Shown: positions 1 through 52,994, counted from the stretch's first letter. The stretch: DNA of 52,994 nucleotides from Oligoflexales bacterium (GCA_013215275.1 JABSRF010000004.1:1-52994), one strand, 5' to 3'. Translations and numbers: made by a program. The notes: a model not told the origin generated them from the letters alone.

Positions 1-93
1 TTACCTAATGATTGGAGAGCTAACATAATTTCTAGACACAAGGATAATTTTTATCTCGCTTGAAAACCAAGCCATTGTTTAACAAGTTTCAAC

Positions 94-110
94 TGTCGGG
101 CTGCCCGACA
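94..110. promoter_or_regulatory. parS: candidate parS centromere site 1
   Basis: The palindrome TGTCGGGCTGCCCGACA is present here and once more, identically, inside parB (51162-51178). At this copy the symmetry extends to 11-bp arms either side of a central T (91-113). If the molecule is circular, the site lies about 260 bp upstream of parA. A perfect GC-rich palindrome present twice, both times beside parAB in an otherwise AT-rich molecule, is the expected form of a ParB-binding parS site. ParB binding itself is inferred. Confidence 0.55.
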
Positions 111-173
111 GTTGGACTAATTGGATAATGAAATCGACTTTTTTATTCTTTATGCAAGGTACATAAAAAATTC

Positions 174-187
174 TCTGCTATAATCCA
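174..187 (+). promoter_or_regulatory. extended -10 promoter for the HU gene
   Basis: The sequence TGCTATAAT (TGnTATAAT form) ends about 44 bp before the HU start codon. No good -35 box is visible at the usual spacing, which extended -10 promoters tolerate. Confidence 0.45.
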
Positions 188-227
188 ATACAGACAACGA
201 TTTCGGAACATCTAAAGAAGGTACAAA

Positions 228-509
228 ATGAACAAGTCAGAATTCACCGAACATCTCGCGGAACAAATGGAAACTACAAAAGCTGAAGCTGGCCGCTGGT
301 TGGATGCAATAATAGAAGGCATTCATACCGGCATCAAAACTGAAGAGGGCGTCAAGCTTGCTGGCCTGGGTTCGTTCATTCGAAGCAAACGTTCAGCCAG
401 AATGGGCCGCAATCCACAAACAGGTGAAGAAATTAAAATCCCTGCTAAATGGGTGCCTACTTTCAAAGCAGCAAGTCAGCTCAAAGAAGTTGTTCAACAG
501 AAGAAATAG
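228..509 (+). CDS. HU/IHF-family DNA-binding protein
   Basis: A 93-aa protein of normal HU length. Residues 61-73 read RNPQTGEEIKIPA, the classic HU/IHF arm signature, and the N-terminal half has the helical dimerisation pattern. HU bends DNA and compacts nucleoids, and on plasmids and phages it assists replication initiation and site-specific recombination. The ATG is preceded by AGAAGG at suitable spacing. Its place beside the partition locus and the tyrosine recombinase suggests a role in plasmid maintenance, but that is inference. The assignment to HU rather than IHF alpha or beta cannot be settled by eye. Confidence 0.93.
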   Translation: MNKSEFTEHLAEQMETTKAEAGRWLDAIIEGIHTGIKTEEGVKLAGLGSFIRSKRSARMGRNPQTGEEIKIPAKWVPTFKAASQLKEVVQQKK

Positions 510-533
510 GCAGCCAGCCGCTGGAGAAGCAAC

Positions 534-887
534 TTGGATGACACTACACGCGAAGCAGCTATTGACTATATTAAGTCTTGGGCTTCTTCATCCTCCAGAC
601 CAACTAGGAATGGTGAGCAAGTTCGAAAGTATATCGATCGGGCAGACGACCATGATATTTTGGTAGCCTGCGCTTTCGTTCGCCGCTTCAAAGGATTTCC
701 TCATGAGACTAAGTTTCATCTTATTGAAGAAAAACTTGATGAAGAAGACTTGAAGGTTGCACAAGAATTCTTGCAGGGCCAAGACGATACGGAAGCGGAA
801 CTGATAGCACTTGGTTTGGAAGCTGAACTGGGTAGACAACTAACACCTGCAGGCCGCAGTGAAACAGGCAACCACCTGAACGAATAA
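534..887 (+). CDS. hypothetical protein, TTG start
   Basis: A 117-aa acidic soluble protein with no membrane segment and no motif that I recognise. The start is a TTG at 534 with GGAGA six bases upstream, and no ATG gives a comparable N-terminus. It begins 24 bp after the HU stop in the same direction, so it is probably co-transcribed with HU. The C-terminal region (LIEEKLDEEDLKVAQEF) looks helical and charged. Confidence 0.6.
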   Translation: MDDTTREAAIDYIKSWASSSSRPTRNGEQVRKYIDRADDHDILVACAFVRRFKGFPHETKFHLIEEKLDEEDLKVAQEFLQGQDDTEAELIALGLEAELGRQLTPAGRSETGNHLNE

Positions 888-1206
888 TATCAACAACATA
901 CATCGAGCTTATGACAAATGTCATTACCTCCATATTTTAGAGGCTTAGAATGTATCTGACTTGTTATATACCTTTTTAGATATATATATCCCGACAGGTA
1001 TATCTCTTATCAAACATATATCTATCTGGATATATTTCTTGATGGGTATATTGGCGGCGAAAAAGACATATGTCTTTATGGAATGTTTTTAATTGCTTAG
1101 ATTTCAAACTACGACAACTATCGTAGTTACCGCCGAGGTTCAGACAAATGTCTTAAGCTCATAATTTCTACTATTTGGCTCTCATAAGTATCAGGAATGA
1201 TACGTA
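888..1206. repeat. palindrome-rich intergenic region between convergent genes
   Basis: This 319-bp gap contains no credible gene but many short palindromes: ATGACA-aa-TGTCAT (about 910-924), several GGTATAT/ATATCT half-sites (950-1050), AAAGACATATGTCTTT (1062-1077), AACTACGA-6-TCGTAGTT (107-bp further on, 1107-1128), AGACA-aa-TGTCT (about 1143-1155) and GTATCA-ggaa-TGATACGTATCA (1188-1209) running into the recombinase stop codon. Such clustering suits a recombination site for the adjacent tyrosine recombinase or a structured control region. Function is not proven. Confidence 0.5.
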
Positions 1207-1788
1207 TCAAATCTCATTCATAAAAGCCCGGTGAACATCATCTGCTTGCACTCCTAGGTAAGTGAGCGTTTGAAGCTGACTGGAGTGATTAAATGCCACC
1301 ATTAAGGTTGGAAGGTCTGTTTTAAACTGGGTGCGCTGCATGTACCCAAAAGTTTTCCTGAGACTATGGCTGCCAAAGCGCCCCTTTATAGAACATTCCT
1401 TTGCCCAAGCTTGCACCATGCGGTTAAGGTGACGCACGGTAATTGCATCGTGGCCACCTTTTCTTGATAAGAAAAGCGGAGCGTCATCTCTAGTTGAGCG
1501 CCTAGTTCCCAAGTACTTTTGCAGTGCATTATGGCTTGCTCTGTTTAGCGTTACCTGTCTGGCCTTACCAGTTTTCTTTTCCCGAATCACAAAATGCTCA
1601 CCTGGGCTTAGGTGCTTAACGTCTGAAAGTCTTATCCGAAGTAAGTCAGAAGCTCTCAGCGCCGTATTTATACCGATTGTGAAAATAGCGAGGTTTCTAG
1701 GCGAGTCTGTGAGAAGCCGTTTAATTGAGCTTACATGCTGGGGTAAACGTATAGGTTCAACTCTTGTGATGCGTCCTAGGTTGGCCAT
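1207..1788 (-). CDS. tyrosine recombinase, catalytic domain only
   Basis: A 193-aa protein that is essentially just the catalytic domain of the tyrosine recombinase/integrase family. All expected residues are visible: R45 (ALRAS), the beta-hairpin lysine near K72 (KKTGK), H141-x-x-R144 (HSLRK), H168 (FNHSS) and nucleophile Y177 (TLTYLG). The usual N-terminal core-binding domain is missing, so the protein is much shorter than lambda Int or XerC/D. Short enzymes of this kind are found on plasmids. Resolving multimers of a circular phage-plasmid is a likely role, with inversion or integration as alternatives. Palindromes directly follow its stop and direct repeats lie upstream. Confidence 0.9.
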   Translation of the reverse strand: MANLGRITRVEPIRLPQHVSSIKRLLTDSPRNLAIFTIGINTALRASDLLRIRLSDVKHLSPGEHFVIREKKTGKARQVTLNRASHNALQKYLGTRRSTRDDAPLFLSRKGGHDAITVRHLNRMVQAWAKECSIKGRFGSHSLRKTFGYMQRTQFKTDLPTLMVAFNHSSQLQTLTYLGVQADDVHRAFMNEI

Positions 1789-2119
1789 GATCGCTCCAAA
1801 GAAAGGGGCCGGTTTTAGTTAACTTTGCCATTATATATTATTGGTGGGTTACAAGCCAATGCCACCTTTTGTTTAAAAGGTACCATTCAAACAAGGATCT
1901 GCCAAAGCCATGTGTCGGATGTGTCGAGCATGTGTCAGAGTCTTTATCATTGTTATATTGGAAACTTAGGTTATGTGTCGATGTGTCGGGAGGAAAGGGG
2001 ATAACGTGTTATAATGTTACAAACGTGTTATAAGTAATAATCCAATGATATCAGCGTTTTACCAACATGTTATAATGTTATGGATTTTGAGGTGATGATT
2101 ACGATATATCGTTTACTCT
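1789..2119. other. repeat-bearing intergenic region upstream of the recombinase
   Basis: No gene is visible in this 331-bp gap. It holds a hairpin ACCTTTT-gttt-AAAAGGT (1864-1881), five TGTGTCG/A copies (1911, 1920, 1931, 1974, 1982) and three 17-bp AT-rich direct repeats (listed separately). It probably contains the recombinase promoter and binding sites for a plasmid protein. Confidence 0.5.
2003..2080 (+). repeat. three 17-bp direct repeats containing extended -10 boxes
   Basis: AACGTGTTATAATGTTA (2003-2019), AACGTGTTATAAGTAAT (2022-2038) and AACATGTTATAATGTTA (2064-2080) are direct repeats. Two of them contain TGTTATAAT, which matches the TGnTATAAT extended -10 element. They may be iterons or an operator array that overlaps promoters. 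Neither the bound protein nor the transcript is known. Confidence 0.6.
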
Positions 2120-2314
2120 TTAAAAACACCTCAGCACCCCATCTATTTTAACTATCCTTGACCCACCTGTTTTGTAACACCGAAGCAGTGAACGCTTATA
2201 CTGTGCTTCTTCTCCTTTGTTTATAGGCACTGAGCTTTCCCCTTTTTGCGAAACGCTACTACCTGCACATGAACTACAAAAAATGATAATAAGTGCTGCA
2301 AATAATTTTTTCAT
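2120..2314 (-). CDS. small predicted lipoprotein
   Basis: A 64-aa protein starting MKKLFAALIIIFCSSCAGS: a basic start, a hydrophobic stretch and a cysteine in a lipobox-like context, so a secreted lipoprotein is predicted. The mature peptide is about 48 residues, with two more cysteines near the C-terminus that could form a disulfide. I use the ATG at 2314. The ORF track start (TTG, 2326) adds four residues ahead of the basic N-terminus and is less convincing. The function is unknown; small plasmid lipoproteins can act in entry exclusion or lysis, but nothing here shows either. Confidence 0.55.
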   Translation of the reverse strand: MKKLFAALIIIFCSSCAGSSVSQKGESSVPINKGEEAQYKRSLLRCYKTGGSRIVKIDGVLRCF

Positions 2315-2326
2315 TATCTGGTCCAA

Positions 2327-2848
2327 ACTAACCCGTTACGCCCTCTTTAGGAGGGCTAACGAGAAGCAACTAACTTAGGAATTAAGAAGCAAATCATTAG
2401 GTGTGATCCAATGTTAGCAAATATGATGCAAGCCAGCTCCAGGCAAAGATTTCCTACCGCCTAAAATCTGAAAAACCCTCGTAAAACTCGGTCGTTTTTC
2501 CTTTGCTATAGTCCTTCTTTTCTTGGCAACTCCAAAGAAACCTCCCTCTAGGCTCTCAGGTCATTACGCCCCCAAAAAGTGATCAACTTCACCCCGAGGG
2601 TTTTTACCCATGTTTTTTCATACGAAAAATAAGGTCTTGACACGCTAGTTTGATCACAATCAATCGACAGGGGCACTCAGTTTGTCAAGTACTATTTTAC
2701 ATACGATTTTTCGGATATAAAAATAACTAACTTTTCTAGTTATCGTACGATTTTTCGTTGCTTAAAAATAGTTTAATTGACAGCGTTTTTTTATGTTCCT
2801 ACTCTGGATTTAGTTGCAAAGTTCAAAACAATTTCAAAGGAGTTTCGC
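2327..2848. other. intergenic region with left inverted-repeat arm and operator-like motifs
   Basis: About 520 bp precede the first J-cassette gene. The region holds the left arm of the 65-bp inverted repeat, TGATCA sites, and two CGATTTTTCG-type palindromic motifs (about 2704-2714 and 2747-2757) that look like operators upstream of the cassette. An open frame with a TTG start (2777) runs into the cassette gene, but the ribosome-binding site supports a later start. Confidence 0.45.
2593..2657 (+). repeat. left arm of 65-bp imperfect inverted repeat
   Basis: This arm reads as an outer block of 27 bases beginning CCCGAGGG, a 16-bp variable middle, and an inner block CTTGACACGCTAGTTTGATC plus AC. 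The same order is found in reverse complement at 4456-4520, with the outer and inner blocks identical and only the middle differing. The two arms bracket the three-gene cassette at 2849-4116. Confidence 0.85.
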
Positions 2849-3163
2849 ATGATGACAGACGCCGAGATAGCTAAGGGTATAGCTTCAAAAATCAAAGACT
2901 ATCAGGAAGAGATGTGGTTTTTGGGCACTGACATTCTATTTGAGAGGGATTTAGATTTAATGAATGAGGGTAAAGGAACTGCATTTAATCGAGAAGAAGG
3001 TGCCATATATCTTGCTCAAAACGAGTCTTTTTTTGAGGAGGAAGGTTACTCGTATTTCTTTATAGAGATCATTAAAGAGGCTAGAGAAAGAGGTTATGTA
3101 TGGATTTTCTTCGATCGGGATATTCAAACCAACTACATTAAGACAGGAGTTAGCAATGCATAA
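2849..3163 (+). CDS. hypothetical protein, first gene of J-domain cassette
   Basis: A 104-aa acidic protein (MMTDAEIAKGIASK...) that I do not recognise. The ORF track starts at a TTG at 2777, but AAGGAG at 2837-2842 sits six bases before the ATG at 2849, so that start is preferred. It contains aromatic-rich helical stretches and no membrane segment. Its stop overlaps the start of the J-domain gene by 8 bp, so the two are translationally coupled. It lies inside the inverted-repeat-bounded cassette. Confidence 0.65.
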   Translation: MMTDAEIAKGIASKIKDYQEEMWFLGTDILFERDLDLMNEGKGTAFNREEGAIYLAQNESFFEEEGYSYFFIEIIKEARERGYVWIFFDRDIQTNYIKTGVSNA

Positions 3164-3647
3164 GTACCAAGCAATGGACGTATTCGGAATCGACGAAAGC
3201 ATCGACAAAACAAGTCTAAAAGGGCTCTACCTTTCGTTAATCAAAAAGTATCACCCAGACGTTAACGCCTCGGGCCTTCACATGACACAGTTGATTAACC
3301 AAGCGTATGACGTGCTTAAAGACTTGGATTTTATCGACAGGGAAGGCAAAGCAAGCAATCTTGATTTATCAGAAGAACTTGAAAAAGCTATCAATCTAGC
3401 TTGTCAGCTTGTAGGGGTTGAAATCGAACTATGTGGTACATGGCTGTGGGTTCGAGGTGATACGAAGCAACATAAGGAAGCTTTAAAGGAAGGAGGTTTT
3501 ACATTCCATAGTAAAAAAGTTTGCTGGTACTGGACCAAGGCACCACGGAAAAGGAGGTACAACAAGCAGTTAGAAATGGATGATATTAGGGCTAAATATG
3601 GTTCTAAAGGGTTTAAGTCTGATCAACATCAATATTTAGGAGTTTAA
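3156..3647 (+). CDS. J-domain (DnaJ-like) protein with C-terminal plasmid-type domain
   Basis: A 163-aa protein. Residues 1-60 form a J domain with the diagnostic HPD triad at 33-35 (KKYHPDVN), which stimulates DnaK ATPase. The C-terminal part (GTWLWVRGDTKQHKEALKEGGFTFHSKKVCWYW) resembles a module found in plasmid-borne J proteins. The glycine/phenylalanine and zinc regions of DnaJ are absent. The start at 3156 has AGGAG six bases upstream; the track start at 3096 lies inside the previous gene. J proteins can remodel replication initiators, as DnaJ/DnaK do for P1 RepA, so a replication role is plausible but unproven. Confidence 0.85.
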   Translation: MHKYQAMDVFGIDESIDKTSLKGLYLSLIKKYHPDVNASGLHMTQLINQAYDVLKDLDFIDREGKASNLDLSEELEKAINLACQLVGVEIELCGTWLWVRGDTKQHKEALKEGGFTFHSKKVCWYWTKAPRKRRYNKQLEMDDIRAKYGSKGFKSDQHQYLGV

Positions 3648-3648
3648 A

Positions 3649-4116
3649 ATGGATCTACTAGAACGCTTAGACAAGATTGCATACAAAAAATCTCAACCCT
3701 TCTGCTACTCCTGTTATGTCAGGGTTAAAGGCTCTCACTGTAGGCTTTGTGGTTCAGACGATCTAATGCGAGAAGACAAAAATGGTCTTGATTGGGGGAT
3801 CGATCATATTATCGAGACTATATTGGATGATGAGCCCGTAGAGCACGCATGTATCACTGATAGCTACGATTTAATGCTAGATGAATGCTACCCAGAGGTG
3901 CAAATGGGATACAATACCTGGACACCTTCAGACCTTCTAAAAAACATGTCACCGGGAGACTATGAATATGGCAAAGGGGAACACTTAGACCATCTCATAG
4001 AAAGCGAACAAGTCATTGAAATCAACGGTAACTACTACTGGGAAGCTGAAATAAGTGAACTAGTAGAAGGTCTTGAAAATGAATTAGAGGAAGAGAATGG
4101 TGATTCAGCGGCTTAA
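3649..4116 (+). CDS. conserved plasmid-type hypothetical with zinc-ribbon-like N-terminus
   Basis: A 155-aa acidic protein. The N-terminal region has paired cysteines (CYSCYVR...CRLCGS, two CxxC pairs about 10 residues apart), consistent with one zinc ribbon. The rest (DHIIETILDDEPVEHACITDSYDLML...) resembles conserved hypotheticals of mobile plasmids, but I cannot name the family with certainty. It begins one base after the J-protein stop with a GGAG site and is the last cassette gene before a strong terminator. A 10-bp inverted repeat (4101-4110/4134-4143) spans its stop codon. Confidence 0.75.
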   Translation: MDLLERLDKIAYKKSQPFCYSCYVRVKGSHCRLCGSDDLMREDKNGLDWGIDHIIETILDDEPVEHACITDSYDLMLDECYPEVQMGYNTWTPSDLLKNMSPGDYEYGKGEHLDHLIESEQVIEINGNYYWEAEISELVEGLENELEEENGDSAA

Positions 4117-4176
4117 GTTTGAGCGCCTACGCTCGCTGAATCATCTATAAACTAACAACCCCATACTTAATTGTCT

Positions 4177-4201
4177 AGCCCGCCTTTGAGCGGGCTTTTT
4201 T
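4177..4201 (+). terminator. Rho-independent terminator after J-domain cassette
   Basis: AGCCCGC and GCGGGCT form a perfect 7-bp stem with a 6-base loop, followed by six T residues on the plus strand. It ends the 2849-4116 operon. Confidence 0.9.
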
Positions 4202-4455
4202 AGTTTCAGCCTCGCCAGCACCACCGGACTTTTTTACCGCCCGTTATCACAAAAATAATTCCATTTTTTCTTTTTTTCCTTAAATCCATTTTTAATAATC
4301 TCGCCTCTTATATGCTCTATTTTTGGGCTATTATTGGGTTTTAGGTCGTGACCGCCGAAACCGTTTGCGACATTTAGTTTTTAACATTTTTTTGTGATAC
4401 TAAATTTCGTTATGTCGTTTTTTCTTGACAAAAAACGTGATCATTTGAGGCCCTG

Positions 4456-4520
4456 GTGATCAAACTAGCGTGTCAAGTGCTAATTTTTTGTTCGAAAAAA
4501 CATGGGTAAAAACCCTCGGG
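4456..4520 (-). repeat. right arm of 65-bp imperfect inverted repeat
   Basis: Reverse complement of 2593-2657: the inner 22-bp and outer 27-bp blocks match exactly and the 16-bp middle has diverged. Together the arms enclose about 1.8 kb holding three co-directional genes and their terminator. Confidence 0.85.
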
Positions 4521-4642
4521 TTCAACTGAGGTAACACCCCCATATCGCCGAACGGCGAAAGCTCTGAGACTCGATTTAACCCATGTCGCCGAGGGTTCCG
4601 GGTACTATAGCCCATCCAAAAACCTTCGGGTCTATGCGGTTT

Positions 4643-4670
4643 TCATTGGTTCAGCGGGCCGAACCAATGA
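4643..4670. repeat. perfect hairpin, 10-bp stem
   Basis: TCATTGGTTC and GAACCAATGA are perfect inverse complements around an 8-base GC-rich loop. No T-run follows on either strand, so it does not look like an intrinsic terminator. Confidence 0.6.
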
Positions 4671-4796
4671 GAGCAATTTTAAGCCATTGGCCAGTGGGGA
4701 AAATTGTGTACAGACCTCTTAGGGGTGTGATTCGGGGCGGTCGTGTGTGAGGGCTTAGAAGGGTTTTTTTAGGGCTTCGCTCCTATTTTGAGTACC

Positions 4797-5345
4797 TTAA
4801 CAAGCCTCTCCAGCCTTCTTCCTAAGCAAGCGCTTTTTCAGTTCCTGCTTTAAGGTACATTCATCATTGTAACTTCCCTCGATACAATGATGCCAATCTC
4901 GACCAATAAGCAATTCAACTACTTCTATTTTGTCGTTAGCCATATATACCCGTAGAGCAAAATAGCCGGGAAAGCGGGAATAGTAATCATATGATCTTGA
5001 GTTTTTGTTTCTTAGGCAATCTTTCTCTGGCCCATCATCTTCACTTAAGGTGTGATGAAATCGATCGTGCCTTTTTAGAGTGAAATTCCTAAGAGTTAAT
5101 TCTGCATCAAGAATATCGGTATCAATATCTTCATTAGTCTTAGATTTCTCTGCATAACATGTGAATTCGAACTCCTCATTTATCCCTAAAAAGCTGCCCT
5201 CGTTATCTGGGTAAAGTTTTTCACATACCCTCCCCAAGATAATTTCTTTCCCTGATACAACCTCGGTTCCACACCTGTTGTTGCAAGTAGCTGTATAGGT
5301 GCCATCATCATTCATTTCTAGTTTCGTTAAGTTCTCAATTCCCAT
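4797..5345 (-). CDS. hypothetical protein at the end of the late operon
   Basis: A 182-aa acidic protein with several cysteines (TCNNRCG, VCEKL, DECTLK) and a basic C-terminus (KKRLLRKKAGEAC). No family is recognised. I take the ATG at 5345, which has AAGG about 8 bases upstream. The track start at 5351 is a TTG two codons earlier. It is the last gene of the late operon and starts just past the endolysin stop, so a role in lysis or host interaction is possible; no membrane segment or signal peptide is seen. Confidence 0.6.
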   Translation of the reverse strand: MGIENLTKLEMNDDGTYTATCNNRCGTEVVSGKEIILGRVCEKLYPDNEGSFLGINEEFEFTCYAEKSKTNEDIDTDILDAELTLRNFTLKRHDRFHHTLSEDDGPEKDCLRNKNSRSYDYYSRFPGYFALRVYMANDKIEVVELLIGRDWHHCIEGSYNDECTLKQELKKRLLRKKAGEAC

Positions 5346-5347
5346 TT

Positions 5348-5737
5348 TCAAATCCTTCTATAACCTAATAATTTTTCTTTGCTGTACTTCAAAATCTGCA
5401 CCTTTCCCTTTTGGTTCCCGCCTAAGCAGTAAATCCCGTTCTTATCTTCTCGAATGTAAATACTCACATGCCCGCGCCAGTCAGTAGGCGCAACCCTCCA
5501 AAAGACGACAATATCCCCGATTGCTGGTTCATCCACAGGTCCGCCTATCTTTAGATAAGATCGGGCAACTTGCGGTTTTGGTGGTAACTCATAACCAAGC
5601 TTTGCAAGCAATGATCCGACAAAAACCCCGCACCAATTGGAGTTTAGAGGTATGACTACATCACATTGATTGGCAAAGTCGGGGTTGTAGGTGGAGCCAT
5701 AGGCAGCTAGGGCAAGCATGAGGACTTGATTACTCAT
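5348..5737 (-). CDS. TIGR02594-type cell-wall hydrolase (endolysin candidate)
   Basis: A 129-aa protein resembling the TIGR02594 family of NlpC/P60-CHAP-like hydrolases: NSNWCGVFVGSLL supplies the likely catalytic cysteine (C36), GDIVVFWR follows, then GHVSIY the histidine (H90) and LGGNQ the family motif. These enzymes cleave peptidoglycan peptides and are common phage lysis or tail-associated enzymes. There is no signal peptide, so a holin would be needed for export. The ATG at 5737 overlaps the preceding fibre gene by 8 bp. Confidence 0.8.
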   Translation of the reverse strand: MSNQVLMLALAAYGSTYNPDFANQCDVVIPLNSNWCGVFVGSLLAKLGYELPPKPQVARSYLKIGGPVDEPAIGDIVVFWRVAPTDWRGHVSIYIREDKNGIYCLGGNQKGKVQILKYSKEKLLGYRRI

Positions 5738-6398
5738 TAGCCCAACCAATTATGCGAATGGTCACTTTGTGCGGGAAAGTTCCTTCAGCCGGACCATATT
5801 GATAAAGTTTAATAGTGTTACCATCGAGTTTGCACCAAGCGTTAAACCCTTTATGAATTGGGGTTAGCTGTTCTTTCAACTCGATTGTTCTTAGGTAGTC
5901 CCAGTTTCTAGGTGATGGTCCTAATCTGCATTTAAAATCGTACTCCATGTACTGCTTTCCATGGGTATCGCTTACCATGCAGATATAGATTTTACCGCTA
6001 CAAGACTCTGACTCTGAAACTAAAGTAACCTCCCCTGGTTCATGGAAAGTATGGTTAATAACTTTCATGGAAAGATTGTCATATAGAGCTTCGTTTTTGC
6101 TTTCCAAACCTTGAATTGCCTTGTTGATTTCACTTAGATCATTGCTTATCAGAAACCCTGATGTGTCGGGTATTTCATCTTTTGTAGCGTACGTTTTTGC
6201 TGCATCCGAAGCAGTTTGCATATCACTGATAGCTTCCTGCGTTGCATAAGTGCTTGCTGCATCCTTACTCTTTAAAAATTCTGATAAGTCAGTACGAACA
6301 ACTTGACTGTCCTCAAGGCTTTGAACTCTGGCAGCTAGTTTTCTAATATCCCCTCTTAAATCTAGGAGGCTAATTTCTGGTGGATTATTCTCGTTCTT
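5730..6398 (-). CDS. putative tail fibre / receptor-binding protein
   Basis: About 222 aa from the ATG at 6398 (AGAGGA just upstream; the track start at 6440 lies deep in the preceding gene). The N-terminal half is predicted coiled coil with alanine-rich repeats of the AASTYATQEAIS / AAKTYATKDEI type, as in trimeric fibre shafts. The C-terminal half is beta-rich with several aromatic residues and could be the receptor-binding tip. It lies between the fibre base gene and the endolysin, where host-range genes usually sit. The assignment is from position and composition, not a recognised family. Confidence 0.6.
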   Translation of the reverse strand, partial: KNENNPPEISLLDLRGDIRKLAARVQSLEDSQVVRTDLSEFLKSKDAASTYATQEAISDMQTASDAAKTYATKDEIPDTSGFLISNDLSEINKAIQGLESKNEALYDNLSMKVINHTFHEPGEVTLVSESESCSGKIYICMVSDTHGKQYMEYDFKCRLGPSPRNWDYLRTIELKEQLTPIHKGFNAWCKLDGNTIKLYQYGPAEGTFPHKVTIRIIGWANE

Positions 6399-6726
6399 CA
6401 TAAGTTCCTCTTCTATTATTTTTCCATTCTTCACTATCACCCATTCGACCTATTGAATCGATGTCGTAAATATAGTTTTTCATTAGCTCTGCTACTGATT
6501 TTGTGACTAAGGAGTTAATTGCTAATGCCAACTGGTTTTGTTTCTTATGATCTAATTCGATCTTCTGGCTTTCAATAAAGCTGCATAATTCCTCCTGTAC
6601 TCCGTTAAGGAACTGAGCGTTAATTTGGGTTCCTTTGCTGTCGTTATCCTCTGAATACGGATCACCGTCTGAAAACATACGTTTGCCATCGATAATGACC
6701 GTATCTTCTGATTCGATTCTATTCAT
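6385..6726 (-). CDS. tail fibre N-terminal / baseplate-attachment protein
   Basis: A 113-aa protein. The segment DGKRMFSDGDPYSEDNDSKGTQINAQFLNGVQEELCSFIESQKIELDHKKQNQLALAI matches the N-terminal pattern of phage tail fibres that contain GT..NA.FLN.VQEEL followed by NQL..AI. It is short, as if the fibre were split over two genes, this one attaching to the baseplate and the next forming shaft and tip. It starts with ATGAATAG, overlapping the gp48-like stop by 8 bp. Confidence 0.65.
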   Translation of the reverse strand: MNRIESEDTVIIDGKRMFSDGDPYSEDNDSKGTQINAQFLNGVQEELCSFIESQKIELDHKKQNQLALAINSLVTKSVAELMKNYIYDIDSIGRMGDSEEWKNNRRGTYEERE

Positions 6727-7225
6727 AGTATCTTGCCTCTACTTCTGCGTGTCTGATCTCACGACACCGATTAATAACTTCGTTGTTTCTCTTATATGTG
6801 CAAAGACTAGCCCCACACCTAAGACCGGATCTAAGTTTTTTAACCTTGTTGATTCCATAAACATGGATTTTAAGGTCTTCTGGGTAAGCTTCTATACTTA
6901 GCTGCTCACCAGCTTTGAGGTACGCCCTTAGCTGCGTCTCCAGGTATTCAAGGCTTTGGCCACCTTGGGCTGTTAGTCTGGCAATAATCTGTTGATTCAA
7001 TCCCTTATGATTGTTTGGATCGTAAGGAATCTGGAAAAACTTGCACCATGCTTGGAGGGTTGCATCAAATTTGCCTGGAGTTTCCTTGAATAGCTTTTCA
7101 ATCAAGGCTTTTGAATCATCAAACACAAGGGAGACTTGTTTTATTAGCTTGTGAAAAGGTTCATTCTCAGAGCTAAATGCCTGACCAGGGGGTAAAAGCT
7201 GTTTCATTACATCGTACTGGCTCAT
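6719..7225 (-). CDS. Mu gp48-like baseplate protein (DUF2313)
   Basis: A 168-aa protein of the DUF2313/YmfQ family: MSQYDVMKQLLPPGQAF at the N-terminus, then LQAWCKFFQIPYDP and a glycine-rich QGGQSLEYL. In Mu-like phages it follows the gp47/J-like baseplate wedge and links wedge to fibres. The order gp47-gp48-fibre is kept here and the start overlaps the gp47 stop by 4 bp. Confidence 0.85.
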   Translation of the reverse strand: MSQYDVMKQLLPPGQAFSSENEPFHKLIKQVSLVFDDSKALIEKLFKETPGKFDATLQAWCKFFQIPYDPNNHKGLNQQIIARLTAQGGQSLEYLETQLRAYLKAGEQLSIEAYPEDLKIHVYGINKVKKLRSGLRCGASLCTYKRNNEVINRCREIRHAEVEARYYE

Positions 7226-8295
7226 AGCTTAACCTCTCCAAGCACAATGATTGCCCCTGTTTTACTAGGCTCGACGTGATCCAATGGGCTTTTAATCCGG
7301 TGGTTTGTAACTTCTGGGATTAGTGAAATAGCCCTGGAAATATCAGACAAGTAGACTGTGCCCGATTCCTTTTCCAGATTCTTATTCAAGTAGCCTTTAG
7401 GTGCAGCTACCCGGTTTAGCATGAAGCTGATTTCTTTTGTTATCCTAGCTTTTAGCTGATCTGTGGATAAGCTTTGGTCATGCTCAAGTTCTAGATCCAG
7501 GTTCAAAGGCTCTGTACTAATTGCCACAACATGAGGGATTGCAGAAACAGGGCACTTGCTTTTAATATCATCCTGCAGATCAATGTTTTCTTGGCCTGTG
7601 GGCTGGCCGGACTCTTTGAGAAAAGCTATGCACACATGGCCATTTTTTTTGCTTCCGTTTTCATCATGCCTTGGGAGTACCCATGCTCTAGTAGCGGCGG
7701 GATATTCAAGAGCCCAATTGATATAGTCATTAGGAGCCCCACCTTGAGGCGGGCGTCTCATTCGTTCTCTAAGCCTTGATCTGAGCTTAGGTAATGGCTC
7801 GGTATCAAAACCTTCTACAATAAGTTCTTTGACCGTTGCAGCGCTTTTAAGTGGTGGGAGCGTAGAAGAGACGGTCATAGTATCGCCAGCTTCAACATTA
7901 CCGACCTTACCAGCTTTCTTGCTGACCATTACAAGATCATCTGCTCCATTGATTGTTGCTGACTCTTTGAGAATGAATATGGTCCCAGCTTCATGGGTCC
8001 AAGTTGTGCCCGCTGGAATGAAAACTGTATCAGTTGATTCAACAGTTACGATTACTTCAGCTTGGCTTGCTGGTGTCTGCTCGATGCCATAAAGATTGCA
8101 CCAAGCAAGTAAAATATTTTCATCTTCACTGTCAGGAATAGCAAGGCTTGCTAAATGCTCAGCGTACCCATTAAGCATATGAGCTGTGCCGGTGATTGCA
8201 TGAGACAGCACCCGCTTGACGCTGTAGCGTAGGTCTAGGCTGCTTAAATCACCTTTCACGCGCTGGTATATGGTTTGTATGCTTTGTCTATCCAC
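7222..8295 (-). CDS. Mu gp47 / baseplate J-like wedge protein
   Basis: A 357-aa protein of the baseplate J family: an N-terminal helix, PDSEDENILLAWCNLYGIEQTPAS, a beta domain (VIVTVESTDTVFIPAGTTWTHE), and the marked RSRLRERMRRPPQGGAPNDYINWALE motif typical of gp47-like wedges. It polymerises around the hub to form the baseplate. The start is a GTG overlapping the gp46 stop by 8 bp. Confidence 0.93.
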   Translation of the reverse strand: MDRQSIQTIYQRVKGDLSSLDLRYSVKRVLSHAITGTAHMLNGYAEHLASLAIPDSEDENILLAWCNLYGIEQTPASQAEVIVTVESTDTVFIPAGTTWTHEAGTIFILKESATINGADDLVMVSKKAGKVGNVEAGDTMTVSSTLPPLKSAATVKELIVEGFDTEPLPKLRSRLRERMRRPPQGGAPNDYINWALEYPAATRAWVLPRHDENGSKKNGHVCIAFLKESGQPTGQENIDLQDDIKSKCPVSAIPHVVAISTEPLNLDLELEHDQSLSTDQLKARITKEISFMLNRVAAPKGYLNKNLEKESGTVYLSDISRAISLIPEVTNHRIKSPLDHVEPSKTGAIIVLGEVKL

Positions 8296-8692
8296 GATAT
8301 AACACCTGTATTAATGTACCGTTTAAGCTGATAGTTATGAGTAGGTCTTCCTGCTCATAACTTGTTTCCACATTCAATGACTGAGCAATATTGTCTTGAA
8401 CTAACCACATGAGAGCATCTTGTGTGTATGACTGGGCTCGCTCCAATGTGTCTTGATCCTTGGGTGCTCGTTTTAAAAGCCAGAGTTTAGAACCAGTGCT
8501 TACACCGTCTAGCTGGTCGGCCCAATAACCACGCTTGGATAATTCCCAGTCCTTAACTTGCTCTAATTCCTCTTCAGTAGCCCTTGCATCTGTGAAAAGG
8601 CTTATTAGAATTGCGCTTACAAGCTCATCATGTTTGCTATCTGCTTTGGGATCTAAGCGAACCGTTCCATTTTCATAAGTGATAAGGTTCAT
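8288..8692 (-). CDS. Mu gp46-like baseplate wedge protein
   Basis: A 134-aa GP46-family protein. The signature SKRGYWADQLDGVSTGSKLWLLKR is clear, preceded by an acidic helix and followed by a helical repeat. In Mu this protein lies between the gp45 spike and gp47 wedge, as here. It overlaps the upstream stop by 4 bp (ATGA). Confidence 0.88.
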   Translation of the reverse strand: MNLITYENGTVRLDPKADSKHDELVSAILISLFTDARATEEELEQVKDWELSKRGYWADQLDGVSTGSKLWLLKRAPKDQDTLERAQSYTQDALMWLVQDNIAQSLNVETSYEQEDLLITISLNGTLIQVLYRG

Positions 8693-8937
8693 TGAATCTG
8701 ACCTTTGCCTGTAGTAGCACCCGTCTTATCACCTGCTTGCAATTCGATTCCCGGCATAACATCAGCGTTTTTCTTGAGGTAGGAGCAAACAGCTTCACCG
8801 ACTGCTTCCCACAAGAGTTCGGTCGGGTCTGGCTTTGGCTCCTCGTCATTTTTCTCCGGAGCGTGTTTTTCCTCTATATTCAGCTTTTCTTTAATCTTGG
8901 ACCAAATTGCTTTGCCCAATTCTTTTCCATCAAGCAT
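8689..8937 (-). CDS. hypothetical protein between gp45- and gp46-like genes
   Basis: An 82-aa protein from the ATG at 8937 (MLDGKELGKAIWSKIKEKL...). It has a helical N-terminus, a proline-rich charged linker (NDEEPKPDPTELLWEAVGEAV) and an inessential-looking C-terminus. There is no recognised family. Its position suggests a small baseplate or tail-completion component. The track start at 8973 lies well inside the previous gene. Confidence 0.55.
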   Translation of the reverse strand: MLDGKELGKAIWSKIKEKLNIEEKHAPEKNDEEPKPDPTELLWEAVGEAVCSYLKKNADVMPGIELQAGDKTGATTGKGQIQ

Positions 8938-9469
8938 TTTTAAACTTCTTAATTTTGGTTTTGGCCTCGGCAAATACCGCTTTAGTTGATAAAGGTTGAG
9001 GGCCTATCATTGTGGATGTCATTGCCATGTCAAGAGCATCAACAACATCATAAAGCACCGATACTAAGTCTATTTTTTCTGGTTCATTCTTATCTTTAGC
9101 GTTGTGAACAATGGAAAGTTTATTTGACTTGATTTCTAGCTTGTTGCCCCGTTTAAAGTGAATGCTATCACCTTCGTCTGTGTATAGAGCAACTTCACCA
9201 TTTTTTAACTTGATTCGGTAACGCTTGTCATCTGTAGCAAGGATTACAAGGGATTGCCTGTTACCAGGACAAACCCCGTATGCTTCAGCATCCTGCAAAG
9301 GCTTTGAGGTGAACCCATAGTGTTGAGCAATGTATGTTTTATCTTTAGGTTCATCAGCTAAAAATGATGCCTGGGCATTGTAATCATCATCAACACTATG
9401 GATTTTTCCGATAGCTAAGACATTTTTAATTCTCCGTATTAAGTTTTCAATTTGTCTTTTCACAAGCAA
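8930..9469 (-). CDS. Mu gp45-like baseplate spike/assembly protein V
   Basis: A 179-aa Gp45-family protein: a short N-terminal helix, an OB-like beta domain (IGKIHSVDDDYNAQASFLADEP...YGFTSKPL), the motif CPGNRQSLVILATDDKRYRIKLKNGEVALYTDEGDSI typical of gpV/gp45 spike proteins, then a helical tail. Gp45 trimers form the membrane-piercing central spike. It starts a new segment of the late operon, immediately downstream of a copy of the 20-bp late element. Confidence 0.9.
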   Translation of the reverse strand: MLVKRQIENLIRRIKNVLAIGKIHSVDDDYNAQASFLADEPKDKTYIAQHYGFTSKPLQDAEAYGVCPGNRQSLVILATDDKRYRIKLKNGEVALYTDEGDSIHFKRGNKLEIKSNKLSIVHNAKDKNEPEKIDLVSVLYDVVDALDMAMTSTMIGPQPLSTKAVFAEAKTKIKKFKNA

Positions 9470-9515
9470 GTATCTCCAAAAGTCACTTGCTTAATTTAAA
9501 CCTTAAAACAAAGGA

Positions 9516-9575
9516 TGAAAAGGGGGGTAGGTGCACTTTTTGGCACGTTTGGCACAAACCGGACAGTTTCTTAAA
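9516..9575. promoter_or_regulatory. late control element copy A
   Basis: A 60-bp block that recurs at 21079-21138 with 57 of 60 identical bases. It contains a G-tract, then TTTTTGGCACGTTTGGCACA at 9537-9556, in which TTGGCAC is directly repeated nine bases apart. It lies just upstream of the gp45-like gene and overlaps the end of the gp44-like gene. I infer a promoter/operator for late transcription. Confidence 0.6.
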
Positions 9576-10602
9576 TTCCGTATCCAAATTTCGTTACATC
9601 AACACCAGATTTACCTTCTTTTTTAATCGGATCAGGTGCGTATGCATCTTGTCTCGTAAAGGAAAGGTTAGTTGTTGTGCCACCTGAATCAAAGTAATAG
9701 TCAATGGATCTTAAAAGAAGAGGTATGTCATACAAGGCAAGCCTGGGTGAGTTGATGTTATAGATTTTATTTGGAAGCCATGGCTTACCATCATAGGTCC
9801 AACCTAGAACAGTAGCGCTAACATCCAATGCTCTGGCTGCTCTTATGTTTACTTCCCAGTTGATTTTTTTCTGTGCTTCTGGCTTTTCTAGCTGAATATC
9901 ACTAACAATTTCTAATGGACGGTAGCGCTTAATACCAGGATCTTTAGCCTTGGCAACAAAGTATTTATTGTCCTTGTCTTGTGCCTTCAGTATGTAGTCG
10001 CTAAAGCGCTCTTCGTCATTGTAGGTGGCAAAGCAGTCTAGGAAGTCATAACCCTCTCTTAGCAGTGGGCCTTTTTTGTCCTTGGTGATTTTAGTCAGAA
10101 GTAGCTTGCCATCTCCCGATGGCTGCAGGATGATTCCAAGCTGCCTCGTTGCTTTTTCTATGGACTCGAAAAGGGTTTCACCTGGGTCGATCTTAAGGGT
10201 TTTGATCCTTGGGCTTTCTCCAAGCTGGTTAACGACCTCGATGCCAAATGGTTTAACAAGTTCGCTAATGATAGCGATAATGCTTTGATTGCCCGTAAAC
10301 TCACGCTTTGAGCCGCTATGAGTGCAGTCTATAAGGTCGCAGGTGTTATCGCGGCCAACTACCTGAATGCTCCTATCATTGGATCTTAGGTCCGGGGCGA
10401 TATAGTCAATGTAGCCGTGGATGAGTGGAGTATTATCTATAAATATCTCTACCTTATCACCTGCTCCAATCGTAAGGGCCTTGGAGGTTTGGACTGCGTT
10501 AAACTCAAAGTTACCCGCTATGGCCTCAAGTTCTTTCCTAACCGTTAGTTCGTTCCAATCTCGGAATATATAACCATTTACCTTGATTATGATTTCACCC
10601 AT
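9571..10602 (-). CDS. Mu gp44 (P)-like baseplate hub protein
   Basis: A 343-aa protein from the ATG at 10602, with GAGG about 9 bases upstream. The sequence (NGYIFRDWNELTVRKELEAIAGNFEF..., AGDKVEIFIDNTPLIHGYIDYIAP, IQVVGRDNTCDLIDCT, then TLFESIEKATRQLGIILQPSGDGKL) is the expected pattern for the gp44/gpD/T4 gp27-like hub that holds the spike and seats the tail tube. The track start at 10653 lies inside the upstream gene; the chosen ATG overlaps that stop by 8 bp. Confidence 0.9.
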   Translation of the reverse strand: MGEIIIKVNGYIFRDWNELTVRKELEAIAGNFEFNAVQTSKALTIGAGDKVEIFIDNTPLIHGYIDYIAPDLRSNDRSIQVVGRDNTCDLIDCTHSGSKREFTGNQSIIAIISELVKPFGIEVVNQLGESPRIKTLKIDPGETLFESIEKATRQLGIILQPSGDGKLLLTKITKDKKGPLLREGYDFLDCFATYNDEERFSDYILKAQDKDNKYFVAKAKDPGIKRYRPLEIVSDIQLEKPEAQKKINWEVNIRAARALDVSATVLGWTYDGKPWLPNKIYNINSPRLALYDIPLLLRSIDYYFDSGGTTTNLSFTRQDAYAPDPIKKEGKSGVDVTKFGYGI

Positions 10603-11692
10603 AACTTGCAACCTCATCGGAGCGGCTAATATCTTCGAAAAGGTCATAGGCAAGGACTAGGCTTGGTACACCTGGTCTTTGTGTTGGCTTCTGTTCTTTG
10701 GTTTTGCCTGCCGCAAGCTGGGAAACCATTGATTGCAGGATTCGAAGTTCATCAGCAAGCTTGGGATCAGCGTTTGGAATTGCATCGGTTGCAGCATTAT
10801 TTATAGCTAATTGATATATCAAATAGCTATACTCTTGGTCGTCCATCCTCTTAGCAAACTGCTTAATCATCAGGATTACAAATACCGATTGTACGAAGTT
10901 TGCCACAGCATTGGAGGCTTTAAGCTCCGTCTGTGCAGCCAGCGGCATTTCAGGTTTTGGCTGGGATACTTCATTTCTAAATGGGTTCTCATAAGGAGCT
11001 TCAAATCCAAACATGTAATCAAGAGCTGAGACTATGTTGTCAGAAAGCTCCTTCGGTGAATTAAGCAGCCTTCCGCCTTCTTCTTTGAGAGCATCCACAG
11101 CATCCCTAACATCCTTGCCAGTGCTGGCAATTCTGCCTAGACCATTCTCGGAAGTGACCATATTAGACACTTTGTTTAGGATCTTTGCGGCTTTTGCCAT
11201 TGCATAAGCTGGCATATCGAGGATGCTTAAGGCTTCCGTAAGCTGCAATGCTGCTGTATTTAAGGCTTCATCAACTTTTTTGAGTACATCAAGAACATCG
11301 AGGCCCGGTATCAGAGATTTATCTTCGACCTCGACCTCTACAAATTCCATAGAAAATTGGATTTTTCCAACCTTGTTTAGGGTTTCTCTGATCCGAAACG
11401 ACTTGCACTTGGCATTGATATAACCGATCTGAGGGTGGAGAAGCTTGCCAGGAGTGCGTTTTCTGCAAGCAGCAATGAGTAAATCCTTGGTGTAGGATGC
11501 ATCAGGGCCAATTAAGAAAGCCTCAACAGGGAGGATCTCGGGTTCCTCGGAAAGCTCCTCAGCGTAGGCCTTTCGCTTGGTTCCTGGGAATACATGCATC
11601 TTATAGTTAAAGCCGACTTTGCGTTCAACTGATTCAACATGGAATTTAATTCCCCGAAACGAGGCTCTTTGTAACAAATCTTTAAAGCTCAT
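10595..11692 (-). CDS. DNA circulation protein / Mu gpN-like tail protein
   Basis: A 365-aa protein whose N-terminal 130 residues (MSFKDLLQRASFRGIKFHVESVERKVG..., FPGTKRKAYAEELSE, YTKDLLIAACRKRTPGKLLHP) match the DNA_circ_N/Mu gpN family. In Mu, gpN is a tail protein between the tape measure and gpP, and this order is kept. The C-terminal half is helical and less conserved. It overlaps the tape-measure stop by 4 bp. Confidence 0.88.
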   Translation of the reverse strand: MSFKDLLQRASFRGIKFHVESVERKVGFNYKMHVFPGTKRKAYAEELSEEPEILPVEAFLIGPDASYTKDLLIAACRKRTPGKLLHPQIGYINAKCKSFRIRETLNKVGKIQFSMEFVEVEVEDKSLIPGLDVLDVLKKVDEALNTAALQLTEALSILDMPAYAMAKAAKILNKVSNMVTSENGLGRIASTGKDVRDAVDALKEEGGRLLNSPKELSDNIVSALDYMFGFEAPYENPFRNEVSQPKPEMPLAAQTELKASNAVANFVQSVFVILMIKQFAKRMDDQEYSYLIYQLAINNAATDAIPNADPKLADELRILQSMVSQLAAGKTKEQKPTQRPGVPSLVLAYDLFEDISRSDEVASYG

Positions 11693-13842
11693 CCATTCAC
11701 CATAATTCTGCCTGTATCGACGGTAGCCGTTGACCTAGAGCGGTTTCGAACCTCTACCCTGGTATTCCTATCTGCTCCATCAAGCTTGATATTTACGTCT
11801 AGCTGTTGTTTCTCATTAATCGTCGTTTTCTGGATTAACTCTTGTTTAAACGATGCAAAGTCGAATCCTTCCCTTAAAACTTTAGGATCAAACTCCTCAT
11901 CGTCTTCTAGGATTGGATCAAAAACATCCTTAAAACCTCTGGTAATTGCATCAGGAGTCCATTTAATAGGAGGCAATCCACCAGTCTGTTGGCTCCAATC
12001 TAAGAACTTGATAGGCTCCCACATGGGTACATTTTGCAAGGGACTAAGCTGCTTTTCTGGCTGCGAAGCCTCAATGACATTTGAGATCCAGGTAACATTG
12101 TTTGCTTCATCAGCCCCAAAGCTTAAGCGCTGATTGTCTTTGTACTGCTGGTAAGCATCAAGCTTCCTTTGGTGCTGAGCGCTAGGTAAGTCGGGAGCTT
12201 CAATTTTTATCGTTGGTATCTTTAGTGGTTTAGTTCCAAGTAAGAAACCAAAGCCACTGTTTTGAATCACATTGATAACTTCATTCACTACCTCGATGGC
12301 AACATTTAGCAAGGAATACAAGCCTTTTTTGACATTGTATGGGATCAGGTATGCAAAATCGGCTGCTGCAAGCATAAGCCAATCCAAACCTTTTTTAAAA
12401 CGCTCGGTATTGTTGAAAGCCCACCAGATACCATAAGCAAGGCCCGCTACAGCTAGGGTTCCAAGAACAATCAAAGAGCCTGTGGTCAATAATGCAAGGT
12501 TCGTTAGCCCTAACATGACGGTGAATTTTTTTAGCATATGGAACATGACGCCTAGGCCATAGGCAACTGGACCAAACACCATAGCAACGCCGCCTAGAGC
12601 AAGTGTAAAGGTTAGGGTTGAGTTGCTTGCACTTGTGATGTCAGACAAGAAGTATCCTAAAGACCTCATCGAGGCGTTGATGACCTTTAAAAATCCAGTA
12701 TCCCCAAGCTTGACCATTAAGCCTTCAAGGGCACTGATTAGTAGCTTAAAAGCTCCACCCGTTCCAGACATATACATTTTAGCTATGATTTTTGTTAGGC
12801 CATCTGCGTTGTACTTAATACCTTCTAAGTACCCGTTAAGCTTTTCAAAATTGTCACTCAGGCCTACGATATACTTGCCTGCATCTTGTCCGAATATCTT
12901 TTGATAATCTGATAACTGGGCACCATGCTCATCGAGGAGCTTGATGAAATCTTGGAATTTTACCTTGAACCTTCCTGTAGATTTATCAAGAAACTCATCG
13001 TGATAGATTCCAAGCTTTGCGAGGGTTTTGGTTACTTCATTGGCTTTATCAGCTGAGGTGAATTTGGTTATACGGGACAAAGCACCAGCTAAGGCTACAC
13101 CTGCAGTTTCCCCTTTGTGGCCCGCATCTGCTAAGGCCATCATGCTTGCGGTGATATCCTCAAAGCTCACGCCTGCTTTAACTGCTACGCCCCCAACTTT
13201 TGCTAATCCGTTGTGTAGCTCCGTTAGGGTGGTGTTTGAGTTAGTGAAGGCATAGGTCAGCTTGTCGGATACCTCGGACATTTGACCTGCCTTTTTTCCA
13301 AAAGCAGTTAGGATGTTAGATGCATAGTCGGAAGCCTCTCCGAGCTCCAATTGGCTAGCGGCTGCTAGGTCCATAACACCTGGAATTGCCTTGATAATTT
13401 CCTTAGACTTAAAACCCGCCATGCCTAGAAAGCTCATTCCCTCTGCTGCTTCTTTGGCTGAAAACTGAGTCGTAGCACCAAGGGATTTAGCAAGGTTTCG
13501 CATTCGAAGGAATTCTTCAGAGGTGGAGCCGGTTAGGGCTTTTACCTTAATCATCCCCGTTTCAAAGTCGGTGGCAACCTTTGCGGTTGCTGCACCTGCA
13601 AGTGTCAGTGGAGCTGTAATGCCTAGGGTGGCGTTTTCTCCAAGCTTTTTGTACTTGTTTCCAATTCGATTCAACCTTGAAACAATAGGTTTTAATGCTC
13701 GTTCGTTAGCTCTTAGCTTATTATTAAGCCTATCAATAGGCTGCATAAGTTTCTGAAAACGAGCTGACAGCCTACGCAAAGAAGCAGTTGCCTCCTTTTC
13801 GCGGGCTGATATTTGGAAAACTATTTTCTTACGTCTTGGCAT
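11689..13842 (-). CDS. phage tail tape measure protein
   Basis: A 717-aa TP901-type tape measure protein: an N-terminal coiled coil (about 1-85), then the conserved core LGITAPLTLAGAATAKVATDFETGMIKVKALTGSTSEEFLRMRNLAKSLGATTQFSAKEAAEGMSFLGMAGF, and hydrophobic segments about 400-480 that may enter the membrane during DNA ejection. Its length sets tail length. Its start overlaps the end of the frameshifted tail-chaperone frame. Confidence 0.95.
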   Translation of the reverse strand: MPRRKKIVFQISAREKEATASLRRLSARFQKLMQPIDRLNNKLRANERALKPIVSRLNRIGNKYKKLGENATLGITAPLTLAGAATAKVATDFETGMIKVKALTGSTSEEFLRMRNLAKSLGATTQFSAKEAAEGMSFLGMAGFKSKEIIKAIPGVMDLAAASQLELGEASDYASNILTAFGKKAGQMSEVSDKLTYAFTNSNTTLTELHNGLAKVGGVAVKAGVSFEDITASMMALADAGHKGETAGVALAGALSRITKFTSADKANEVTKTLAKLGIYHDEFLDKSTGRFKVKFQDFIKLLDEHGAQLSDYQKIFGQDAGKYIVGLSDNFEKLNGYLEGIKYNADGLTKIIAKMYMSGTGGAFKLLISALEGLMVKLGDTGFLKVINASMRSLGYFLSDITSASNSTLTFTLALGGVAMVFGPVAYGLGVMFHMLKKFTVMLGLTNLALLTTGSLIVLGTLAVAGLAYGIWWAFNNTERFKKGLDWLMLAAADFAYLIPYNVKKGLYSLLNVAIEVVNEVINVIQNSGFGFLLGTKPLKIPTIKIEAPDLPSAQHQRKLDAYQQYKDNQRLSFGADEANNVTWISNVIEASQPEKQLSPLQNVPMWEPIKFLDWSQQTGGLPPIKWTPDAITRGFKDVFDPILEDDEEFDPKVLREGFDFASFKQELIQKTTINEKQQLDVNIKLDGADRNTRVEVRNRSRSTATVDTGRIMVNG

Positions 13843-14271
13843 TGAAAAACTCGTTTGCTTGTTTTGCTCGATCTAACCAGTATTCTAGCTCGACTTGACT
13901 CATATTCATGAGCTTGTCAGGGTCAACATGGAATAAATAGGCTATGATGGCATGAGCCGATTCATAGTCTAAATTCCATCTTCGAGCAAAAAACTTACTC
14001 GGTTCACCAGCTCGACCGCATCCTTCTTGGATAAGCAGTCAATCACTCTTCTTGGTTGCTCCACAAGCTTTTGGCCTATATCAAGGAAATCACCGAAAGT
14101 CATTTCACCACCAAGCTTGATAGTTCTCATTTCCTTACAGGTTAGATCCCTTAGCTTGAATGACTCGATATAGTCTTTGCCAAACTTGATTGGCTTCTCT
14201 AGCTCCATGAAATAAGGGTCAAACTCAATTTCCATTTCTTCGTCTACTTGTACTTTAACTTGGTTTGTCAT
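13829..14271 (-). CDS. tail assembly chaperone, -1 frameshift product (gp41-gpGT-like)
   Basis: The gp41-like frame contains T TTT TTG at 13993-13987 close to its stop. A -1 shift there avoids the TAG and enters an otherwise startless frame that runs to TAA at 13829, adding ARRWNLDYESAHAIIAYLFHVDPDKLMNMSQVELEYW and further residues. That extension has the GpE/gpGT-like pattern (IIAYLFH...DKLMNMS..EL.YW). The fused product would be about 147 aa. Mu, lambda and many other phages make two chaperones this way. The slip site, the open frame and its location directly before the tape measure are all visible; the shift itself is inferred. Confidence 0.8.
13969..14271 (-). CDS. tail assembly chaperone, unshifted (Mu gp41-like)
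   Basis: A 100-aa protein (MTNQVKVQVDEEMEIEFDPYFMELEKPIKFG...YIESFKLRDLTCKEMRTIKLGGEMTFGD) of the gp41/tail assembly protein E family. It lies between the tube and tape-measure genes, as in Mu, and binds the tape measure during assembly. The track start at 14298 is a TTG; the ATG at 14271 fits the family N-terminus better. The ratio of this form to the frameshifted form is set by the slip site near its end. Confidence 0.88.
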   Translation of the reverse strand: MTNQVKVQVDEEMEIEFDPYFMELEKPIKFGKDYIESFKLRDLTCKEMRTIKLGGEMTFGDFLDIGQKLVEQPRRVIDCLSKKDAVELVNRVSFLLEDGI

Positions 14272-14626
14272 TTTTAATGTCAGCTCCCATTCCTTCAAAT
14301 CGGACTTTTAAGCGTCCTTTAGTTGTATTTTCACCCTCCCCACAGAAGTAGGCAGAATATAAGAAAAATGTTTTACCGTTGTATAACTCTAGTGTGATGG
14401 TTGCATCTTCAGTATCAAGCAATTCTTCAACATCTAGGCTTTCAATGTCGTAGATCTCACCATCCACATAAGGGACCTGGGCCTCTGCTGAAAAGCCAGC
14501 TACCCCAAGGGCTCCGTTTTTTTCGGCTTGGCGCTTAGGTTTCCCTAGATTAAATGTGAACTCCCCCTCTGTTGTTACCAGGGGTTTGTTATCTTTTTTT
14601 AAATAAAATATGCCTCCAATTTTCAT
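14255..14626 (-). CDS. tail tube protein (Mu gpM-like)
   Basis: A 123-aa protein: MKIGGIFYLKKDNKPLVTTEGEFTFNLGKPKRQAEKNGALGVAGFSAEAQVPYVDGEIYD is the Mu-type tube pattern, followed by a beta-rich C-terminal half. It polymerises as hexamers inside the sheath. It immediately follows the sheath gene. Confidence 0.92.
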   Translation of the reverse strand: MKIGGIFYLKKDNKPLVTTEGEFTFNLGKPKRQAEKNGALGVAGFSAEAQVPYVDGEIYDIESLDVEELLDTEDATITLELYNGKTFFLYSAYFCGEGENTTKGRLKVRFEGMGADIKNDKPS

Positions 14627-14636
14627 TGATCACCTC

Positions 14637-16115
14637 TTATGGAGTAAATGCTATGGTTGTTATAGTTCGCCTGAGTTGCCCCATAAGCTGAACGGGAAGG
14701 AAAAACCTCAAGGATTCACCATCGTTTTCATCCACCCGGACATTGATTAGATTTTTAAAGCTTCCGTCTGGGTCTTGGACGTACTTTTCTTGTTTCCAAC
14801 GGTTATGCCTAGCAATAGCAAGGTCCCTAGCTGACTTGGGCGTAACAATATCGCCATCTGCCTGGGTGTTATCCCTTGATAATCCGCTGCGTGGGAACAT
14901 GGTTTTAAGGAACTTCACAAAATCATAACGAAGATAGCTTAGGATCTGCTTTTTGTTTAAATCCCTGTAGGACTTGTCCTTTGAATGCATTGTGACCAAG
15001 CGATCAATCTTTGCTTTGCCGCTTTCGACAATGTGAGTGCTAATTCCGGCTGCTAAAAGCTGGTTTCGCTCGCTAAGCTTGTACTCTGCTTTTGGCAAAG
15101 CATCGGGAACGTCCAATGGCAAAGGGATTTCCAAGGATGAGTAGGGAAGGTATGGCTTACTCACATACTTGGCATTTACAGCTGCAAGGCTTGCAGCCCA
15201 TACCGCCGGGTCAAGCTGGGAATCACCAATGGCCAGGACCGTAACATGGGGTAACTCATTGAGATTGCTATATGTAGTTTTGATTCCGGTCACCTTTCCA
15301 GATACAGCCGTGAAGTAATGACCATCCATCTGAAGGGTTGGGCCCCAACGCTTTTCAAGCTCTTTGTTGATCTTCTTTAGGTCAGCTACGCTGTTAAATT
15401 CTGCTGCTATCTGGGTGAACTGCATCTCTGGCAATTCATCGATGGCTTGCTGAATGCTTTTGGTGGAGATATGACCTCTTCTAAATGCCGTTCTTTCTAC
15501 CTTAAAACCTGGTACTTTTAACTCAATTCCTAGCGAAAGCTGGTTTGAATTATGAACAATATTTTTGTGTGTTAAGGTTAAAGTAGCCCCTCTTAAATTG
15601 ACATCATAGTGAAGGTCCTGGTTAGCATCGAGCGCTTCCTTTAACCTCTGGCTTAGTATCTCTAGGGTCTTTTCATGGTAGTTACCATCTTCTGACTTAA
15701 ACTCGGACTCCTCGTACTTAACAATGATTGGATCTAGGCCACAAATGCCTAGTACTAGCTCACCTTTCCCTGGGTTTTCCTCAGATTTAGAAAAAGTAAA
15801 TTCCCATGAAGGCTTGGTAGAATCCATGTCAGTGATCGCTAAAGCGTAGCATTCCACCATCGGATTAGCTTCAAAGACAGCCTCTAGCATTTTTACTATT
15901 TGCGATTCGCTGTTAGGATAAATATCAGCAATTCTTGATAAAGACGTCACTTGTTGGAGTCCCTCTTTTGGGACTTCATTTTTGTTGGGCTTGTATCTTC
16001 CTATGACAAGCAACCTCTGTGCTTGCTTGTTTAGTGCGCCCTTGGATGGATTGTAAACCATTCCTGCAAAGTGATAAGGCGCTAGTCCATCTTGGACTGT
16101 GATTTCGCTAGGCAT
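14637..16115 (-). CDS. contractile tail sheath protein (Mu gpL-like)
   Basis: A 492-aa Mu-type sheath protein. It begins MPSEITVQDGLAPYHFAGMVYNPSKG and contains AQRLLVIGRYKPN, a middle beta insertion domain, and the conserved C-terminal region (AARDLAIARHNRWKQEKYVQDPDGSFKNLINVRVDENDGESLRFFLPVQLMGQLRR, with ARD here read SARD). The presence of a sheath shows a myovirus. It overlaps the upstream gene by 8 bp. Confidence 0.95.
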   Translation of the reverse strand: MPSEITVQDGLAPYHFAGMVYNPSKGALNKQAQRLLVIGRYKPNKNEVPKEGLQQVTSLSRIADIYPNSESQIVKMLEAVFEANPMVECYALAITDMDSTKPSWEFTFSKSEENPGKGELVLGICGLDPIIVKYEESEFKSEDGNYHEKTLEILSQRLKEALDANQDLHYDVNLRGATLTLTHKNIVHNSNQLSLGIELKVPGFKVERTAFRRGHISTKSIQQAIDELPEMQFTQIAAEFNSVADLKKINKELEKRWGPTLQMDGHYFTAVSGKVTGIKTTYSNLNELPHVTVLAIGDSQLDPAVWAASLAAVNAKYVSKPYLPYSSLEIPLPLDVPDALPKAEYKLSERNQLLAAGISTHIVESGKAKIDRLVTMHSKDKSYRDLNKKQILSYLRYDFVKFLKTMFPRSGLSRDNTQADGDIVTPKSARDLAIARHNRWKQEKYVQDPDGSFKNLINVRVDENDGESLRFFLPVQLMGQLRRTITTIAFTP

Positions 16116-16584
16116 CCATGCCTCCTATCTGAATTCCTTTAAATTTTGGTAAATTTGGATCTGCTTTCGGGGTTTTTTGTTTGATATAGGTTCCTTCATA
16201 AGTAAGCCTGATAAAGCCTATGGTGCGCTTGGACTCATAAACAGCATCAGACTCAGTTTTCATAAGAACCAATGAGCTAGTAAGGTTTCCAAAGGTTTCA
16301 TCTTTTTCCACCTGGGTTTCGATCTCTTCTGCTAGGTCATCCAAGGCATCATAGATATCTTCTTTGTCTGCCTGGGTTGCAGCATCGATAATGACCTGCA
16401 GGTTATGACCTGTGGACCTGATGGAATTAGAAAGCAATTCACTATCATCTACAGGCGTAATCACCTCGATAAATGGGTACTGCTGCCCGTATTGCAAGGG
16501 ATTGACATTGATTTTTTCCCCTGCACTGGTCTGGTTAAGCAGGCGTTCTTTTATTCTTTTTCTAAGCTCTTTTCTAAGCTGCAT
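16108..16584 (-). CDS. tail terminator-like protein
   Basis: A 158-aa protein with an N-terminal basic helix (QLRKELRKRIKERLLNQ), a central beta region (QQYPFIEVITPVDDSELLSNSIRSTGHNLQVIIDAA) and an acidic helix (EDIYDALDDLAEEIETQVEKD). The pattern and position between the head-tail adaptor and sheath fit a tail terminator/gpU-type protein that caps tail growth and joins the head. Named by pattern and synteny. Confidence 0.7.
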   Translation of the reverse strand: MQLRKELRKRIKERLLNQTSAGEKINVNPLQYGQQYPFIEVITPVDDSELLSNSIRSTGHNLQVIIDAATQADKEDIYDALDDLAEEIETQVEKDETFGNLTSSLVLMKTESDAVYESKRTIGFIRLTYEGTYIKQKTPKADPNLPKFKGIQIGGMDA

Positions 16585-16895
16585 TATCCTTCCTTTTGAA
16601 GCTCAAACACGAAACCACCGAAACCATCTGGAATAGCCTCCTCTGTTCGGTAAAGCTCACCCCTGATTCTGACCTGATCCCCAACCTTGATTTTTCTGTC
16701 TTGGGGCCGGTATTTGAAATGGGGCTGGGTAGTGTTAACCCTCGACCGGCTAAAGTCGGGGCCAACTTCCATGCTTTCATCTCTGAAGATGGCTTCAACA
16801 GGGAAGCCCTCACCCTCGCGGGGTAAGACTTCGATGGTTTCACCAAAGACCGAAAGCAGGCTATTCCAAGAGATGTCAACAAGGTGCTGCTGCAA
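16584..16895 (-). CDS. head-tail joining (adaptor) protein
   Basis: A 103-aa beta-rich protein (SVFGETIEVLPREGEGFPVEAIFRDESMEVG...IKVGDQVRIRGELYRTEEAIPDGFGGFVFELQKEG) resembling the ATPase/head-tail joining stopper family. Its position after the capsid decoration gene and before the tail terminator agrees. The +1-frame ORF over the same bases (16574-16882) is a shadow. Confidence 0.75.
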   Translation of the reverse strand: MQQHLVDISWNSLLSVFGETIEVLPREGEGFPVEAIFRDESMEVGPDFSRSRVNTTQPHFKYRPQDRKIKVGDQVRIRGELYRTEEAIPDGFGGFVFELQKEG

Positions 16896-17271
16896 GTTTC
16901 ACCTGTGCTTTCTTGTCACCTGTTGCAGCATCCTTTACAAAGACACCGACTAAAGGATGATTCACGGTTTGAGTGTTAGTCGTTGGATTTCCATCACCAT
17001 CAGGCTGGCCCTCAACCACCACATCGTGGCTTTGATTGGTTGTTAAAAGCCCCGCCTCTTCGTGGTAATAAGCCTTAGAGCCTGTGGGCACTTCCAGTGC
17101 TTCTTTTGCAAGTTCAAAGACTCCCTGAGTATCAATGGTTACTTCTTCACCTTGCAAGGCATCCACAATAGCTACTCCAAATAAGCTCTTTAAGACCACC
17201 AGTTGCCCTGAAACCACATTATATGGAGCACTTATAGTTAGTTTGTTTCCGGCTTGTACGTAATTTTTCAT
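16876..17271 (-). CDS. DUF2190-type capsid decoration/cement protein
   Basis: A 131-aa protein with the DUF2190 pattern: MKNYVQAGNKLTISAPYNVVSGQLVVLKSLFGVAIVDALQGEEVTIDTQGVFELAK. These small beta proteins sit on the capsid surface or stabilise it and usually follow the major capsid gene, as here. It overlaps the downstream adaptor gene by 20 bp. Confidence 0.85.
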   Translation of the reverse strand: MKNYVQAGNKLTISAPYNVVSGQLVVLKSLFGVAIVDALQGEEVTIDTQGVFELAKEALEVPTGSKAYYHEEAGLLTTNQSHDVVVEGQPDGDGNPTTNTQTVNHPLVGVFVKDAATGDKKAQVKLAAAPC

Positions 17272-17275
17272 CTGT

Positions 17276-19384
17276 TTAAGCTCCTTCTGAGGCTCTATCT
17301 AGTCCTTGCGGGACAATGAATTTGTTAGCTGCTCTTTGATCTTCTAGGCTGACACCTTCGTTTTTGTGGACCGCTCTCCACTCGCCATGAGTTACACCAA
17401 AGTTAAGGTCTGCTCTGATCTTGATACTTAGGGTGTCAAAGTCAGTCTGGTACATGGTTCTAGGTTCTTGCTCTCCATTTAAGTAGGCCATCCATAGGAC
17501 AGGCAATACATTTGGATCACATGTCATATACCAGGAGTACGGCTCCCCTTCTTTTGGGTTCAAACGGGCTTCGGATATCACATCAAAGGCATTTTGGTAG
17601 ATGTTTACATCCTGAACTTGGGTTGGGTTGTACTGGCTGTACAGCAAGCGCCTAGCTGTATTTTTAAGCCTGGAAGGTACAATTAAGAATCTCGGTTCAA
17701 TGTTAAGCTCATCTCCTTCTCGCTTGTCGTTCCCCTTTTGGATTGACATCATGTACTCAGCTTCTTCGAGTGAGTCATGGCTTAATGGTGATGGGCCTGA
17801 AATGTTTTTATGCTTTGCTGAATCAAACCACCTTGCGTCAGCTACATTTTCGCGTTTTGCGTTCATCTTGTAGCACATTGGGTTTTCTTTGAAGATTCCC
17901 CAAACTAGGTTTGATTCCATTCGGGCCGCTGCTGCACCGTAGGCTGTCATGCCTCCGAAAACCAAGTTTCTTTGGTCATTGACCATCATTTCATAAGTAG
18001 CAGCAAAGGCTTTACCATACTTACCGATGGCCCACTGCTCAGCGTTTTCAGAGATAGAGCCATAGGTGACTTCCGCACCTTCTGGAATCCGCTCTAGGCT
18101 TGGGATTTCGCCCATCTGTAGCTTACGCATTGGAAGGAAGTTTTTAGCTGACTCATAGCGCACAAGAGGCCTAAAGGTCTGAGCTTTAACTAGGTTTAAG
18201 TAGCTTTGCTTGATCGCAGCTTCACCAGCAAGGCCGATGATAATGGGAAAATCACTGGTAGAGTGGAATGAGCGTTTAACCAGTTCCTCTTCAGATAGGT
18301 GGGCTACTCGCTCACCTTTTCTCTCGAGCTCCATTCCGATGATCTGAGGAATTGAGCGCTTAGAAAGGTTTTTTACGTTCTCGTTTAACTCTTCGCTTCT
18401 AACTAACTTGCGATCGAAACCGAATAGGAGGCCGTTTTTAACTGCGTCTCGTCTGGTTTCCAACTCATCAAAGTCACCAGCTTGGATATTCGGGGTGCGG
18501 CCTTGGTTCTGCACCATGTTATCCAAGGATCGTTTGGTTAGCTCATCGAGGATAGCTTGGTTTGCCTGAGTCTCGCTTAATCCATCGTCAATTAGCTTGC
18601 GAGTAAACTCCGCCGACATGGAATGAGTTTGGCAGCGGTCTTCTATGGCACGAATTCGCAATCGTTCCTGAGAGACGATTTCCGTCACCTTGTCGTTTGG
18701 TAATGCTCTAGTACTCCGAGACTCCTTATCGGCCTCGGGCGGTGTGTTTTTGGGCTCCGTTTTCTTGTCAGGTTCACCCTGTTTAAACGCTCCCTCTTTT
18801 GGTTTGTCTTCGCCGGTCTTCTTTTTAGGCATCGGCATGTCTTCGCTCCTTGTAATTATTTCTTGGCTGTATGTTTCTGCTTCTGCTCGGACCTGGGCAC
18901 CGGCTTCGGCGTTAATGGGTACTAGTGAGATTTCAAAGAATTCCGTATCCACGGATCTAAGAATGGGATGATCGTTTTCTTGCTCGATCTCGATTGCTTT
19001 GTAGGGCTTGTATCCAACGCTCACATTGCGAAAGATCCCATCGGATATGTCATCGAAAATGGGATCCACATCCTTGCGTTGTGAAAATTTTAGAGTTGCG
19101 CCCCCAACTCCTTCTTTGATCCAAGCTCTTTCCACCACTCCGATTTGGTCAAAAACGCTATTATCGTTGTGGTTGTTTAGGACCGGAGCTCCGTTTTCGA
19201 GTCTACTCATTCTTACGTGGTTTGGCTCAAGGCTGATTTCCTCATAAAACAGACCGTATTCGGGGTCGCGTCTGAGAACTAGACCACCCATGGACCAAGT
19301 AACATCAACGGTTCTAGCTTCTGGGTTAATGGAGCTTGGAACAAAGTTTCCAGTTATTTTTTCTTTGGTACGCTTAAGCGGCAT
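17276..19384 (-). CDS. prohead protease-major capsid protein fusion
   Basis: A 702-aa protein joining two virion functions. Residues 1-175 look like a prohead serine protease with candidate catalytic H72 (LNNHND) and S122 (RNVSVGY). A charged, lysine/proline-rich scaffold-like linker follows (about 180-260). Residues about 360-700 are an HK97-fold major capsid protein (RPLVRYESAKNFLPMRKLQMGEIPSLERIPEGAEVTYGSISE... IEPRFLIVPSRLKNTARRLL). Autocleavage would release the capsid domain. Similar fusions are annotated in other Mu-like phages, so this is unusual but not new. Confidence 0.9.
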   Translation of the reverse strand: MPLKRTKEKITGNFVPSSINPEARTVDVTWSMGGLVLRRDPEYGLFYEEISLEPNHVRMSRLENGAPVLNNHNDNSVFDQIGVVERAWIKEGVGGATLKFSQRKDVDPIFDDISDGIFRNVSVGYKPYKAIEIEQENDHPILRSVDTEFFEISLVPINAEAGAQVRAEAETYSQEIITRSEDMPMPKKKTGEDKPKEGAFKQGEPDKKTEPKNTPPEADKESRSTRALPNDKVTEIVSQERLRIRAIEDRCQTHSMSAEFTRKLIDDGLSETQANQAILDELTKRSLDNMVQNQGRTPNIQAGDFDELETRRDAVKNGLLFGFDRKLVRSEELNENVKNLSKRSIPQIIGMELERKGERVAHLSEEELVKRSFHSTSDFPIIIGLAGEAAIKQSYLNLVKAQTFRPLVRYESAKNFLPMRKLQMGEIPSLERIPEGAEVTYGSISENAEQWAIGKYGKAFAATYEMMVNDQRNLVFGGMTAYGAAAARMESNLVWGIFKENPMCYKMNAKRENVADARWFDSAKHKNISGPSPLSHDSLEEAEYMMSIQKGNDKREGDELNIEPRFLIVPSRLKNTARRLLYSQYNPTQVQDVNIYQNAFDVISEARLNPKEGEPYSWYMTCDPNVLPVLWMAYLNGEQEPRTMYQTDFDTLSIKIRADLNFGVTHGEWRAVHKNEGVSLEDQRAANKFIVPQGLDRASEGA

Positions 19385-20807
19385 TCCTATTCATTTCCTT
19401 TTCTATTTGCTTTGACAATATTGGGATTAAGGCTCCAACTGCATCTTTTGAGGCTTGAATCGACTTAGCTACATCGTCAGGATCGTTGCCCATCTCACGG
19501 ACGACCATTTCCCAAGACATGAACCCATTAGCCACTGCAATAGCGAAGGCTTTCATATCCTTTTCTGGGTCCACAAATTCCTTGCGTGGGTATACCCACA
19601 AAAGCTTGGTATTAAAGGTGTTCACACCCTTAAGCTGGGCAGCTTCCATAATCCACTGTCCAATTTTGTAGTTAAGCTGTGGGTGGAACACATGCTGCTG
19701 GTAGCTTTCAATGGACCTTGCAAAGTCAAGTAAGGTCATTCGTGACTGGGTATAGTTCGAGTCTGAGAAGTCAGAGCTTACGATCATATAAGGCACTTCT
19801 AGGCCGCTAGCTATGCCAAGGTGCTGGATCTTGCTATACTCATAAATGCCCTCAACTTGTGGAGGTTGAGAGAATTCTACCGTCTTCCCCTCTGGAGCCA
19901 TCATCCAGGTTCCAGGGGTAATTTTCCCTTCCATGGGTTTGGCACCGTTTTCACTTCCGCCTTCTAGGTCATGAATTAGACCAACAAAGCATTGGCTTAC
20001 CTTTTGTTTCACCAACTGGGCGTCCATGTAATCATCAAAGTCTTTAGCCTTGATAATGATTGGAGAGCCCCAAGTCACACCATGGACTTGTCCCGCTACT
20101 GTTGTGCGGAAAGGGTGGCAAAAATCCTCCATTTTGTAGCGTTTGGATTTAACCGAAGCACTTACATGTTGATTTGGTAAGTAATCATTAATCCATAAGG
20201 CAACTCGCTCACCTCTACGGTTATATTCGACACCTTGGACAATCCGGTTGCCATAATTGCCAACCTGAGACTTGCTTTTATCAATATGGTCTTGGGTTAG
20301 GCTCTTAAGTTTAAATGGGAGGGGTGAATTTTTATCATTCACCCACACCCTTTGGATGAGGAAAGCACCATCTCTAGGAACGTGAATTCCAGCTTGGTTT
20401 TGCTTGGTATATAAGGTTTCCCTGCCCTCGATGTCGCAAGCAGGGGTATCTACAAAATCTTTAAGGATTCCCTCTAGTTTGTCGTGCTTCTTACCATCTG
20501 CTTTCACGGCATGAGGGACGCAACCAGGGCCAAACACATAGTTAGAAATGGCATTTATGCCGCGTTTAACCGGTGCGCTATTATCATAAAGGTAAGCAAC
20601 TCTGGAGGCCATCAAGTCTATGGCTCCACTGTCAGGATATTGCCCTGGCTTATTTATAGGAACCCAGCCTTTAAGCCTTTCTGAGTTAGACGCACCGTCA
20701 TATTGCCTTTTCACACGGTCAAATTGCTCAAGTCTGAGCTGAGCTTTTCGGCGTTCATAACCCCAAGCTGGGCTTATAGTATCAATCATTTTCTCAAAGA
20801 TTTTCAT
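19374..20807 (-). CDS. portal protein (lambda GpB family)
   Basis: A 477-aa lambda-type portal: N-terminal YDGASNSERLKGW, then RVAYLYDNSAPVKRGINAISNYVFGPG, SLTQDHID and GVEYNRRGERVALW, with a C-terminal helical region (WMMAPEGKTVEFSQPPQVEG...YTQSRMTLLDFARSIESYQQHV). It forms the dodecameric DNA channel and docks the terminase. It follows the gpW-like gene, with a 4-bp overlap, as in lambda. Confidence 0.95.
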   Translation of the reverse strand: MKIFEKMIDTISPAWGYERRKAQLRLEQFDRVKRQYDGASNSERLKGWVPINKPGQYPDSGAIDLMASRVAYLYDNSAPVKRGINAISNYVFGPGCVPHAVKADGKKHDKLEGILKDFVDTPACDIEGRETLYTKQNQAGIHVPRDGAFLIQRVWVNDKNSPLPFKLKSLTQDHIDKSKSQVGNYGNRIVQGVEYNRRGERVALWINDYLPNQHVSASVKSKRYKMEDFCHPFRTTVAGQVHGVTWGSPIIIKAKDFDDYMDAQLVKQKVSQCFVGLIHDLEGGSENGAKPMEGKITPGTWMMAPEGKTVEFSQPPQVEGIYEYSKIQHLGIASGLEVPYMIVSSDFSDSNYTQSRMTLLDFARSIESYQQHVFHPQLNYKIGQWIMEAAQLKGVNTFNTKLLWVYPRKEFVDPEKDMKAFAIAVANGFMSWEMVVREMGNDPDDVAKSIQASKDAVGALIPILSKQIEKEMNRNAA

Positions 20808-21013
20808 AAGCCCTTGTCATACCCCATAGTAAAAAAGGTAATCTTACCTGAGTTATGACCAAGCTCCTTTTCGAGCCTATTTATAGCTTTTTTCATCTCT
20901 GTCATAGATTGATAGGTAACATCAGTATCACCGTATCGAACCCTTAAGACGCCAGAGGCATAAGCAGCCTTAAGTTGCTTTAACTGTTTTTCGGTTGTTT
21001 TCCTGTCCTGCAT
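20804..21013 (-). CDS. gpW-like head-to-tail connector protein
   Basis: A 69-aa protein matching lambda gpW: LKQLKAAYASGVLRVRYGDTDVTYQSMTEMKKAINRLEKEL. GpW completes the head below the portal. It is the first gene of the structural operon, downstream of late element copy B. Confidence 0.9.
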   Translation of the reverse strand: MQDRKTTEKQLKQLKAAYASGVLRVRYGDTDVTYQSMTEMKKAINRLEKELGHNSGKITFFTMGYDKGL

Positions 21014-21078
21014 TTATGCCTCTGACTTAGGAGAAAATTATGTTATGCAGGTAACAATTTAATACTTTAAATAAAGCT

Positions 21079-21138
21079 TGAAAAGGGGGGTAGGTGCAGT
21101 TTTTGGCACGTTTGGCACAAACCGGACAAATTCTTAAA
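21079..21138. promoter_or_regulatory. late control element copy B
   Basis: A 60-bp block 57/60 identical to 9516-9575. The core TTTTTGGCACGTTTGGCACA is at 21100-21119. It lies in the divergent gap between the structural operon (minus) and ssb (plus), so it could serve either direction; the two other copies precede only minus-strand units. Confidence 0.6.
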
Positions 21139-21237
21139 CCCCCTTTTTTTTAAGCCTTGTGTGAGCCTCGGTGATAGCTATATAAAGGAGGGGAAAGCTA
21201 CTGAAGATGAACTTAGCTACAGAAAGGAAAAATCATC

Positions 21238-21765
21238 ATGGCTTCAATGAATCGTGTAACTTTAGTTGGAAATCTCGGACAAGCACCTGAGATGAGATAC
21301 ACTCAAAATCAAATTCCAGTTTGCAACTTTTCGCTAGCAACCACCGAAACAAGAACAGACGCCCAAGGCAATAAGCAAGACCAAACGGAATGGCATCGAG
21401 TCATCGTATGGAATAAGCAGGCCGAGAATGTGAATAAGTATCTGACTAAAGGCAGTTCGGTACTCGTAGAGGGCAAGATTACTTATCGAAAATGGCAGGA
21501 TAAAAACGGCCAAGATCGCTACACCACTGATATTGTTGCTCAGAGGGTGCTATTCCTGGGCAAGAGTCAGGGACAAGGGCAGGCTGCAGGTCAATATGGT
21601 GAACCAGCACAGCAATATGGAGCTCCGCAGCAACAGCCTATGGCCGCTGATCCATTTGCCAGTCCACAGGCCAATCAAATGGGGGCACCAAGCTTTCCAC
21701 AGAACACGCCATCACCAGCGCCACAGGCTCCAGGTGGGGTGAGTTTGGATGATATTCCGTTTTGA
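21238..21765 (+). CDS. ssb: single-stranded DNA-binding protein
   Basis: A 175-aa SSB: an OB fold (MNRVTLVGNLGQAPEMRYTQNQIPVCNFSLATTETRTD...TEWHRVIVWNKQAENVNKYLTKGSSVLVEGKITYRKWQDKNGQDRYTTDIVAQRVLFLG), a glutamine/proline-rich linker and the acidic tail DDIPF that recruits replication and repair proteins. AAAGGA precedes the ATG. It is the only plus-strand replication gene in this half and heads a short operon with two antitoxin-like genes. Confidence 0.98.
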   Translation: MASMNRVTLVGNLGQAPEMRYTQNQIPVCNFSLATTETRTDAQGNKQDQTEWHRVIVWNKQAENVNKYLTKGSSVLVEGKITYRKWQDKNGQDRYTTDIVAQRVLFLGKSQGQGQAAGQYGEPAQQYGAPQQQPMAADPFASPQANQMGAPSFPQNTPSPAPQAPGGVSLDDIPF

Positions 21766-21775
21766 GGGATGAAAA

Positions 21776-21979
21776 ATGAGGCTTAAATATCTCAACTACA
21801 TTGCTGAGATTGAATTACAAAACAATGGTTTTTATTTTGGCCGAGTGATTAACCGAAAGGATCAAATCACTTTCCAATCTAAAAACCCATCAATGCTTAT
21901 GGAAGAGTTTAGACTCTCAGTCGAGGACTATCATGATTTTTGTAGATCTAAAGGTGAAAAGCCTGAGCCGGAGAAATAA
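21776..21979 (+). CDS. orphan HicB-like antitoxin
   Basis: A 67-aa protein with the HicB-type pattern YIAEIELQNNGFYFGRVINRKDQITFQSKNPSMLMEEFRLSVEDYHDFCRSKGEKPEP, the partial RNase H fold that inhibits HicA. No HicA toxin with its conserved histidine is visible nearby, so it may be an orphan that counters a host toxin, or a regulator. It ends in TAATG shared with the next gene. Confidence 0.6.
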   Translation: MRLKYLNYIAEIELQNNGFYFGRVINRKDQITFQSKNPSMLMEEFRLSVEDYHDFCRSKGEKPEPEK

Positions 21980-22218
21980 TGTCAAGCTTTCAAGAGCATT
22001 TGTTGCAAGAGCTAAAAGATCCTAAAATGGCTTTGGAATACATTGTGGAAGCACTGCTTGAACCTGGGGCCGATAATTCATACCTTTTTCAGGCTTCTAA
22101 GCAAGTCGCAAAGGCTCATGACGTTTTTCCGCCTAAAGAATCTATAGTCAGAAAGTATGCCAAACCTTGCAGACAAAGCGCTCGAAAGATCCTTCGTTCG
22201 ATGGGTATTCACGCTTAA
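21979..22218 (+). CDS. HI1420-type antidote-like small protein
   Basis: A 79-aa protein. Its first half (SFQEHLLQELKDPKMALEYIVEALLEPGADNSYLFQASKQVAKAHD) resembles the N-terminus of the addiction-module antidote family typified by HI1420, with LLxxLKDPxxAxxYIxxAL followed by VAxAxx. The usual C-terminal HTH is shorter and basic (KPCRQSARKILRSMGI). No toxin partner is seen. It overlaps the HicB-like gene by one base. Confidence 0.5.
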   Translation: MSSFQEHLLQELKDPKMALEYIVEALLEPGADNSYLFQASKQVAKAHDVFPPKESIVRKYAKPCRQSARKILRSMGIHA

Positions 22219-22412
22219 TTTCTCACCAAAAATGATATCAATCCAACGACAATTGGTAGTAGTGCTAGGAAAATTATCAGTGCTATGCCAAATTTGTTTG
22301 TCTCGTTCTTAAGACTCTTAGGCATGAGATTTGTGCTTTGGAGTGATTTTCTTATGGAAAAGCCTGGAGTACTTTCTTGCTTACTTTGATGTTTCTTATT
22401 GGCTTCGCCCAT
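22215..22412 (-). CDS. small single-pass membrane protein
   Basis: A 65-aa protein with a basic N-terminus and one C-terminal membrane segment (FGIALIIFLALLPIVVGLISFLV). AGGAAATAAGA precedes the ATG. It follows the terminase gene and converges on the antitoxin-like gene with a 4-bp overlap. A holin or lysis accessory role is conceivable, but only the topology is shown. Confidence 0.6.
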   Translation of the reverse strand: MGEANKKHQSKQESTPGFSIRKSLQSTNLMPKSLKNETNKFGIALIIFLALLPIVVGLISFLVRN

Positions 22413-22424
22413 TCTTATTTCCTG

Positions 22425-25400
22425 TCAAAGAAAACTAGCTTGTTGAGGATATGCATCTTCAACAATATTATCACCTCCAAACTCAAAAGCGTTCCACTTT
22501 TCATCAGACCATTTATGCATATTCAAAATAGTATGCAATCCTAGGATGTAGACAAGACAGTCTAAACCCTCAACATCAGGATATTTTTTGATCCATTTGT
22601 ATTTAGCACGGCCTTCTGAATCTTCTGTTAGCTCACAAACTTCACCACAGACTTGCTTGTAATACTCATCTGACATTCCATCAGGAAAGCTTATATACTC
22701 GGATGGGATCCCGTCATCGGTCTTGAGGTTTAAGCGTCCATAAAGATCCATTTTGATGAGGTTTACACCGAGGGGGTACCGATGCTTACCAAGTCTCATG
22801 ATTTTGCCATTAACTTTGATCTCGAACTTCTTAGCAGGGAGAACTTTGTCAGTCCATATGCCGGTACCTGTGACTGGTACCACTTTCTTACGGGTCCTGG
22901 CAAAGCGGCCTACTGCATTAGAATTGTGCCTAGAGTCGATCGACATCTTGTGAATCTTAAGCTGGGTACCATCGGGCTTGTCCCAAGTTGACTTATGAAT
23001 CAAGTCGTCAAGGTCCTGCCATACCTGATCGTCTGCATTGTGGGTATTGCCTGGTATCACATGGTGGTCAATCACAAAAAACTGGTTCTTAATCACTCCT
23101 GCAACCGTAACCTCTACGCGGTCATGCTGAACGTCGCAGCCTGCGAGTAGAACCATGGCTTGCTTTGGAACGGTGCCACGATGGTATTGCTTCTCTTTGT
23201 CCTGTAATCCCTGCCAGTCGGGGGTTTGGAGGGCTTCAAAATTGTAAGGAAGGCCCAAGGTGGTGTTCCACCAAACCATAAGTTTTGCCTGGTTTTGGCC
23301 TGCATCGAGGTATTTAGTAAAGTTTTCTTGCCAAGAGTTAGTGTAGAAGGCATTGATATGGAACCCTGGAAATTCTCCATCGGCTTTTTGAGGTACCCAA
23401 CGTGTCTTTGGGGGGAATTCTTCAAAGTCTTCCTCCCATATTTTTTTCGCGCAACCTTTGCATACAAAATGGAAGCTCTTGGCCATTTCCTGCTTGCTCA
23501 AGGTGCAGTGTTTGTCTCCTTTGCCATCCCAAAAGAAGTTTTCCCAGTCAAGGAATTGTTCATGCTCACAATGAGGACATGCGACATATGGCAATCTTTG
23601 ATCGGACTTGAGCCAATATTCATAGATCTGAGAGGTATCTTTGACTGAAGGGGTAGAAGTCATAAGGGTAAATGTTCTTGGTGCAAAGCGCTTCATACGC
23701 TCAAAAAGGAGCAATAAACTGTTGCCCTCGATCACTCCTGCAGAGTTCCTTGCAACCACTTCGCAGCGGTCGAGTTCATCGATAACTAGCCATGGAGTTG
23801 GGAATGAGCAAAGCTTGTCGGCATTACCACTTCCGACAAATCGTAAATAGCCTGTGGGCCATTGTTTATAGAGGATTGTGTTTCCATTTGTCTTGCCTGG
23901 GGGGATCAAGTCAGCAAGTTTTTTGCAGTCTCTTAGCATGGGAGTGAAACGAGCTTTCGAGTAATCCCTTGCTATAACTTCTGAAGGAAGCATGAAAGTG
24001 ATACCACCAGTTCGAGCACAGACCATATACATCAGCATGTTGAATAGGATCGTTGTGTTATGGGTTGGTATCATCGACTTTCCAGCAAGGAACAAATGAC
24101 TTGGTGAGTCCACTTGAATGCAACGTACTGGTACCGAGTCAACTTTTTCAATGTTTACAATCTTCCGATTCTTGACTTCAGACACTCTACGGCCTGCCAT
24201 AAAAGGCTGGCGTTCCAGCTTTCTATGAGCTCTAAAAACCTCAAAATCGTCTCTATAAGCCATGAAGGTGAAGAGATAGGAGGGCTTGCCGGGTGTTCTA
24301 ACCCCATTCTTCACAGCAAAAGGGTGCTCCACAACATACTTCGCCTTGAACCCAAGGGAAGTAATCAGTTCGAAGAATCCATCAGCAAGCTCTTTGTCAG
24401 AGGTTGAGAATTCACACCTGCCTTTTTTACCGCATGTTCCATCTGTATCCATTAGGCCTTGCAACAAGGAAAGACGCTGTTTAAACGATGATCTTAGATA
24501 CTCCTGTGGGATATGTTTACCACCTCCAAACTTTTTCAGAAAATGATTTTCTTTCAATTTTTCATATAGACTAAATTCAATTTTGTCATCCTGCTTATAA
24601 CCTCTCTGGTAGTGTTGAGAAGATTGAACAGCACATTTTTTGCAATAGCCTCTATTATTAAGACCAACCTCCTTAAGGTTGTGCCCACGTTTACATGTCT
24701 TGCGTTCACGCATGGGAGATCCAGGATCGATGGAGAATGTAACTCCACCATAGCCTTCAGCCATATATATGGGCCTAACTCGATGCCCTGCGTTTACTAT
24801 GCAATCTATAATGACTAGATCTTCAGAATTTAGGGTAACCTTATTTGAATTATTATGGCCATCACCTAGCCAAACTCCCAATACATACGGGTCTATTGGC
24901 AATTCTTTTTCTGGCAATTCTAAAGGCTTCGCAACAGGAATGCTAAAGTGATTTCTTATCTTGCCTCCAGGCTTCTCGGATCTAAATCGTGGAAGCATCT
25001 CTTCTGTAGTAAGAGTTAACTTTTTGTCTGTTCTACCCCATTTAGCATAACCTACCTGCCATAGGTGATCTGCATCAGCAACAACAGAAGAATCGTCTGA
25101 AAAGGTTACTCTGTAGCAATCCCTATGAAGCATCACTGGAGAAACATAAGTCACCTCGCAGGCATTGCCCTTTTCATCAAAGATTTTATCGCCGACCTTT
25201 AGCTCTCCCATGGTCGTCCATCCATCGGGAGTGGCTATAAGTGTATTAATATCAAGTGCTTTGCCTATCTGAGCACTGGTCATATATACGGCCATCCTGT
25301 TGCCTTGCCGATTAAATGAGTCGAGCATTTCTCTTTGAAATGGCCAGCACTTAAACTTTCCAGGTTCCGGTGAATCCTCTACTGATAATATGCGGTAAGC

Positions 25401-25502
25401 CTCTGCAAATTCACTCACCGTCAGAGTAGGGGGTGGAAGAAAGCTTTGGGTAGCAACCTTGGCTTTCATTCGCGTTTTGCTCTTAATCTTCTCCATCAAC
25501 AT
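22425..25502 (-). CDS. terminase large subunit (lambda gpA type) interrupted by an intein
   Basis: The TerL exteins total about 624 aa once the intein is removed: an N-terminal LTVSEFAEAYRILSVEDSPEPGKFKCWPFQREMLDSF, the ATPase P-loop SAQIGK-TT split by the intein, the Walker B region WLVIDELDRCE, and the C-terminal nuclease region (LLAGCDVQHDRVEV...). It packages DNA with TerS. I choose the ATG at 25502, with GGAG 9 bases upstream; the track start (25529) is a TTG. Without splicing the Walker A motif is broken, so packaging should depend on protein splicing. Confidence 0.93.
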   Translation of the reverse strand: MLMEKIKSKTRMKAKVATQSFLPPPTLTVSEFAEAYRILSVEDSPEPGKFKCWPFQREMLDSFNRQGNRMAVYMTSAQIGKALDINTLIATPDGWTTMGELKVGDKIFDEKGNACEVTYVSPVMLHRDCYRVTFSDDSSVVADADHLWQVGYAKWGRTDKKLTLTTEEMLPRFRSEKPGGKIRNHFSIPVAKPLELPEKELPIDPYVLGVWLGDGHNNSNKVTLNSEDLVIIDCIVNAGHRVRPIYMAEGYGGVTFSIDPGSPMRERKTCKRGHNLKEVGLNNRGYCKKCAVQSSQHYQRGYKQDDKIEFSLYEKLKENHFLKKFGGGKHIPQEYLRSSFKQRLSLLQGLMDTDGTCGKKGRCEFSTSDKELADGFFELITSLGFKAKYVVEHPFAVKNGVRTPGKPSYLFTFMAYRDDFEVFRAHRKLERQPFMAGRRVSEVKNRKIVNIEKVDSVPVRCIQVDSPSHLFLAGKSMIPTHNTTILFNMLMYMVCARTGGITFMLPSEVIARDYSKARFTPMLRDCKKLADLIPPGKTNGNTILYKQWPTGYLRFVGSGNADKLCSFPTPWLVIDELDRCEVVARNSAGVIEGNSLLLLFERMKRFAPRTFTLMTSTPSVKDTSQIYEYWLKSDQRLPYVACPHCEHEQFLDWENFFWDGKGDKHCTLSKQEMAKSFHFVCKGCAKKIWEEDFEEFPPKTRWVPQKADGEFPGFHINAFYTNSWQENFTKYLDAGQNQAKLMVWWNTTLGLPYNFEALQTPDWQGLQDKEKQYHRGTVPKQAMVLLAGCDVQHDRVEVTVAGVIKNQFFVIDHHVIPGNTHNADDQVWQDLDDLIHKSTWDKPDGTQLKIHKMSIDSRHNSNAVGRFARTRKKVVPVTGTGIWTDKVLPAKKFEIKVNGKIMRLGKHRYPLGVNLIKMDLYGRLNLKTDDGIPSEYISFPDGMSDEYYKQVCGEVCELTEDSEGRAKYKWIKKYPDVEGLDCLVYILGLHTILNMHKWSDEKWNAFEFGGDNIVEDAYPQQASFL
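24057..25259 (-). mobile_element. class 3 intein with LAGLIDADG endonuclease in TerL Walker A
   Basis: A 401-residue insert begins with Ala instead of Cys/Ser (GK-ALDINTLIATPDGW) and ends THN before extein Thr. It has the class 3 triplet: Trp67 in block B (ADADHLW), Cys380 in block F (PVRCIQVDSPSHLFLAG) and Thr at +1. LAGLIDADG helices are visible in LGVWLGDGH and LLQGLMDTDG, so homing is possible. Between them CKRGHNL...RGYCKKC looks like a small zinc-binding DNA-recognition module. Insertion is exactly inside the P-loop. Confidence 0.93.
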
Positions 25503-25974
25503 CTTCTTCAACTCCTGAGCCGATTTCAAGCAACACCTCTTTATGACAGGTTTCTAGCAGCTCAATAATAGCTTCAACTTTTTTCATTTTTGATAGTCTT
25601 GGCCCAAGCTTTACAGCAAGGTTTAACAGTTTTTCTTTAAATGCTAGGTATACCTTGGTTTGCTGGATCATCATTTCCTCAGCATCCAAAAGGTTGTCGG
25701 CTAGCTTCTCCTTCTCAATCCTGACTTTCTCGGTAAGCTCTCTGTAGTACCAAGCCTTCTCTTGAGTGAGGTTTAGGTCTGACTTTTCATCGTCGTTCGC
25801 CTTGATGTATATGTTCTTGATTACATCCAAGGTCTTGTAGAAGTTATTAGTACCCATTGTGTGGTGTACTTGAAGGTTTTCGATTCTTTTCTTAATTGTT
25901 CTAGGCTGCATTCCTGTGAACCTAGAAGCCTCTGAGAGGGTAGTAAATTCTGGAATCTTTTCTGCTTGTTTCAT
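25483..25974 (-). CDS. terminase small subunit-like protein
   Basis: A 163-aa protein with an N-terminal HTH (FTTLSEASRFTGMQPRTIKKRIENLQV), a helical middle and an acidic tail (GSGVEEDVDGED), like the Nu1/TerS recognition subunits. It precedes and overlaps terL. The N-terminal winged HTH would bind the packaging site and the C-terminus TerL. Confidence 0.82.
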   Translation of the reverse strand: MKQAEKIPEFTTLSEASRFTGMQPRTIKKRIENLQVHHTMGTNNFYKTLDVIKNIYIKANDDEKSDLNLTQEKAWYYRELTEKVRIEKEKLADNLLDAEEMMIQQTKVYLAFKEKLLNLAVKLGPRLSKMKKVEAIIELLETCHKEVLLEIGSGVEEDVDGED

Positions 25975-26218
25975 TGCTTTTCATTACCTTTCATCTTAAT
26001 ATTTTTCTTCATCTTTTCAACCTCTTACACCTTGTGCGGCAAGCCCCTATAGAGCCCTGGATTTTTGAATCACCGGCAGACGAGGCGCCAATTTCCGCCA
26101 AAGCCAGTAAGGACCCGTTATCATTGGCTATATCGCCGTTAACCAGCCGGCCAGTTAAAGACGAAATTTCGTTTAAAATAACATGGTATTAGGGAATTGC
26201 TATAAATAATGTAGCTTT

Positions 26219-26914
26219 TTACCATCGTCTTCCAAGCCCTTTTTGCTCCTTCATCGTGAGTGGTTCAGCGTTCAATTTTTGCAACCTTCTCTCGATAGAT
26301 TTGTAGAAACTTTTCCTTGCTTCATCCGTGGCCTTCTTCTCCATCTCTTCCTGTGTTTTATCTCTGCTTAAGAATGTATGAGCATCATCAATAGTCTGCC
26401 TGAACAGGCGCTTTTTACCTTTGAAATATCCATAAGAAAAAACTTGTGGATCACCTCTGTACTTGCCTGACCTGCCCTTGCCTAGCCTTGGCTCTGCAAT
26501 AAAACTCTTCTTATGGTGGTATGTACCTGCTAGTCTAACGTATAGCTTTCGTCTTAACCTCATTGCAACACCACCGATATGCTGTTGCCTCTTCTTTCCA
26601 AGAACATAGTGTATAAGGCTGGTCTTCTCACCTGATAAAGCCCGTAGCCTAGCATTCTTCAGGTTGCGAACGTCCTTAAGCCTAACCTTTTCGGGCTCCA
26701 CAAACTCTTCAATGTTTGGCATCGTTGTCTTACCAATGCCTCTTTTCTCTTTAAATTCTCTCTCTGCAATTTCATTAGCAACCTTAAGCGCTCTATTCAT
26801 TGCAAATCGGAAGGAATAATCTATGCCTTTTTCATCGAGTATTCTAAGGTAGGAATCAAACTGTCTGGAATCAAAACCTATTTCAATCACTGGTAAACTG
26901 TACCTCGCAATCAT
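26219..26914 (-). CDS. minor tail protein Z-like protein
   Basis: A 231-aa basic protein: MIARYSLPVIEIGFDSRQFDSYLRILDEKGIDYSFRFAMNRALKVANEIAEREFKEKRG resembles the N-terminus of prophage minor tail protein Z, with the NRAL...AN.IAEREFKE helix. Its position beside the terminase genes instead of the tail cluster is odd for that role. It has no good ribosome-binding site and overlaps the upstream membrane-peptide gene by 32 bp, so it is probably translationally coupled. Confidence 0.5.
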   Translation of the reverse strand: MIARYSLPVIEIGFDSRQFDSYLRILDEKGIDYSFRFAMNRALKVANEIAEREFKEKRGIGKTTMPNIEEFVEPEKVRLKDVRNLKNARLRALSGEKTSLIHYVLGKKRQQHIGGVAMRLRRKLYVRLAGTYHHKKSFIAEPRLGKGRSGKYRGDPQVFSYGYFKGKKRLFRQTIDDAHTFLSRDKTQEEMEKKATDEARKSFYKSIERRLQKLNAEPLTMKEQKGLGRRW

Positions 26915-27062
26915 TATCGTTGTGGTAAGTGATATGCTGATCTAACCTACGTTCTAAGCTTTTTATCTGGAGTCTTAGGTCACGGATCTCAAAATAAAGC
27001 ACGACCAGCAACACCGTTACCGATCCACCAAATAGCTTTTTTTCTAATCCGTTTGTCATCAT
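26883..27062 (-). CDS. 59-aa membrane peptide with coiled coil (too short for the ORF track)
   Basis: Translated by eye: MMTNGLEKKLFGGSVTVLLVVL, then YFEIRDLRLQIKSLERRLD and a short polar tail. It has one membrane segment followed by a short coiled coil. AGGAG lies just upstream of the tandem ATGs at 27062/27059. It is the first gene after late element copy C and overlaps the Z-like gene by 32 bp. A holin/spanin-like or XhlA-like role is possible but not shown. Confidence 0.6.
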   Translation of the reverse strand: MMTNGLEKKLFGGSVTVLLVVLYFEIRDLRLQIKSLERRLDQHITYHNDNDCEVQFTSD

Positions 27063-27127
27063 GCAACTCCTATCTCAATGCTGCGAGAAAGAGTTTACAA
27101 TATTAGGAAATGTCGGGAAAGGGGGTG

Positions 27128-27147
27128 TGTGCCAAACGTGCCAAAAA
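27128..27147 (-). promoter_or_regulatory. late control element copy C (core, inverted)
   Basis: An exact copy of the 20-bp core TTTTTGGCACGTTTGGCACA on the minus strand, next to a G-rich tract as in copies A and B but without the rest of the 60-bp block. It lies between mazF and the terminase transcription unit, which it probably controls. Confidence 0.55.
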
Positions 27148-27180
27148 TTTAGTTGAGGTGAATTTTTTGGTTATGGTTAG

Positions 27181-27510
27181 TTAGAATAATAGGGTTTTCA
27201 GCTTTTCTCTGACCTCTGCTAAGACTTCATCAGGAACACTGCCTGTTATTACTGCATTCCTAGCTGATATATCTAAGCATTTAATTTGGTCAGTTAATAC
27301 TACACCCGTAATTTTTCGGTTCCTTGGTAGTTCAACCTCAAATGGATACCCCTTTTTCTTCGAGGTAACGGGACACATTATTGCAAGTTTGGTTATCTTA
27401 GTATAAGAGGATGGAGAAAGAACTAATGCAGGTCGTCGGCCTGCTTGCTCGTGACCTGCCTGTGGATTAAAGTCAACATAGATCAAATCACCGGCATTTG
27501 GATATTGCAC
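27181..27510 (-). CDS. mazF: MazF/PemK-family endoribonuclease toxin
   Basis: A 109-aa MazF protein: PNAGDLIYVDFNPQAGHEQAGRRPALVLSPSSY, then LAIMCPVTSKKKGYPFEVELP and GVVLTDQIKCLDISARNA are the conserved motifs. MazF cleaves mRNA at short sequence motifs. It starts with a GTG overlapping the mazE stop by one base (TAGTG), the normal antitoxin-first order. It could serve plasmid addiction or abortive defence. Confidence 0.95.
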   Translation of the reverse strand: MQYPNAGDLIYVDFNPQAGHEQAGRRPALVLSPSSYTKITKLAIMCPVTSKKKGYPFEVELPRNRKITGVVLTDQIKCLDISARNAVITGSVPDEVLAEVREKLKTLLF

Positions 27511-27752
27511 TACCAGACCTCATTTCCTTGTGGGTTTTCTTCATTTAGCCACTCTTCATCATTGTGCATATTTTCTGGAGTTATCTTTGCTAATAGCTGT
27601 TCAAGCCCTTGCTTGGGTTTGATTACAATAGCCCCATCAATAACTTCCAAGGTTACTTCACTATTTTCTTTTAGGTTTACTTCTTCGAGTACATTCTTGG
27701 GAACACGTAGCCCTAAGCTATTGCCCCAAGTTTTGAGTGTTGCCGTTGTCAT
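27510..27752 (-). CDS. mazE: MazE-family antitoxin
   Basis: An 80-aa AbrB-fold protein: MTTATLKTWGNSLGLRVPKNVLEEVNLKENSEVTLEVIDGAIVIKPK, followed by an acidic C-terminal tail (EENPQGNEVW) that would wrap MazF. The ATG at 27752 has AGGAGG six bases upstream; the track start at 27791 adds a non-conserved leader. MazE binds its own promoter, and a palindrome overlaps that promoter. Confidence 0.95.
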   Translation of the reverse strand: MTTATLKTWGNSLGLRVPKNVLEEVNLKENSEVTLEVIDGAIVIKPKQGLEQLLAKITPENMHNDEEWLNEENPQGNEVW

Positions 27753-27765
27753 ATAATACCTCCTG

Positions 27766-27783
27766 ACTATGTTTATACATAGT
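27766..27783 (-). promoter_or_regulatory. mazEF operator/promoter
   Basis: ACTATGTTTATACATAGT is a perfect inverted repeat with 6-bp arms just upstream of the mazE ribosome-binding site. TATACT-type -10 sequence overlaps it on the minus strand, which suits MazE/MazEF autoregulation. Confidence 0.5.
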
Positions 27784-27817
27784 ATATACATACTAACGGC
27801 ATTTCAAGCGGTTTACT

Positions 27818-28045
27818 TTAGTTTTGATGTATCATGTTGTTAATACATATTTTTATTTTCACCCGACTACTCCTCCTAGGGCTTCTCTTCTGATTGATCC
27901 ACCGACTGAAGGTGGATTCTGACATCCCCGCATTTCTCTTGAGTTCGGACAGGTCAAGCTTGAAGGTTCTGGCAAGGCGCTCTAGGCCCTCAACTAAATT
28001 TGGTCCAGTTGCTTTGTCGATGAATGTTAAGTCTAATGTTTGCAT
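27818..28045 (-). CDS. small helix-turn-helix protein
   Basis: A 75-aa protein. Residues about 28-58 (FKLDLSELKRNAGMSESTFSRWINQKRSP) have an HTH pattern and the C-terminus is basic. CAGGAGG lies before the ATG. It is probably a DNA-binding regulator of the neighbouring early genes or of mazEF. Confidence 0.6.
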   Translation of the reverse strand: MQTLDLTFIDKATGPNLVEGLERLARTFKLDLSELKRNAGMSESTFSRWINQKRSPRRSSRVKIKICINNMIHQN

Positions 28046-28065
28046 ACTCTTCCTCCTGAAATTAT

Positions 28066-28296
28066 TTAAGCGGGCTCAAACCAAGCGCCCCATCTATCCT
28101 CACCTTTAAACCGGCAGCGAAAAGCTTTACATCTTTTGCAGGTCTCTCTTTCAACCCAATGAGAACCAGTTGAATCTACTTCTAAATGTTTGCAGGTTAC
28201 GTAGTTGCAATCTTTACAGCGATAGTATTCTCTATAGTGGGTCACATTTTCTGAGCTACAACCAAAGTTTTGGCATTCTATGGGTTGATTTTTCAT
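28066..28296 (-). CDS. small cysteine-rich zinc-finger protein
   Basis: A 76-aa protein with several cysteine pairs (CQNFGC, CKDC, CKRCKAFRC) and a histidine, consistent with one or two zinc sites. No family name is assigned. It is in the early operon between HTH genes. Confidence 0.6.
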   Translation of the reverse strand: MKNQPIECQNFGCSSENVTHYREYYRCKDCNYVTCKHLEVDSTGSHWVERETCKRCKAFRCRFKGEDRWGAWFEPA

Positions 28297-28304
28297 TTTC
28301 TTTC

Positions 28305-28829
28305 CTAGCTATATTTAAGCGGACAATAGCTCCAATGCCATGGCTTAAACTCATGAGAATACGGTGCCTCGCGAAAAAATGTTTCTCTTTCACCAATCAC
28401 AAACAGCCTGCAATACTTACCTTCGAGAACTTTAGTGATTATTGCAGGATATATTTCTGTTGAGTTATCTTCTTTATTCCTGGTTTGATACAGAACCATT
28501 TGGCCAATTACCGCTTTCACTTTTTTTTCTTCCTCACCCTTATCTAAACAACTCTTAGAGCAAAAGAATAGGCTGTCCATAAACTTGTTTTTGCTTGGAA
28601 TGATAAAGGCTTGGTCAGAATTCCGGGCTATCCTTCCCATGCAATGATCGCAACGTATTGCTCTTTTTATGCTTTCTCGTGCCGCATCAAAAAACCGGCC
28701 TCTATTTAGTTCAAAATAATCATCAAACCTGATTGGCTTGTCTCGTAGGGCATAAGCTCTTGTTGGTCCCATGCTTGTTCCATCAGTCATAATTACTGAT
28801 ACCTTTTGTTGATCTTCTTTACCCAACAA
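28305..28829 (-). CDS. hypothetical protein with zinc-binding centre
   Basis: A 174-aa protein. CDHCMGRIARNSDQAFIIPSKNKFMDSLFFCSKSC looks like a treble-clef or FCS-like zinc site; the C-terminal half (VIGQMVLYQTRNKEDNSTEIYPAIITKVLEGKYCRLFVIGER) looks like a small beta-barrel. The start overlaps the upstream gene by 11 bp. The function is unknown. Confidence 0.6.
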   Translation of the reverse strand: MLGKEDQQKVSVIMTDGTSMGPTRAYALRDKPIRFDDYFELNRGRFFDAARESIKRAIRCDHCMGRIARNSDQAFIIPSKNKFMDSLFFCSKSCLDKGEEEKKVKAVIGQMVLYQTRNKEDNSTEIYPAIITKVLEGKYCRLFVIGERETFFREAPYSHEFKPWHWSYCPLKYS

Positions 28830-29049
28830 CGCTAACTCCCCAACTTCTGGTTACTTCCACTTGGCGGGTCAGTAACTCAACACCATCTTCTGATATCGTT
28901 ACTTCATACTTGCCTTCTAATTCGCTTTGCATATCAACATTTTCAATCATGATAGCCTCATCAACTGCCTCATCTGGGCTTTCGGCGTCGATGTCTCCTA
29001 CGTACTCTGAACCTCTTTCATTTCTTATTTGATATTCGTATCTATACAT
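28819..29049 (-). CDS. hypothetical small protein
   Basis: A 76-aa acidic protein (MYRYEYQIRNERGSEYVGDIDAESPDEAVDEAI...), probably an alpha/beta fold. It has no recognised motif. It shares its start with the stop of the XRE-like gene upstream (1-bp overlap). Confidence 0.6.
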   Translation of the reverse strand: MYRYEYQIRNERGSEYVGDIDAESPDEAVDEAIMIENVDMQSELEGKYEVTISEDGVELLTRQVEVTRSWGVSVVG

Positions 29050-29501
29050 TATTTATTTATCCTCAAAACATTTGCGACTAGTTCACCCCTGAAGGACTGA
29101 ACAATCTCCGACAATTCAGACTGAATAAAGCTAAGCTGCTGCGTCCACGAAAGTCTTGTTTCTTTATCCATTGAGCACCAATCAGCATAGGCGTTGCCAA
29201 TCACAAAACTGAGAATCTTGGTAACACTGATTGGATTTTTTGTTTTAACTGCAGCTATTAACGCCAAATCATACTCTTGCTTCTCAAGTTCATCTTCTAT
29301 TACAAGATCTTTCCTGAGTTTTTCAGCGAATTTATATGAACAATAAGGTTCCACAACTCCCATTTCCATCTTTGTATGATAATAGGGGTCATAGCCAAAT
29401 TTTTCACAGAATTCTTTGCGTGAATAACCAAGCTTCAGCCGTTTTTCTTTAACATACCTTCCAAACACATCGGGAAAGCCTCTGTTTTCTGTACTCTTCA
29501 T
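29049..29501 (-). CDS. XRE-like helix-turn-helix protein
   Basis: A 150-aa protein starting MKSTENRGFPDVFGRYVKEKRLKLGYSRKEFCEKFGYDPYYHTKMEMGVVEP, an XRE/Cro-type HTH in which the recognition helix is followed by MEMG instead of the common LERG. The C-terminal 80 residues are helical. AGGAG precedes the ATG at 29501. It is a regulator candidate in the early operon. Confidence 0.7.
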   Translation of the reverse strand: MKSTENRGFPDVFGRYVKEKRLKLGYSRKEFCEKFGYDPYYHTKMEMGVVEPYCSYKFAEKLRKDLVIEDELEKQEYDLALIAAVKTKNPISVTKILSFVIGNAYADWCSMDKETRLSWTQQLSFIQSELSEIVQSFRGELVANVLRINK

Positions 29502-29512
29502 AAATCCTCTCC

Positions 29513-29620
29513 TTAACCAACGCACCTAGCGATCATCATCAGCACCATTCCGATGAGTATTCCAAGGCAAAAGAAAGCAATGATTGTTTGTTTAATAAAT
29601 TCCCATAGGCTGTTACCCAT
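29513..29620 (-). CDS. 35-aa membrane peptide
   Basis: Translated by eye: MGNSLWEFIKQTIIAFFCLG then ILIGMVLMMIARCVG, a single membrane segment. GGGAGG lies just upstream of the ATG, and the gene overlaps the resolvase stop by 8 bp, so translation is likely. Too short for the track. The role is unknown. Confidence 0.5.
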   Translation of the reverse strand: MGNSLWEFIKQTIIAFFCLGILIGMVLMMIARCVG

Positions 29621-30047
29621 ATAACCTCCCGTACTCTGCAATTAAACAGGCATCAACAATTCCATCGTTTGGTTTCTTGCAACCAACTGGAACAAATGTT
29701 TCCGTAGGCCAAAGCTGTTTAGCCTTGTTTAATGCAGCCTTTTTACTCTCACCTTTGTTGAATTTGCCAATTATCTTAGCCTGCCATCGTCTTGGATTAA
29801 TAAGAACGTGGGGTATTTTATGGGCAGCAAGTAGACCAAGGATTTCACCGAAGTGAACCCCATAGTTGAACATTGACTGGATGCTTTGCCCTGGCCTCGA
29901 TTGACATTTCTCTATAAAGCATTTCTTGATACTCGAAAGGTCTGGAAAGTCATGTATAGCAACCATTCTGGCGTAGCTGATAAGCTCTCCTGATTCGCTT
30001 AAGACTGCCAATCCTCCCTTCGATCCTGGGTCAATCCCTAGTATCAT
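29613..30047 (-). CDS. RuvC-like Holliday junction resolvase
   Basis: A 144-aa RNase H-fold protein of phage RuvC type: MILGIDPGSKGGLAVL with D6, YGVHFGEILGLLAAHKIPHVLINPRRWQAKIIGK and the C-terminal acidic pair in NDGIVDACLIAEYG. It would resolve branched replication or recombination intermediates before packaging. It overlaps the upstream gene by 4 bp. Confidence 0.85.
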   Translation of the reverse strand: MILGIDPGSKGGLAVLSESGELISYARMVAIHDFPDLSSIKKCFIEKCQSRPGQSIQSMFNYGVHFGEILGLLAAHKIPHVLINPRRWQAKIIGKFNKGESKKAALNKAKQLWPTETFVPVGCKKPNDGIVDACLIAEYGRLYG

Positions 30048-30733
30048 TCCCTTTCCCTCTCAATCTGCTTAACCAAGCTGTTATATTCATCTTCGTCTTC
30101 TGGATTAATGAGGGTGTTAACGTCATCACTGAATCGTGAAAGTTGGTCCATTCTCTTATTCAAGACTTCCCGATTGCAGTTAAGCCTATCTAGTGCCGAT
30201 AACATGGAATCAATATTTCCTTTGGTGATTCTTGCTAGTTTTTGCAGGTAATATTCTTGATAAACCTCATCATCCTTTTTGGGCTGCTTGATAAGCTCTC
30301 TTTTGACTTTGTAGGTTGTATCGTGAAATAGACTGCTTTTTTCTGCTACGATTTCCTTAAAGACAATATTATTTCGCCTGGTGATCTTTGGTTGGGTGAG
30401 GATATCAATTTTTTGTTTAGCCTCGCCTAGATCCTCTTGGGCCTTCTTCAAAGTAGATTCAGTTTTTTGAAGCACTTCTAAGGAGACTTTCAAGCTATCT
30501 TTGCATTTGATAAGAAAGTCTCGGTAAAGCCACGCTGCCCAATTGTTGTAGGCGCTAACCACGTGGTTTGCCGCAGCAATACTCATTAGGTAACTCTCGA
30601 CTTCTTTATTATCCCGCGAGGTTATGACAAATGTCATTACCTTATGATTTAAGGTGGTTAGATAGTCATTTGAACCTGATCTTTCAAACTTCCTTCTTAA
30701 TTCAGCATGGCGAACCCCAAGGCAATGAGCCAT
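30044..30733 (-). CDS. regulatory protein with HTH and helical domain, Rha-like; N-terminus extends upstream
   Basis: The track gives 229 aa from an internal ATG, but the frame is open up to 30952, and the added residues (SELKQRIEEVEARFIQPKPYKELGGELGVTLYD) complete an HTH with DMAHCLGVRHAELRRKFERSG. No ATG, GTG or TTG is found upstream; AGAAGGA precedes an ATC near 30934, so a non-standard start or a local indel is likely. Next comes MTFVITSRDNKEVESYLMSIAAANHVVSAYNNWAAWL, weakly Rha/antirepressor-like, then a coiled coil. Confidence 0.6.
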   Translation of the reverse strand: MAHCLGVRHAELRRKFERSGSNDYLTTLNHKVMTFVITSRDNKEVESYLMSIAAANHVVSAYNNWAAWLYRDFLIKCKDSLKVSLEVLQKTESTLKKAQEDLGEAKQKIDILTQPKITRRNNIVFKEIVAEKSSLFHDTTYKVKRELIKQPKKDDEVYQEYYLQKLARITKGNIDSMLSALDRLNCNREVLNKRMDQLSRFSDDVNTLINPEDEDEYNSLVKQIERERE

Positions 30734-30936
30734 ATCATAAAGAGTTACACCCAGTTCTCCACCAAGCTCTTTATAGGGTTTAGGCTGAATAAACCTAGCC
30801 TCAACTTCTTCAATTCTTTGCTTGAGTTCTGAAGCTGAAATTTTAGGAGCCTTTTTCTTCTGCCTCTTTTTAATGGGGACAACGGGGGTAATAGCTTGAG
30901 TGTGGTTGTAATGACTTGGATCAAATGTTTGGATTT

Positions 30937-31071
30937 TTATTTCCTTCTGTTTTTAAAACGGTTCTTAGATTTATTTTTTTTGACTGCCTGCAACTTGTCA
31001 TCGATAGCTCGTAGGCGGCTCCAAAATTGAGTTGTTGTTTCTGCGTTTTCTATATGAATGAGTTCACCCAT
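30937..31071 (-). CDS. 44-aa basic small protein
   Basis: MGELIHIENAETTTQFWSRL then RAIDDKLQAVKKNKSKNRFK and NRRK. AAGGAGG lies about 9 bases before the ATG at 31071. The track start (31161) adds residues from within the upstream gene. The C-terminus is strongly basic. It overlaps the beginning of the next open frame. Confidence 0.5.
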   Translation of the reverse strand: MGELIHIENAETTTQFWSRLRAIDDKLQAVKKNKSKNRFKNRRK

Positions 31072-31231
31072 TGTCGTTATCCTCCTTGCACATGGCCACT
31101 TTAGATCCAAAACCGGAAGGGTAATAAAAGGTGTCTGGTATGTGCTCATGCAACTTGGCATTGCACACGGCTTGTAAAAACATTAATCCGATTGCCGATA
31201 ATACGAGCAATATTCCTATAATAATCATCAT
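31064..31231 (-). CDS. small exported or single-pass membrane protein
   Basis: A 55-aa protein: MMIIIGILLVLSAIGLMFLQAV forms one hydrophobic segment or signal anchor, followed by a polar domain with two cysteines. I use the tandem ATGs at 31231, after AAGGA; the track start at 31246 lies in the ERF gene end. Function unknown. Confidence 0.5.
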   Translation of the reverse strand: MMIIIGILLVLSAIGLMFLQAVCNAKLHEHIPDTFYYPSGFGSKVAMCKEDNDNG

Positions 31232-31232
31232 T

Positions 31233-31835
31233 CTATCCTTCCACATCCCGGGCCTCTATTTTCTTCTGGGCTTCGACTTGAGCTTTTACTTGGGCATTGA
31301 TCGAGCCAATCTTGTGCTGATCTGAGACAGTTTGCTTGGTTGCCTGTAGGTCTGAGCGAGAAAGGCGCGGAACCATTAAAAGACCTTGGATAAAGGATTT
31401 CAGGGTTCTGGTCTTTGCTCCTTCGAGTGCATCTGCTTCAGAATTTGATTGGTCAGCAACCCCATTTGCTTCATGGATTGAGCCGATTGCTTCACCTGAT
31501 TCGATATGGACTACAACGAAGGAGCTCCGAGCTTTGCAAGCTTTCACGCTCTTCTTGCTTGGTGTGCCTCGATATTCTGCGTGGAGGGTTTCAAATTCTT
31601 TGTCTGTAGCTTCAGACTTGAGCCACAAGACCTTAAGCCCCTGCTCCATGAAAGGCTTTTGAACTGAGGCAAGAACTTTATCGCTTGAAGTGTATTCCTT
31701 GCCTTTATCCCTTTGGTCATCCTTGAATAGCAGTGGGTTGCTTGAGGTGACATTTGCAAGTGCGTTCATAAGGTTTTTCTTCTTTCCAATTTCCTCAGCC
31801 ATTTTCATTAAGTTAAAAAATTCTAGGTTTTCCAT
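31233..31835 (-). CDS. ERF-family single-strand annealing recombinase
   Basis: A 200-aa protein resembling the ERF superfamily: LMNALANVTSSNPLLFKDD, YTSSDKVLASVQKPFMEQGLKVLWLKSEATD, FVVVHIESGEAIGSIHEANGVADQSNSEADALEGAKTRTLKSFIQGLLMVPRLS. ERF proteins anneal complementary single strands during phage recombination and genome circularisation. It starts at the stop of the exonuclease gene, so the two form a RecE/RecT-like functional pair. Confidence 0.75.
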   Translation of the reverse strand: MENLEFFNLMKMAEEIGKKKNLMNALANVTSSNPLLFKDDQRDKGKEYTSSDKVLASVQKPFMEQGLKVLWLKSEATDKEFETLHAEYRGTPSKKSVKACKARSSFVVVHIESGEAIGSIHEANGVADQSNSEADALEGAKTRTLKSFIQGLLMVPRLSRSDLQATKQTVSDQHKIGSINAQVKAQVEAQKKIEARDVEG

Positions 31836-32638
31836 CAGCTAACCTCCTCGATATATGGGCTATACCCTGGCCAGTTGTTTTTCTTTGCAAAAATGTATTT
31901 ATTTAGCGCTATTCTCCACTCCTTTTTAAACTCTTCTATTTTATTAGCGCTGTAGCTGATTGCATGGGTCAGAAATGGGTAAGCGTTTTCCACTGCAATG
32001 AAGGTCCATGTAGGCTCATGGCCTGTAATTTCTTTGTATCCGTTGGTATAGTGAGCCAATTGCCAAGAGTACTTCAGCTTGAAGCGAACAATAGAATCAA
32101 AGCCTCCATATCTAAGCGAAGCATCGAAGGTGGTCTTAAAATCCACAAGGTGGTGATCCGGCCTAAGCCAGTCTATAAGCGCCTTACAGCGCTCCCCTGA
32201 AATGGGATCCACCCAAAACATGGGTACCTCTGCTTGTCCTTCCGATAGGAGGATTGAGCTTGCAGGATGGGACAGTACACTTGCGGCCATCTGGTGAACG
32301 TCATCCCACTCTTTTGGGGTAAGCACGATTTTTAGAGGATTTTCTTTGATAGTATGAAGGTATGGCTTCGTGCGTTTATCCGAAACTGGAGCTTGCACAT
32401 AAAGAGTATCAAACTTGTCTTTCTGAGCAATTAGCACATGAGTCGCATTGCCTTTTATCAGGGAATCGTCTTTTTTCTCCTTTTTGGCAGGCTTATCCGG
32501 GTCTAACTCATAGGCATAGTAGTGAGCTGTGGTTGGATACTCATGAAGCGCTTTTTTAACTGTGGAGTAGTTAATAGCATCCTCAGACCTGTATTCTTTC
32601 TCGCTAACACTCGGCTCAATGCTCGGGTATAAAATCAT
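31835..32638 (-). CDS. RecE-like PD-(D/E)XK exonuclease
   Basis: A 267-aa protein of the exodeoxyribonuclease VIII-like PDDEXK family: NYSTVKKALHEYPTTAHYYAY at the N-terminus, KGNATHVLIAQKDKFD, then nuclease core EVPMFWVDPISGERCKALIDWLRPDHHLVDFKTT, with the DW and D-x-K residues, and HYTNGYKEITGHEPTWTFIAVEN. It would resect double-strand ends for the downstream ERF annealing protein. Confidence 0.88.
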   Translation of the reverse strand: MILYPSIEPSVSEKEYRSEDAINYSTVKKALHEYPTTAHYYAYELDPDKPAKKEKKDDSLIKGNATHVLIAQKDKFDTLYVQAPVSDKRTKPYLHTIKENPLKIVLTPKEWDDVHQMAASVLSHPASSILLSEGQAEVPMFWVDPISGERCKALIDWLRPDHHLVDFKTTFDASLRYGGFDSIVRFKLKYSWQLAHYTNGYKEITGHEPTWTFIAVENAYPFLTHAISYSANKIEEFKKEWRIALNKYIFAKKNNWPGYSPYIEEVS

Positions 32639-32670
32639 GAAAACCTCCTATCTACCTCTAATAAAGGAGG

Positions 32671-32687
32671 GAGGGCAAAAAGCCCTC
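32671..32687. repeat. short hairpin between exonuclease and membrane-protein genes
   Basis: GAGGGC-aaaaa-GCCCTC, a 6-bp perfect stem. It lies in the 50-bp gap between two minus-strand genes and may attenuate or stabilise the operon transcript. No long T-run follows. Confidence 0.45.
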
Positions 32688-32691
32688 ACCG

Positions 32692-32970
32692 TTAACGAAT
32701 GGCCTTTTCTGCCCTCTTCCGCTTAGATTCCGGCAATTTTATTGAGCCGATGTAGTCGAAAAGGAAGAAAATAGCTCTCATAATCTTGCTCTGTTCAACA
32801 AACTGGAGAAACTTTTCTAAGGCGTTCCAGTCTGTCTTCTCAGCTACATCTGCAAGGAAAATAAAGAGCGGTTTAGCCACTAAGCGGAACGAGCCTATTA
32901 CTAGAAGTAAGCTAGCAATATGGGGGCTCGTAGCTGCTAGGTGTTGGACAAGTTGGGTTAATGCTTCCAT
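32692..32970 (-). CDS. small membrane protein, holin candidate
   Basis: A 92-aa protein: hydrophobic stretch IASLLLVIGSFRLVAKPLFIFLADVA, a second amphipathic segment MRAIFFLFDYIGSI and a basic C-terminus (ESKRKRAEKAIR). AAAGGAGG precedes the ATG. Topology and size fit a holin, but its location in the early operon, away from the endolysin, argues for caution. Confidence 0.5.
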   Translation of the reverse strand: MEALTQLVQHLAATSPHIASLLLVIGSFRLVAKPLFIFLADVAEKTDWNALEKFLQFVEQSKIMRAIFFLFDYIGSIKLPESKRKRAEKAIR

Positions 32971-33046
32971 TATCTACCTCCTTTTGGACGTGCTGTAATC
33001 AGCACAAGATCGCTAAAATCTGGGTAAAGTGATTCCATAGTCCCTC

Positions 33047-33565
33047 TTAGATTTGATAGCCGAATGAAAGCTCTGCCGTTGGTGTAACTCCCTTGGCTCG
33101 TCCAGAGCCCAAGAGCTCATGATTTTTGACATGTACCTGCGCGAGCCCGCCTGTGAGGCTAGTATTAAAGCCGGAATCCCACACCCAGCGATAGCCCATT
33201 GATACCTCACCTTTGAGGGCATTCGTGTGGGATTTTGAATCACCTTTGATGTCTAGTCTTGAGGCGTGGACTCCAACCAAGGAGATAAAGGAGTCTTCAT
33301 GAAATCCGCCTGGGACATGGCTTAGGCGTAAACCAACACCTTTTGCGCTGCCCTTAACCCCGGTCAATACTGATAGGTCATGGACATAGCCGACGTCAGC
33401 GCCAACCGAAACTGTATCTGAGACGCCCACATCAAACCCGGCTTCTAAGCCATTAAAGACTGCAGCTAAGGGATTTACGCGGAGATTGGTTATAGTATCC
33501 AGAGCATAAACTGATGATGATGTTAAAGCGAAAAGAGATAGTAAAAAAAAGTAAAGATTTTTCAT
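33047..33565 (-). CDS. predicted outer-membrane beta-barrel, DUF3575-like
   Basis: A 172-aa protein with a signal peptide (MKNLYFFLLSLFALTSSSVYA) and alternating beta strands: TNLRVNPLAAVFNGLEAGFDVGVSDTVSVGADVGYVHD, ending GVTPTAELSFGYQI with a terminal hydrophobic residue. It resembles DUF3575-type barrels. Phage-encoded barrels such as Lom alter the lysogen surface, so lysogenic conversion or superinfection exclusion is plausible. It sits among replication genes, which suggests a cargo gene. Confidence 0.65.
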   Translation of the reverse strand: MKNLYFFLLSLFALTSSSVYALDTITNLRVNPLAAVFNGLEAGFDVGVSDTVSVGADVGYVHDLSVLTGVKGSAKGVGLRLSHVPGGFHEDSFISLVGVHASRLDIKGDSKSHTNALKGEVSMGYRWVWDSGFNTSLTGGLAQVHVKNHELLGSGRAKGVTPTAELSFGYQI

Positions 33566-33655
33566 TTAAGTAATTCCATAAGTAAAAAGGTTCAAAAAAG
33601 GTTAAAGGTCGTTTGGTTATTTAGTAGCTATTTCATGACTCTCTCCTTATTGAGT

Positions 33656-33689
33656 GCGTTTAAACAGTCTGGAGTGAGAGCGTTTAAAC
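33656..33689. repeat. GCGTTTAAAC direct repeat pair
   Basis: GCGTTTAAAC is present at 33656-33665 and 33680-33689, 24 bp apart, upstream of the beta-barrel gene and downstream of the SprT gene. It may be an operator pair for the barrel gene. Confidence 0.35.
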
Positions 33690-33700
33690 GTTGTGAGTTA

Positions 33701-34276
33701 TTAACCAAGCACCATTTCCTGGTGGCAAAGACCACACAAAGGTGCTGCAATATCTAGGGTTTTCTTGGAAATTCTTGCTATATATTCGGGATGGTCATTT
33801 CTGCAAACCATCTTTAGTTGCCTAGTGCTCTGCTTTTTTTCTTCCTCTGGTTTAGATAATGAAGCATGGGGGTACTCACCTATTACCTGGGCGTACTCTT
33901 TGATGTAGTTGGTTAAATCCTCTCCAGCGTAGGTTGCAGTTAATTTCCCCTCTAAGCCTATTGCTCGGGCACATTTTCCAAAGGTAGCGTTATGACCGTT
34001 TTCAATGCCTACAATTACATGAACAAGCTCATGAGCAAGCACATCTGCTGCACGAACTGACTCAGAGACTACGTGGCTTATCATGATTTCAAAGGTGCAA
34101 TCGTCGGAAGCATCACAAGACCAACATTCACCTAGCACCTGATTTTTCGCAAAGGCACCTTTAGATGGTAATGAGCAGGAGAATCTTATTTTCTCGGGGA
34201 TATCCTCATACCCACTGCTTTTAAAGCGTTTGTAAAGATGTTGAGCCATCTCGTTTAACCACTTCTCTCGATTCAT
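33701..34276 (-). CDS. SprT-like zinc metalloprotease
   Basis: A 191-aa protein with HELVHVIVGIENGHNATF, the HExxH zinc site and the downstream GH pattern of SprT-like proteins. A cysteine-rich C-terminus (CRNDHPEYIARISKKTLDIAAPLCGLCH) supplies a zinc ribbon, also typical. SprT/Spartan proteins process DNA-protein crosslinks, which would suit a replicating phage. The ATG at 34276 has AAAGGAG upstream; the track start at 34312 lacks one. Confidence 0.87.
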   Translation of the reverse strand: MNREKWLNEMAQHLYKRFKSSGYEDIPEKIRFSCSLPSKGAFAKNQVLGECWSCDASDDCTFEIMISHVVSESVRAADVLAHELVHVIVGIENGHNATFGKCARAIGLEGKLTATYAGEDLTNYIKEYAQVIGEYPHASLSKPEEEKKQSTRQLKMVCRNDHPEYIARISKKTLDIAAPLCGLCHQEMVLG

Positions 34277-34407
34277 TAACTGCTCCTTTAATTGGGTGGG
34301 CACAAGGCCCACCGCTTAGGACGACACACAAATAAAGGCAATGCTATGAAGCAAGTCTCTTACTGGTGTGGTGAAGATAGCTAGGGGAGTTGCGGCGGGA
34401 TATGAAA

Positions 34408-34424
34408 AGCCGGAAATTCCGGCT
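34408..34424 (-). terminator. terminator-like palindrome upstream of sprT
   Basis: AGCCGGAA-a-TTCCGGCT is a perfect palindrome of 8-bp arms, followed on the minus strand by TTTTC. It could end the helicase/primase transcript ahead of the sprT gene. The T-run is short. Confidence 0.45.
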
Positions 34425-34454
34425 CTAAATTTGTAAGCTGTTGATATAATGGAA

Positions 34455-34816
34455 TGTACCCAGTGTACCCAACGAAATATAGGATGGGCACACTTTTTGG
34501 GTACACTTTTTTATCAGTTTAATTAGTTAGTTAGATACTCTAAATTCTATTTGTACCCAGTGTACCCAAGAAATAAAAAGATATAGATATATAGAGATAT
34601 AAATAAAAATAAAAAAATATATCTGACTGTGGATGTATTTTATTTTTTTTATTTTCCCCTATCCCTATATATATTTCTTTTTCAGAAAAAGTGGGTACAT
34701 TGGGTACACTTCGAGATTTAAGCTTTAAGCACCTATAATATTGGAAAATATTTGTACCCAAAAAGTGTGCCCAACCCAAAATCAGGGTGGGTACAGTGGG
34801 TACATTTTTGGGTACA
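34455..34816. repeat. 13 TGGGTACA iterons flanking an AT-rich core
   Basis: Eleven exact TGGGTACA/TGTACCCA copies and two TGGGCACA/TGTGCCCA variants. Starts are 34455, 34464, 34485, 34498, 34552, 34561, 34692, 34701, 34753, 34766, 34788, 34797 and 34809. Four tandem pairs have starts nine bases apart. Inner pairs face each other (TGTACCCA at 34552/34561, TGGGTACA at 34692/34701) across about 120 bp of almost pure A/T. This is the expected layout of an iteron origin with an unwinding element. Confidence 0.8.
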
Positions 34817-34826
34817 CTTGGAGAAA

Positions 34827-37586
34827 TTAGCTAGATATGGGGATTAGTTTGAGGCATTCAGCTTCAATTGTGCGGAATTTGCCATCGAGGACAATGACTT
34901 TCAGGTTGGGGTTGGACTTTAATTGCTTGCTGATACCAACGATAGCATCACGCTCAATCTTATCTTTGTGCTGGAAAATGTTATTTATAACTTCAACTTG
35001 AGTACCTGCAGGGAACACATCGGTGCCATATTGAGCTTCATCCTTAAGCGACCAAACTTTTGGCGGCTCACATTCTTCACGGTTTAAGATTAAATCAACT
35101 GGAATATACACGCTCTTGTCCAGTATTCCTGAGATCCTAATGGATTGCCGCTTTAAGGCCCCTTTGAGTCTTCCAAGGGAGTGATTCCAGTTTTTCCAAT
35201 GGGATTTTTCAAAAATTTTTGCAAGCTCCACATGCTTGCTGAATACAGCTAGGTACTCCTTCCCTTCTTTTTGATGGACCTTCATACCATACTTCTCCAG
35301 CTCCTTTTTGTGTGGTCCTTGCAGGATATTGACAATTGTATCCTCAAGGTGGCTAACTTGATCGCCAAAATCGCGTGTGTACCTTATCTTAGTGGTTAAT
35401 AGATGGTTTAAACATAATTCTTCATCCCGCTCAGTCTTGGAGAGATCCTTATCTGTAAGGCATTTCATCATCAAACATAGGTTTCTGGCAGCATCTTCCG
35501 TTGGAGGTTGATCCGATGTAAGACTAAAGTAGCTAGCTAATAACATTCCGGTTTGGTCTGCATAGCGTGAGGTATGCCCCATCTGTAAGATAACTTTCTT
35601 AAAGACTCTGTATCCCTCATTAATATTGTCAATTTGCTGGATAGCTCTTGCAAAAAGCCTAAGACCAAACTCGGGAGTGATTTTTTCGCAGGCAGCTAAA
35701 AGGTTAGCTTCATGAATTGGATCTGAGTTGTGACGTGCAAGTTCAAGTATGGAAAAGCGGCCCTTATCCTGAGCGCTTTTGAGGTGAACCTTGATCGAGC
35801 ATACTAAAGCAGTGACTTGGGGATCATAGTTTAATGCTGTACCACTTGTGGTTCCTTTATACATACGGGCGCTTGTAGGGCTCCATGATTGCCTCAGAAA
35901 CTCTATAATGCCTTGCTGGATATAGTTGTTAGATTCCGTCTCAAATTCATCGTATATGACCGGCAAAGAGTCACCTTGTAGGGTTTGCCTGATACCAGCA
36001 GCAGTGGTATCTTGTCCTGCTTTCATGAACCCATCTTCACCACCTAATGCGGGGGTCAATACATCGTTAAACAAAAGCGATTTTCCACACCCCTCACTGG
36101 CTGTAACCCATAGCCTGGGTCTTATAGGTAGCGCTCCTGATACTCTTGCAGTTGCAACCCATCCTAAGAACAAGGGGATTGAGTCGTAACACTCCCAAGA
36201 AAAGTGTTTGATAGCCATGATGAGAAGCTTGCATTCCTCCACTGTTAACGGTGTTGGTGGCTCTGGAAACGAAAACTGTGAAGCTGTGTAGGTGTAAGTT
36301 GAGTGGATGTCTGACATATCCTTCATGGTCCCATCCACTATGAGTTTTGAGCCTGTGTTCACTACCGTTGCTTTTTTATCCTTCCAGACACCAACACCTC
36401 TGACTTTGTGGGGTGAAAAGATCCCAGCATCCATAGACTCAGAAATGATCTGTGCTTTTGCTTGGTCCCAATAGACGCCACCGTCTGGTTTAGGGAACAT
36501 GACTTCTAGCTCATCAAGGGGAAAGGGTATTAATTCACATACGTTGCTGTTACTTACAGAGCGAGTTTTTTGTATTGTGTGATTCTTATAGCTATAGAAA
36601 TAATGGTAAGGACCATTTTGCCCAAGAGCCCTGTATGTGATTTTCTCGCCATCTTCTAAGCAAAGCTGGTCCTTTACCTCATCGAGCCCTTCTCTAACAT
36701 GAAGGTCGTTAAAATCGGTGGTAGCTTTTCCATCGTATTCCATAAATACGGGAAAAACCGGCTTGTTCATAAAGAGCTTAGATGCTTTTATAGCCTCGGT
36801 TTTGCCTGGGTTTCCTTCTGTAGCATGGTCATCATCACCAGCGACAACGAAGTTGACCTTGGGATACTCTTTCTTAAGAAGCTTTGAGACTTCCACAAGG
36901 TTATGTTTGGTGAAGGTCGCAACCACCACATTGCCTGTAGCTAGTCTAAGGCTTGCGCCCGTAGCCCATCCTTCGCAAATATAAACAACCTTTGATGGGT
37001 TAGTTAAATGACCGAATGTGTATATGCTACCAGTAAGCACAGTACCTAGGATCTGGTACTTACCGCCATCGGCAGAGATCCTTTGGCCACCCATGATTGA
37101 GCCTTTTATGGATCGGAACGGGATAAATAGCTTGTCACCGTCCATACAAAGGTCGAACGGCTCGATTAACTTTCGCTTTAAATAAGGATGGTCAGCGTTA
37201 GCCTTAGTCCCACGATCCAAGATCTTTTTAGCAGTCATCCTTGCTTCTTCGTTCAGCTTTTTCTTAGATTCATCGGCAACTTTCTTCGCTTTTTTCTGAG
37301 CGAACTTAATGTCTTCTTTCTCATTCCGGGAAAGCTTAACCTCTGGAGTAAAGGTATACTTTTCTTCATCACTGCTAGCCCAATCACCGAAGGTAACACA
37401 AAGGTATAACAAGCCTTTGGAGGTGGTTAGGTAGCTACCAATATACCAAGCTGAATTTCTGGACAAACCCTCACAACGTCTCAATTTTCCGTCCAAAATT
37501 GGATCATAGATGCTTACATCCCTAGAGGCTGCAAAGCGGATAAACTCTTCACGGAGGTCGTATTCGGTTCTCATATCTTCGCTCAT
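34827..37586 (-). CDS. TOPRIM primase-helicase
   Basis: A 919-aa replication protein. Residues about 150-300 are a TOPRIM primase core (VVYICEGWATGASL with E205; VVAGDDDHA at 249-255). A P-loop ATPase follows: TASEGCGKS at about 495-503, VIYDEFETES as Walker B, and a helicase-like C-terminal region. The layout is like phage alpha/P4-type or DUF927-type primase-helicases. No CHC2-type zinc finger is clear at the N-terminus. It overlaps the SF2 helicase stop by 4 bp and ends 10 bp from the iteron array, so it is the likely initiator or loader at that origin. Confidence 0.9.
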   Translation of the reverse strand: MSEDMRTEYDLREEFIRFAASRDVSIYDPILDGKLRRCEGLSRNSAWYIGSYLTTSKGLLYLCVTFGDWASSDEEKYTFTPEVKLSRNEKEDIKFAQKKAKKVADESKKKLNEEARMTAKKILDRGTKANADHPYLKRKLIEPFDLCMDGDKLFIPFRSIKGSIMGGQRISADGGKYQILGTVLTGSIYTFGHLTNPSKVVYICEGWATGASLRLATGNVVVATFTKHNLVEVSKLLKKEYPKVNFVVAGDDDHATEGNPGKTEAIKASKLFMNKPVFPVFMEYDGKATTDFNDLHVREGLDEVKDQLCLEDGEKITYRALGQNGPYHYFYSYKNHTIQKTRSVSNSNVCELIPFPLDELEVMFPKPDGGVYWDQAKAQIISESMDAGIFSPHKVRGVGVWKDKKATVVNTGSKLIVDGTMKDMSDIHSTYTYTASQFSFPEPPTPLTVEECKLLIMAIKHFSWECYDSIPLFLGWVATARVSGALPIRPRLWVTASEGCGKSLLFNDVLTPALGGEDGFMKAGQDTTAAGIRQTLQGDSLPVIYDEFETESNNYIQQGIIEFLRQSWSPTSARMYKGTTSGTALNYDPQVTALVCSIKVHLKSAQDKGRFSILELARHNSDPIHEANLLAACEKITPEFGLRLFARAIQQIDNINEGYRVFKKVILQMGHTSRYADQTGMLLASYFSLTSDQPPTEDAARNLCLMMKCLTDKDLSKTERDEELCLNHLLTTKIRYTRDFGDQVSHLEDTIVNILQGPHKKELEKYGMKVHQKEGKEYLAVFSKHVELAKIFEKSHWKNWNHSLGRLKGALKRQSIRISGILDKSVYIPVDLILNREECEPPKVWSLKDEAQYGTDVFPAGTQVEVINNIFQHKDKIERDAIVGISKQLKSNPNLKVIVLDGKFRTIEAECLKLIPISS

Positions 37587-39070
37587 AGTGGACTTACCTC
37601 CGGTGCATAAATCTCATAAATATTGGATAGGTTTTTGTACGGGCAATAACGCTTGGCAATGGACTTGCCATACTCTTCTTCAAGTTTCCTAAAGACGAAT
37701 CCGGTTTTATAGTTTCTCATTTTGCCGATCTTAGCCCATTTGCGGCATGATGCTAGAACGAGATTGGAATTAATTTCCATCATCTCGGACTCTTCTTTTT
37801 CCTCTTCAGGATCATCCTTTGGTGGAACTGGGTCTGGCTCGGGGAATTCATGACCACAGCCAGGACAAGTGCGATCTCTAGACATACGGAAACAGAGGTT
37901 GCAGGAGGGGCATTCGGTCAAACCAAACTCATCATCCTTTTCCTCTTTAGGGGTGGGTTCGAAGTAAGCCTCTGGTGCGTCTTCCACCAGACCGTGTTCT
38001 TTAAGGCATTGAGCGAAGTCTAACACCTTGCAGTGCTTCTTTTCGTAGCCATCTTTAGAATATGGTCTAGTCCCTCGGCCAACCATTTGATGAAATAAAA
38101 TCAATGATTTAGTAGGCCTACAGAGTAAAATCATTTCAATTGCTGGACGATCGAGGCCGGTGGTGCAGGTATCCACATTAAAGACAACTCGGAGCTCACC
38201 GCTCATAAGGCGGTCGAGGATTTTGTTTCGCTCCTTCATGGACTTGGTGTGATCGATGTAATCTGCAGGGATGTCATTATCGGTGAAAAATGCTGCCATA
38301 GCTTTGGCATGAGCTATAGAAACACAAAAAGCCAGAGCGGGCTTGCCTTCATCATGTTTGTGAAAGTCTTCTAGTATCTCACTAAAAATTTCCTTCTTAT
38401 TTATGGCAAGCTCAACATCCTCGGCAACATAGTCATCACTTTTTTTATCCACCCTCAGCTTTGAGGTATCAATCTTAACCAGCACATAATAGCGAGGATG
38501 GATAAGGAAGCCCAACTGGGCTAGTTGGTCAAACTTGATAGGCCATTCGACGCGATCAAAAACATCATCAAAGCCCCTCTTTAAATAAGGGGTAGCTGTG
38601 AAACCGGCTTTTGGGCAGTCATAGCTATTGTATAGCTCGACGCAATTGTCGCTCATGATCCGATGGATTTCATCCATGATAATGAGATCAGCTTTAGGCT
38701 TATGCTTGCGTCTAACAAGGGTATCTATGGAGCATAATTGGACCTTAGCCTTACGATTTGTCAGCTTATGCTTCGCCTGGATGACTCCAAATTTAATATC
38801 AAACCTTTGCAAGTGCTCCGCAAATTGCTCGATTAGTTGGATACCGTGGATGACAATCATCACACGAAGGCCAAGAACCTCAGCAACAAACTTAACAAGG
38901 TAAGCCATAATGATGGACTTGCCTCCGCCCGTAGCGAGGTGAATAAGGGTGGAGTTCCATTGCCTCAAGAAATTTAGGATGAGCTCCGTTTGGTAAGGTC
39001 GAGGCTTAGCAAAAGGTAGCTCAATAGCTCTGAGTTTATCCCGATTGGGATCTTGCCTAACTAGCTGCAT
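37583..39070 (-). CDS. SF2 DEAD/DEAH-box helicase with zinc ribbon
   Basis: A 495-aa protein from the ATG at 39070 (GGAGG upstream; the track start at 39094 is inside the preceding gene). Motifs in order: Q-like PRPYQTELI, Walker A TGGGKS, DEIH, FTATP, then QMVGRGTRP (motif VI). After the core CPSCNLCFRMSRDRTCPGCGHEF forms a four-cysteine zinc ribbon. Acidic linker and basic tail follow. It would unwind or remodel replication forks and recombination intermediates. Confidence 0.95.
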   Translation of the reverse strand: MQLVRQDPNRDKLRAIELPFAKPRPYQTELILNFLRQWNSTLIHLATGGGKSIIMAYLVKFVAEVLGLRVMIVIHGIQLIEQFAEHLQRFDIKFGVIQAKHKLTNRKAKVQLCSIDTLVRRKHKPKADLIIMDEIHRIMSDNCVELYNSYDCPKAGFTATPYLKRGFDDVFDRVEWPIKFDQLAQLGFLIHPRYYVLVKIDTSKLRVDKKSDDYVAEDVELAINKKEIFSEILEDFHKHDEGKPALAFCVSIAHAKAMAAFFTDNDIPADYIDHTKSMKERNKILDRLMSGELRVVFNVDTCTTGLDRPAIEMILLCRPTKSLILFHQMVGRGTRPYSKDGYEKKHCKVLDFAQCLKEHGLVEDAPEAYFEPTPKEEKDDEFGLTECPSCNLCFRMSRDRTCPGCGHEFPEPDPVPPKDDPEEEKEESEMMEINSNLVLASCRKWAKIGKMRNYKTGFVFRKLEEEYGKSIAKRYCPYKNLSNIYEIYAPEVSPL

Positions 39071-39266
39071 TAATATCCTCCCATCCCAGAGCAACCAATG
39101 TGCTAATTATTTTTTTCCTGGTTTTAGGTTGAGGGTTCGCTACTAAAGGAAGATCTTTGCGAGTTGAGGCAGGAATCCCAGCTTTTTTACATACCGTATT
39201 GGCATCTTTGCCAACCTGACTTGCTGCAACCTGGAGTTGTTCCCAAAAAGTTACATTTGAAAGCAT
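39057..39266 (-). CDS. small HTH / Cro-like protein
   Basis: A 69-aa protein (MLSNVTFWEQLQVAASQVGKDANTVCKKAGIPASTRKDLPLVANPQPKTRKKIISTLVALGW), with the layout of a small XRE-type HTH. AAGGA precedes the ATG at 39266; the track start at 39332 is less likely. It is the second gene of the early operon, where Cro-like regulators usually lie, and overlaps the helicase start by 14 bp. Confidence 0.6.
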   Translation of the reverse strand: MLSNVTFWEQLQVAASQVGKDANTVCKKAGIPASTRKDLPLVANPQPKTRKKIISTLVALGWEDINAAS

Positions 39267-39420
39267 AAAAGCAATCCTTTCCGTGTGAGGTTCTGCTAAA
39301 AGTGTGGTCCTGCTTTTTATGTAGCCCTGCAAGTGTGTGAAACCTGCGGTTATAAGGTAAAGCGGTAGCTAGGCACTGTTTAAACAGGCTCATTTGTGGT
39401 GCTAACGCTTAGGGATTAAA

Positions 39421-39858
39421 CTAGAGTTTCATTAGTTTTCTAGCGGTACTATCAAGATCCCACCTAATATTCATAGGGCCCTGATGAACCTTTCCTTTAA
39501 CTTCAGTGGTCATGAAGTTTACTTTAGATAGCAACTTCCCATCTTTCGTCGGCTCCCACCCCTTGCTGGATTTAGTCTGCAAGCCATGAGCAGCTAGGAG
39601 CTTATTTACATCCCTTGCAGCAAGACTAGATGTTGAATACCCTTTCTGTTGCAAGGTAATACCCAATTGAGTGGGAGTTCCAAATTCTTCTTCTTTTTTA
39701 TTAGTAGTATCGATATTATGTGATGGTTGTACTGAAACGTCTGTGTGACTTTTTATATATGCCATTGCAAGAGCATCGGCTTTGTCCTCAGAGAACCCTA
39801 CTCTTAAAGCGTCACTCTTGATCCCGATTGCTTGTTGAGCTATTGAGCTAAACTTCAT
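39421..39858 (-). CDS. winged-helix antirepressor-like protein
   Basis: A 145-aa protein, first gene of the early operon. Residues about 63-140 (TPTQLGITLQQKGYSTSSLAARDVNKLLAAHGLQTKSSKGWEPTKDGKLLSKVNFM...QGPMNIRWDLDSTARKL) match the wHTH module at the C-terminus of phage antirepressors (TPTxLG...VNKLLxxxGLQ...W.PT.xGK...I.W). The N-terminal part is helical (SEDKADALAMAYIKSH). It is a likely early regulator; GAGGG precedes the ATG. Confidence 0.7.
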   Translation of the reverse strand: MKFSSIAQQAIGIKSDALRVGFSEDKADALAMAYIKSHTDVSVQPSHNIDTTNKKEEEFGTPTQLGITLQQKGYSTSSLAARDVNKLLAAHGLQTKSSKGWEPTKDGKLLSKVNFMTTEVKGKVHQGPMNIRWDLDSTARKLMKL

Positions 39859-40044
39859 TTTTTACCCTCTCGTCCTAAGTCGTTAAAAAAATCCTTTAGA
39901 TCTCGATATGGTAAAAAAATGTATGAAATACTTTCTTGCAAAACAAGTCAAAAAATATACATAAAAATGTGTCAAAGCCTTGGTGAGGGTACTATTTGTA
40001 TAAAACACCCAACTTTCATACAGAAAAAATGAGGGCGTTAAAAA
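39859..40044. promoter_or_regulatory. divergent control region (genetic switch candidate)
   Basis: 186 bp separate the early operon (minus) and the XRE/two-component operon (plus). It includes CTTG-caaaa-CAAG (about 39937-39949), GTAT-gaa-ATAC (about 39921-39931), TTGACT on the minus strand as a possible -35, and TATAAA (39999-40004) as a possible -10 for the plus operon. Both flanking genes have similar GAGGG-plus-A-rich leaders. Such divergent regions hold phage switches. Confidence 0.5.
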
Positions 40045-40518
40045 ATGAACCAGGAATACAAAAAAATTGTACAAAATCAATTGAGACAATTCTTAAGAGC
40101 CTACCGTCATGCTGAAAACATCAGCGCAGAAGATGCAGCTTGCAAACTTGACCTGGAAATAACTAGTTATCGAAAGCTAGAAGGTCTCAAGCCTGAAAAT
40201 AGAGTAATAAGCAGCATCAGCTACCTAGAAAAGATTGCAAAACTAAGGGCTAAATCTCTCGTTGATTTCATCTCTTTCTTAACCCCTCAAGATTTGGTGA
40301 ATGGTTTAGGTAGAGGCTTATACCTATGGGAAAAAAATATTATTTCTGGCTTTGAAAAAATGAGTGTATCTAAGCGGAATAAATTTCTTAACTATCTCAG
40401 CAAGCTAGAGGAAGATGAGCTAGCTGATTTTTATGACCACTTAGTTGAAATGTCTAAAAAGCGATCTTCAAAAATTTCTTTCACAACTCGCATATTAAGG
40501 GAGCTAAAGGATGACTAG
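40045..40518 (+). CDS. XRE-family HTH protein, repressor candidate
   Basis: A 157-aa protein. Residues about 13-48 (LRQFLRAYRHAENISAEDAACKLDLEITSYRKLEG) have the XRE HTH pattern. The C-terminal 90 residues are helical, with no visible LexA-type Ser/Lys protease motif, so RecA-mediated autocleavage is unlikely. It is divergent from the early operon and overlaps the receiver gene by 8 bp. A CI-like lysogeny repressor controlled through the two-component genes is the most economical reading, but unproven. Confidence 0.72.
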   Translation: MNQEYKKIVQNQLRQFLRAYRHAENISAEDAACKLDLEITSYRKLEGLKPENRVISSISYLEKIAKLRAKSLVDFISFLTPQDLVNGLGRGLYLWEKNIISGFEKMSVSKRNKFLNYLSKLEEDELADFYDHLVEMSKKRSSKISFTTRILRELKDD

Positions 40519-40873
40519 AGTATTGGTAATCGAAGATGATCCACATTTTGGTGACACTCTTAAAATGAAATTGGAGATGGATGAAGGTGTAAAGGTTGAC
40601 GTTTACAGAGATTTCGAAACGTTCGCGGAAAAAGTCACATCACCACATCAAGTAAAAGAATACTCATGTGCTCTAGTCGACTACCAATTTGGTCGCTACA
40701 ACGCTTATCATAAAGGGTCAGCAATCTATCTACGAGAAGACCTTCAGTTTAAAGGAAAAATTTACCTGTGGACGCTAGAAAAACTTGAAGATGTAAAAGG
40801 AAAAGAGGACTACGACGCAATACTTCCCAAAAAATTCTATTCATTTTCCGCTCTTGAGAGGTTTGACAGTTAA
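40511..40873 (+). CDS. stand-alone response-regulator receiver
   Basis: A 120-aa receiver-like protein: VLVIEDDPH supplies the acidic pair, CALVDYQFG the phospho-acceptor aspartate, LWTLE the T/S position and ILPKKF the lysine. There is no output domain. The alpha4-beta5 side is shorter than usual. It probably relays phosphate from the next gene to control the overlapping XRE protein by contact. Start ATG at 40511 is coupled to the XRE stop (ATGACTAG). Confidence 0.8.
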   Translation: MTRVLVIEDDPHFGDTLKMKLEMDEGVKVDVYRDFETFAEKVTSPHQVKEYSCALVDYQFGRYNAYHKGSAIYLREDLQFKGKIYLWTLEKLEDVKGKEDYDAILPKKFYSFSALERFDS

Positions 40874-40875
40874 AA

Positions 40876-42678
40876 ATGAAATTCCTGCTTGTGCTCATTT
40901 TTTTGATTTTCTCTACTAGTAGCTTTGGCGTAACAATCACCCAAAAAACGGAGGATTTAAAGCTATCCGATGATCTTAAGATTCATTTAACCTCGGATAA
41001 ATTAGAAATTGAGGATGTTGTAAAACTAAACCCTGGAGAGTTTTCTAAGTACGCGAGTGGTAAGAGCTTAGGGTTCACCCAAAAAGTTCTCTGGGGTAAA
41101 GTGCCAATTAAAAATCGATCAGGTATCGAAGACTGGTTTGTTTCACTTTATGTCAGCCATATCGGGAGTTTCAGACTATATAAAGTGCAAGGCAAAAACA
41201 TAGAACTTGTCGAGCATGTAGGAAGGGATATTGACGCTCGTACTAGAGCTGTTAATCTAAAATATCCTACTATTCCAGTTGCAATTTCTAAAGACTTTGA
41301 TGGGTACTTTTATATACGAGCGGAGTCCGAAAATAACTTGACCATTGACCTTGATTTAAGGCGGATAAATTCTCTAATCACACATATGCATAAGGACGTA
41401 ATTTTCCAAGGAATCTACTATGGCTTTCTTATTGGTCTAATGCTTTATGTTTTGAGTTTATGGATTTTTGCATCCGAGTCACTTTATGGAAGATATGGTC
41501 TCTATCTTTTCGCAATGGCTTTACTACAACTTGCTGTTACCCATGATGGTTCTACCTATTTATGGCCAGGAAAAATTACTTTTGATAAAACTCTTGAGAC
41601 TTTCTCGGGAGGTTTAATTTTCGTCACCATGGGCAACTTTTTAAGAGAGTTTTTTAAGGACTATTTACAAAAAATGCCCTCAGCTATCCCAACTAATGCA
41701 ATCAAAGCTGGTGGAATTGTTTGTCTGATTTCAATACTCTCATCAAATTATGTACTCAACATTGTTGGAACAATAATATTGGTTGCCTGCTTTTTCCCTG
41801 CAGTAACCTGGTTCCTCTTTAAGGCATGGAGATCAGGTATTAAACCAGCACTTTTTATGTGGATCGGCTGGGGTGCAATGTCTCTTGGAATGTACTACCA
41901 GATAGTCATGAAGTCGGGATTTTTTTCTCTTCCATACATATATAATTTCTTCCAAGTTACTTGCATCATTGATTTCATTTTGTTTACCGCATCTATTTCC
42001 CTAAGGATAAGAGACATAAATATAGAATTAGCAGAAAAAAAAAGCTCTTTGCAGCTATCCAAGGGGTTATCAGCTATAAGCGCCGGGATAGCACACGAAG
42101 CTAAAAAACCATTACAGGCCGTTTCCAACGTGCTAGATGAATTATTAGAAATATCTGATACTTCCAACGCCTACCTCAAAAGATTGTTGGATAGTTCTCG
42201 CAATAAACTAAATCATTCTGGAGCTATTTTTGATGATATTCTAAAAATTGGCAAGCCTGACATGAAATTTCAAGAATTGGAGATAAGAAGACTCATTGAG
42301 GATGCTATCAACCTGTCTAAAATTTCGTACACTCCAAAGCTTGAAATAGAAGATTTTTCTTTAAAATGCGACAAAGAAAAAACGATTCGAGCCTTCACCA
42401 TTTTGATCGATAATGCCTTCGAGCATGGTGCCAAAGATGGTGAACCTGTTTTGATTCGAACTTGTGCCAAGAACAAGAAAACTTTAGAGGTAATCAACTA
42501 TGGTGTTTATCTCGAAAAAGATGAAATAAGAACCATTTTTGAACCCTGGGTAACTAAAGGAGGTAATGGCCTAGGTCTTTACCTCTTTAGCTCAATTGTG
42601 AAATCCCATAATTGGGAAAACCGTTGCCATTCGAGTAAAAAGGACAACTTCGTGGCTATGATTTTGACATTCAATTAA
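40876..42678 (+). CDS. 7TMR-DISM sensor histidine kinase
   Basis: A 600-aa kinase. It has a signal peptide (1-18), a periplasmic 7TMR-DISMED2-like domain to about 165 (LWGKVPIKNRSG...WFVSLYVSHIGSFRLY), seven membrane helices to about 370, a HisKA-type phosphorylation helix (SAGIAHEAKKPLQAV) and an ATPase domain with N-box (IDNAFEHG) and G-box (TKGGNGLGLYLF). The H-box follows HExxKPL rather than the usual HELRNPL. DISM sensors sense carbohydrates or small ligands. It follows the receiver by 2 bp. Confidence 0.93.
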   Translation: MKFLLVLIFLIFSTSSFGVTITQKTEDLKLSDDLKIHLTSDKLEIEDVVKLNPGEFSKYASGKSLGFTQKVLWGKVPIKNRSGIEDWFVSLYVSHIGSFRLYKVQGKNIELVEHVGRDIDARTRAVNLKYPTIPVAISKDFDGYFYIRAESENNLTIDLDLRRINSLITHMHKDVIFQGIYYGFLIGLMLYVLSLWIFASESLYGRYGLYLFAMALLQLAVTHDGSTYLWPGKITFDKTLETFSGGLIFVTMGNFLREFFKDYLQKMPSAIPTNAIKAGGIVCLISILSSNYVLNIVGTIILVACFFPAVTWFLFKAWRSGIKPALFMWIGWGAMSLGMYYQIVMKSGFFSLPYIYNFFQVTCIIDFILFTASISLRIRDINIELAEKKSSLQLSKGLSAISAGIAHEAKKPLQAVSNVLDELLEISDTSNAYLKRLLDSSRNKLNHSGAIFDDILKIGKPDMKFQELEIRRLIEDAINLSKISYTPKLEIEDFSLKCDKEKTIRAFTILIDNAFEHGAKDGEPVLIRTCAKNKKTLEVINYGVYLEKDEIRTIFEPWVTKGGNGLGLYLFSSIVKSHNWENRCHSSKKDNFVAMILTFN

Positions 42679-42697
42679 CGATTTTTAGGATATACAG

Positions 42698-43423
42698 ATG
42701 AAAAATAAAACTTTATTTGCTATCTTCTTTACTTTTGTGTTTATTTTCATTGGGGGCTTTTCTTACATGTTTACGGGACGCACATCGACTAATCAAAAGT
42801 TTGTAATTTTAGATTTTGATGGGGTAATTGCCGATTCCTGGCAAATTGCTTTTGAGACTATGAATTCTTATTCTGAGGAGTTTGGTTTTTTGCCAATGTC
42901 ATTCGACGCGGCATCAGACCTAACAACAAAAGAGATATTTAAGGCTTATAATTTGGGTTTTTTCGCTCAGTTTAGGCTAGCTAGTAAAGTAAAGAGTGCT
43001 TTACATGAGAACATGAATAAGATCGATGTTTTCCCAGAATTTTTAGCTATCTGTAAAAGGCTTTCAGAACAGGGTATAGAGGTTGCCATTATAACATCTA
43101 ACTCCAAAGAGAATGTCGATAAGTTTTTTAGTCATAATAAGATTGATTTTATAAAAATAGTTCATAGTACCACATCAATTTTTGGTAAGGATTCCGCGAT
43201 AAAGTCATTTTTAAAAGAGTATGGAGTAAAAAAAGAGAACGCTATTTATGTTGGTGATGAAGTAAGAGACGTCACAGGCGCAAAGAAAGCTGGCATCCCC
43301 GTGATGGCAGTTACTTGGGGGTTCGATCCCCGCGCGAAGCTATTACAAGAGGGGCCAGATTATTTGGTGCATGATTCAAAACACGCGCAAATGATTTTAG
43401 AAAAATACTTTCAACTGAATTAA
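42698..43423 (+). CDS. membrane-anchored HAD-family phosphatase
   Basis: A 241-aa HAD hydrolase. Motif I is FVILDFDGVIADSW (DxD nucleophile pair), motif II IITSNS, motif III GKDSAIKSF and motif IV YVGDEVRDVTGAKKAG; the pattern is phosphoglycolate-phosphatase-like. Unusually, residues 1-28 (NKTLFAIFFTFVFIFIGGFSYMF) are a signal anchor, which would put the catalytic domain outside the cytoplasm or tether it to the membrane. It is the fourth gene of the two-component operon, with AGGATA before its ATG. Confidence 0.88.
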   Translation: MKNKTLFAIFFTFVFIFIGGFSYMFTGRTSTNQKFVILDFDGVIADSWQIAFETMNSYSEEFGFLPMSFDAASDLTTKEIFKAYNLGFFAQFRLASKVKSALHENMNKIDVFPEFLAICKRLSEQGIEVAIITSNSKENVDKFFSHNKIDFIKIVHSTTSIFGKDSAIKSFLKEYGVKKENAIYVGDEVRDVTGAKKAGIPVMAVTWGFDPRAKLLQEGPDYLVHDSKHAQMILEKYFQLN

Positions 43424-43451
43424 AAATACCGTTTATACTGAGAGGATATTT

Positions 43452-44534
43452 ATGTTTAAAATTTTTATTAAATCGTTCACTGCATTTTTTATTTTCTTCT
43501 GTCTTTATACTTCTGCTGATGCGGTTGAGTTTGAGCAAGCTAATAAGTTCATACAGGAATCAATTGATTCAAGTCATGAATTCGGCATCCAATCTTATGC
43601 ATCAGGTGATATTCTGTTCACTAAGCAAATAGAGCTTTCAAAGCTCAGAAATTTTGTTATCAAAGCTACTGGTAAAGACCTTATCAAGTACGATCTAGGT
43701 CCAGAGTCATTTTCATCTCTGATAGCCCTTCGTGTTTTGCATGATGTAGAGCACAAAGAACTGAATGATAAGCTGATAAAGCTTGGTTATACGCTTGCCA
43801 CGGCTGAATCTTTAGAATTGCCCAACAGAATTCATTTCTTTCACAATAACACCGATTTTGCTGCAGACATTGATGCAACATCAATTACTGCAGTTGCCCT
43901 TTATAAATCAGGTTTGATCTCTGATGATGAACTTATTCAATATGCTAAAGAAGTATTGAAAAGCAGACCAGAGGATGGTGATTATAAAGACCTTCTCCAG
44001 GTTTACTGGGAAGATGGAGCCGAGCCCAACCGAGGAATTAAGTTTGATCCGGTAGTAACGGCTAATGCTCTTTATCTTATCAAAACGGCTCAATCACTGG
44101 GGCTTGGTGTAGACGATCGAGTCATTGAAAAAAATATTAATTTCATAGTGAGCCATCTTCAGAGTGGAGAATACAAAAATGGGACAAGGTATTATCCACT
44201 GCCCGAGATATTTCTATATTTTTCATCACTGCTCTGTGATTTTAAGGAATTTTCAAAAGTCTTAAAACCTATGATTTTTGAAGCTATGTCTAGCTACCTT
44301 ACTTCAGAAGTCAGCCCTTTAGAAGCATCCCTCAGAATTTTAGTAGCTAAACAAGTAGATTTGGACGTTGATCTAAAACCACTTTCCCTGAGCCTACGTT
44401 CTTCTTTAACAAATCAAGGGTGGCAAGCTGGGCCATTTTTTAAGCTTGGTAAGAGTTCCATATTTTTTGGATCAAACACAATTACTTCAATATTTGGCCT
44501 TAAGGCAATTTACCTCTTAGATGAAAGAATTTGA
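43452..44534 (+). CDS. secreted protein, possible alpha/alpha-toroid (terpenoid-cyclase-like)
   Basis: A 360-aa protein with a signal peptide (FIKSFTAFFIFFCLYTSADA). The mature part is helical with pairs such as DFAADIDATSITAVALYKSGLISDDELIQYAKEVL and FDPVVTANALYLIKTAQSLGL, and ends NQGWQAGPFFKLGKSSIFFGSNTITSIFGLKAIYLL. This resembles the repeating helical hairpins of prenyltransferase/squalene-cyclase-like toroids. No DxDD catalytic motif is clear (ADIDATS is nearest), so enzymatic activity is uncertain. AGAGGA precedes the ATG. Confidence 0.55.
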   Translation: MFKIFIKSFTAFFIFFCLYTSADAVEFEQANKFIQESIDSSHEFGIQSYASGDILFTKQIELSKLRNFVIKATGKDLIKYDLGPESFSSLIALRVLHDVEHKELNDKLIKLGYTLATAESLELPNRIHFFHNNTDFAADIDATSITAVALYKSGLISDDELIQYAKEVLKSRPEDGDYKDLLQVYWEDGAEPNRGIKFDPVVTANALYLIKTAQSLGLGVDDRVIEKNINFIVSHLQSGEYKNGTRYYPLPEIFLYFSSLLCDFKEFSKVLKPMIFEAMSSYLTSEVSPLEASLRILVAKQVDLDVDLKPLSLSLRSSLTNQGWQAGPFFKLGKSSIFFGSNTITSIFGLKAIYLLDERI

Positions 44535-44535
44535 A

Positions 44536-45357
44536 ATGAGACACATTATAATAATAATTTCATTGTTGTTTTCTTCTGCCTCTTTTGCAGATTATCCGCT
44601 AAGTTTTAACAAAGCAGCCCCTCTACTACCTAAGCCTCATGGGAATGGTTATGCAAGTCATAGTTTTGATGATTCAACTAGTATATATGAAATTTCATCA
44701 ACTCATGCTGGCCCACAAGGAAGAATCTTAGATCTAGCATATCGAAACACAAGATTAAATAACGAAGGCCTAGACAAATTTGGTTTAACTCTTGGAGGAG
44801 TTATTCCTAATTCAAACGACGATTTGATAGCTTTTAAATCAATTATAGGTTTTGTTCATAGTAGAGGCTACTACGATCATACAGGGGAAATATTGGCAAC
44901 CTGGGTTAAAAATATAGGATCATATGACATTATTATACTAGGTGGCGGTTACAAATTCGTCTCAACTAAATTCAGTGATGCCTACCCTCTTATCGGTTAT
45001 AGAAGATATGTCAAAGGTAGATATAGTTTTGAAGCCATCCTTCCATCTCATGTTAAAGCAAGTCACGATCTCAATGACACCTTAGAAATTGGAGTTTTTT
45101 CTAATTTAGGTAGTGAACTAGTCTGTGTTGGTGAAAAAGAGATCTCGGACGGTGAATTACCCGATTCGGTTCTGGGCAAGTACCAAACTGTCAGAGTTGG
45201 TATTGAGTCAACTATTAAAGTTGCTGAAAACATAGAGTTTACTGCTAAATTTGGTCAATCCCTAGCTAGAAAGATAACTAAGGACGACAATAAGGTATCA
45301 AAGCTGGATGGTAATCAGAATTTCGCAGAAGTGGCTTTGAACGTATCTAAGTTTTAA
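44536..45357 (+). CDS. secreted outer-membrane beta-barrel-like protein
   Basis: A 273-aa protein from the ATG at 44536, directly after the toroid-gene stop (TGAAATG). MRHIIIIISLLFSSASFADY is a signal peptide; the rest alternates beta strands and turns (FGLTLGGVIPNSNDDLIAFKSIIGFVHSRGYYD, YDIIILGGGYKFVSTKFSDAYPLIGYRRYVKGRYSFEAILPSHV) and ends NFAEVALNVSKF, a terminal aromatic typical of barrels. No named family. It is the last operon gene and a probable surface partner of the secreted protein. Confidence 0.65.
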   Translation: MRHIIIIISLLFSSASFADYPLSFNKAAPLLPKPHGNGYASHSFDDSTSIYEISSTHAGPQGRILDLAYRNTRLNNEGLDKFGLTLGGVIPNSNDDLIAFKSIIGFVHSRGYYDHTGEILATWVKNIGSYDIIILGGGYKFVSTKFSDAYPLIGYRRYVKGRYSFEAILPSHVKASHDLNDTLEIGVFSNLGSELVCVGEKEISDGELPDSVLGKYQTVRVGIESTIKVAENIEFTAKFGQSLARKITKDDNKVSKLDGNQNFAEVALNVSKF

Positions 45358-45412
45358 GCTTCAGATAAACTCAAAGCCCCTTTCTTCCATTGGAGAAGTA
45401 AGTAAAAATTCA

Positions 45413-45967
45413 CTAAACCACATCAATCCCAAACAAAGTGGTAACTCGATCCTTTAGGCAGCCACAGGTTCTATCTCCAATAGATTCGAATAGAGCCTTG
45501 CAAATTATGCACTTGCGAATCTTAACTTCTATCGAATTTAGACCTGCTGCAGCCCTTGCTTCTTGAGTTTCACGAAGGGCAGCCTTATCTGGTTTGGATA
45601 GCTTTTTTATTGGCTGATGTTTTCCCTCTACATGGCTATACTCAGGCATATGAGAGCAAACATACTCCAAGATTCTTCTGCTAATAGCAGTCGCATATGC
45701 GTTTGATTCGTGTGTCTTAAATTCCTTCAAATTTGAGTATTTTTCGGCTGTTTCCTTGAGCTTTTCATCTGTCCATATTCGTTGTTTTGGCCTCACCATA
45801 TGAGAACAAACACTATCTAGAATATTAAGACGACTCGCATATTTATACGCCCCACTTGCCTTATTTTTGAACTCACCTATAGTTGAATACTTCAATGCTT
45901 CGATAGAAACAGCTTCTTTTGTCCATAGAAATTTCTGTTTATGTTGTTTGTTAGTTTCCATTTGCAT
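45413..45967 (-). CDS. CSHM-repeat DNA-binding-like protein, paralogue 1
   Basis: A 184-aa basic protein with two repeats of about 50 residues: WTKEAVSIEALKYSTIGEFKNKASGAYKYASRLNILDSVCSHM and WTDEKLKETAEKYSNLKEFKTHESNAYATAISRRILEYVCSHM. A C-terminal cysteine cluster (IRKCIICKALFESIGDRTCGC) may bind zinc. This module is found in phage and homing-endonuclease-associated proteins and is probably DNA-binding. A homologue lies at 46569-47123. Confidence 0.6.
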   Translation of the reverse strand: MQMETNKQHKQKFLWTKEAVSIEALKYSTIGEFKNKASGAYKYASRLNILDSVCSHMVRPKQRIWTDEKLKETAEKYSNLKEFKTHESNAYATAISRRILEYVCSHMPEYSHVEGKHQPIKKLSKPDKAALRETQEARAAAGLNSIEVKIRKCIICKALFESIGDRTCGCLKDRVTTLFGIDVV

Positions 45968-46045
45968 CACCGAGTCTTATAGGTTTCTAAATTACATTAA
46001 CTCTATAAACAGGTATATTAATCTGATTTTCAGTGATTTTTATGA

Positions 46046-46396
46046 TTAAATATGCTTCTTGACCACTTTCAAAAAATTTTCACTCGTAAACGGTTTCAAG
46101 ATAATCTCTAAAACATTAGTTCCATCTATTGCATCCCGCTTATCAGGGGGAACACCAGTGATTAAAATTAGCTTTGGAGTAATATTTTTTTCATTGAGAA
46201 TATTGAGGAACTTATACCCATCGATATAAGGCATTACAAGATCTAATATTACAAGGTCTGGCTTGTGAAGAAGAAGCAAAGACATTCCATCTTTTCCGTT
46301 ATCCGCAGACATTACGTCATATTCATTTTCCAATAATCCATTCAAAAAATTTAGCATTAATTTGTCGTCATCTATAACTAAAACTGATTTTTTCAT
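46046..46396 (-). CDS. single-domain response regulator (CheY-like)
   Basis: A 116-aa receiver: SVLVIDDDKLM (acidic pocket), DLVILDLVMPYIDG (phospho-acceptor aspartate), LILITG (T) and IILKPF (K), all in the usual places. No output domain. It lies between the two CSHM paralogues on the opposite strand from the two-component operon, so it may be a second receiver for the same kinase. No clear ribosome-binding site is seen before the ATG at 46396. Confidence 0.9.
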   Translation of the reverse strand: MKKSVLVIDDDKLMLNFLNGLLENEYDVMSADNGKDGMSLLLLHKPDLVILDLVMPYIDGYKFLNILNEKNITPKLILITGVPPDKRDAIDGTNVLEIILKPFTSENFLKVVKKHI

Positions 46397-46447
46397 ACCG
46401 ACTCGCAAAAGTTTGAAAGGAGTTGCTAGTCTTCATTATAGAACTTG

Positions 46448-46591
46448 TTGATTTTTAAGACCAGAGCGATCCAAGAGGCAATTGCGATCAAATCAAACTT
46501 CGGCGGAATTTCCAGTCACACTGATAAAGCAGCCAAACGTTATGAATCGCCGGACTTTGCATCAAAACTCAGATCACATCGAACCCAGTAA
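46448..46591 (+). pseudogene. possible 3' remnant of an unrecognised gene
   Basis: A 47-codon plus-strand frame (FKTRAIQEAIAIKSNFGGIS then SHTDKAAKRYESPDFASKLR and SHRTQ stop) reads like the end of a real protein and is more GC-rich than its surroundings. There is only a TTG start and it overlaps the downstream gene. I cannot name the parent family. It could be debris of an inserted element. Confidence 0.3.
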
Positions 46592-47123
46592 GCCTTGCCG
46601 TCGCAACTGATCCGCGAAAACAACCACATGACCTATCGCCAGTTGATTCAAACTCAATTTTGCAGTGCATACATTTTCTTATTTTAATTTCGATAGGCTT
46701 AGCCCCGATATTAATCCTGCTTCTATTAACAGCCTCTAACTCAGTACGAGACAATTTTGATAGCTTCTTAAATGGCTTCTTTCTTGGGTTTTGAAAGGTA
46801 TCCATATGCGAGCAAACTAACTCCAGCATCCCCTTTCTTTTTGCTGCATTATAGGCGTTAGAATCATTTTTTAAGAATTCTTGAGGGGTGCTAAATTGCT
46901 GTGCTACTTCTCTTAACGTATTTTCGTTCCACCTTCGATCTGGTAAAGGTGTTTTATCCATATGCGAGCATATTTTCTCCAGCATTTTATGCTTAGATGC
47001 ATAAGAATAAGCTCCAGAAGAGGATTCTCTAAAATGCCTTTTATGCTGATATTTTTGTGCTTCTTGTGTAACGGTATCTTCAGTCCATGATATTCTTTTT
47101 CTAGGGTGAGTATCCTTTTGCAT
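46569..47123 (-). CDS. CSHM-repeat DNA-binding-like protein, paralogue 2
   Basis: A 184-aa protein homologous to 45413-45967: repeats WTEDTVTQEAQKYQHKRHFRESSSGAYSYASKHKMLEKICSHM and WNENTLREVAQQFSTPQEFLKNDSNAYNAAKRKGMLELVCSHM, then IRKCMHCKIEFESTGDRSCGC. Repeat order and cysteine cluster agree with the paralogue, so the pair came by duplication or independent acquisition. Confidence 0.6.
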   Translation of the reverse strand: MQKDTHPRKRISWTEDTVTQEAQKYQHKRHFRESSSGAYSYASKHKMLEKICSHMDKTPLPDRRWNENTLREVAQQFSTPQEFLKNDSNAYNAAKRKGMLELVCSHMDTFQNPRKKPFKKLSKLSRTELEAVNRSRINIGAKPIEIKIRKCMHCKIEFESTGDRSCGCFRGSVATARLTGFDVI

Positions 47124-47218
47124 ATTTAAAACCACATTATTCTATTCGCAATTAATCCCATTAGTTCTGTAATTAGCAATAAATCAAGGCTCACTCAAGA
47201 GCCCAAAAAATGTATCGG

Positions 47219-48556
47219 TTAATCTGGAAAAGCATGTTTCCTTGGGGTTGTATTCCAGAAAGACAAAGCCCCCACCCCTCTTTTCATAGTCTCTTTTGCA
47301 AGCAACATGACAAGAGCTACGGCACTGAGCCTATAGAGAGCTTTTAAAACAAGGTGCATCCAATTTGTCTGGTATCTTTCCCCGAGCTCCGATTCAACCG
47401 CTGCTAACTTTGCACCTGCCTCATCCAAACTTTTCTTGGCTGGATCAAGGTGCTTAATCTTGTACCAGTTGTTGTGATAAACGTCAGAATTTTTATCTTC
47501 GTAACGAGCCTTCCTTTGCTCGTAATCGACCTTGGCAATATCGTAGGCTTCCGAAGCTGAGAAATGGATAGGATTTGCTCTCAGAGCCTCAGAAGCTAAA
47601 TCCCGCTGATTTGCTTGTGAGCCTGCCCATACGATAAGCACCTCGTAAGCAATTATTAACGCCGCGAATAATTTAGCCGAGCTCGACTTTGAAATCACGC
47701 TTAACGCCGAAAAGCCGATTGCCAGGCCGATTGCGCCGTAAGATGCTAACTCAGGGTTTGGGAACTTAAGTGATTGGTAGAGTGGTAGTGTTTGCTCCAC
47801 AACAAAGCAGCAAGCCAAGTATGCACAGTAGCCCAGGGCAAGGGCTGCTGGGAAGTTAGTTATAAATGCACCACCGTCTAACTGGGAGAGCTTTTGAAAA
47901 ATTCCTGTTAAAAAATCAGACTTACCTACAGTTACATTATCATCAACAGCGTCATTACTGCAAACCTTGGCTTGATTTCCTGCCGTATCCTTTGCTAGAT
48001 TATCGCCGTTAGCATTCGCGATCTCGCTAACGCTAGCCTGCTGCTCCAAGATCTTGGGTGCTGGAGCGGTGGGCTTAATACTTTCCCTTAAATCAACAAG
48101 ACAATCTCTTATCTCTAAAAGCAATTCGGCTTGATTTTGAATATTGTGGTTTTCGTTTACCTGATTGATACTTTCTTTGGAAGTATCCACAGACATTGGT
48201 TGCTCCAGGCAGTGGCTTTGGCTACTGCCGTTTGACTCATCACTTGCCACAGCGCCTGGGTTTGGTAAGCTTGGACTGTCGGATCTACTTAGCGTTTTTT
48301 CGATGGTCTGCTGCTCAGCTTTCGACGGTAGGGCAGCAGATTCGAACATAGAACTAACATTCCCAAACTGACTTTCTTTCTTCAATTGTCTTCTCCTCTT
48401 CTTTTGAGAATTGATACGATCCTTGTTTTGAGGATTGCTGCGATATGCACGATGATACTTCGCTTTTTTGGTTTGAGATTGCCCAGATAAATCAGGGGCA
48501 AATAGTCCACTCGCTTCCTCATCCCCATTGAATAGTCCTCCTTGTGCCATTGTCAT
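47219..48556 (-). CDS. large membrane protein co-translated with the replication protein
   Basis: A 445-aa protein from the ATG at 48556, which overlaps the primase stop (ATGA). The N-terminal 200 residues are polar and low-complexity (KYHRAYRSNPQNKDRINSQKKRRRQLKK is strongly basic). Membrane helices follow (about 250-340: AALALGYCAYLACCFVVEQ, ASYGAIGLAIGFSALSVI, LFAALIIAYEVLIVWAG) then a coiled coil and a last helix (LSAVALVMLLAK). No family is recognised. The basic N-terminus and membrane domain suggest tethering of replication or DNA to the membrane. Confidence 0.7.
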   Translation of the reverse strand: MTMAQGGLFNGDEEASGLFAPDLSGQSQTKKAKYHRAYRSNPQNKDRINSQKKRRRQLKKESQFGNVSSMFESAALPSKAEQQTIEKTLSRSDSPSLPNPGAVASDESNGSSQSHCLEQPMSVDTSKESINQVNENHNIQNQAELLLEIRDCLVDLRESIKPTAPAPKILEQQASVSEIANANGDNLAKDTAGNQAKVCSNDAVDDNVTVGKSDFLTGIFQKLSQLDGGAFITNFPAALALGYCAYLACCFVVEQTLPLYQSLKFPNPELASYGAIGLAIGFSALSVISKSSSAKLFAALIIAYEVLIVWAGSQANQRDLASEALRANPIHFSASEAYDIAKVDYEQRKARYEDKNSDVYHNNWYKIKHLDPAKKSLDEAGAKLAAVESELGERYQTNWMHLVLKALYRLSAVALVMLLAKETMKRGVGALSFWNTTPRKHAFPD

Positions 48557-48932
48557 TCGACTCCAGCCTCCAAACATGAAGTGAAAAATCTGTATGAATA
48601 ATTGCGCCTTCTAGCACAATACTTTGCGACTGCTTCTAGCTGCTCCCAAGGCCATGAATCCATCAGCCTCAAGAAACCAAATATGGATTTGGTATTGATT
48701 ATCCCTTGGCCCTTCTCGATTTGTGCCAATATCAACTGGTCAAATGCAGGTCCAACCTTTTGCGCCTTACGCCTGTAGGTAGAATTTAAGGACTTTGCTT
48801 TGTGCCACTGAGAGTTTGTGCCACCTTCAGTTTTTGTGCCTCTGCCCTTGAGTAGCTTGTACCCTCGGATGAATTGTGCCTTCTCGAAAAATTCTATGTT
48901 TGTGCCATCATCAACCACCTGGAGTTTGCGCC
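48542..48932 (+). repeat. cluster of TTGTGCC (GGCACAA) motifs inside the replication gene
   Basis: TTGTGCC starts at 48542, 48721, 48800, 48816, 48834, 48874 and 48900; the one-base variant TTGCGCC starts at 48602, 48760 and 48926. Seven exact 7-mers in under 400 bp is far more than expected, and they fall in different reading frames, so protein conservation does not explain them. GGCACAA is also the right half of the late elements at 9.5 and 21.1 kb. Candidate initiator-binding array or incompatibility locus. Confidence 0.6.
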
Positions 48933-50868
48933 CAATCCATGAGTCTCCGAGCCAATAGAAGTTGTCCTGATAGTTTACGTAACCATCACAGCGGACTTTC
49001 TTCTCTACCATGTCTGGGAATTTAAATGAGCTGAGATTCTCATGTGTTGTCTGGACTTTACCTGAGCAATTACTGTGAGCACACTCAACTTCCGATCCAG
49101 TCATTAATTCCTGGTCAAAGGAATCATTTTGTACATTAGGGGAGGCTTTTTCTCTCCCCAATTCCCTCACTAAACCTAGCATCCAGTTTATATTTTTAAG
49201 GTTCTCTTCAACTAATCTTGATAAATTAGGATTGTCAGCAAGTGACATATGCTTTTGGAGATCCAGGGCACGGTCCCTGAACTCCTTAATTACACGCTTG
49301 TCATCTTTGCTACGCTCCTCAAACTCAAGCTCGAAACCATGATACTTAGCAAACTTATCCACCACAGGATTACCCTGGAGCATTGACCGGCCCTTAACAA
49401 TCAACTTGCTTGGCTTTTCATCAAGAACCTTCAAAACCTCCTGTATTGCTGCAAGCTGCAGTTTGTACCCAGTGCCTTTTACAGACTGACTTGCGATAAT
49501 CTGAGTAGATGCATTTCCTGTCTCCAAAACTAACAGGCTCTTCTCATTACCCCTGCGCGTAAATGCCAGGGAGTAGTGGGGCTTTCGAGACCCCCCCAGG
49601 GGGCCTTCTGTAATATTTTTCGCTTCGCTATTTTCCCTTAAAGCCAATGGAATTTCTTGGCCAGCTCTGATTCCAAAAAGCTGTGGCTGGTTCCTATATA
49701 TAGAGGCAACAATTTTTGCTATAGACCTGCAGCTTCTTGAATCTTCATGGCCAGGGATCAGCCTAGAGTGAGCGTTTAGGCCTATCATAGTCTGGTGCTT
49801 CGAGTAGCCATGCCACTTGTAATAAATCGCGGCACTGGATAGCCAGGCATTGCGCTCTCCATCAAGCACTTCTTCTGGAAGCTTTAGATCCTTGAGGAAG
49901 GTCGATGCATACTCGGGATTCTCGATTAGCTTTAGGGCTCGCTCGATATCCCCATACTCTGGATTGATCCATAGCTCATAGCCCTCAGTACGTCCGAGGT
50001 AATTGACATTGAGCCATTTAGGTCGTGACTGGGGGCGCTTTACTAGAATATTGCGAAGGGTATCTTTAGATATTTCTGTCAGCTTAACCAGCTCACCCAT
50101 GGTGTAGCACTTAGTCTGGCCGAGGTTTTCGAACAGCTCCACGTACAAATGAGCCAAGCGAGCTTCGGTGGTCTTGTGTGGGTGAAGAATCTCATCCTGA
50201 TCTCTTTTAGCTGGTGGTCTGCATTCTTTTAGCTTGTTCGTAATAGCTAGGATCTCAGTGATTACATTGCGGCCTTCTCTTTTGATGAATGCATGAACAT
50301 CTTTGTCATAATAAAGCTGCCGCGCTTTGCTAAACTGCGAAACCTCATGGCGTCTAAAGTTGGGTAAGTCTCTAACAATACCGAGGGCTGACATATCAGC
50401 GCCTAGCCCATGGTGTTTCAACAATCTGACTAATGCTTCCTGTGCTTGTTGGGCAAGAAAAATGGTCTTGTGTGAACCATCAGTGAAGTCGCGCACGATG
50501 GGACTGATCGCAATTCCAAGGTGAATTCCTTTGCCACCTGTGCTACGAACGACGAACTGCGTATATATGAAGATCTCTGGATACTTCTTTTGGAGAAAGG
50601 TTAAGACCTTCTCCCAGTTTATTTCACCCTTCCTATCGAGCCATTTAAACTTGGTGTCTTTAACATCGATGTCTAAAGGAATACAGAACGGGACTCTAGT
50701 GCCATCAGGGTTCAACCAAGCCGAGCTAATATAGTCTGACTTAAAATGACGCCAGCCAGTGTATTCGCGGCTTATTATTTTAGATCCGTCTTCCTCTAAC
50801 CGTAGGATCTTTTTAAAGGCATGGTAGCCGCCGGTGTAGCCTTCTTTTGCAAGCGCTGCTAATTGCAT
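48553..50868 (-). CDS. replication protein: AEP-type primase fused to a degenerate IstA-like transposase
   Basis: A 771-aa protein. Residues 55-200 resemble an archaeo-eukaryotic primase (IPLDIDVKD with D66/D68; VVRSTGGKGIHLGIAIS). Residues 335-395 look like PriCT (GERNAWLSSAAIYYKWHGYSKHQTMIG...). Residues 430-565 follow the RNase H fold of IS21 IstA (NPVVDKFAKYHGFELEFEERSKDDKRVIKEF) but lack the DDE residues. Residues 625-765 match the IstA C-terminus (VRCDGYVNYQDNFYWLG..., then IINTKSIFGFLRLM...LEAVAKYCARRRNYSYRF). It probably initiates plasmid replication. Confidence 0.75.
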   Translation of the reverse strand: MQLAALAKEGYTGGYHAFKKILRLEEDGSKIISREYTGWRHFKSDYISSAWLNPDGTRVPFCIPLDIDVKDTKFKWLDRKGEINWEKVLTFLQKKYPEIFIYTQFVVRSTGGKGIHLGIAISPIVRDFTDGSHKTIFLAQQAQEALVRLLKHHGLGADMSALGIVRDLPNFRRHEVSQFSKARQLYYDKDVHAFIKREGRNVITEILAITNKLKECRPPAKRDQDEILHPHKTTEARLAHLYVELFENLGQTKCYTMGELVKLTEISKDTLRNILVKRPQSRPKWLNVNYLGRTEGYELWINPEYGDIERALKLIENPEYASTFLKDLKLPEEVLDGERNAWLSSAAIYYKWHGYSKHQTMIGLNAHSRLIPGHEDSRSCRSIAKIVASIYRNQPQLFGIRAGQEIPLALRENSEAKNITEGPLGGSRKPHYSLAFTRRGNEKSLLVLETGNASTQIIASQSVKGTGYKLQLAAIQEVLKVLDEKPSKLIVKGRSMLQGNPVVDKFAKYHGFELEFEERSKDDKRVIKEFRDRALDLQKHMSLADNPNLSRLVEENLKNINWMLGLVRELGREKASPNVQNDSFDQELMTGSEVECAHSNCSGKVQTTHENLSSFKFPDMVEKKVRCDGYVNYQDNFYWLGDSWIGRKLQVVDDGTNIEFFEKAQFIRGYKLLKGRGTKTEGGTNSQWHKAKSLNSTYRRKAQKVGPAFDQLILAQIEKGQGIINTKSIFGFLRLMDSWPWEQLEAVAKYCARRRNYSYRFFTSCLEAGVE

Positions 50869-50933
50869 GGGCAGTCACCATGATTTAAAACTGATTTCCT
50901 CATATAAAAGTAGATTTTGGGCATAATGATTCC

Positions 50934-50954
50934 TTTCGAAATTATTTTTCGAAA
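50934..50954. promoter_or_regulatory. paired TTTCGAAA palindromes upstream of the replication gene
   Basis: TTTCGAAA is present at 50934-50941 and again at 50947-50954, 13 bp apart, about 70 bp before the replication-protein start. The spacing suggests an operator for a dimeric regulator, possibly ParB, HU or the replication protein itself. Confidence 0.4.
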
Positions 50955-50999
50955 CAAAAAATGAAATTATAGACTTGTTTTAATAGGACAGATAAAAAG

Positions 51000-51893
51000 T
51001 CAGGTCTTTGTATCTGATGATTCAAATTTCACTAATTTAAGCTCGCTCAAAACGCTTGATATAAAGGAAATTTGGTCTTCATTAAACTTCTTGTTATTGC
51101 AATATTCATAAAACTTTTCAGTCCTTAAGGGGAATTTATTTTTCCGAACATCTTTTTTTTCTGTCGGGCTGCCCGACACATTAACTAGAGCCAATAATGC
51201 TTCAATAACTTCGGAGTCAGTCATTTTCTTTTTTGCTATATGACCAAGCTTTCGAATGTTTATATCATGCTCCTTAATTAATTGTTTTGCATCATTTGGC
51301 CATTTTGCAATTTTCAAAAGCTCGACGACATACCCTCGATGCTTATTCAATATTCGCGCAACACCTGTTGTCGTTTCATTCAACCTTTCCTTTAGGTTGA
51401 GAACTGACTCAGCAAGTTCTAGTGGCTTTAAGTTTTGCCTTACCAAATTTTCAGCTAAACGAGCCAAATGAATATCTTGCTCGTTTTCTGAATATATCAG
51501 CTCAGCAGGACAGGTTTCATAACCTAGTTCTTTTAGAGCCATTATTCTTCTGTGACCAGCTACACATAAAAAAGGTTTTGAAGTGGATAGACCCAACGTT
51601 AAAACAGGGCGCTGTAAAAGCCCCTGTTCCTTTATCGATTCTCTCAAACCAACAAAATCTGCCGTAGAAGTATCAATCTCTCGACTGTTTTGAGATAAAT
51701 CAATCTCGTCAATTCTTACACTAGGTAGAGAACCTTTCCCTTTTTGCTGAACCTTTTTAAAAACTTCTTTTACAGAAAGATACCATTCAGCTTGCGCATC
51801 CACTTTTTTATGATCTTTAAACTCTTTTTCTACCCCTTTTACAGTTGATGCAATTTTACTAGCTAATTTAGACTTTGCTTTGCTTTTTTTCAT
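51000..51893 (-). CDS. parB: ParB-family partition protein
   Basis: A 297-aa ParB: a basic N-terminus, the ParB/Srx CTP-binding domain (VRIDEIDLSQNSREI...GLRESIKEQGLLQRPVL...CVAGHRRIMALKELGYETCPAELIYSENEQDIHLARLAENLVRQNLKPLELAESV) and the HTH domain (TTGVARILNKHRGYVVELLKIAKWP). GHRR and ENxxRxxL are the nucleotide-binding signatures. A 17-bp palindrome inside the gene is the likely parS. It overlaps the parA stop by 4 bp. Confidence 0.95.
   Translation of the reverse strand: MKKSKAKSKLASKIASTVKGVEKEFKDHKKVDAQAEWYLSVKEVFKKVQQKGKGSLPSVRIDEIDLSQNSREIDTSTADFVGLRESIKEQGLLQRPVLTLGLSTSKPFLCVAGHRRIMALKELGYETCPAELIYSENEQDIHLARLAENLVRQNLKPLELAESVLNLKERLNETTTGVARILNKHRGYVVELLKIAKWPNDAKQLIKEHDINIRKLGHIAKKKMTDSEVIEALLALVNVSGSPTEKKDVRKNKFPLRTEKFYEYCNNKKFNEDQISFISSVLSELKLVKFESSDTKT
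51162..51178. promoter_or_regulatory. parS: candidate parS site 2, inside parB
   Basis: TGTCGGGCTGCCCGACA, identical to 94-110. Encodes part of VSGSPTEK of ParB, outside the conserved domains. ParB spreading from a site inside its own gene is common. Confidence 0.55.
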
Positions 51894-52831
51894 AACCCAT
51901 GCATCTCCTCTTCAAGAACTAATGAGGGAACAGGCATTTTTTCTAAAGATGGTGTATCTCCGAGTTCTTTCCTAAATCTTTTCAAGGTATCCTTGTCCAA
52001 AGCTGGAGTATTTGGAGATCTTCCTCTTCTATTCAACTTAAGCTCTGGAAGAATAAGTTTGGCAAGCCTTGTATATGCTTCACTTATAGGGAGCTTCGAT
52101 TGCCCGTGTACAATTGGATTTTCCATCGCACAAGATGTTGGTACTGCCTTAGAAAAGGGTACGGTTCCTAATAAAGGCATACCGACCTGCTTTCCTAACT
52201 TTTCAATTGCTTCCAAAAACATTCTATGGACTGTTATTGACTTATCGTACTTGGTCACGAAGCAACCTAAAACATGGAGCGTTGGGTTTAGCTTGTCTTT
52301 TATCATTTTCACATTTTTGAACATAACGCGAAGTGCATCAAGACTATCCGCTTCAGCAAAGAGTGGAAGAACATAGTAGTCTGCAGCAACCATTACATTT
52401 GTAAAAGTTAAATCTAAGGAAGGGTGGGTATCGATCACGATAATATCAAACTCTTCCCTTGCCTTTATCAACCAGTCTCTCATAATCCCATGAGAACCGG
52501 GCTGAGCTAGAAAAGAGTTATTAAATTCACTAAAATCTTGATCAGCTCCAACAGCGTAAACATTGTCGAACTTGGTTTTCAACCAGATCGACTCTGCTGC
52601 TTTCTGCTCGAAAAACGCTACGGAGATTGTTTTCTCAAGATCTATAGCCTGTTGCTTTATTCCAATCTGAGCGCTTGAATTCCCTTGATAGTCAGCATCA
52701 ACAAGCAGGACTTTCAAACCAAGATTAGCAAACGCACAACAAAGATTTGTACTAGAAACAGATTTTCCAACACCACCCTTTTGATTAGCCAAGGCAAGAG
52801 TAACGCCTTTAATTTTTTTAGATCTCTTCAT
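51890..52831 (-). CDS. parA: ParA-family partition ATPase
   Basis: A 313-aa type Ia/Ib-like ParA with deviant Walker A KGGVGKS, DADYQGNSS (A' motif) and Walker B FDIIVIDTHPSLD. The ATG at 52831 has AAGGAA upstream; the track start at 52861 adds ten residues. It lacks the long N-terminal HTH of type Ia enzymes. With ParB and the palindromic sites it forms the segregation system that shows the element is maintained as a plasmid. TATAAT near 52915 (minus strand) may be its -10. Confidence 0.97.
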   Translation of the reverse strand: MKRSKKIKGVTLALANQKGGVGKSVSSTNLCCAFANLGLKVLLVDADYQGNSSAQIGIKQQAIDLEKTISVAFFEQKAAESIWLKTKFDNVYAVGADQDFSEFNNSFLAQPGSHGIMRDWLIKAREEFDIIVIDTHPSLDLTFTNVMVAADYYVLPLFAEADSLDALRVMFKNVKMIKDKLNPTLHVLGCFVTKYDKSITVHRMFLEAIEKLGKQVGMPLLGTVPFSKAVPTSCAMENPIVHGQSKLPISEAYTRLAKLILPELKLNRRGRSPNTPALDKDTLKRFRKELGDTPSLEKMPVPSLVLEEEMHGL

Positions 52832-52986
52832 AATTCGATTCCTTAACGGCTTGGCATGCAAGCATCAATTAACTATTATCGTATTACTTAAATCATATTT
52901 GGTAAAGTCGATTATATAATTAATCCTTGATAAACAAAGTCAGCTAAAACCCTCAAAATAAATTTCAACCATCTAACTTACTATAA

Positions 52987-52994
52987 TTACCTAA
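52987..52994 (+). repeat. 8-bp terminal identity with window start
   Basis: The last eight bases (ttacctaa) equal bases 1-8. If the ends are joined, the sequence would be a tandem TTACCTAA pair. This fits a circular molecule with a short overlap or a chance match. Confidence 0.4.

Follow-up and report, generated by a model that had tools for sequence, protein, structure and literature searches.

The replication proteins (Reps) of a number of plasmids combine an AEP primase domain with PriCT-1 and HTH domains, and those of the PrimPol-PV1 supergroup, namely RepE/RepS and PrimHYQ, to which the ColE2 Rep is distantly related, are the closest system to the protein described here (PMC5862659). A survey of AEP-family domains records numerous C-terminal partners; its passages considered here mention helicases, HTH domains and an O-like domain, with no transposase parts among them, and the question is raised how unwinding and the helicase are supplied in AEP-PriCT Reps that have no helicase domain (PMC5862659). 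The other point of reference is transposition of IS21 elements, in which the transposon ends are recognised by the two N-terminal HTH domains of the transposase IstA (PMC10122671). The C-terminal barrels of the catalytic IstA subunits dock into IstB, an AAA+ ATPase and paralogue of the DnaC/DnaI helicase loader, and stimulate its ATPase, an effect that drops strongly when the barrel region is mutated or deleted (PMC11208146). The barrels of the structural, non-catalytic subunits contact transposon ends and neighbouring subunits (PMC11208146, PMC10122671). In the barrel of IS5376 IstA, the IstB-contact residues are Tyr343 and Arg345.

Here, we analysed a window of 52,994 nt, which is an entire contig of the draft genome of an Oligoflexales bacterium. 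The original prediction placed a replication protein gene at positions 48553–50868, and an ORF of 771 aa does occupy these coordinates, on the minus strand. It stands third in a parA-parB-rep cassette, lying downstream, on the same strand, of genes for a ParA ATPase (51890..52861, minus strand; AAA_31, E=4.6e-40) and a ParB-family protein (51000..51893, minus strand; HTH_ParB, E=3.4e-6, with additional ParB_N, PHROG and TIGR00180 matches). The remaining genes of the window are of the contractile-tail phage type and include those for terminase, portal, capsid, tail sheath and baseplate J, together with SSB, a TOPRIM primase-helicase and an SF2 helicase. Given that tailed-phage genes and the parA-parB-rep cassette share one contig, we read the replicon as a phage-plasmid. 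From the N- to the C-terminus, Rep appears to comprise an AEP primase-like domain, PriCT-1, a probable dead RNase H/DDE-like core, an IstA-type barrel and an IstA-type tail; that the architecture includes AEP, PriCT-1, barrel and tail we hold with high confidence. The search for homologues with both halves, put forward in the original prediction, retrieved a second copy of Rep, 86% identical, on another contig of the same genome (C97), where it likewise lies behind parA and parB. This copy has the identical join between the primase and IstA-like portions, so that an assembly chimera could be ruled out and the fusion is not an artefact of assembly.

No Pfam AEP model matches Rep, and sequence searches of the PDB with Rep and with a primase profile returned chance-level matches only. 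By contrast, profile-profile alignment (hhalign) of residues 1–215, represented by seven relatives, with 19 Prim-Pol/PriCT primases yielded a score of 37.5, compared to a maximum of 16.4 in 30 column shuffles, assigning an AEP primase-like domain to residues 1–210 (50239..50868, minus strand). Both predicted primase motifs are present and fall in register in this alignment: motif I, D66-x-D68 (50665..50673, minus strand), on the D-x-D of known AEPs, and motif II, S109TGGKGIH116 (50521..50544, minus strand), on their TGGxGxH. D66 and D68 are invariant in a four-sequence alignment. The motif II histidine, H116, is an alanine in two relatives (L005 and L018), so that some members of the family need not be active primases. 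The middle of the protein, described originally as PriCT-like, contains PriCT-1 at residues 331–399 (49672..49878, minus strand), as judged from Pfam PriCT_1 matches in 5 of the 8 relatives (best E=5.8e-5) and from profile alignments scoring 45–49, against 20.8 or less for shuffles. In addition, residues 254–280 form a weak HTH-like stretch (MerR match, E=0.19).

The stretches NPVVDKFAKYHGF and VRCDGYVNYQDNFYWLGDSW, named in the original prediction, are both present in the ORF. When compared with 22 full-length IstA proteins from Oligoflexia genomes, residues 401–771 of Rep produced an hhalign score of 68.4 (E about 1e-8) and were collinear with the part of IstA that runs from the second catalytic region to the C-terminal tail, whereas scores reached no more than 24.1 for 60 shuffles, 15.9 for the reversed sequence and 23.7 for 18 other ORFs of the window. 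The two terminal modules are also significant when aligned separately, with E=6.5e-5 for the IstA-type beta-barrel (Mu-transpos_C_2; residues 614–690, 48799..49029, minus strand) and E=5.2e-6 for the IstA-type helical tail (residues 691–771, 48556..48798, minus strand). The Pfam model of the IstA barrel family, Mu-transpos_C_2, matches residues 615–678 with E=1e-3, which is under its curated cut-off. In an AlphaFold model guided by IstA, barrel and tail are of good quality (tail pLDDT mostly 64–91), the barrel superimposes on that of IstA 8q4d with a VIA Z of 8.8 and 1.2 A across 54 residues, and solved IstA ranks above TnsB and MuA as a structural neighbour. Thus, the alignments and the fold both bear out the barrel and tail that had been proposed. 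Residues 1–423 show a noise-level score against IstA (19.8), and the N-terminal HTH1 and HTH2 are absent from Rep.

The RNase H segment that had been predicted along with the barrel found support in the fold and none in the sequence: aligned on their own with IstA, residues 426–600 score 18.5, at noise level. A single-sequence AlphaFold model of residues 424–771, obtained without IstA input, has low confidence, its pLDDT averaging 39 overall and about 50 for the initial 90 residues, and displays the element order of RNase H, bbb-a-b-a-b-a. The top Foldseek matches of this model in the PDB come in the great majority from retroviral integrases (best E 1.7e-3, probability 1.00), and VIA aligns it with integrase cores at Z up to 8.5 (2.5–2.8 A over 83–84 residues) and with IstA 8b4h at Z 6.3, all 50 of the 50 listed matches being integrases or IstA. 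Because such Z values lie barely above the reach of unrelated models, we grade the RNase H/DDE-integrase core at residues 425–530 (49279..49596, minus strand) as probable. Structure prediction, which had been offered as the check on residues 420–771, accordingly returned the RNase H-like order and integrase matches at low pLDDT in one model and the IstA barrel fold in the other; the guided model is poor in the RNase H part (pLDDT under 45), so that the fold support for the core derives from the unguided, low-confidence model. The replacement of the DDE residues was confirmed by alignment with DDE enzymes, in which the catalytic triad positions are taken by T437, K492 and I527; the first is T in the C97 copy as well.

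Could the C-terminal half resemble IstA by chance or convergence, as a generic SH3-like barrel followed by helices? The low identity to IstA, just 13–18%, would fit such an explanation, as would the sub-threshold Pfam score of the barrel and the insignificance of the RNase H segment by sequence alone. However, barrel and tail both reach significance on their own and lie collinear with IstA, the shuffled, reversed and unrelated controls all fail, and the single-sequence model puts a DDE integrase core directly before the barrel, which together render a chance likeness very improbable. It is hardly more credible that the transposase half is what is left, functionless and decaying, of an IS21-like element that inserted into the rep gene, an idea suggested by an RNase H-like core that is devoid of catalytic residues and evolves loosely. 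Indeed, between the two copies in the genome, omega is 0.065 for AEP, 0.075 for PriCT, 0.086 for the barrel and 0.043 for the tail, compared to 0.48 for the core and 0.5–0.6 for the linkers, from which it follows that the core is loosely constrained whereas barrel and tail are kept under strong purifying selection. The low omega of barrel and tail (0.04–0.09) was obtained at a dS of about 1.1, in a region where overlapping iterons add a constraint of their own. Decay is further contradicted by the presence of the barrel behind PriCT in three other divergent relatives, by the lack of IstB and by a family search that found no other IstA barrel over the cut-off in the genome.

The nearest annotated relatives of Rep, and the sole annotated records matched, are encoded by two plasmids of Pigmentibacter ruber (Silvanigrellales); the other relatives come from genomes of the same class, Oligoflexia. 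Scans of genome contigs, viral contigs, phages and plasmids revealed no close relatives of Rep outside Oligoflexia, in searches of 58, 96 and 383 genomes the primase half had no relative that clearly falls outside Oligoflexia, and the eight-row Rep alignment contains no stretch conserved enough to serve contig scans. The three divergent relatives that carry the barrel are those from a Pigmentibacter plasmid (Pfam barrel model, E=2.7e-4; hhalign, E=1.8e-5), from genome G004 (2.7e-5 and 2.9e-7, respectively) and from a bog MAG (hhalign, E=2.1e-5, for a sequence with a short assembly gap at the start of the barrel). In all three, PriCT and barrel are spaced by about 55–105 residues, too short a distance to accommodate the core, which these proteins thus appear to lack. 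Three further relatives (L018, L016 and L020) show no barrel, so that the family can do without this module. The tree of barrel and tail has long branches and is compatible with one capture or several; possibly, there was a single ancient capture, with the dead DDE core subsequently lost by most lineages.

Ten TTGYGCC repeats, all on the plus strand, lie within 391 bp (48542..48932) at the 3′ end of the rep gene and in the beginning of the gene that follows (sites at 48542, 48602, 48721, 48760, 48800, 48816, 48834, 48874, 48900 and 48926). The rep gene contains 9 of these motifs, against 1.5 expected and a maximum of 5 across 1000 synonymous-codon shuffles, and the C97 copy contains 6, against 0.96 expected, a number that none of 1000 shuffles attained. 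Six sites are common to both copies despite near-saturated synonymous sites. No iteron-like clusters were found in the rep genes of the other relatives; the bog relative has TCGCAAA five times in its rep gene, but dispersed. The repeats are candidate iterons, and their distribution makes an iteron-type origin inside the initiator's own gene probable. The origin iterons of phage lambda likewise lie within the gene of its initiator, O. The cluster supports the reading of Rep as an initiator, and we consider it likely that this initiator is of the iteron type.

The original prediction held that a transposase end-binding apparatus had been exapted into a plasmid or phage initiator. The initiator part of this claim is supported by the TTGYGCC cluster, but the end-binding apparatus is probably the wrong part of IstA: in IS21, the ends are read by the HTH domains, and these are missing from Rep. 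The better inference, by analogy with IS21, is that the part retained is either an AAA+ docking module or a barrel that makes DNA or protein contacts. Given that in IS21 the barrel docks IstB and the HTHs bind the ends, we favour the former. The absence of an istB gene noted originally holds for the window contig in a PF01695 search of the genome. The host encodes a DnaC/IstB-like AAA+ protein on another contig (C102, 5138–6070; IstB_IS21, E=2.2e-14), and DciA was not detected in its genome. The host thus offers Rep a candidate partner from the appropriate family. Relatives of this loader occur in 53 of 54 Oligoflexia genomes, that is, class-wide, with or without such a Rep, so that co-occurrence is uninformative.

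Thus, we propose, with a rough probability of 0.45 for the explanation as a whole, that Rep is the initiator-primase of a phage-plasmid which reuses the ATPase-docking module of IstA. As the replication initiator of the plasmid phase, Rep would most likely bind the TTGYGCC iterons within its own gene and then open the DNA, with AEP and PriCT-1 presumably priming in the manner of the ColE2/RepE-type Reps. The IstA-derived barrel and tail would dock an AAA+ partner, the host DnaC/DnaI-like helicase loader related to IstB, and the docked loader would deliver the helicase to the origin, whereas the DDE core would be a catalytically dead relic, at most a spacer. Taken by itself, the docking of the helicase loader by the barrel is a tentative proposal that follows the IS21 precedent, and we place it somewhat below even odds. 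More speculative still is the generalisation that initiators of Oligoflexia mobile replicons captured the AAA+ docking module of IS21 and recruit a host loader of the DnaC/IstB family to an iteron origin. Replication could also be driven by the TOPRIM primase-helicase of the phage-plasmid itself.

Alternatively, with the architecture unchanged, barrel and tail might constitute an origin DNA-binding or Rep-oligomerising module that docks no ATPase. Such a role would resemble that of the IS21 structural subunits, in which barrels touch both transposon ends and adjoining subunits (PMC11208146, PMC10122671), and the equivalent C-terminal position in RepE/RepS-type Reps is that of the HTH DNA-binding domain, so that a replacement there could bind DNA (PMC5862659). 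However, sequence-specific end binding by IstA is a property of the HTHs that Rep lacks, and the weak HTH-like stretch at residues 254–280 could be the DNA binder instead. We regard this alternative as possible but somewhat less likely.

If docking to the host loader takes place as we favour, Rep would directly link the targeting of transposition to the loading of helicases, both in evolution and in mechanism. Even if there is no docking, this is an unusual exaptation: a transposase has retained its non-catalytic end during decay of the catalytic core, and the exapted module belongs to an initiator with iteron-like repeats inside its own gene. Either way, our findings suggest that part of a transposon has been reused toward starting DNA replication. 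The original prediction knew of no described replication protein with this architecture; in the open-licence literature, where absence is weak evidence, we found no primase-IstA fusion replication protein, and no protein that uses the transposase-side IstB interface in replication is described there.

Like the RepE/RepS and PrimHYQ Reps, the protein described here has an AEP domain that carries D-x-D and a motif similar to TGGxGxH, followed by PriCT-1, resides on a mobile replicon and contains no helicase domain. Unlike these Reps, it is so divergent that Pfam AEP models miss it, and in place of a C-terminal HTH it has IstA-derived parts, namely a probable, catalytically dead DDE core, the barrel and the tail. 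With IS21 IstA (IS5376; PDB 8b4h and 8q4d), Rep shares the barrel and the C-terminal helical tail and, probably, an RNase H core that precedes them as it does in IstA; it differs in having no N-terminal HTH1/HTH2, a substituted triad, no istB neighbour and a fusion behind a primase. Finally, in MuA and TnsB, whose AAA+ partners are MuB and TnsC, the C-terminal regions that follow the DDE domain contact the AAA+ partner and are structural neighbours of the Rep barrel, but whereas MuA and TnsB are active transposases, the module described here belongs to a replication protein.

Genes for portal, capsid, sheath and baseplate J proteins lie together with the parA-parB-rep cassette on the window contig (1-52994), and thus this contig is an Oligoflexia phage-plasmid. 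A terminal overlap between the two ends of the contig (1-52994), which would mark it as circular, was looked for and none was found. The phage's own primase-helicase, distinct from the AEP Rep, is a 919-aa TOPRIM primase (34827-37586, minus strand), in which ASEGCGKS at residue 496 is a Walker A motif. Within the frame for the terminase large subunit (GpA; 22425-25529, minus strand), homing-endonuclease/LAGLIDADG domains at residues 340-410 precede the best-matched terminase ATPase stretch and are probably part of an intein. The two-component signalling genes (a histidine kinase and response regulators) and the HAD hydrolase gene located at 40045-46408 are likely cargo.

The 3' end of rep contains 10 iteron-like TTGYGCC repeats, all on one strand (48542-48932), and a comparable cluster is present in the second rep of the same genome, on contig C97. 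The end of the window rep is overlapped by 25 bases by a 452-aa ORF without a family match (47219-48577, minus strand); likewise, on C97, an ORF starting with MFGGW overlaps the end of its rep. Repeat-containing genes were found beside both cassettes, namely, one at 46569-47135 of the window (minus strand), matched by phrog_20046 (function unknown), and one at L066:346-1371, with units of about 141-147 bases.

A third AEP-PriCT Rep, 27% identical and lacking the IstA barrel, is encoded in the same genome (locus L018, G000:C261), and accordingly, this genome may harbor three replicons of this type.
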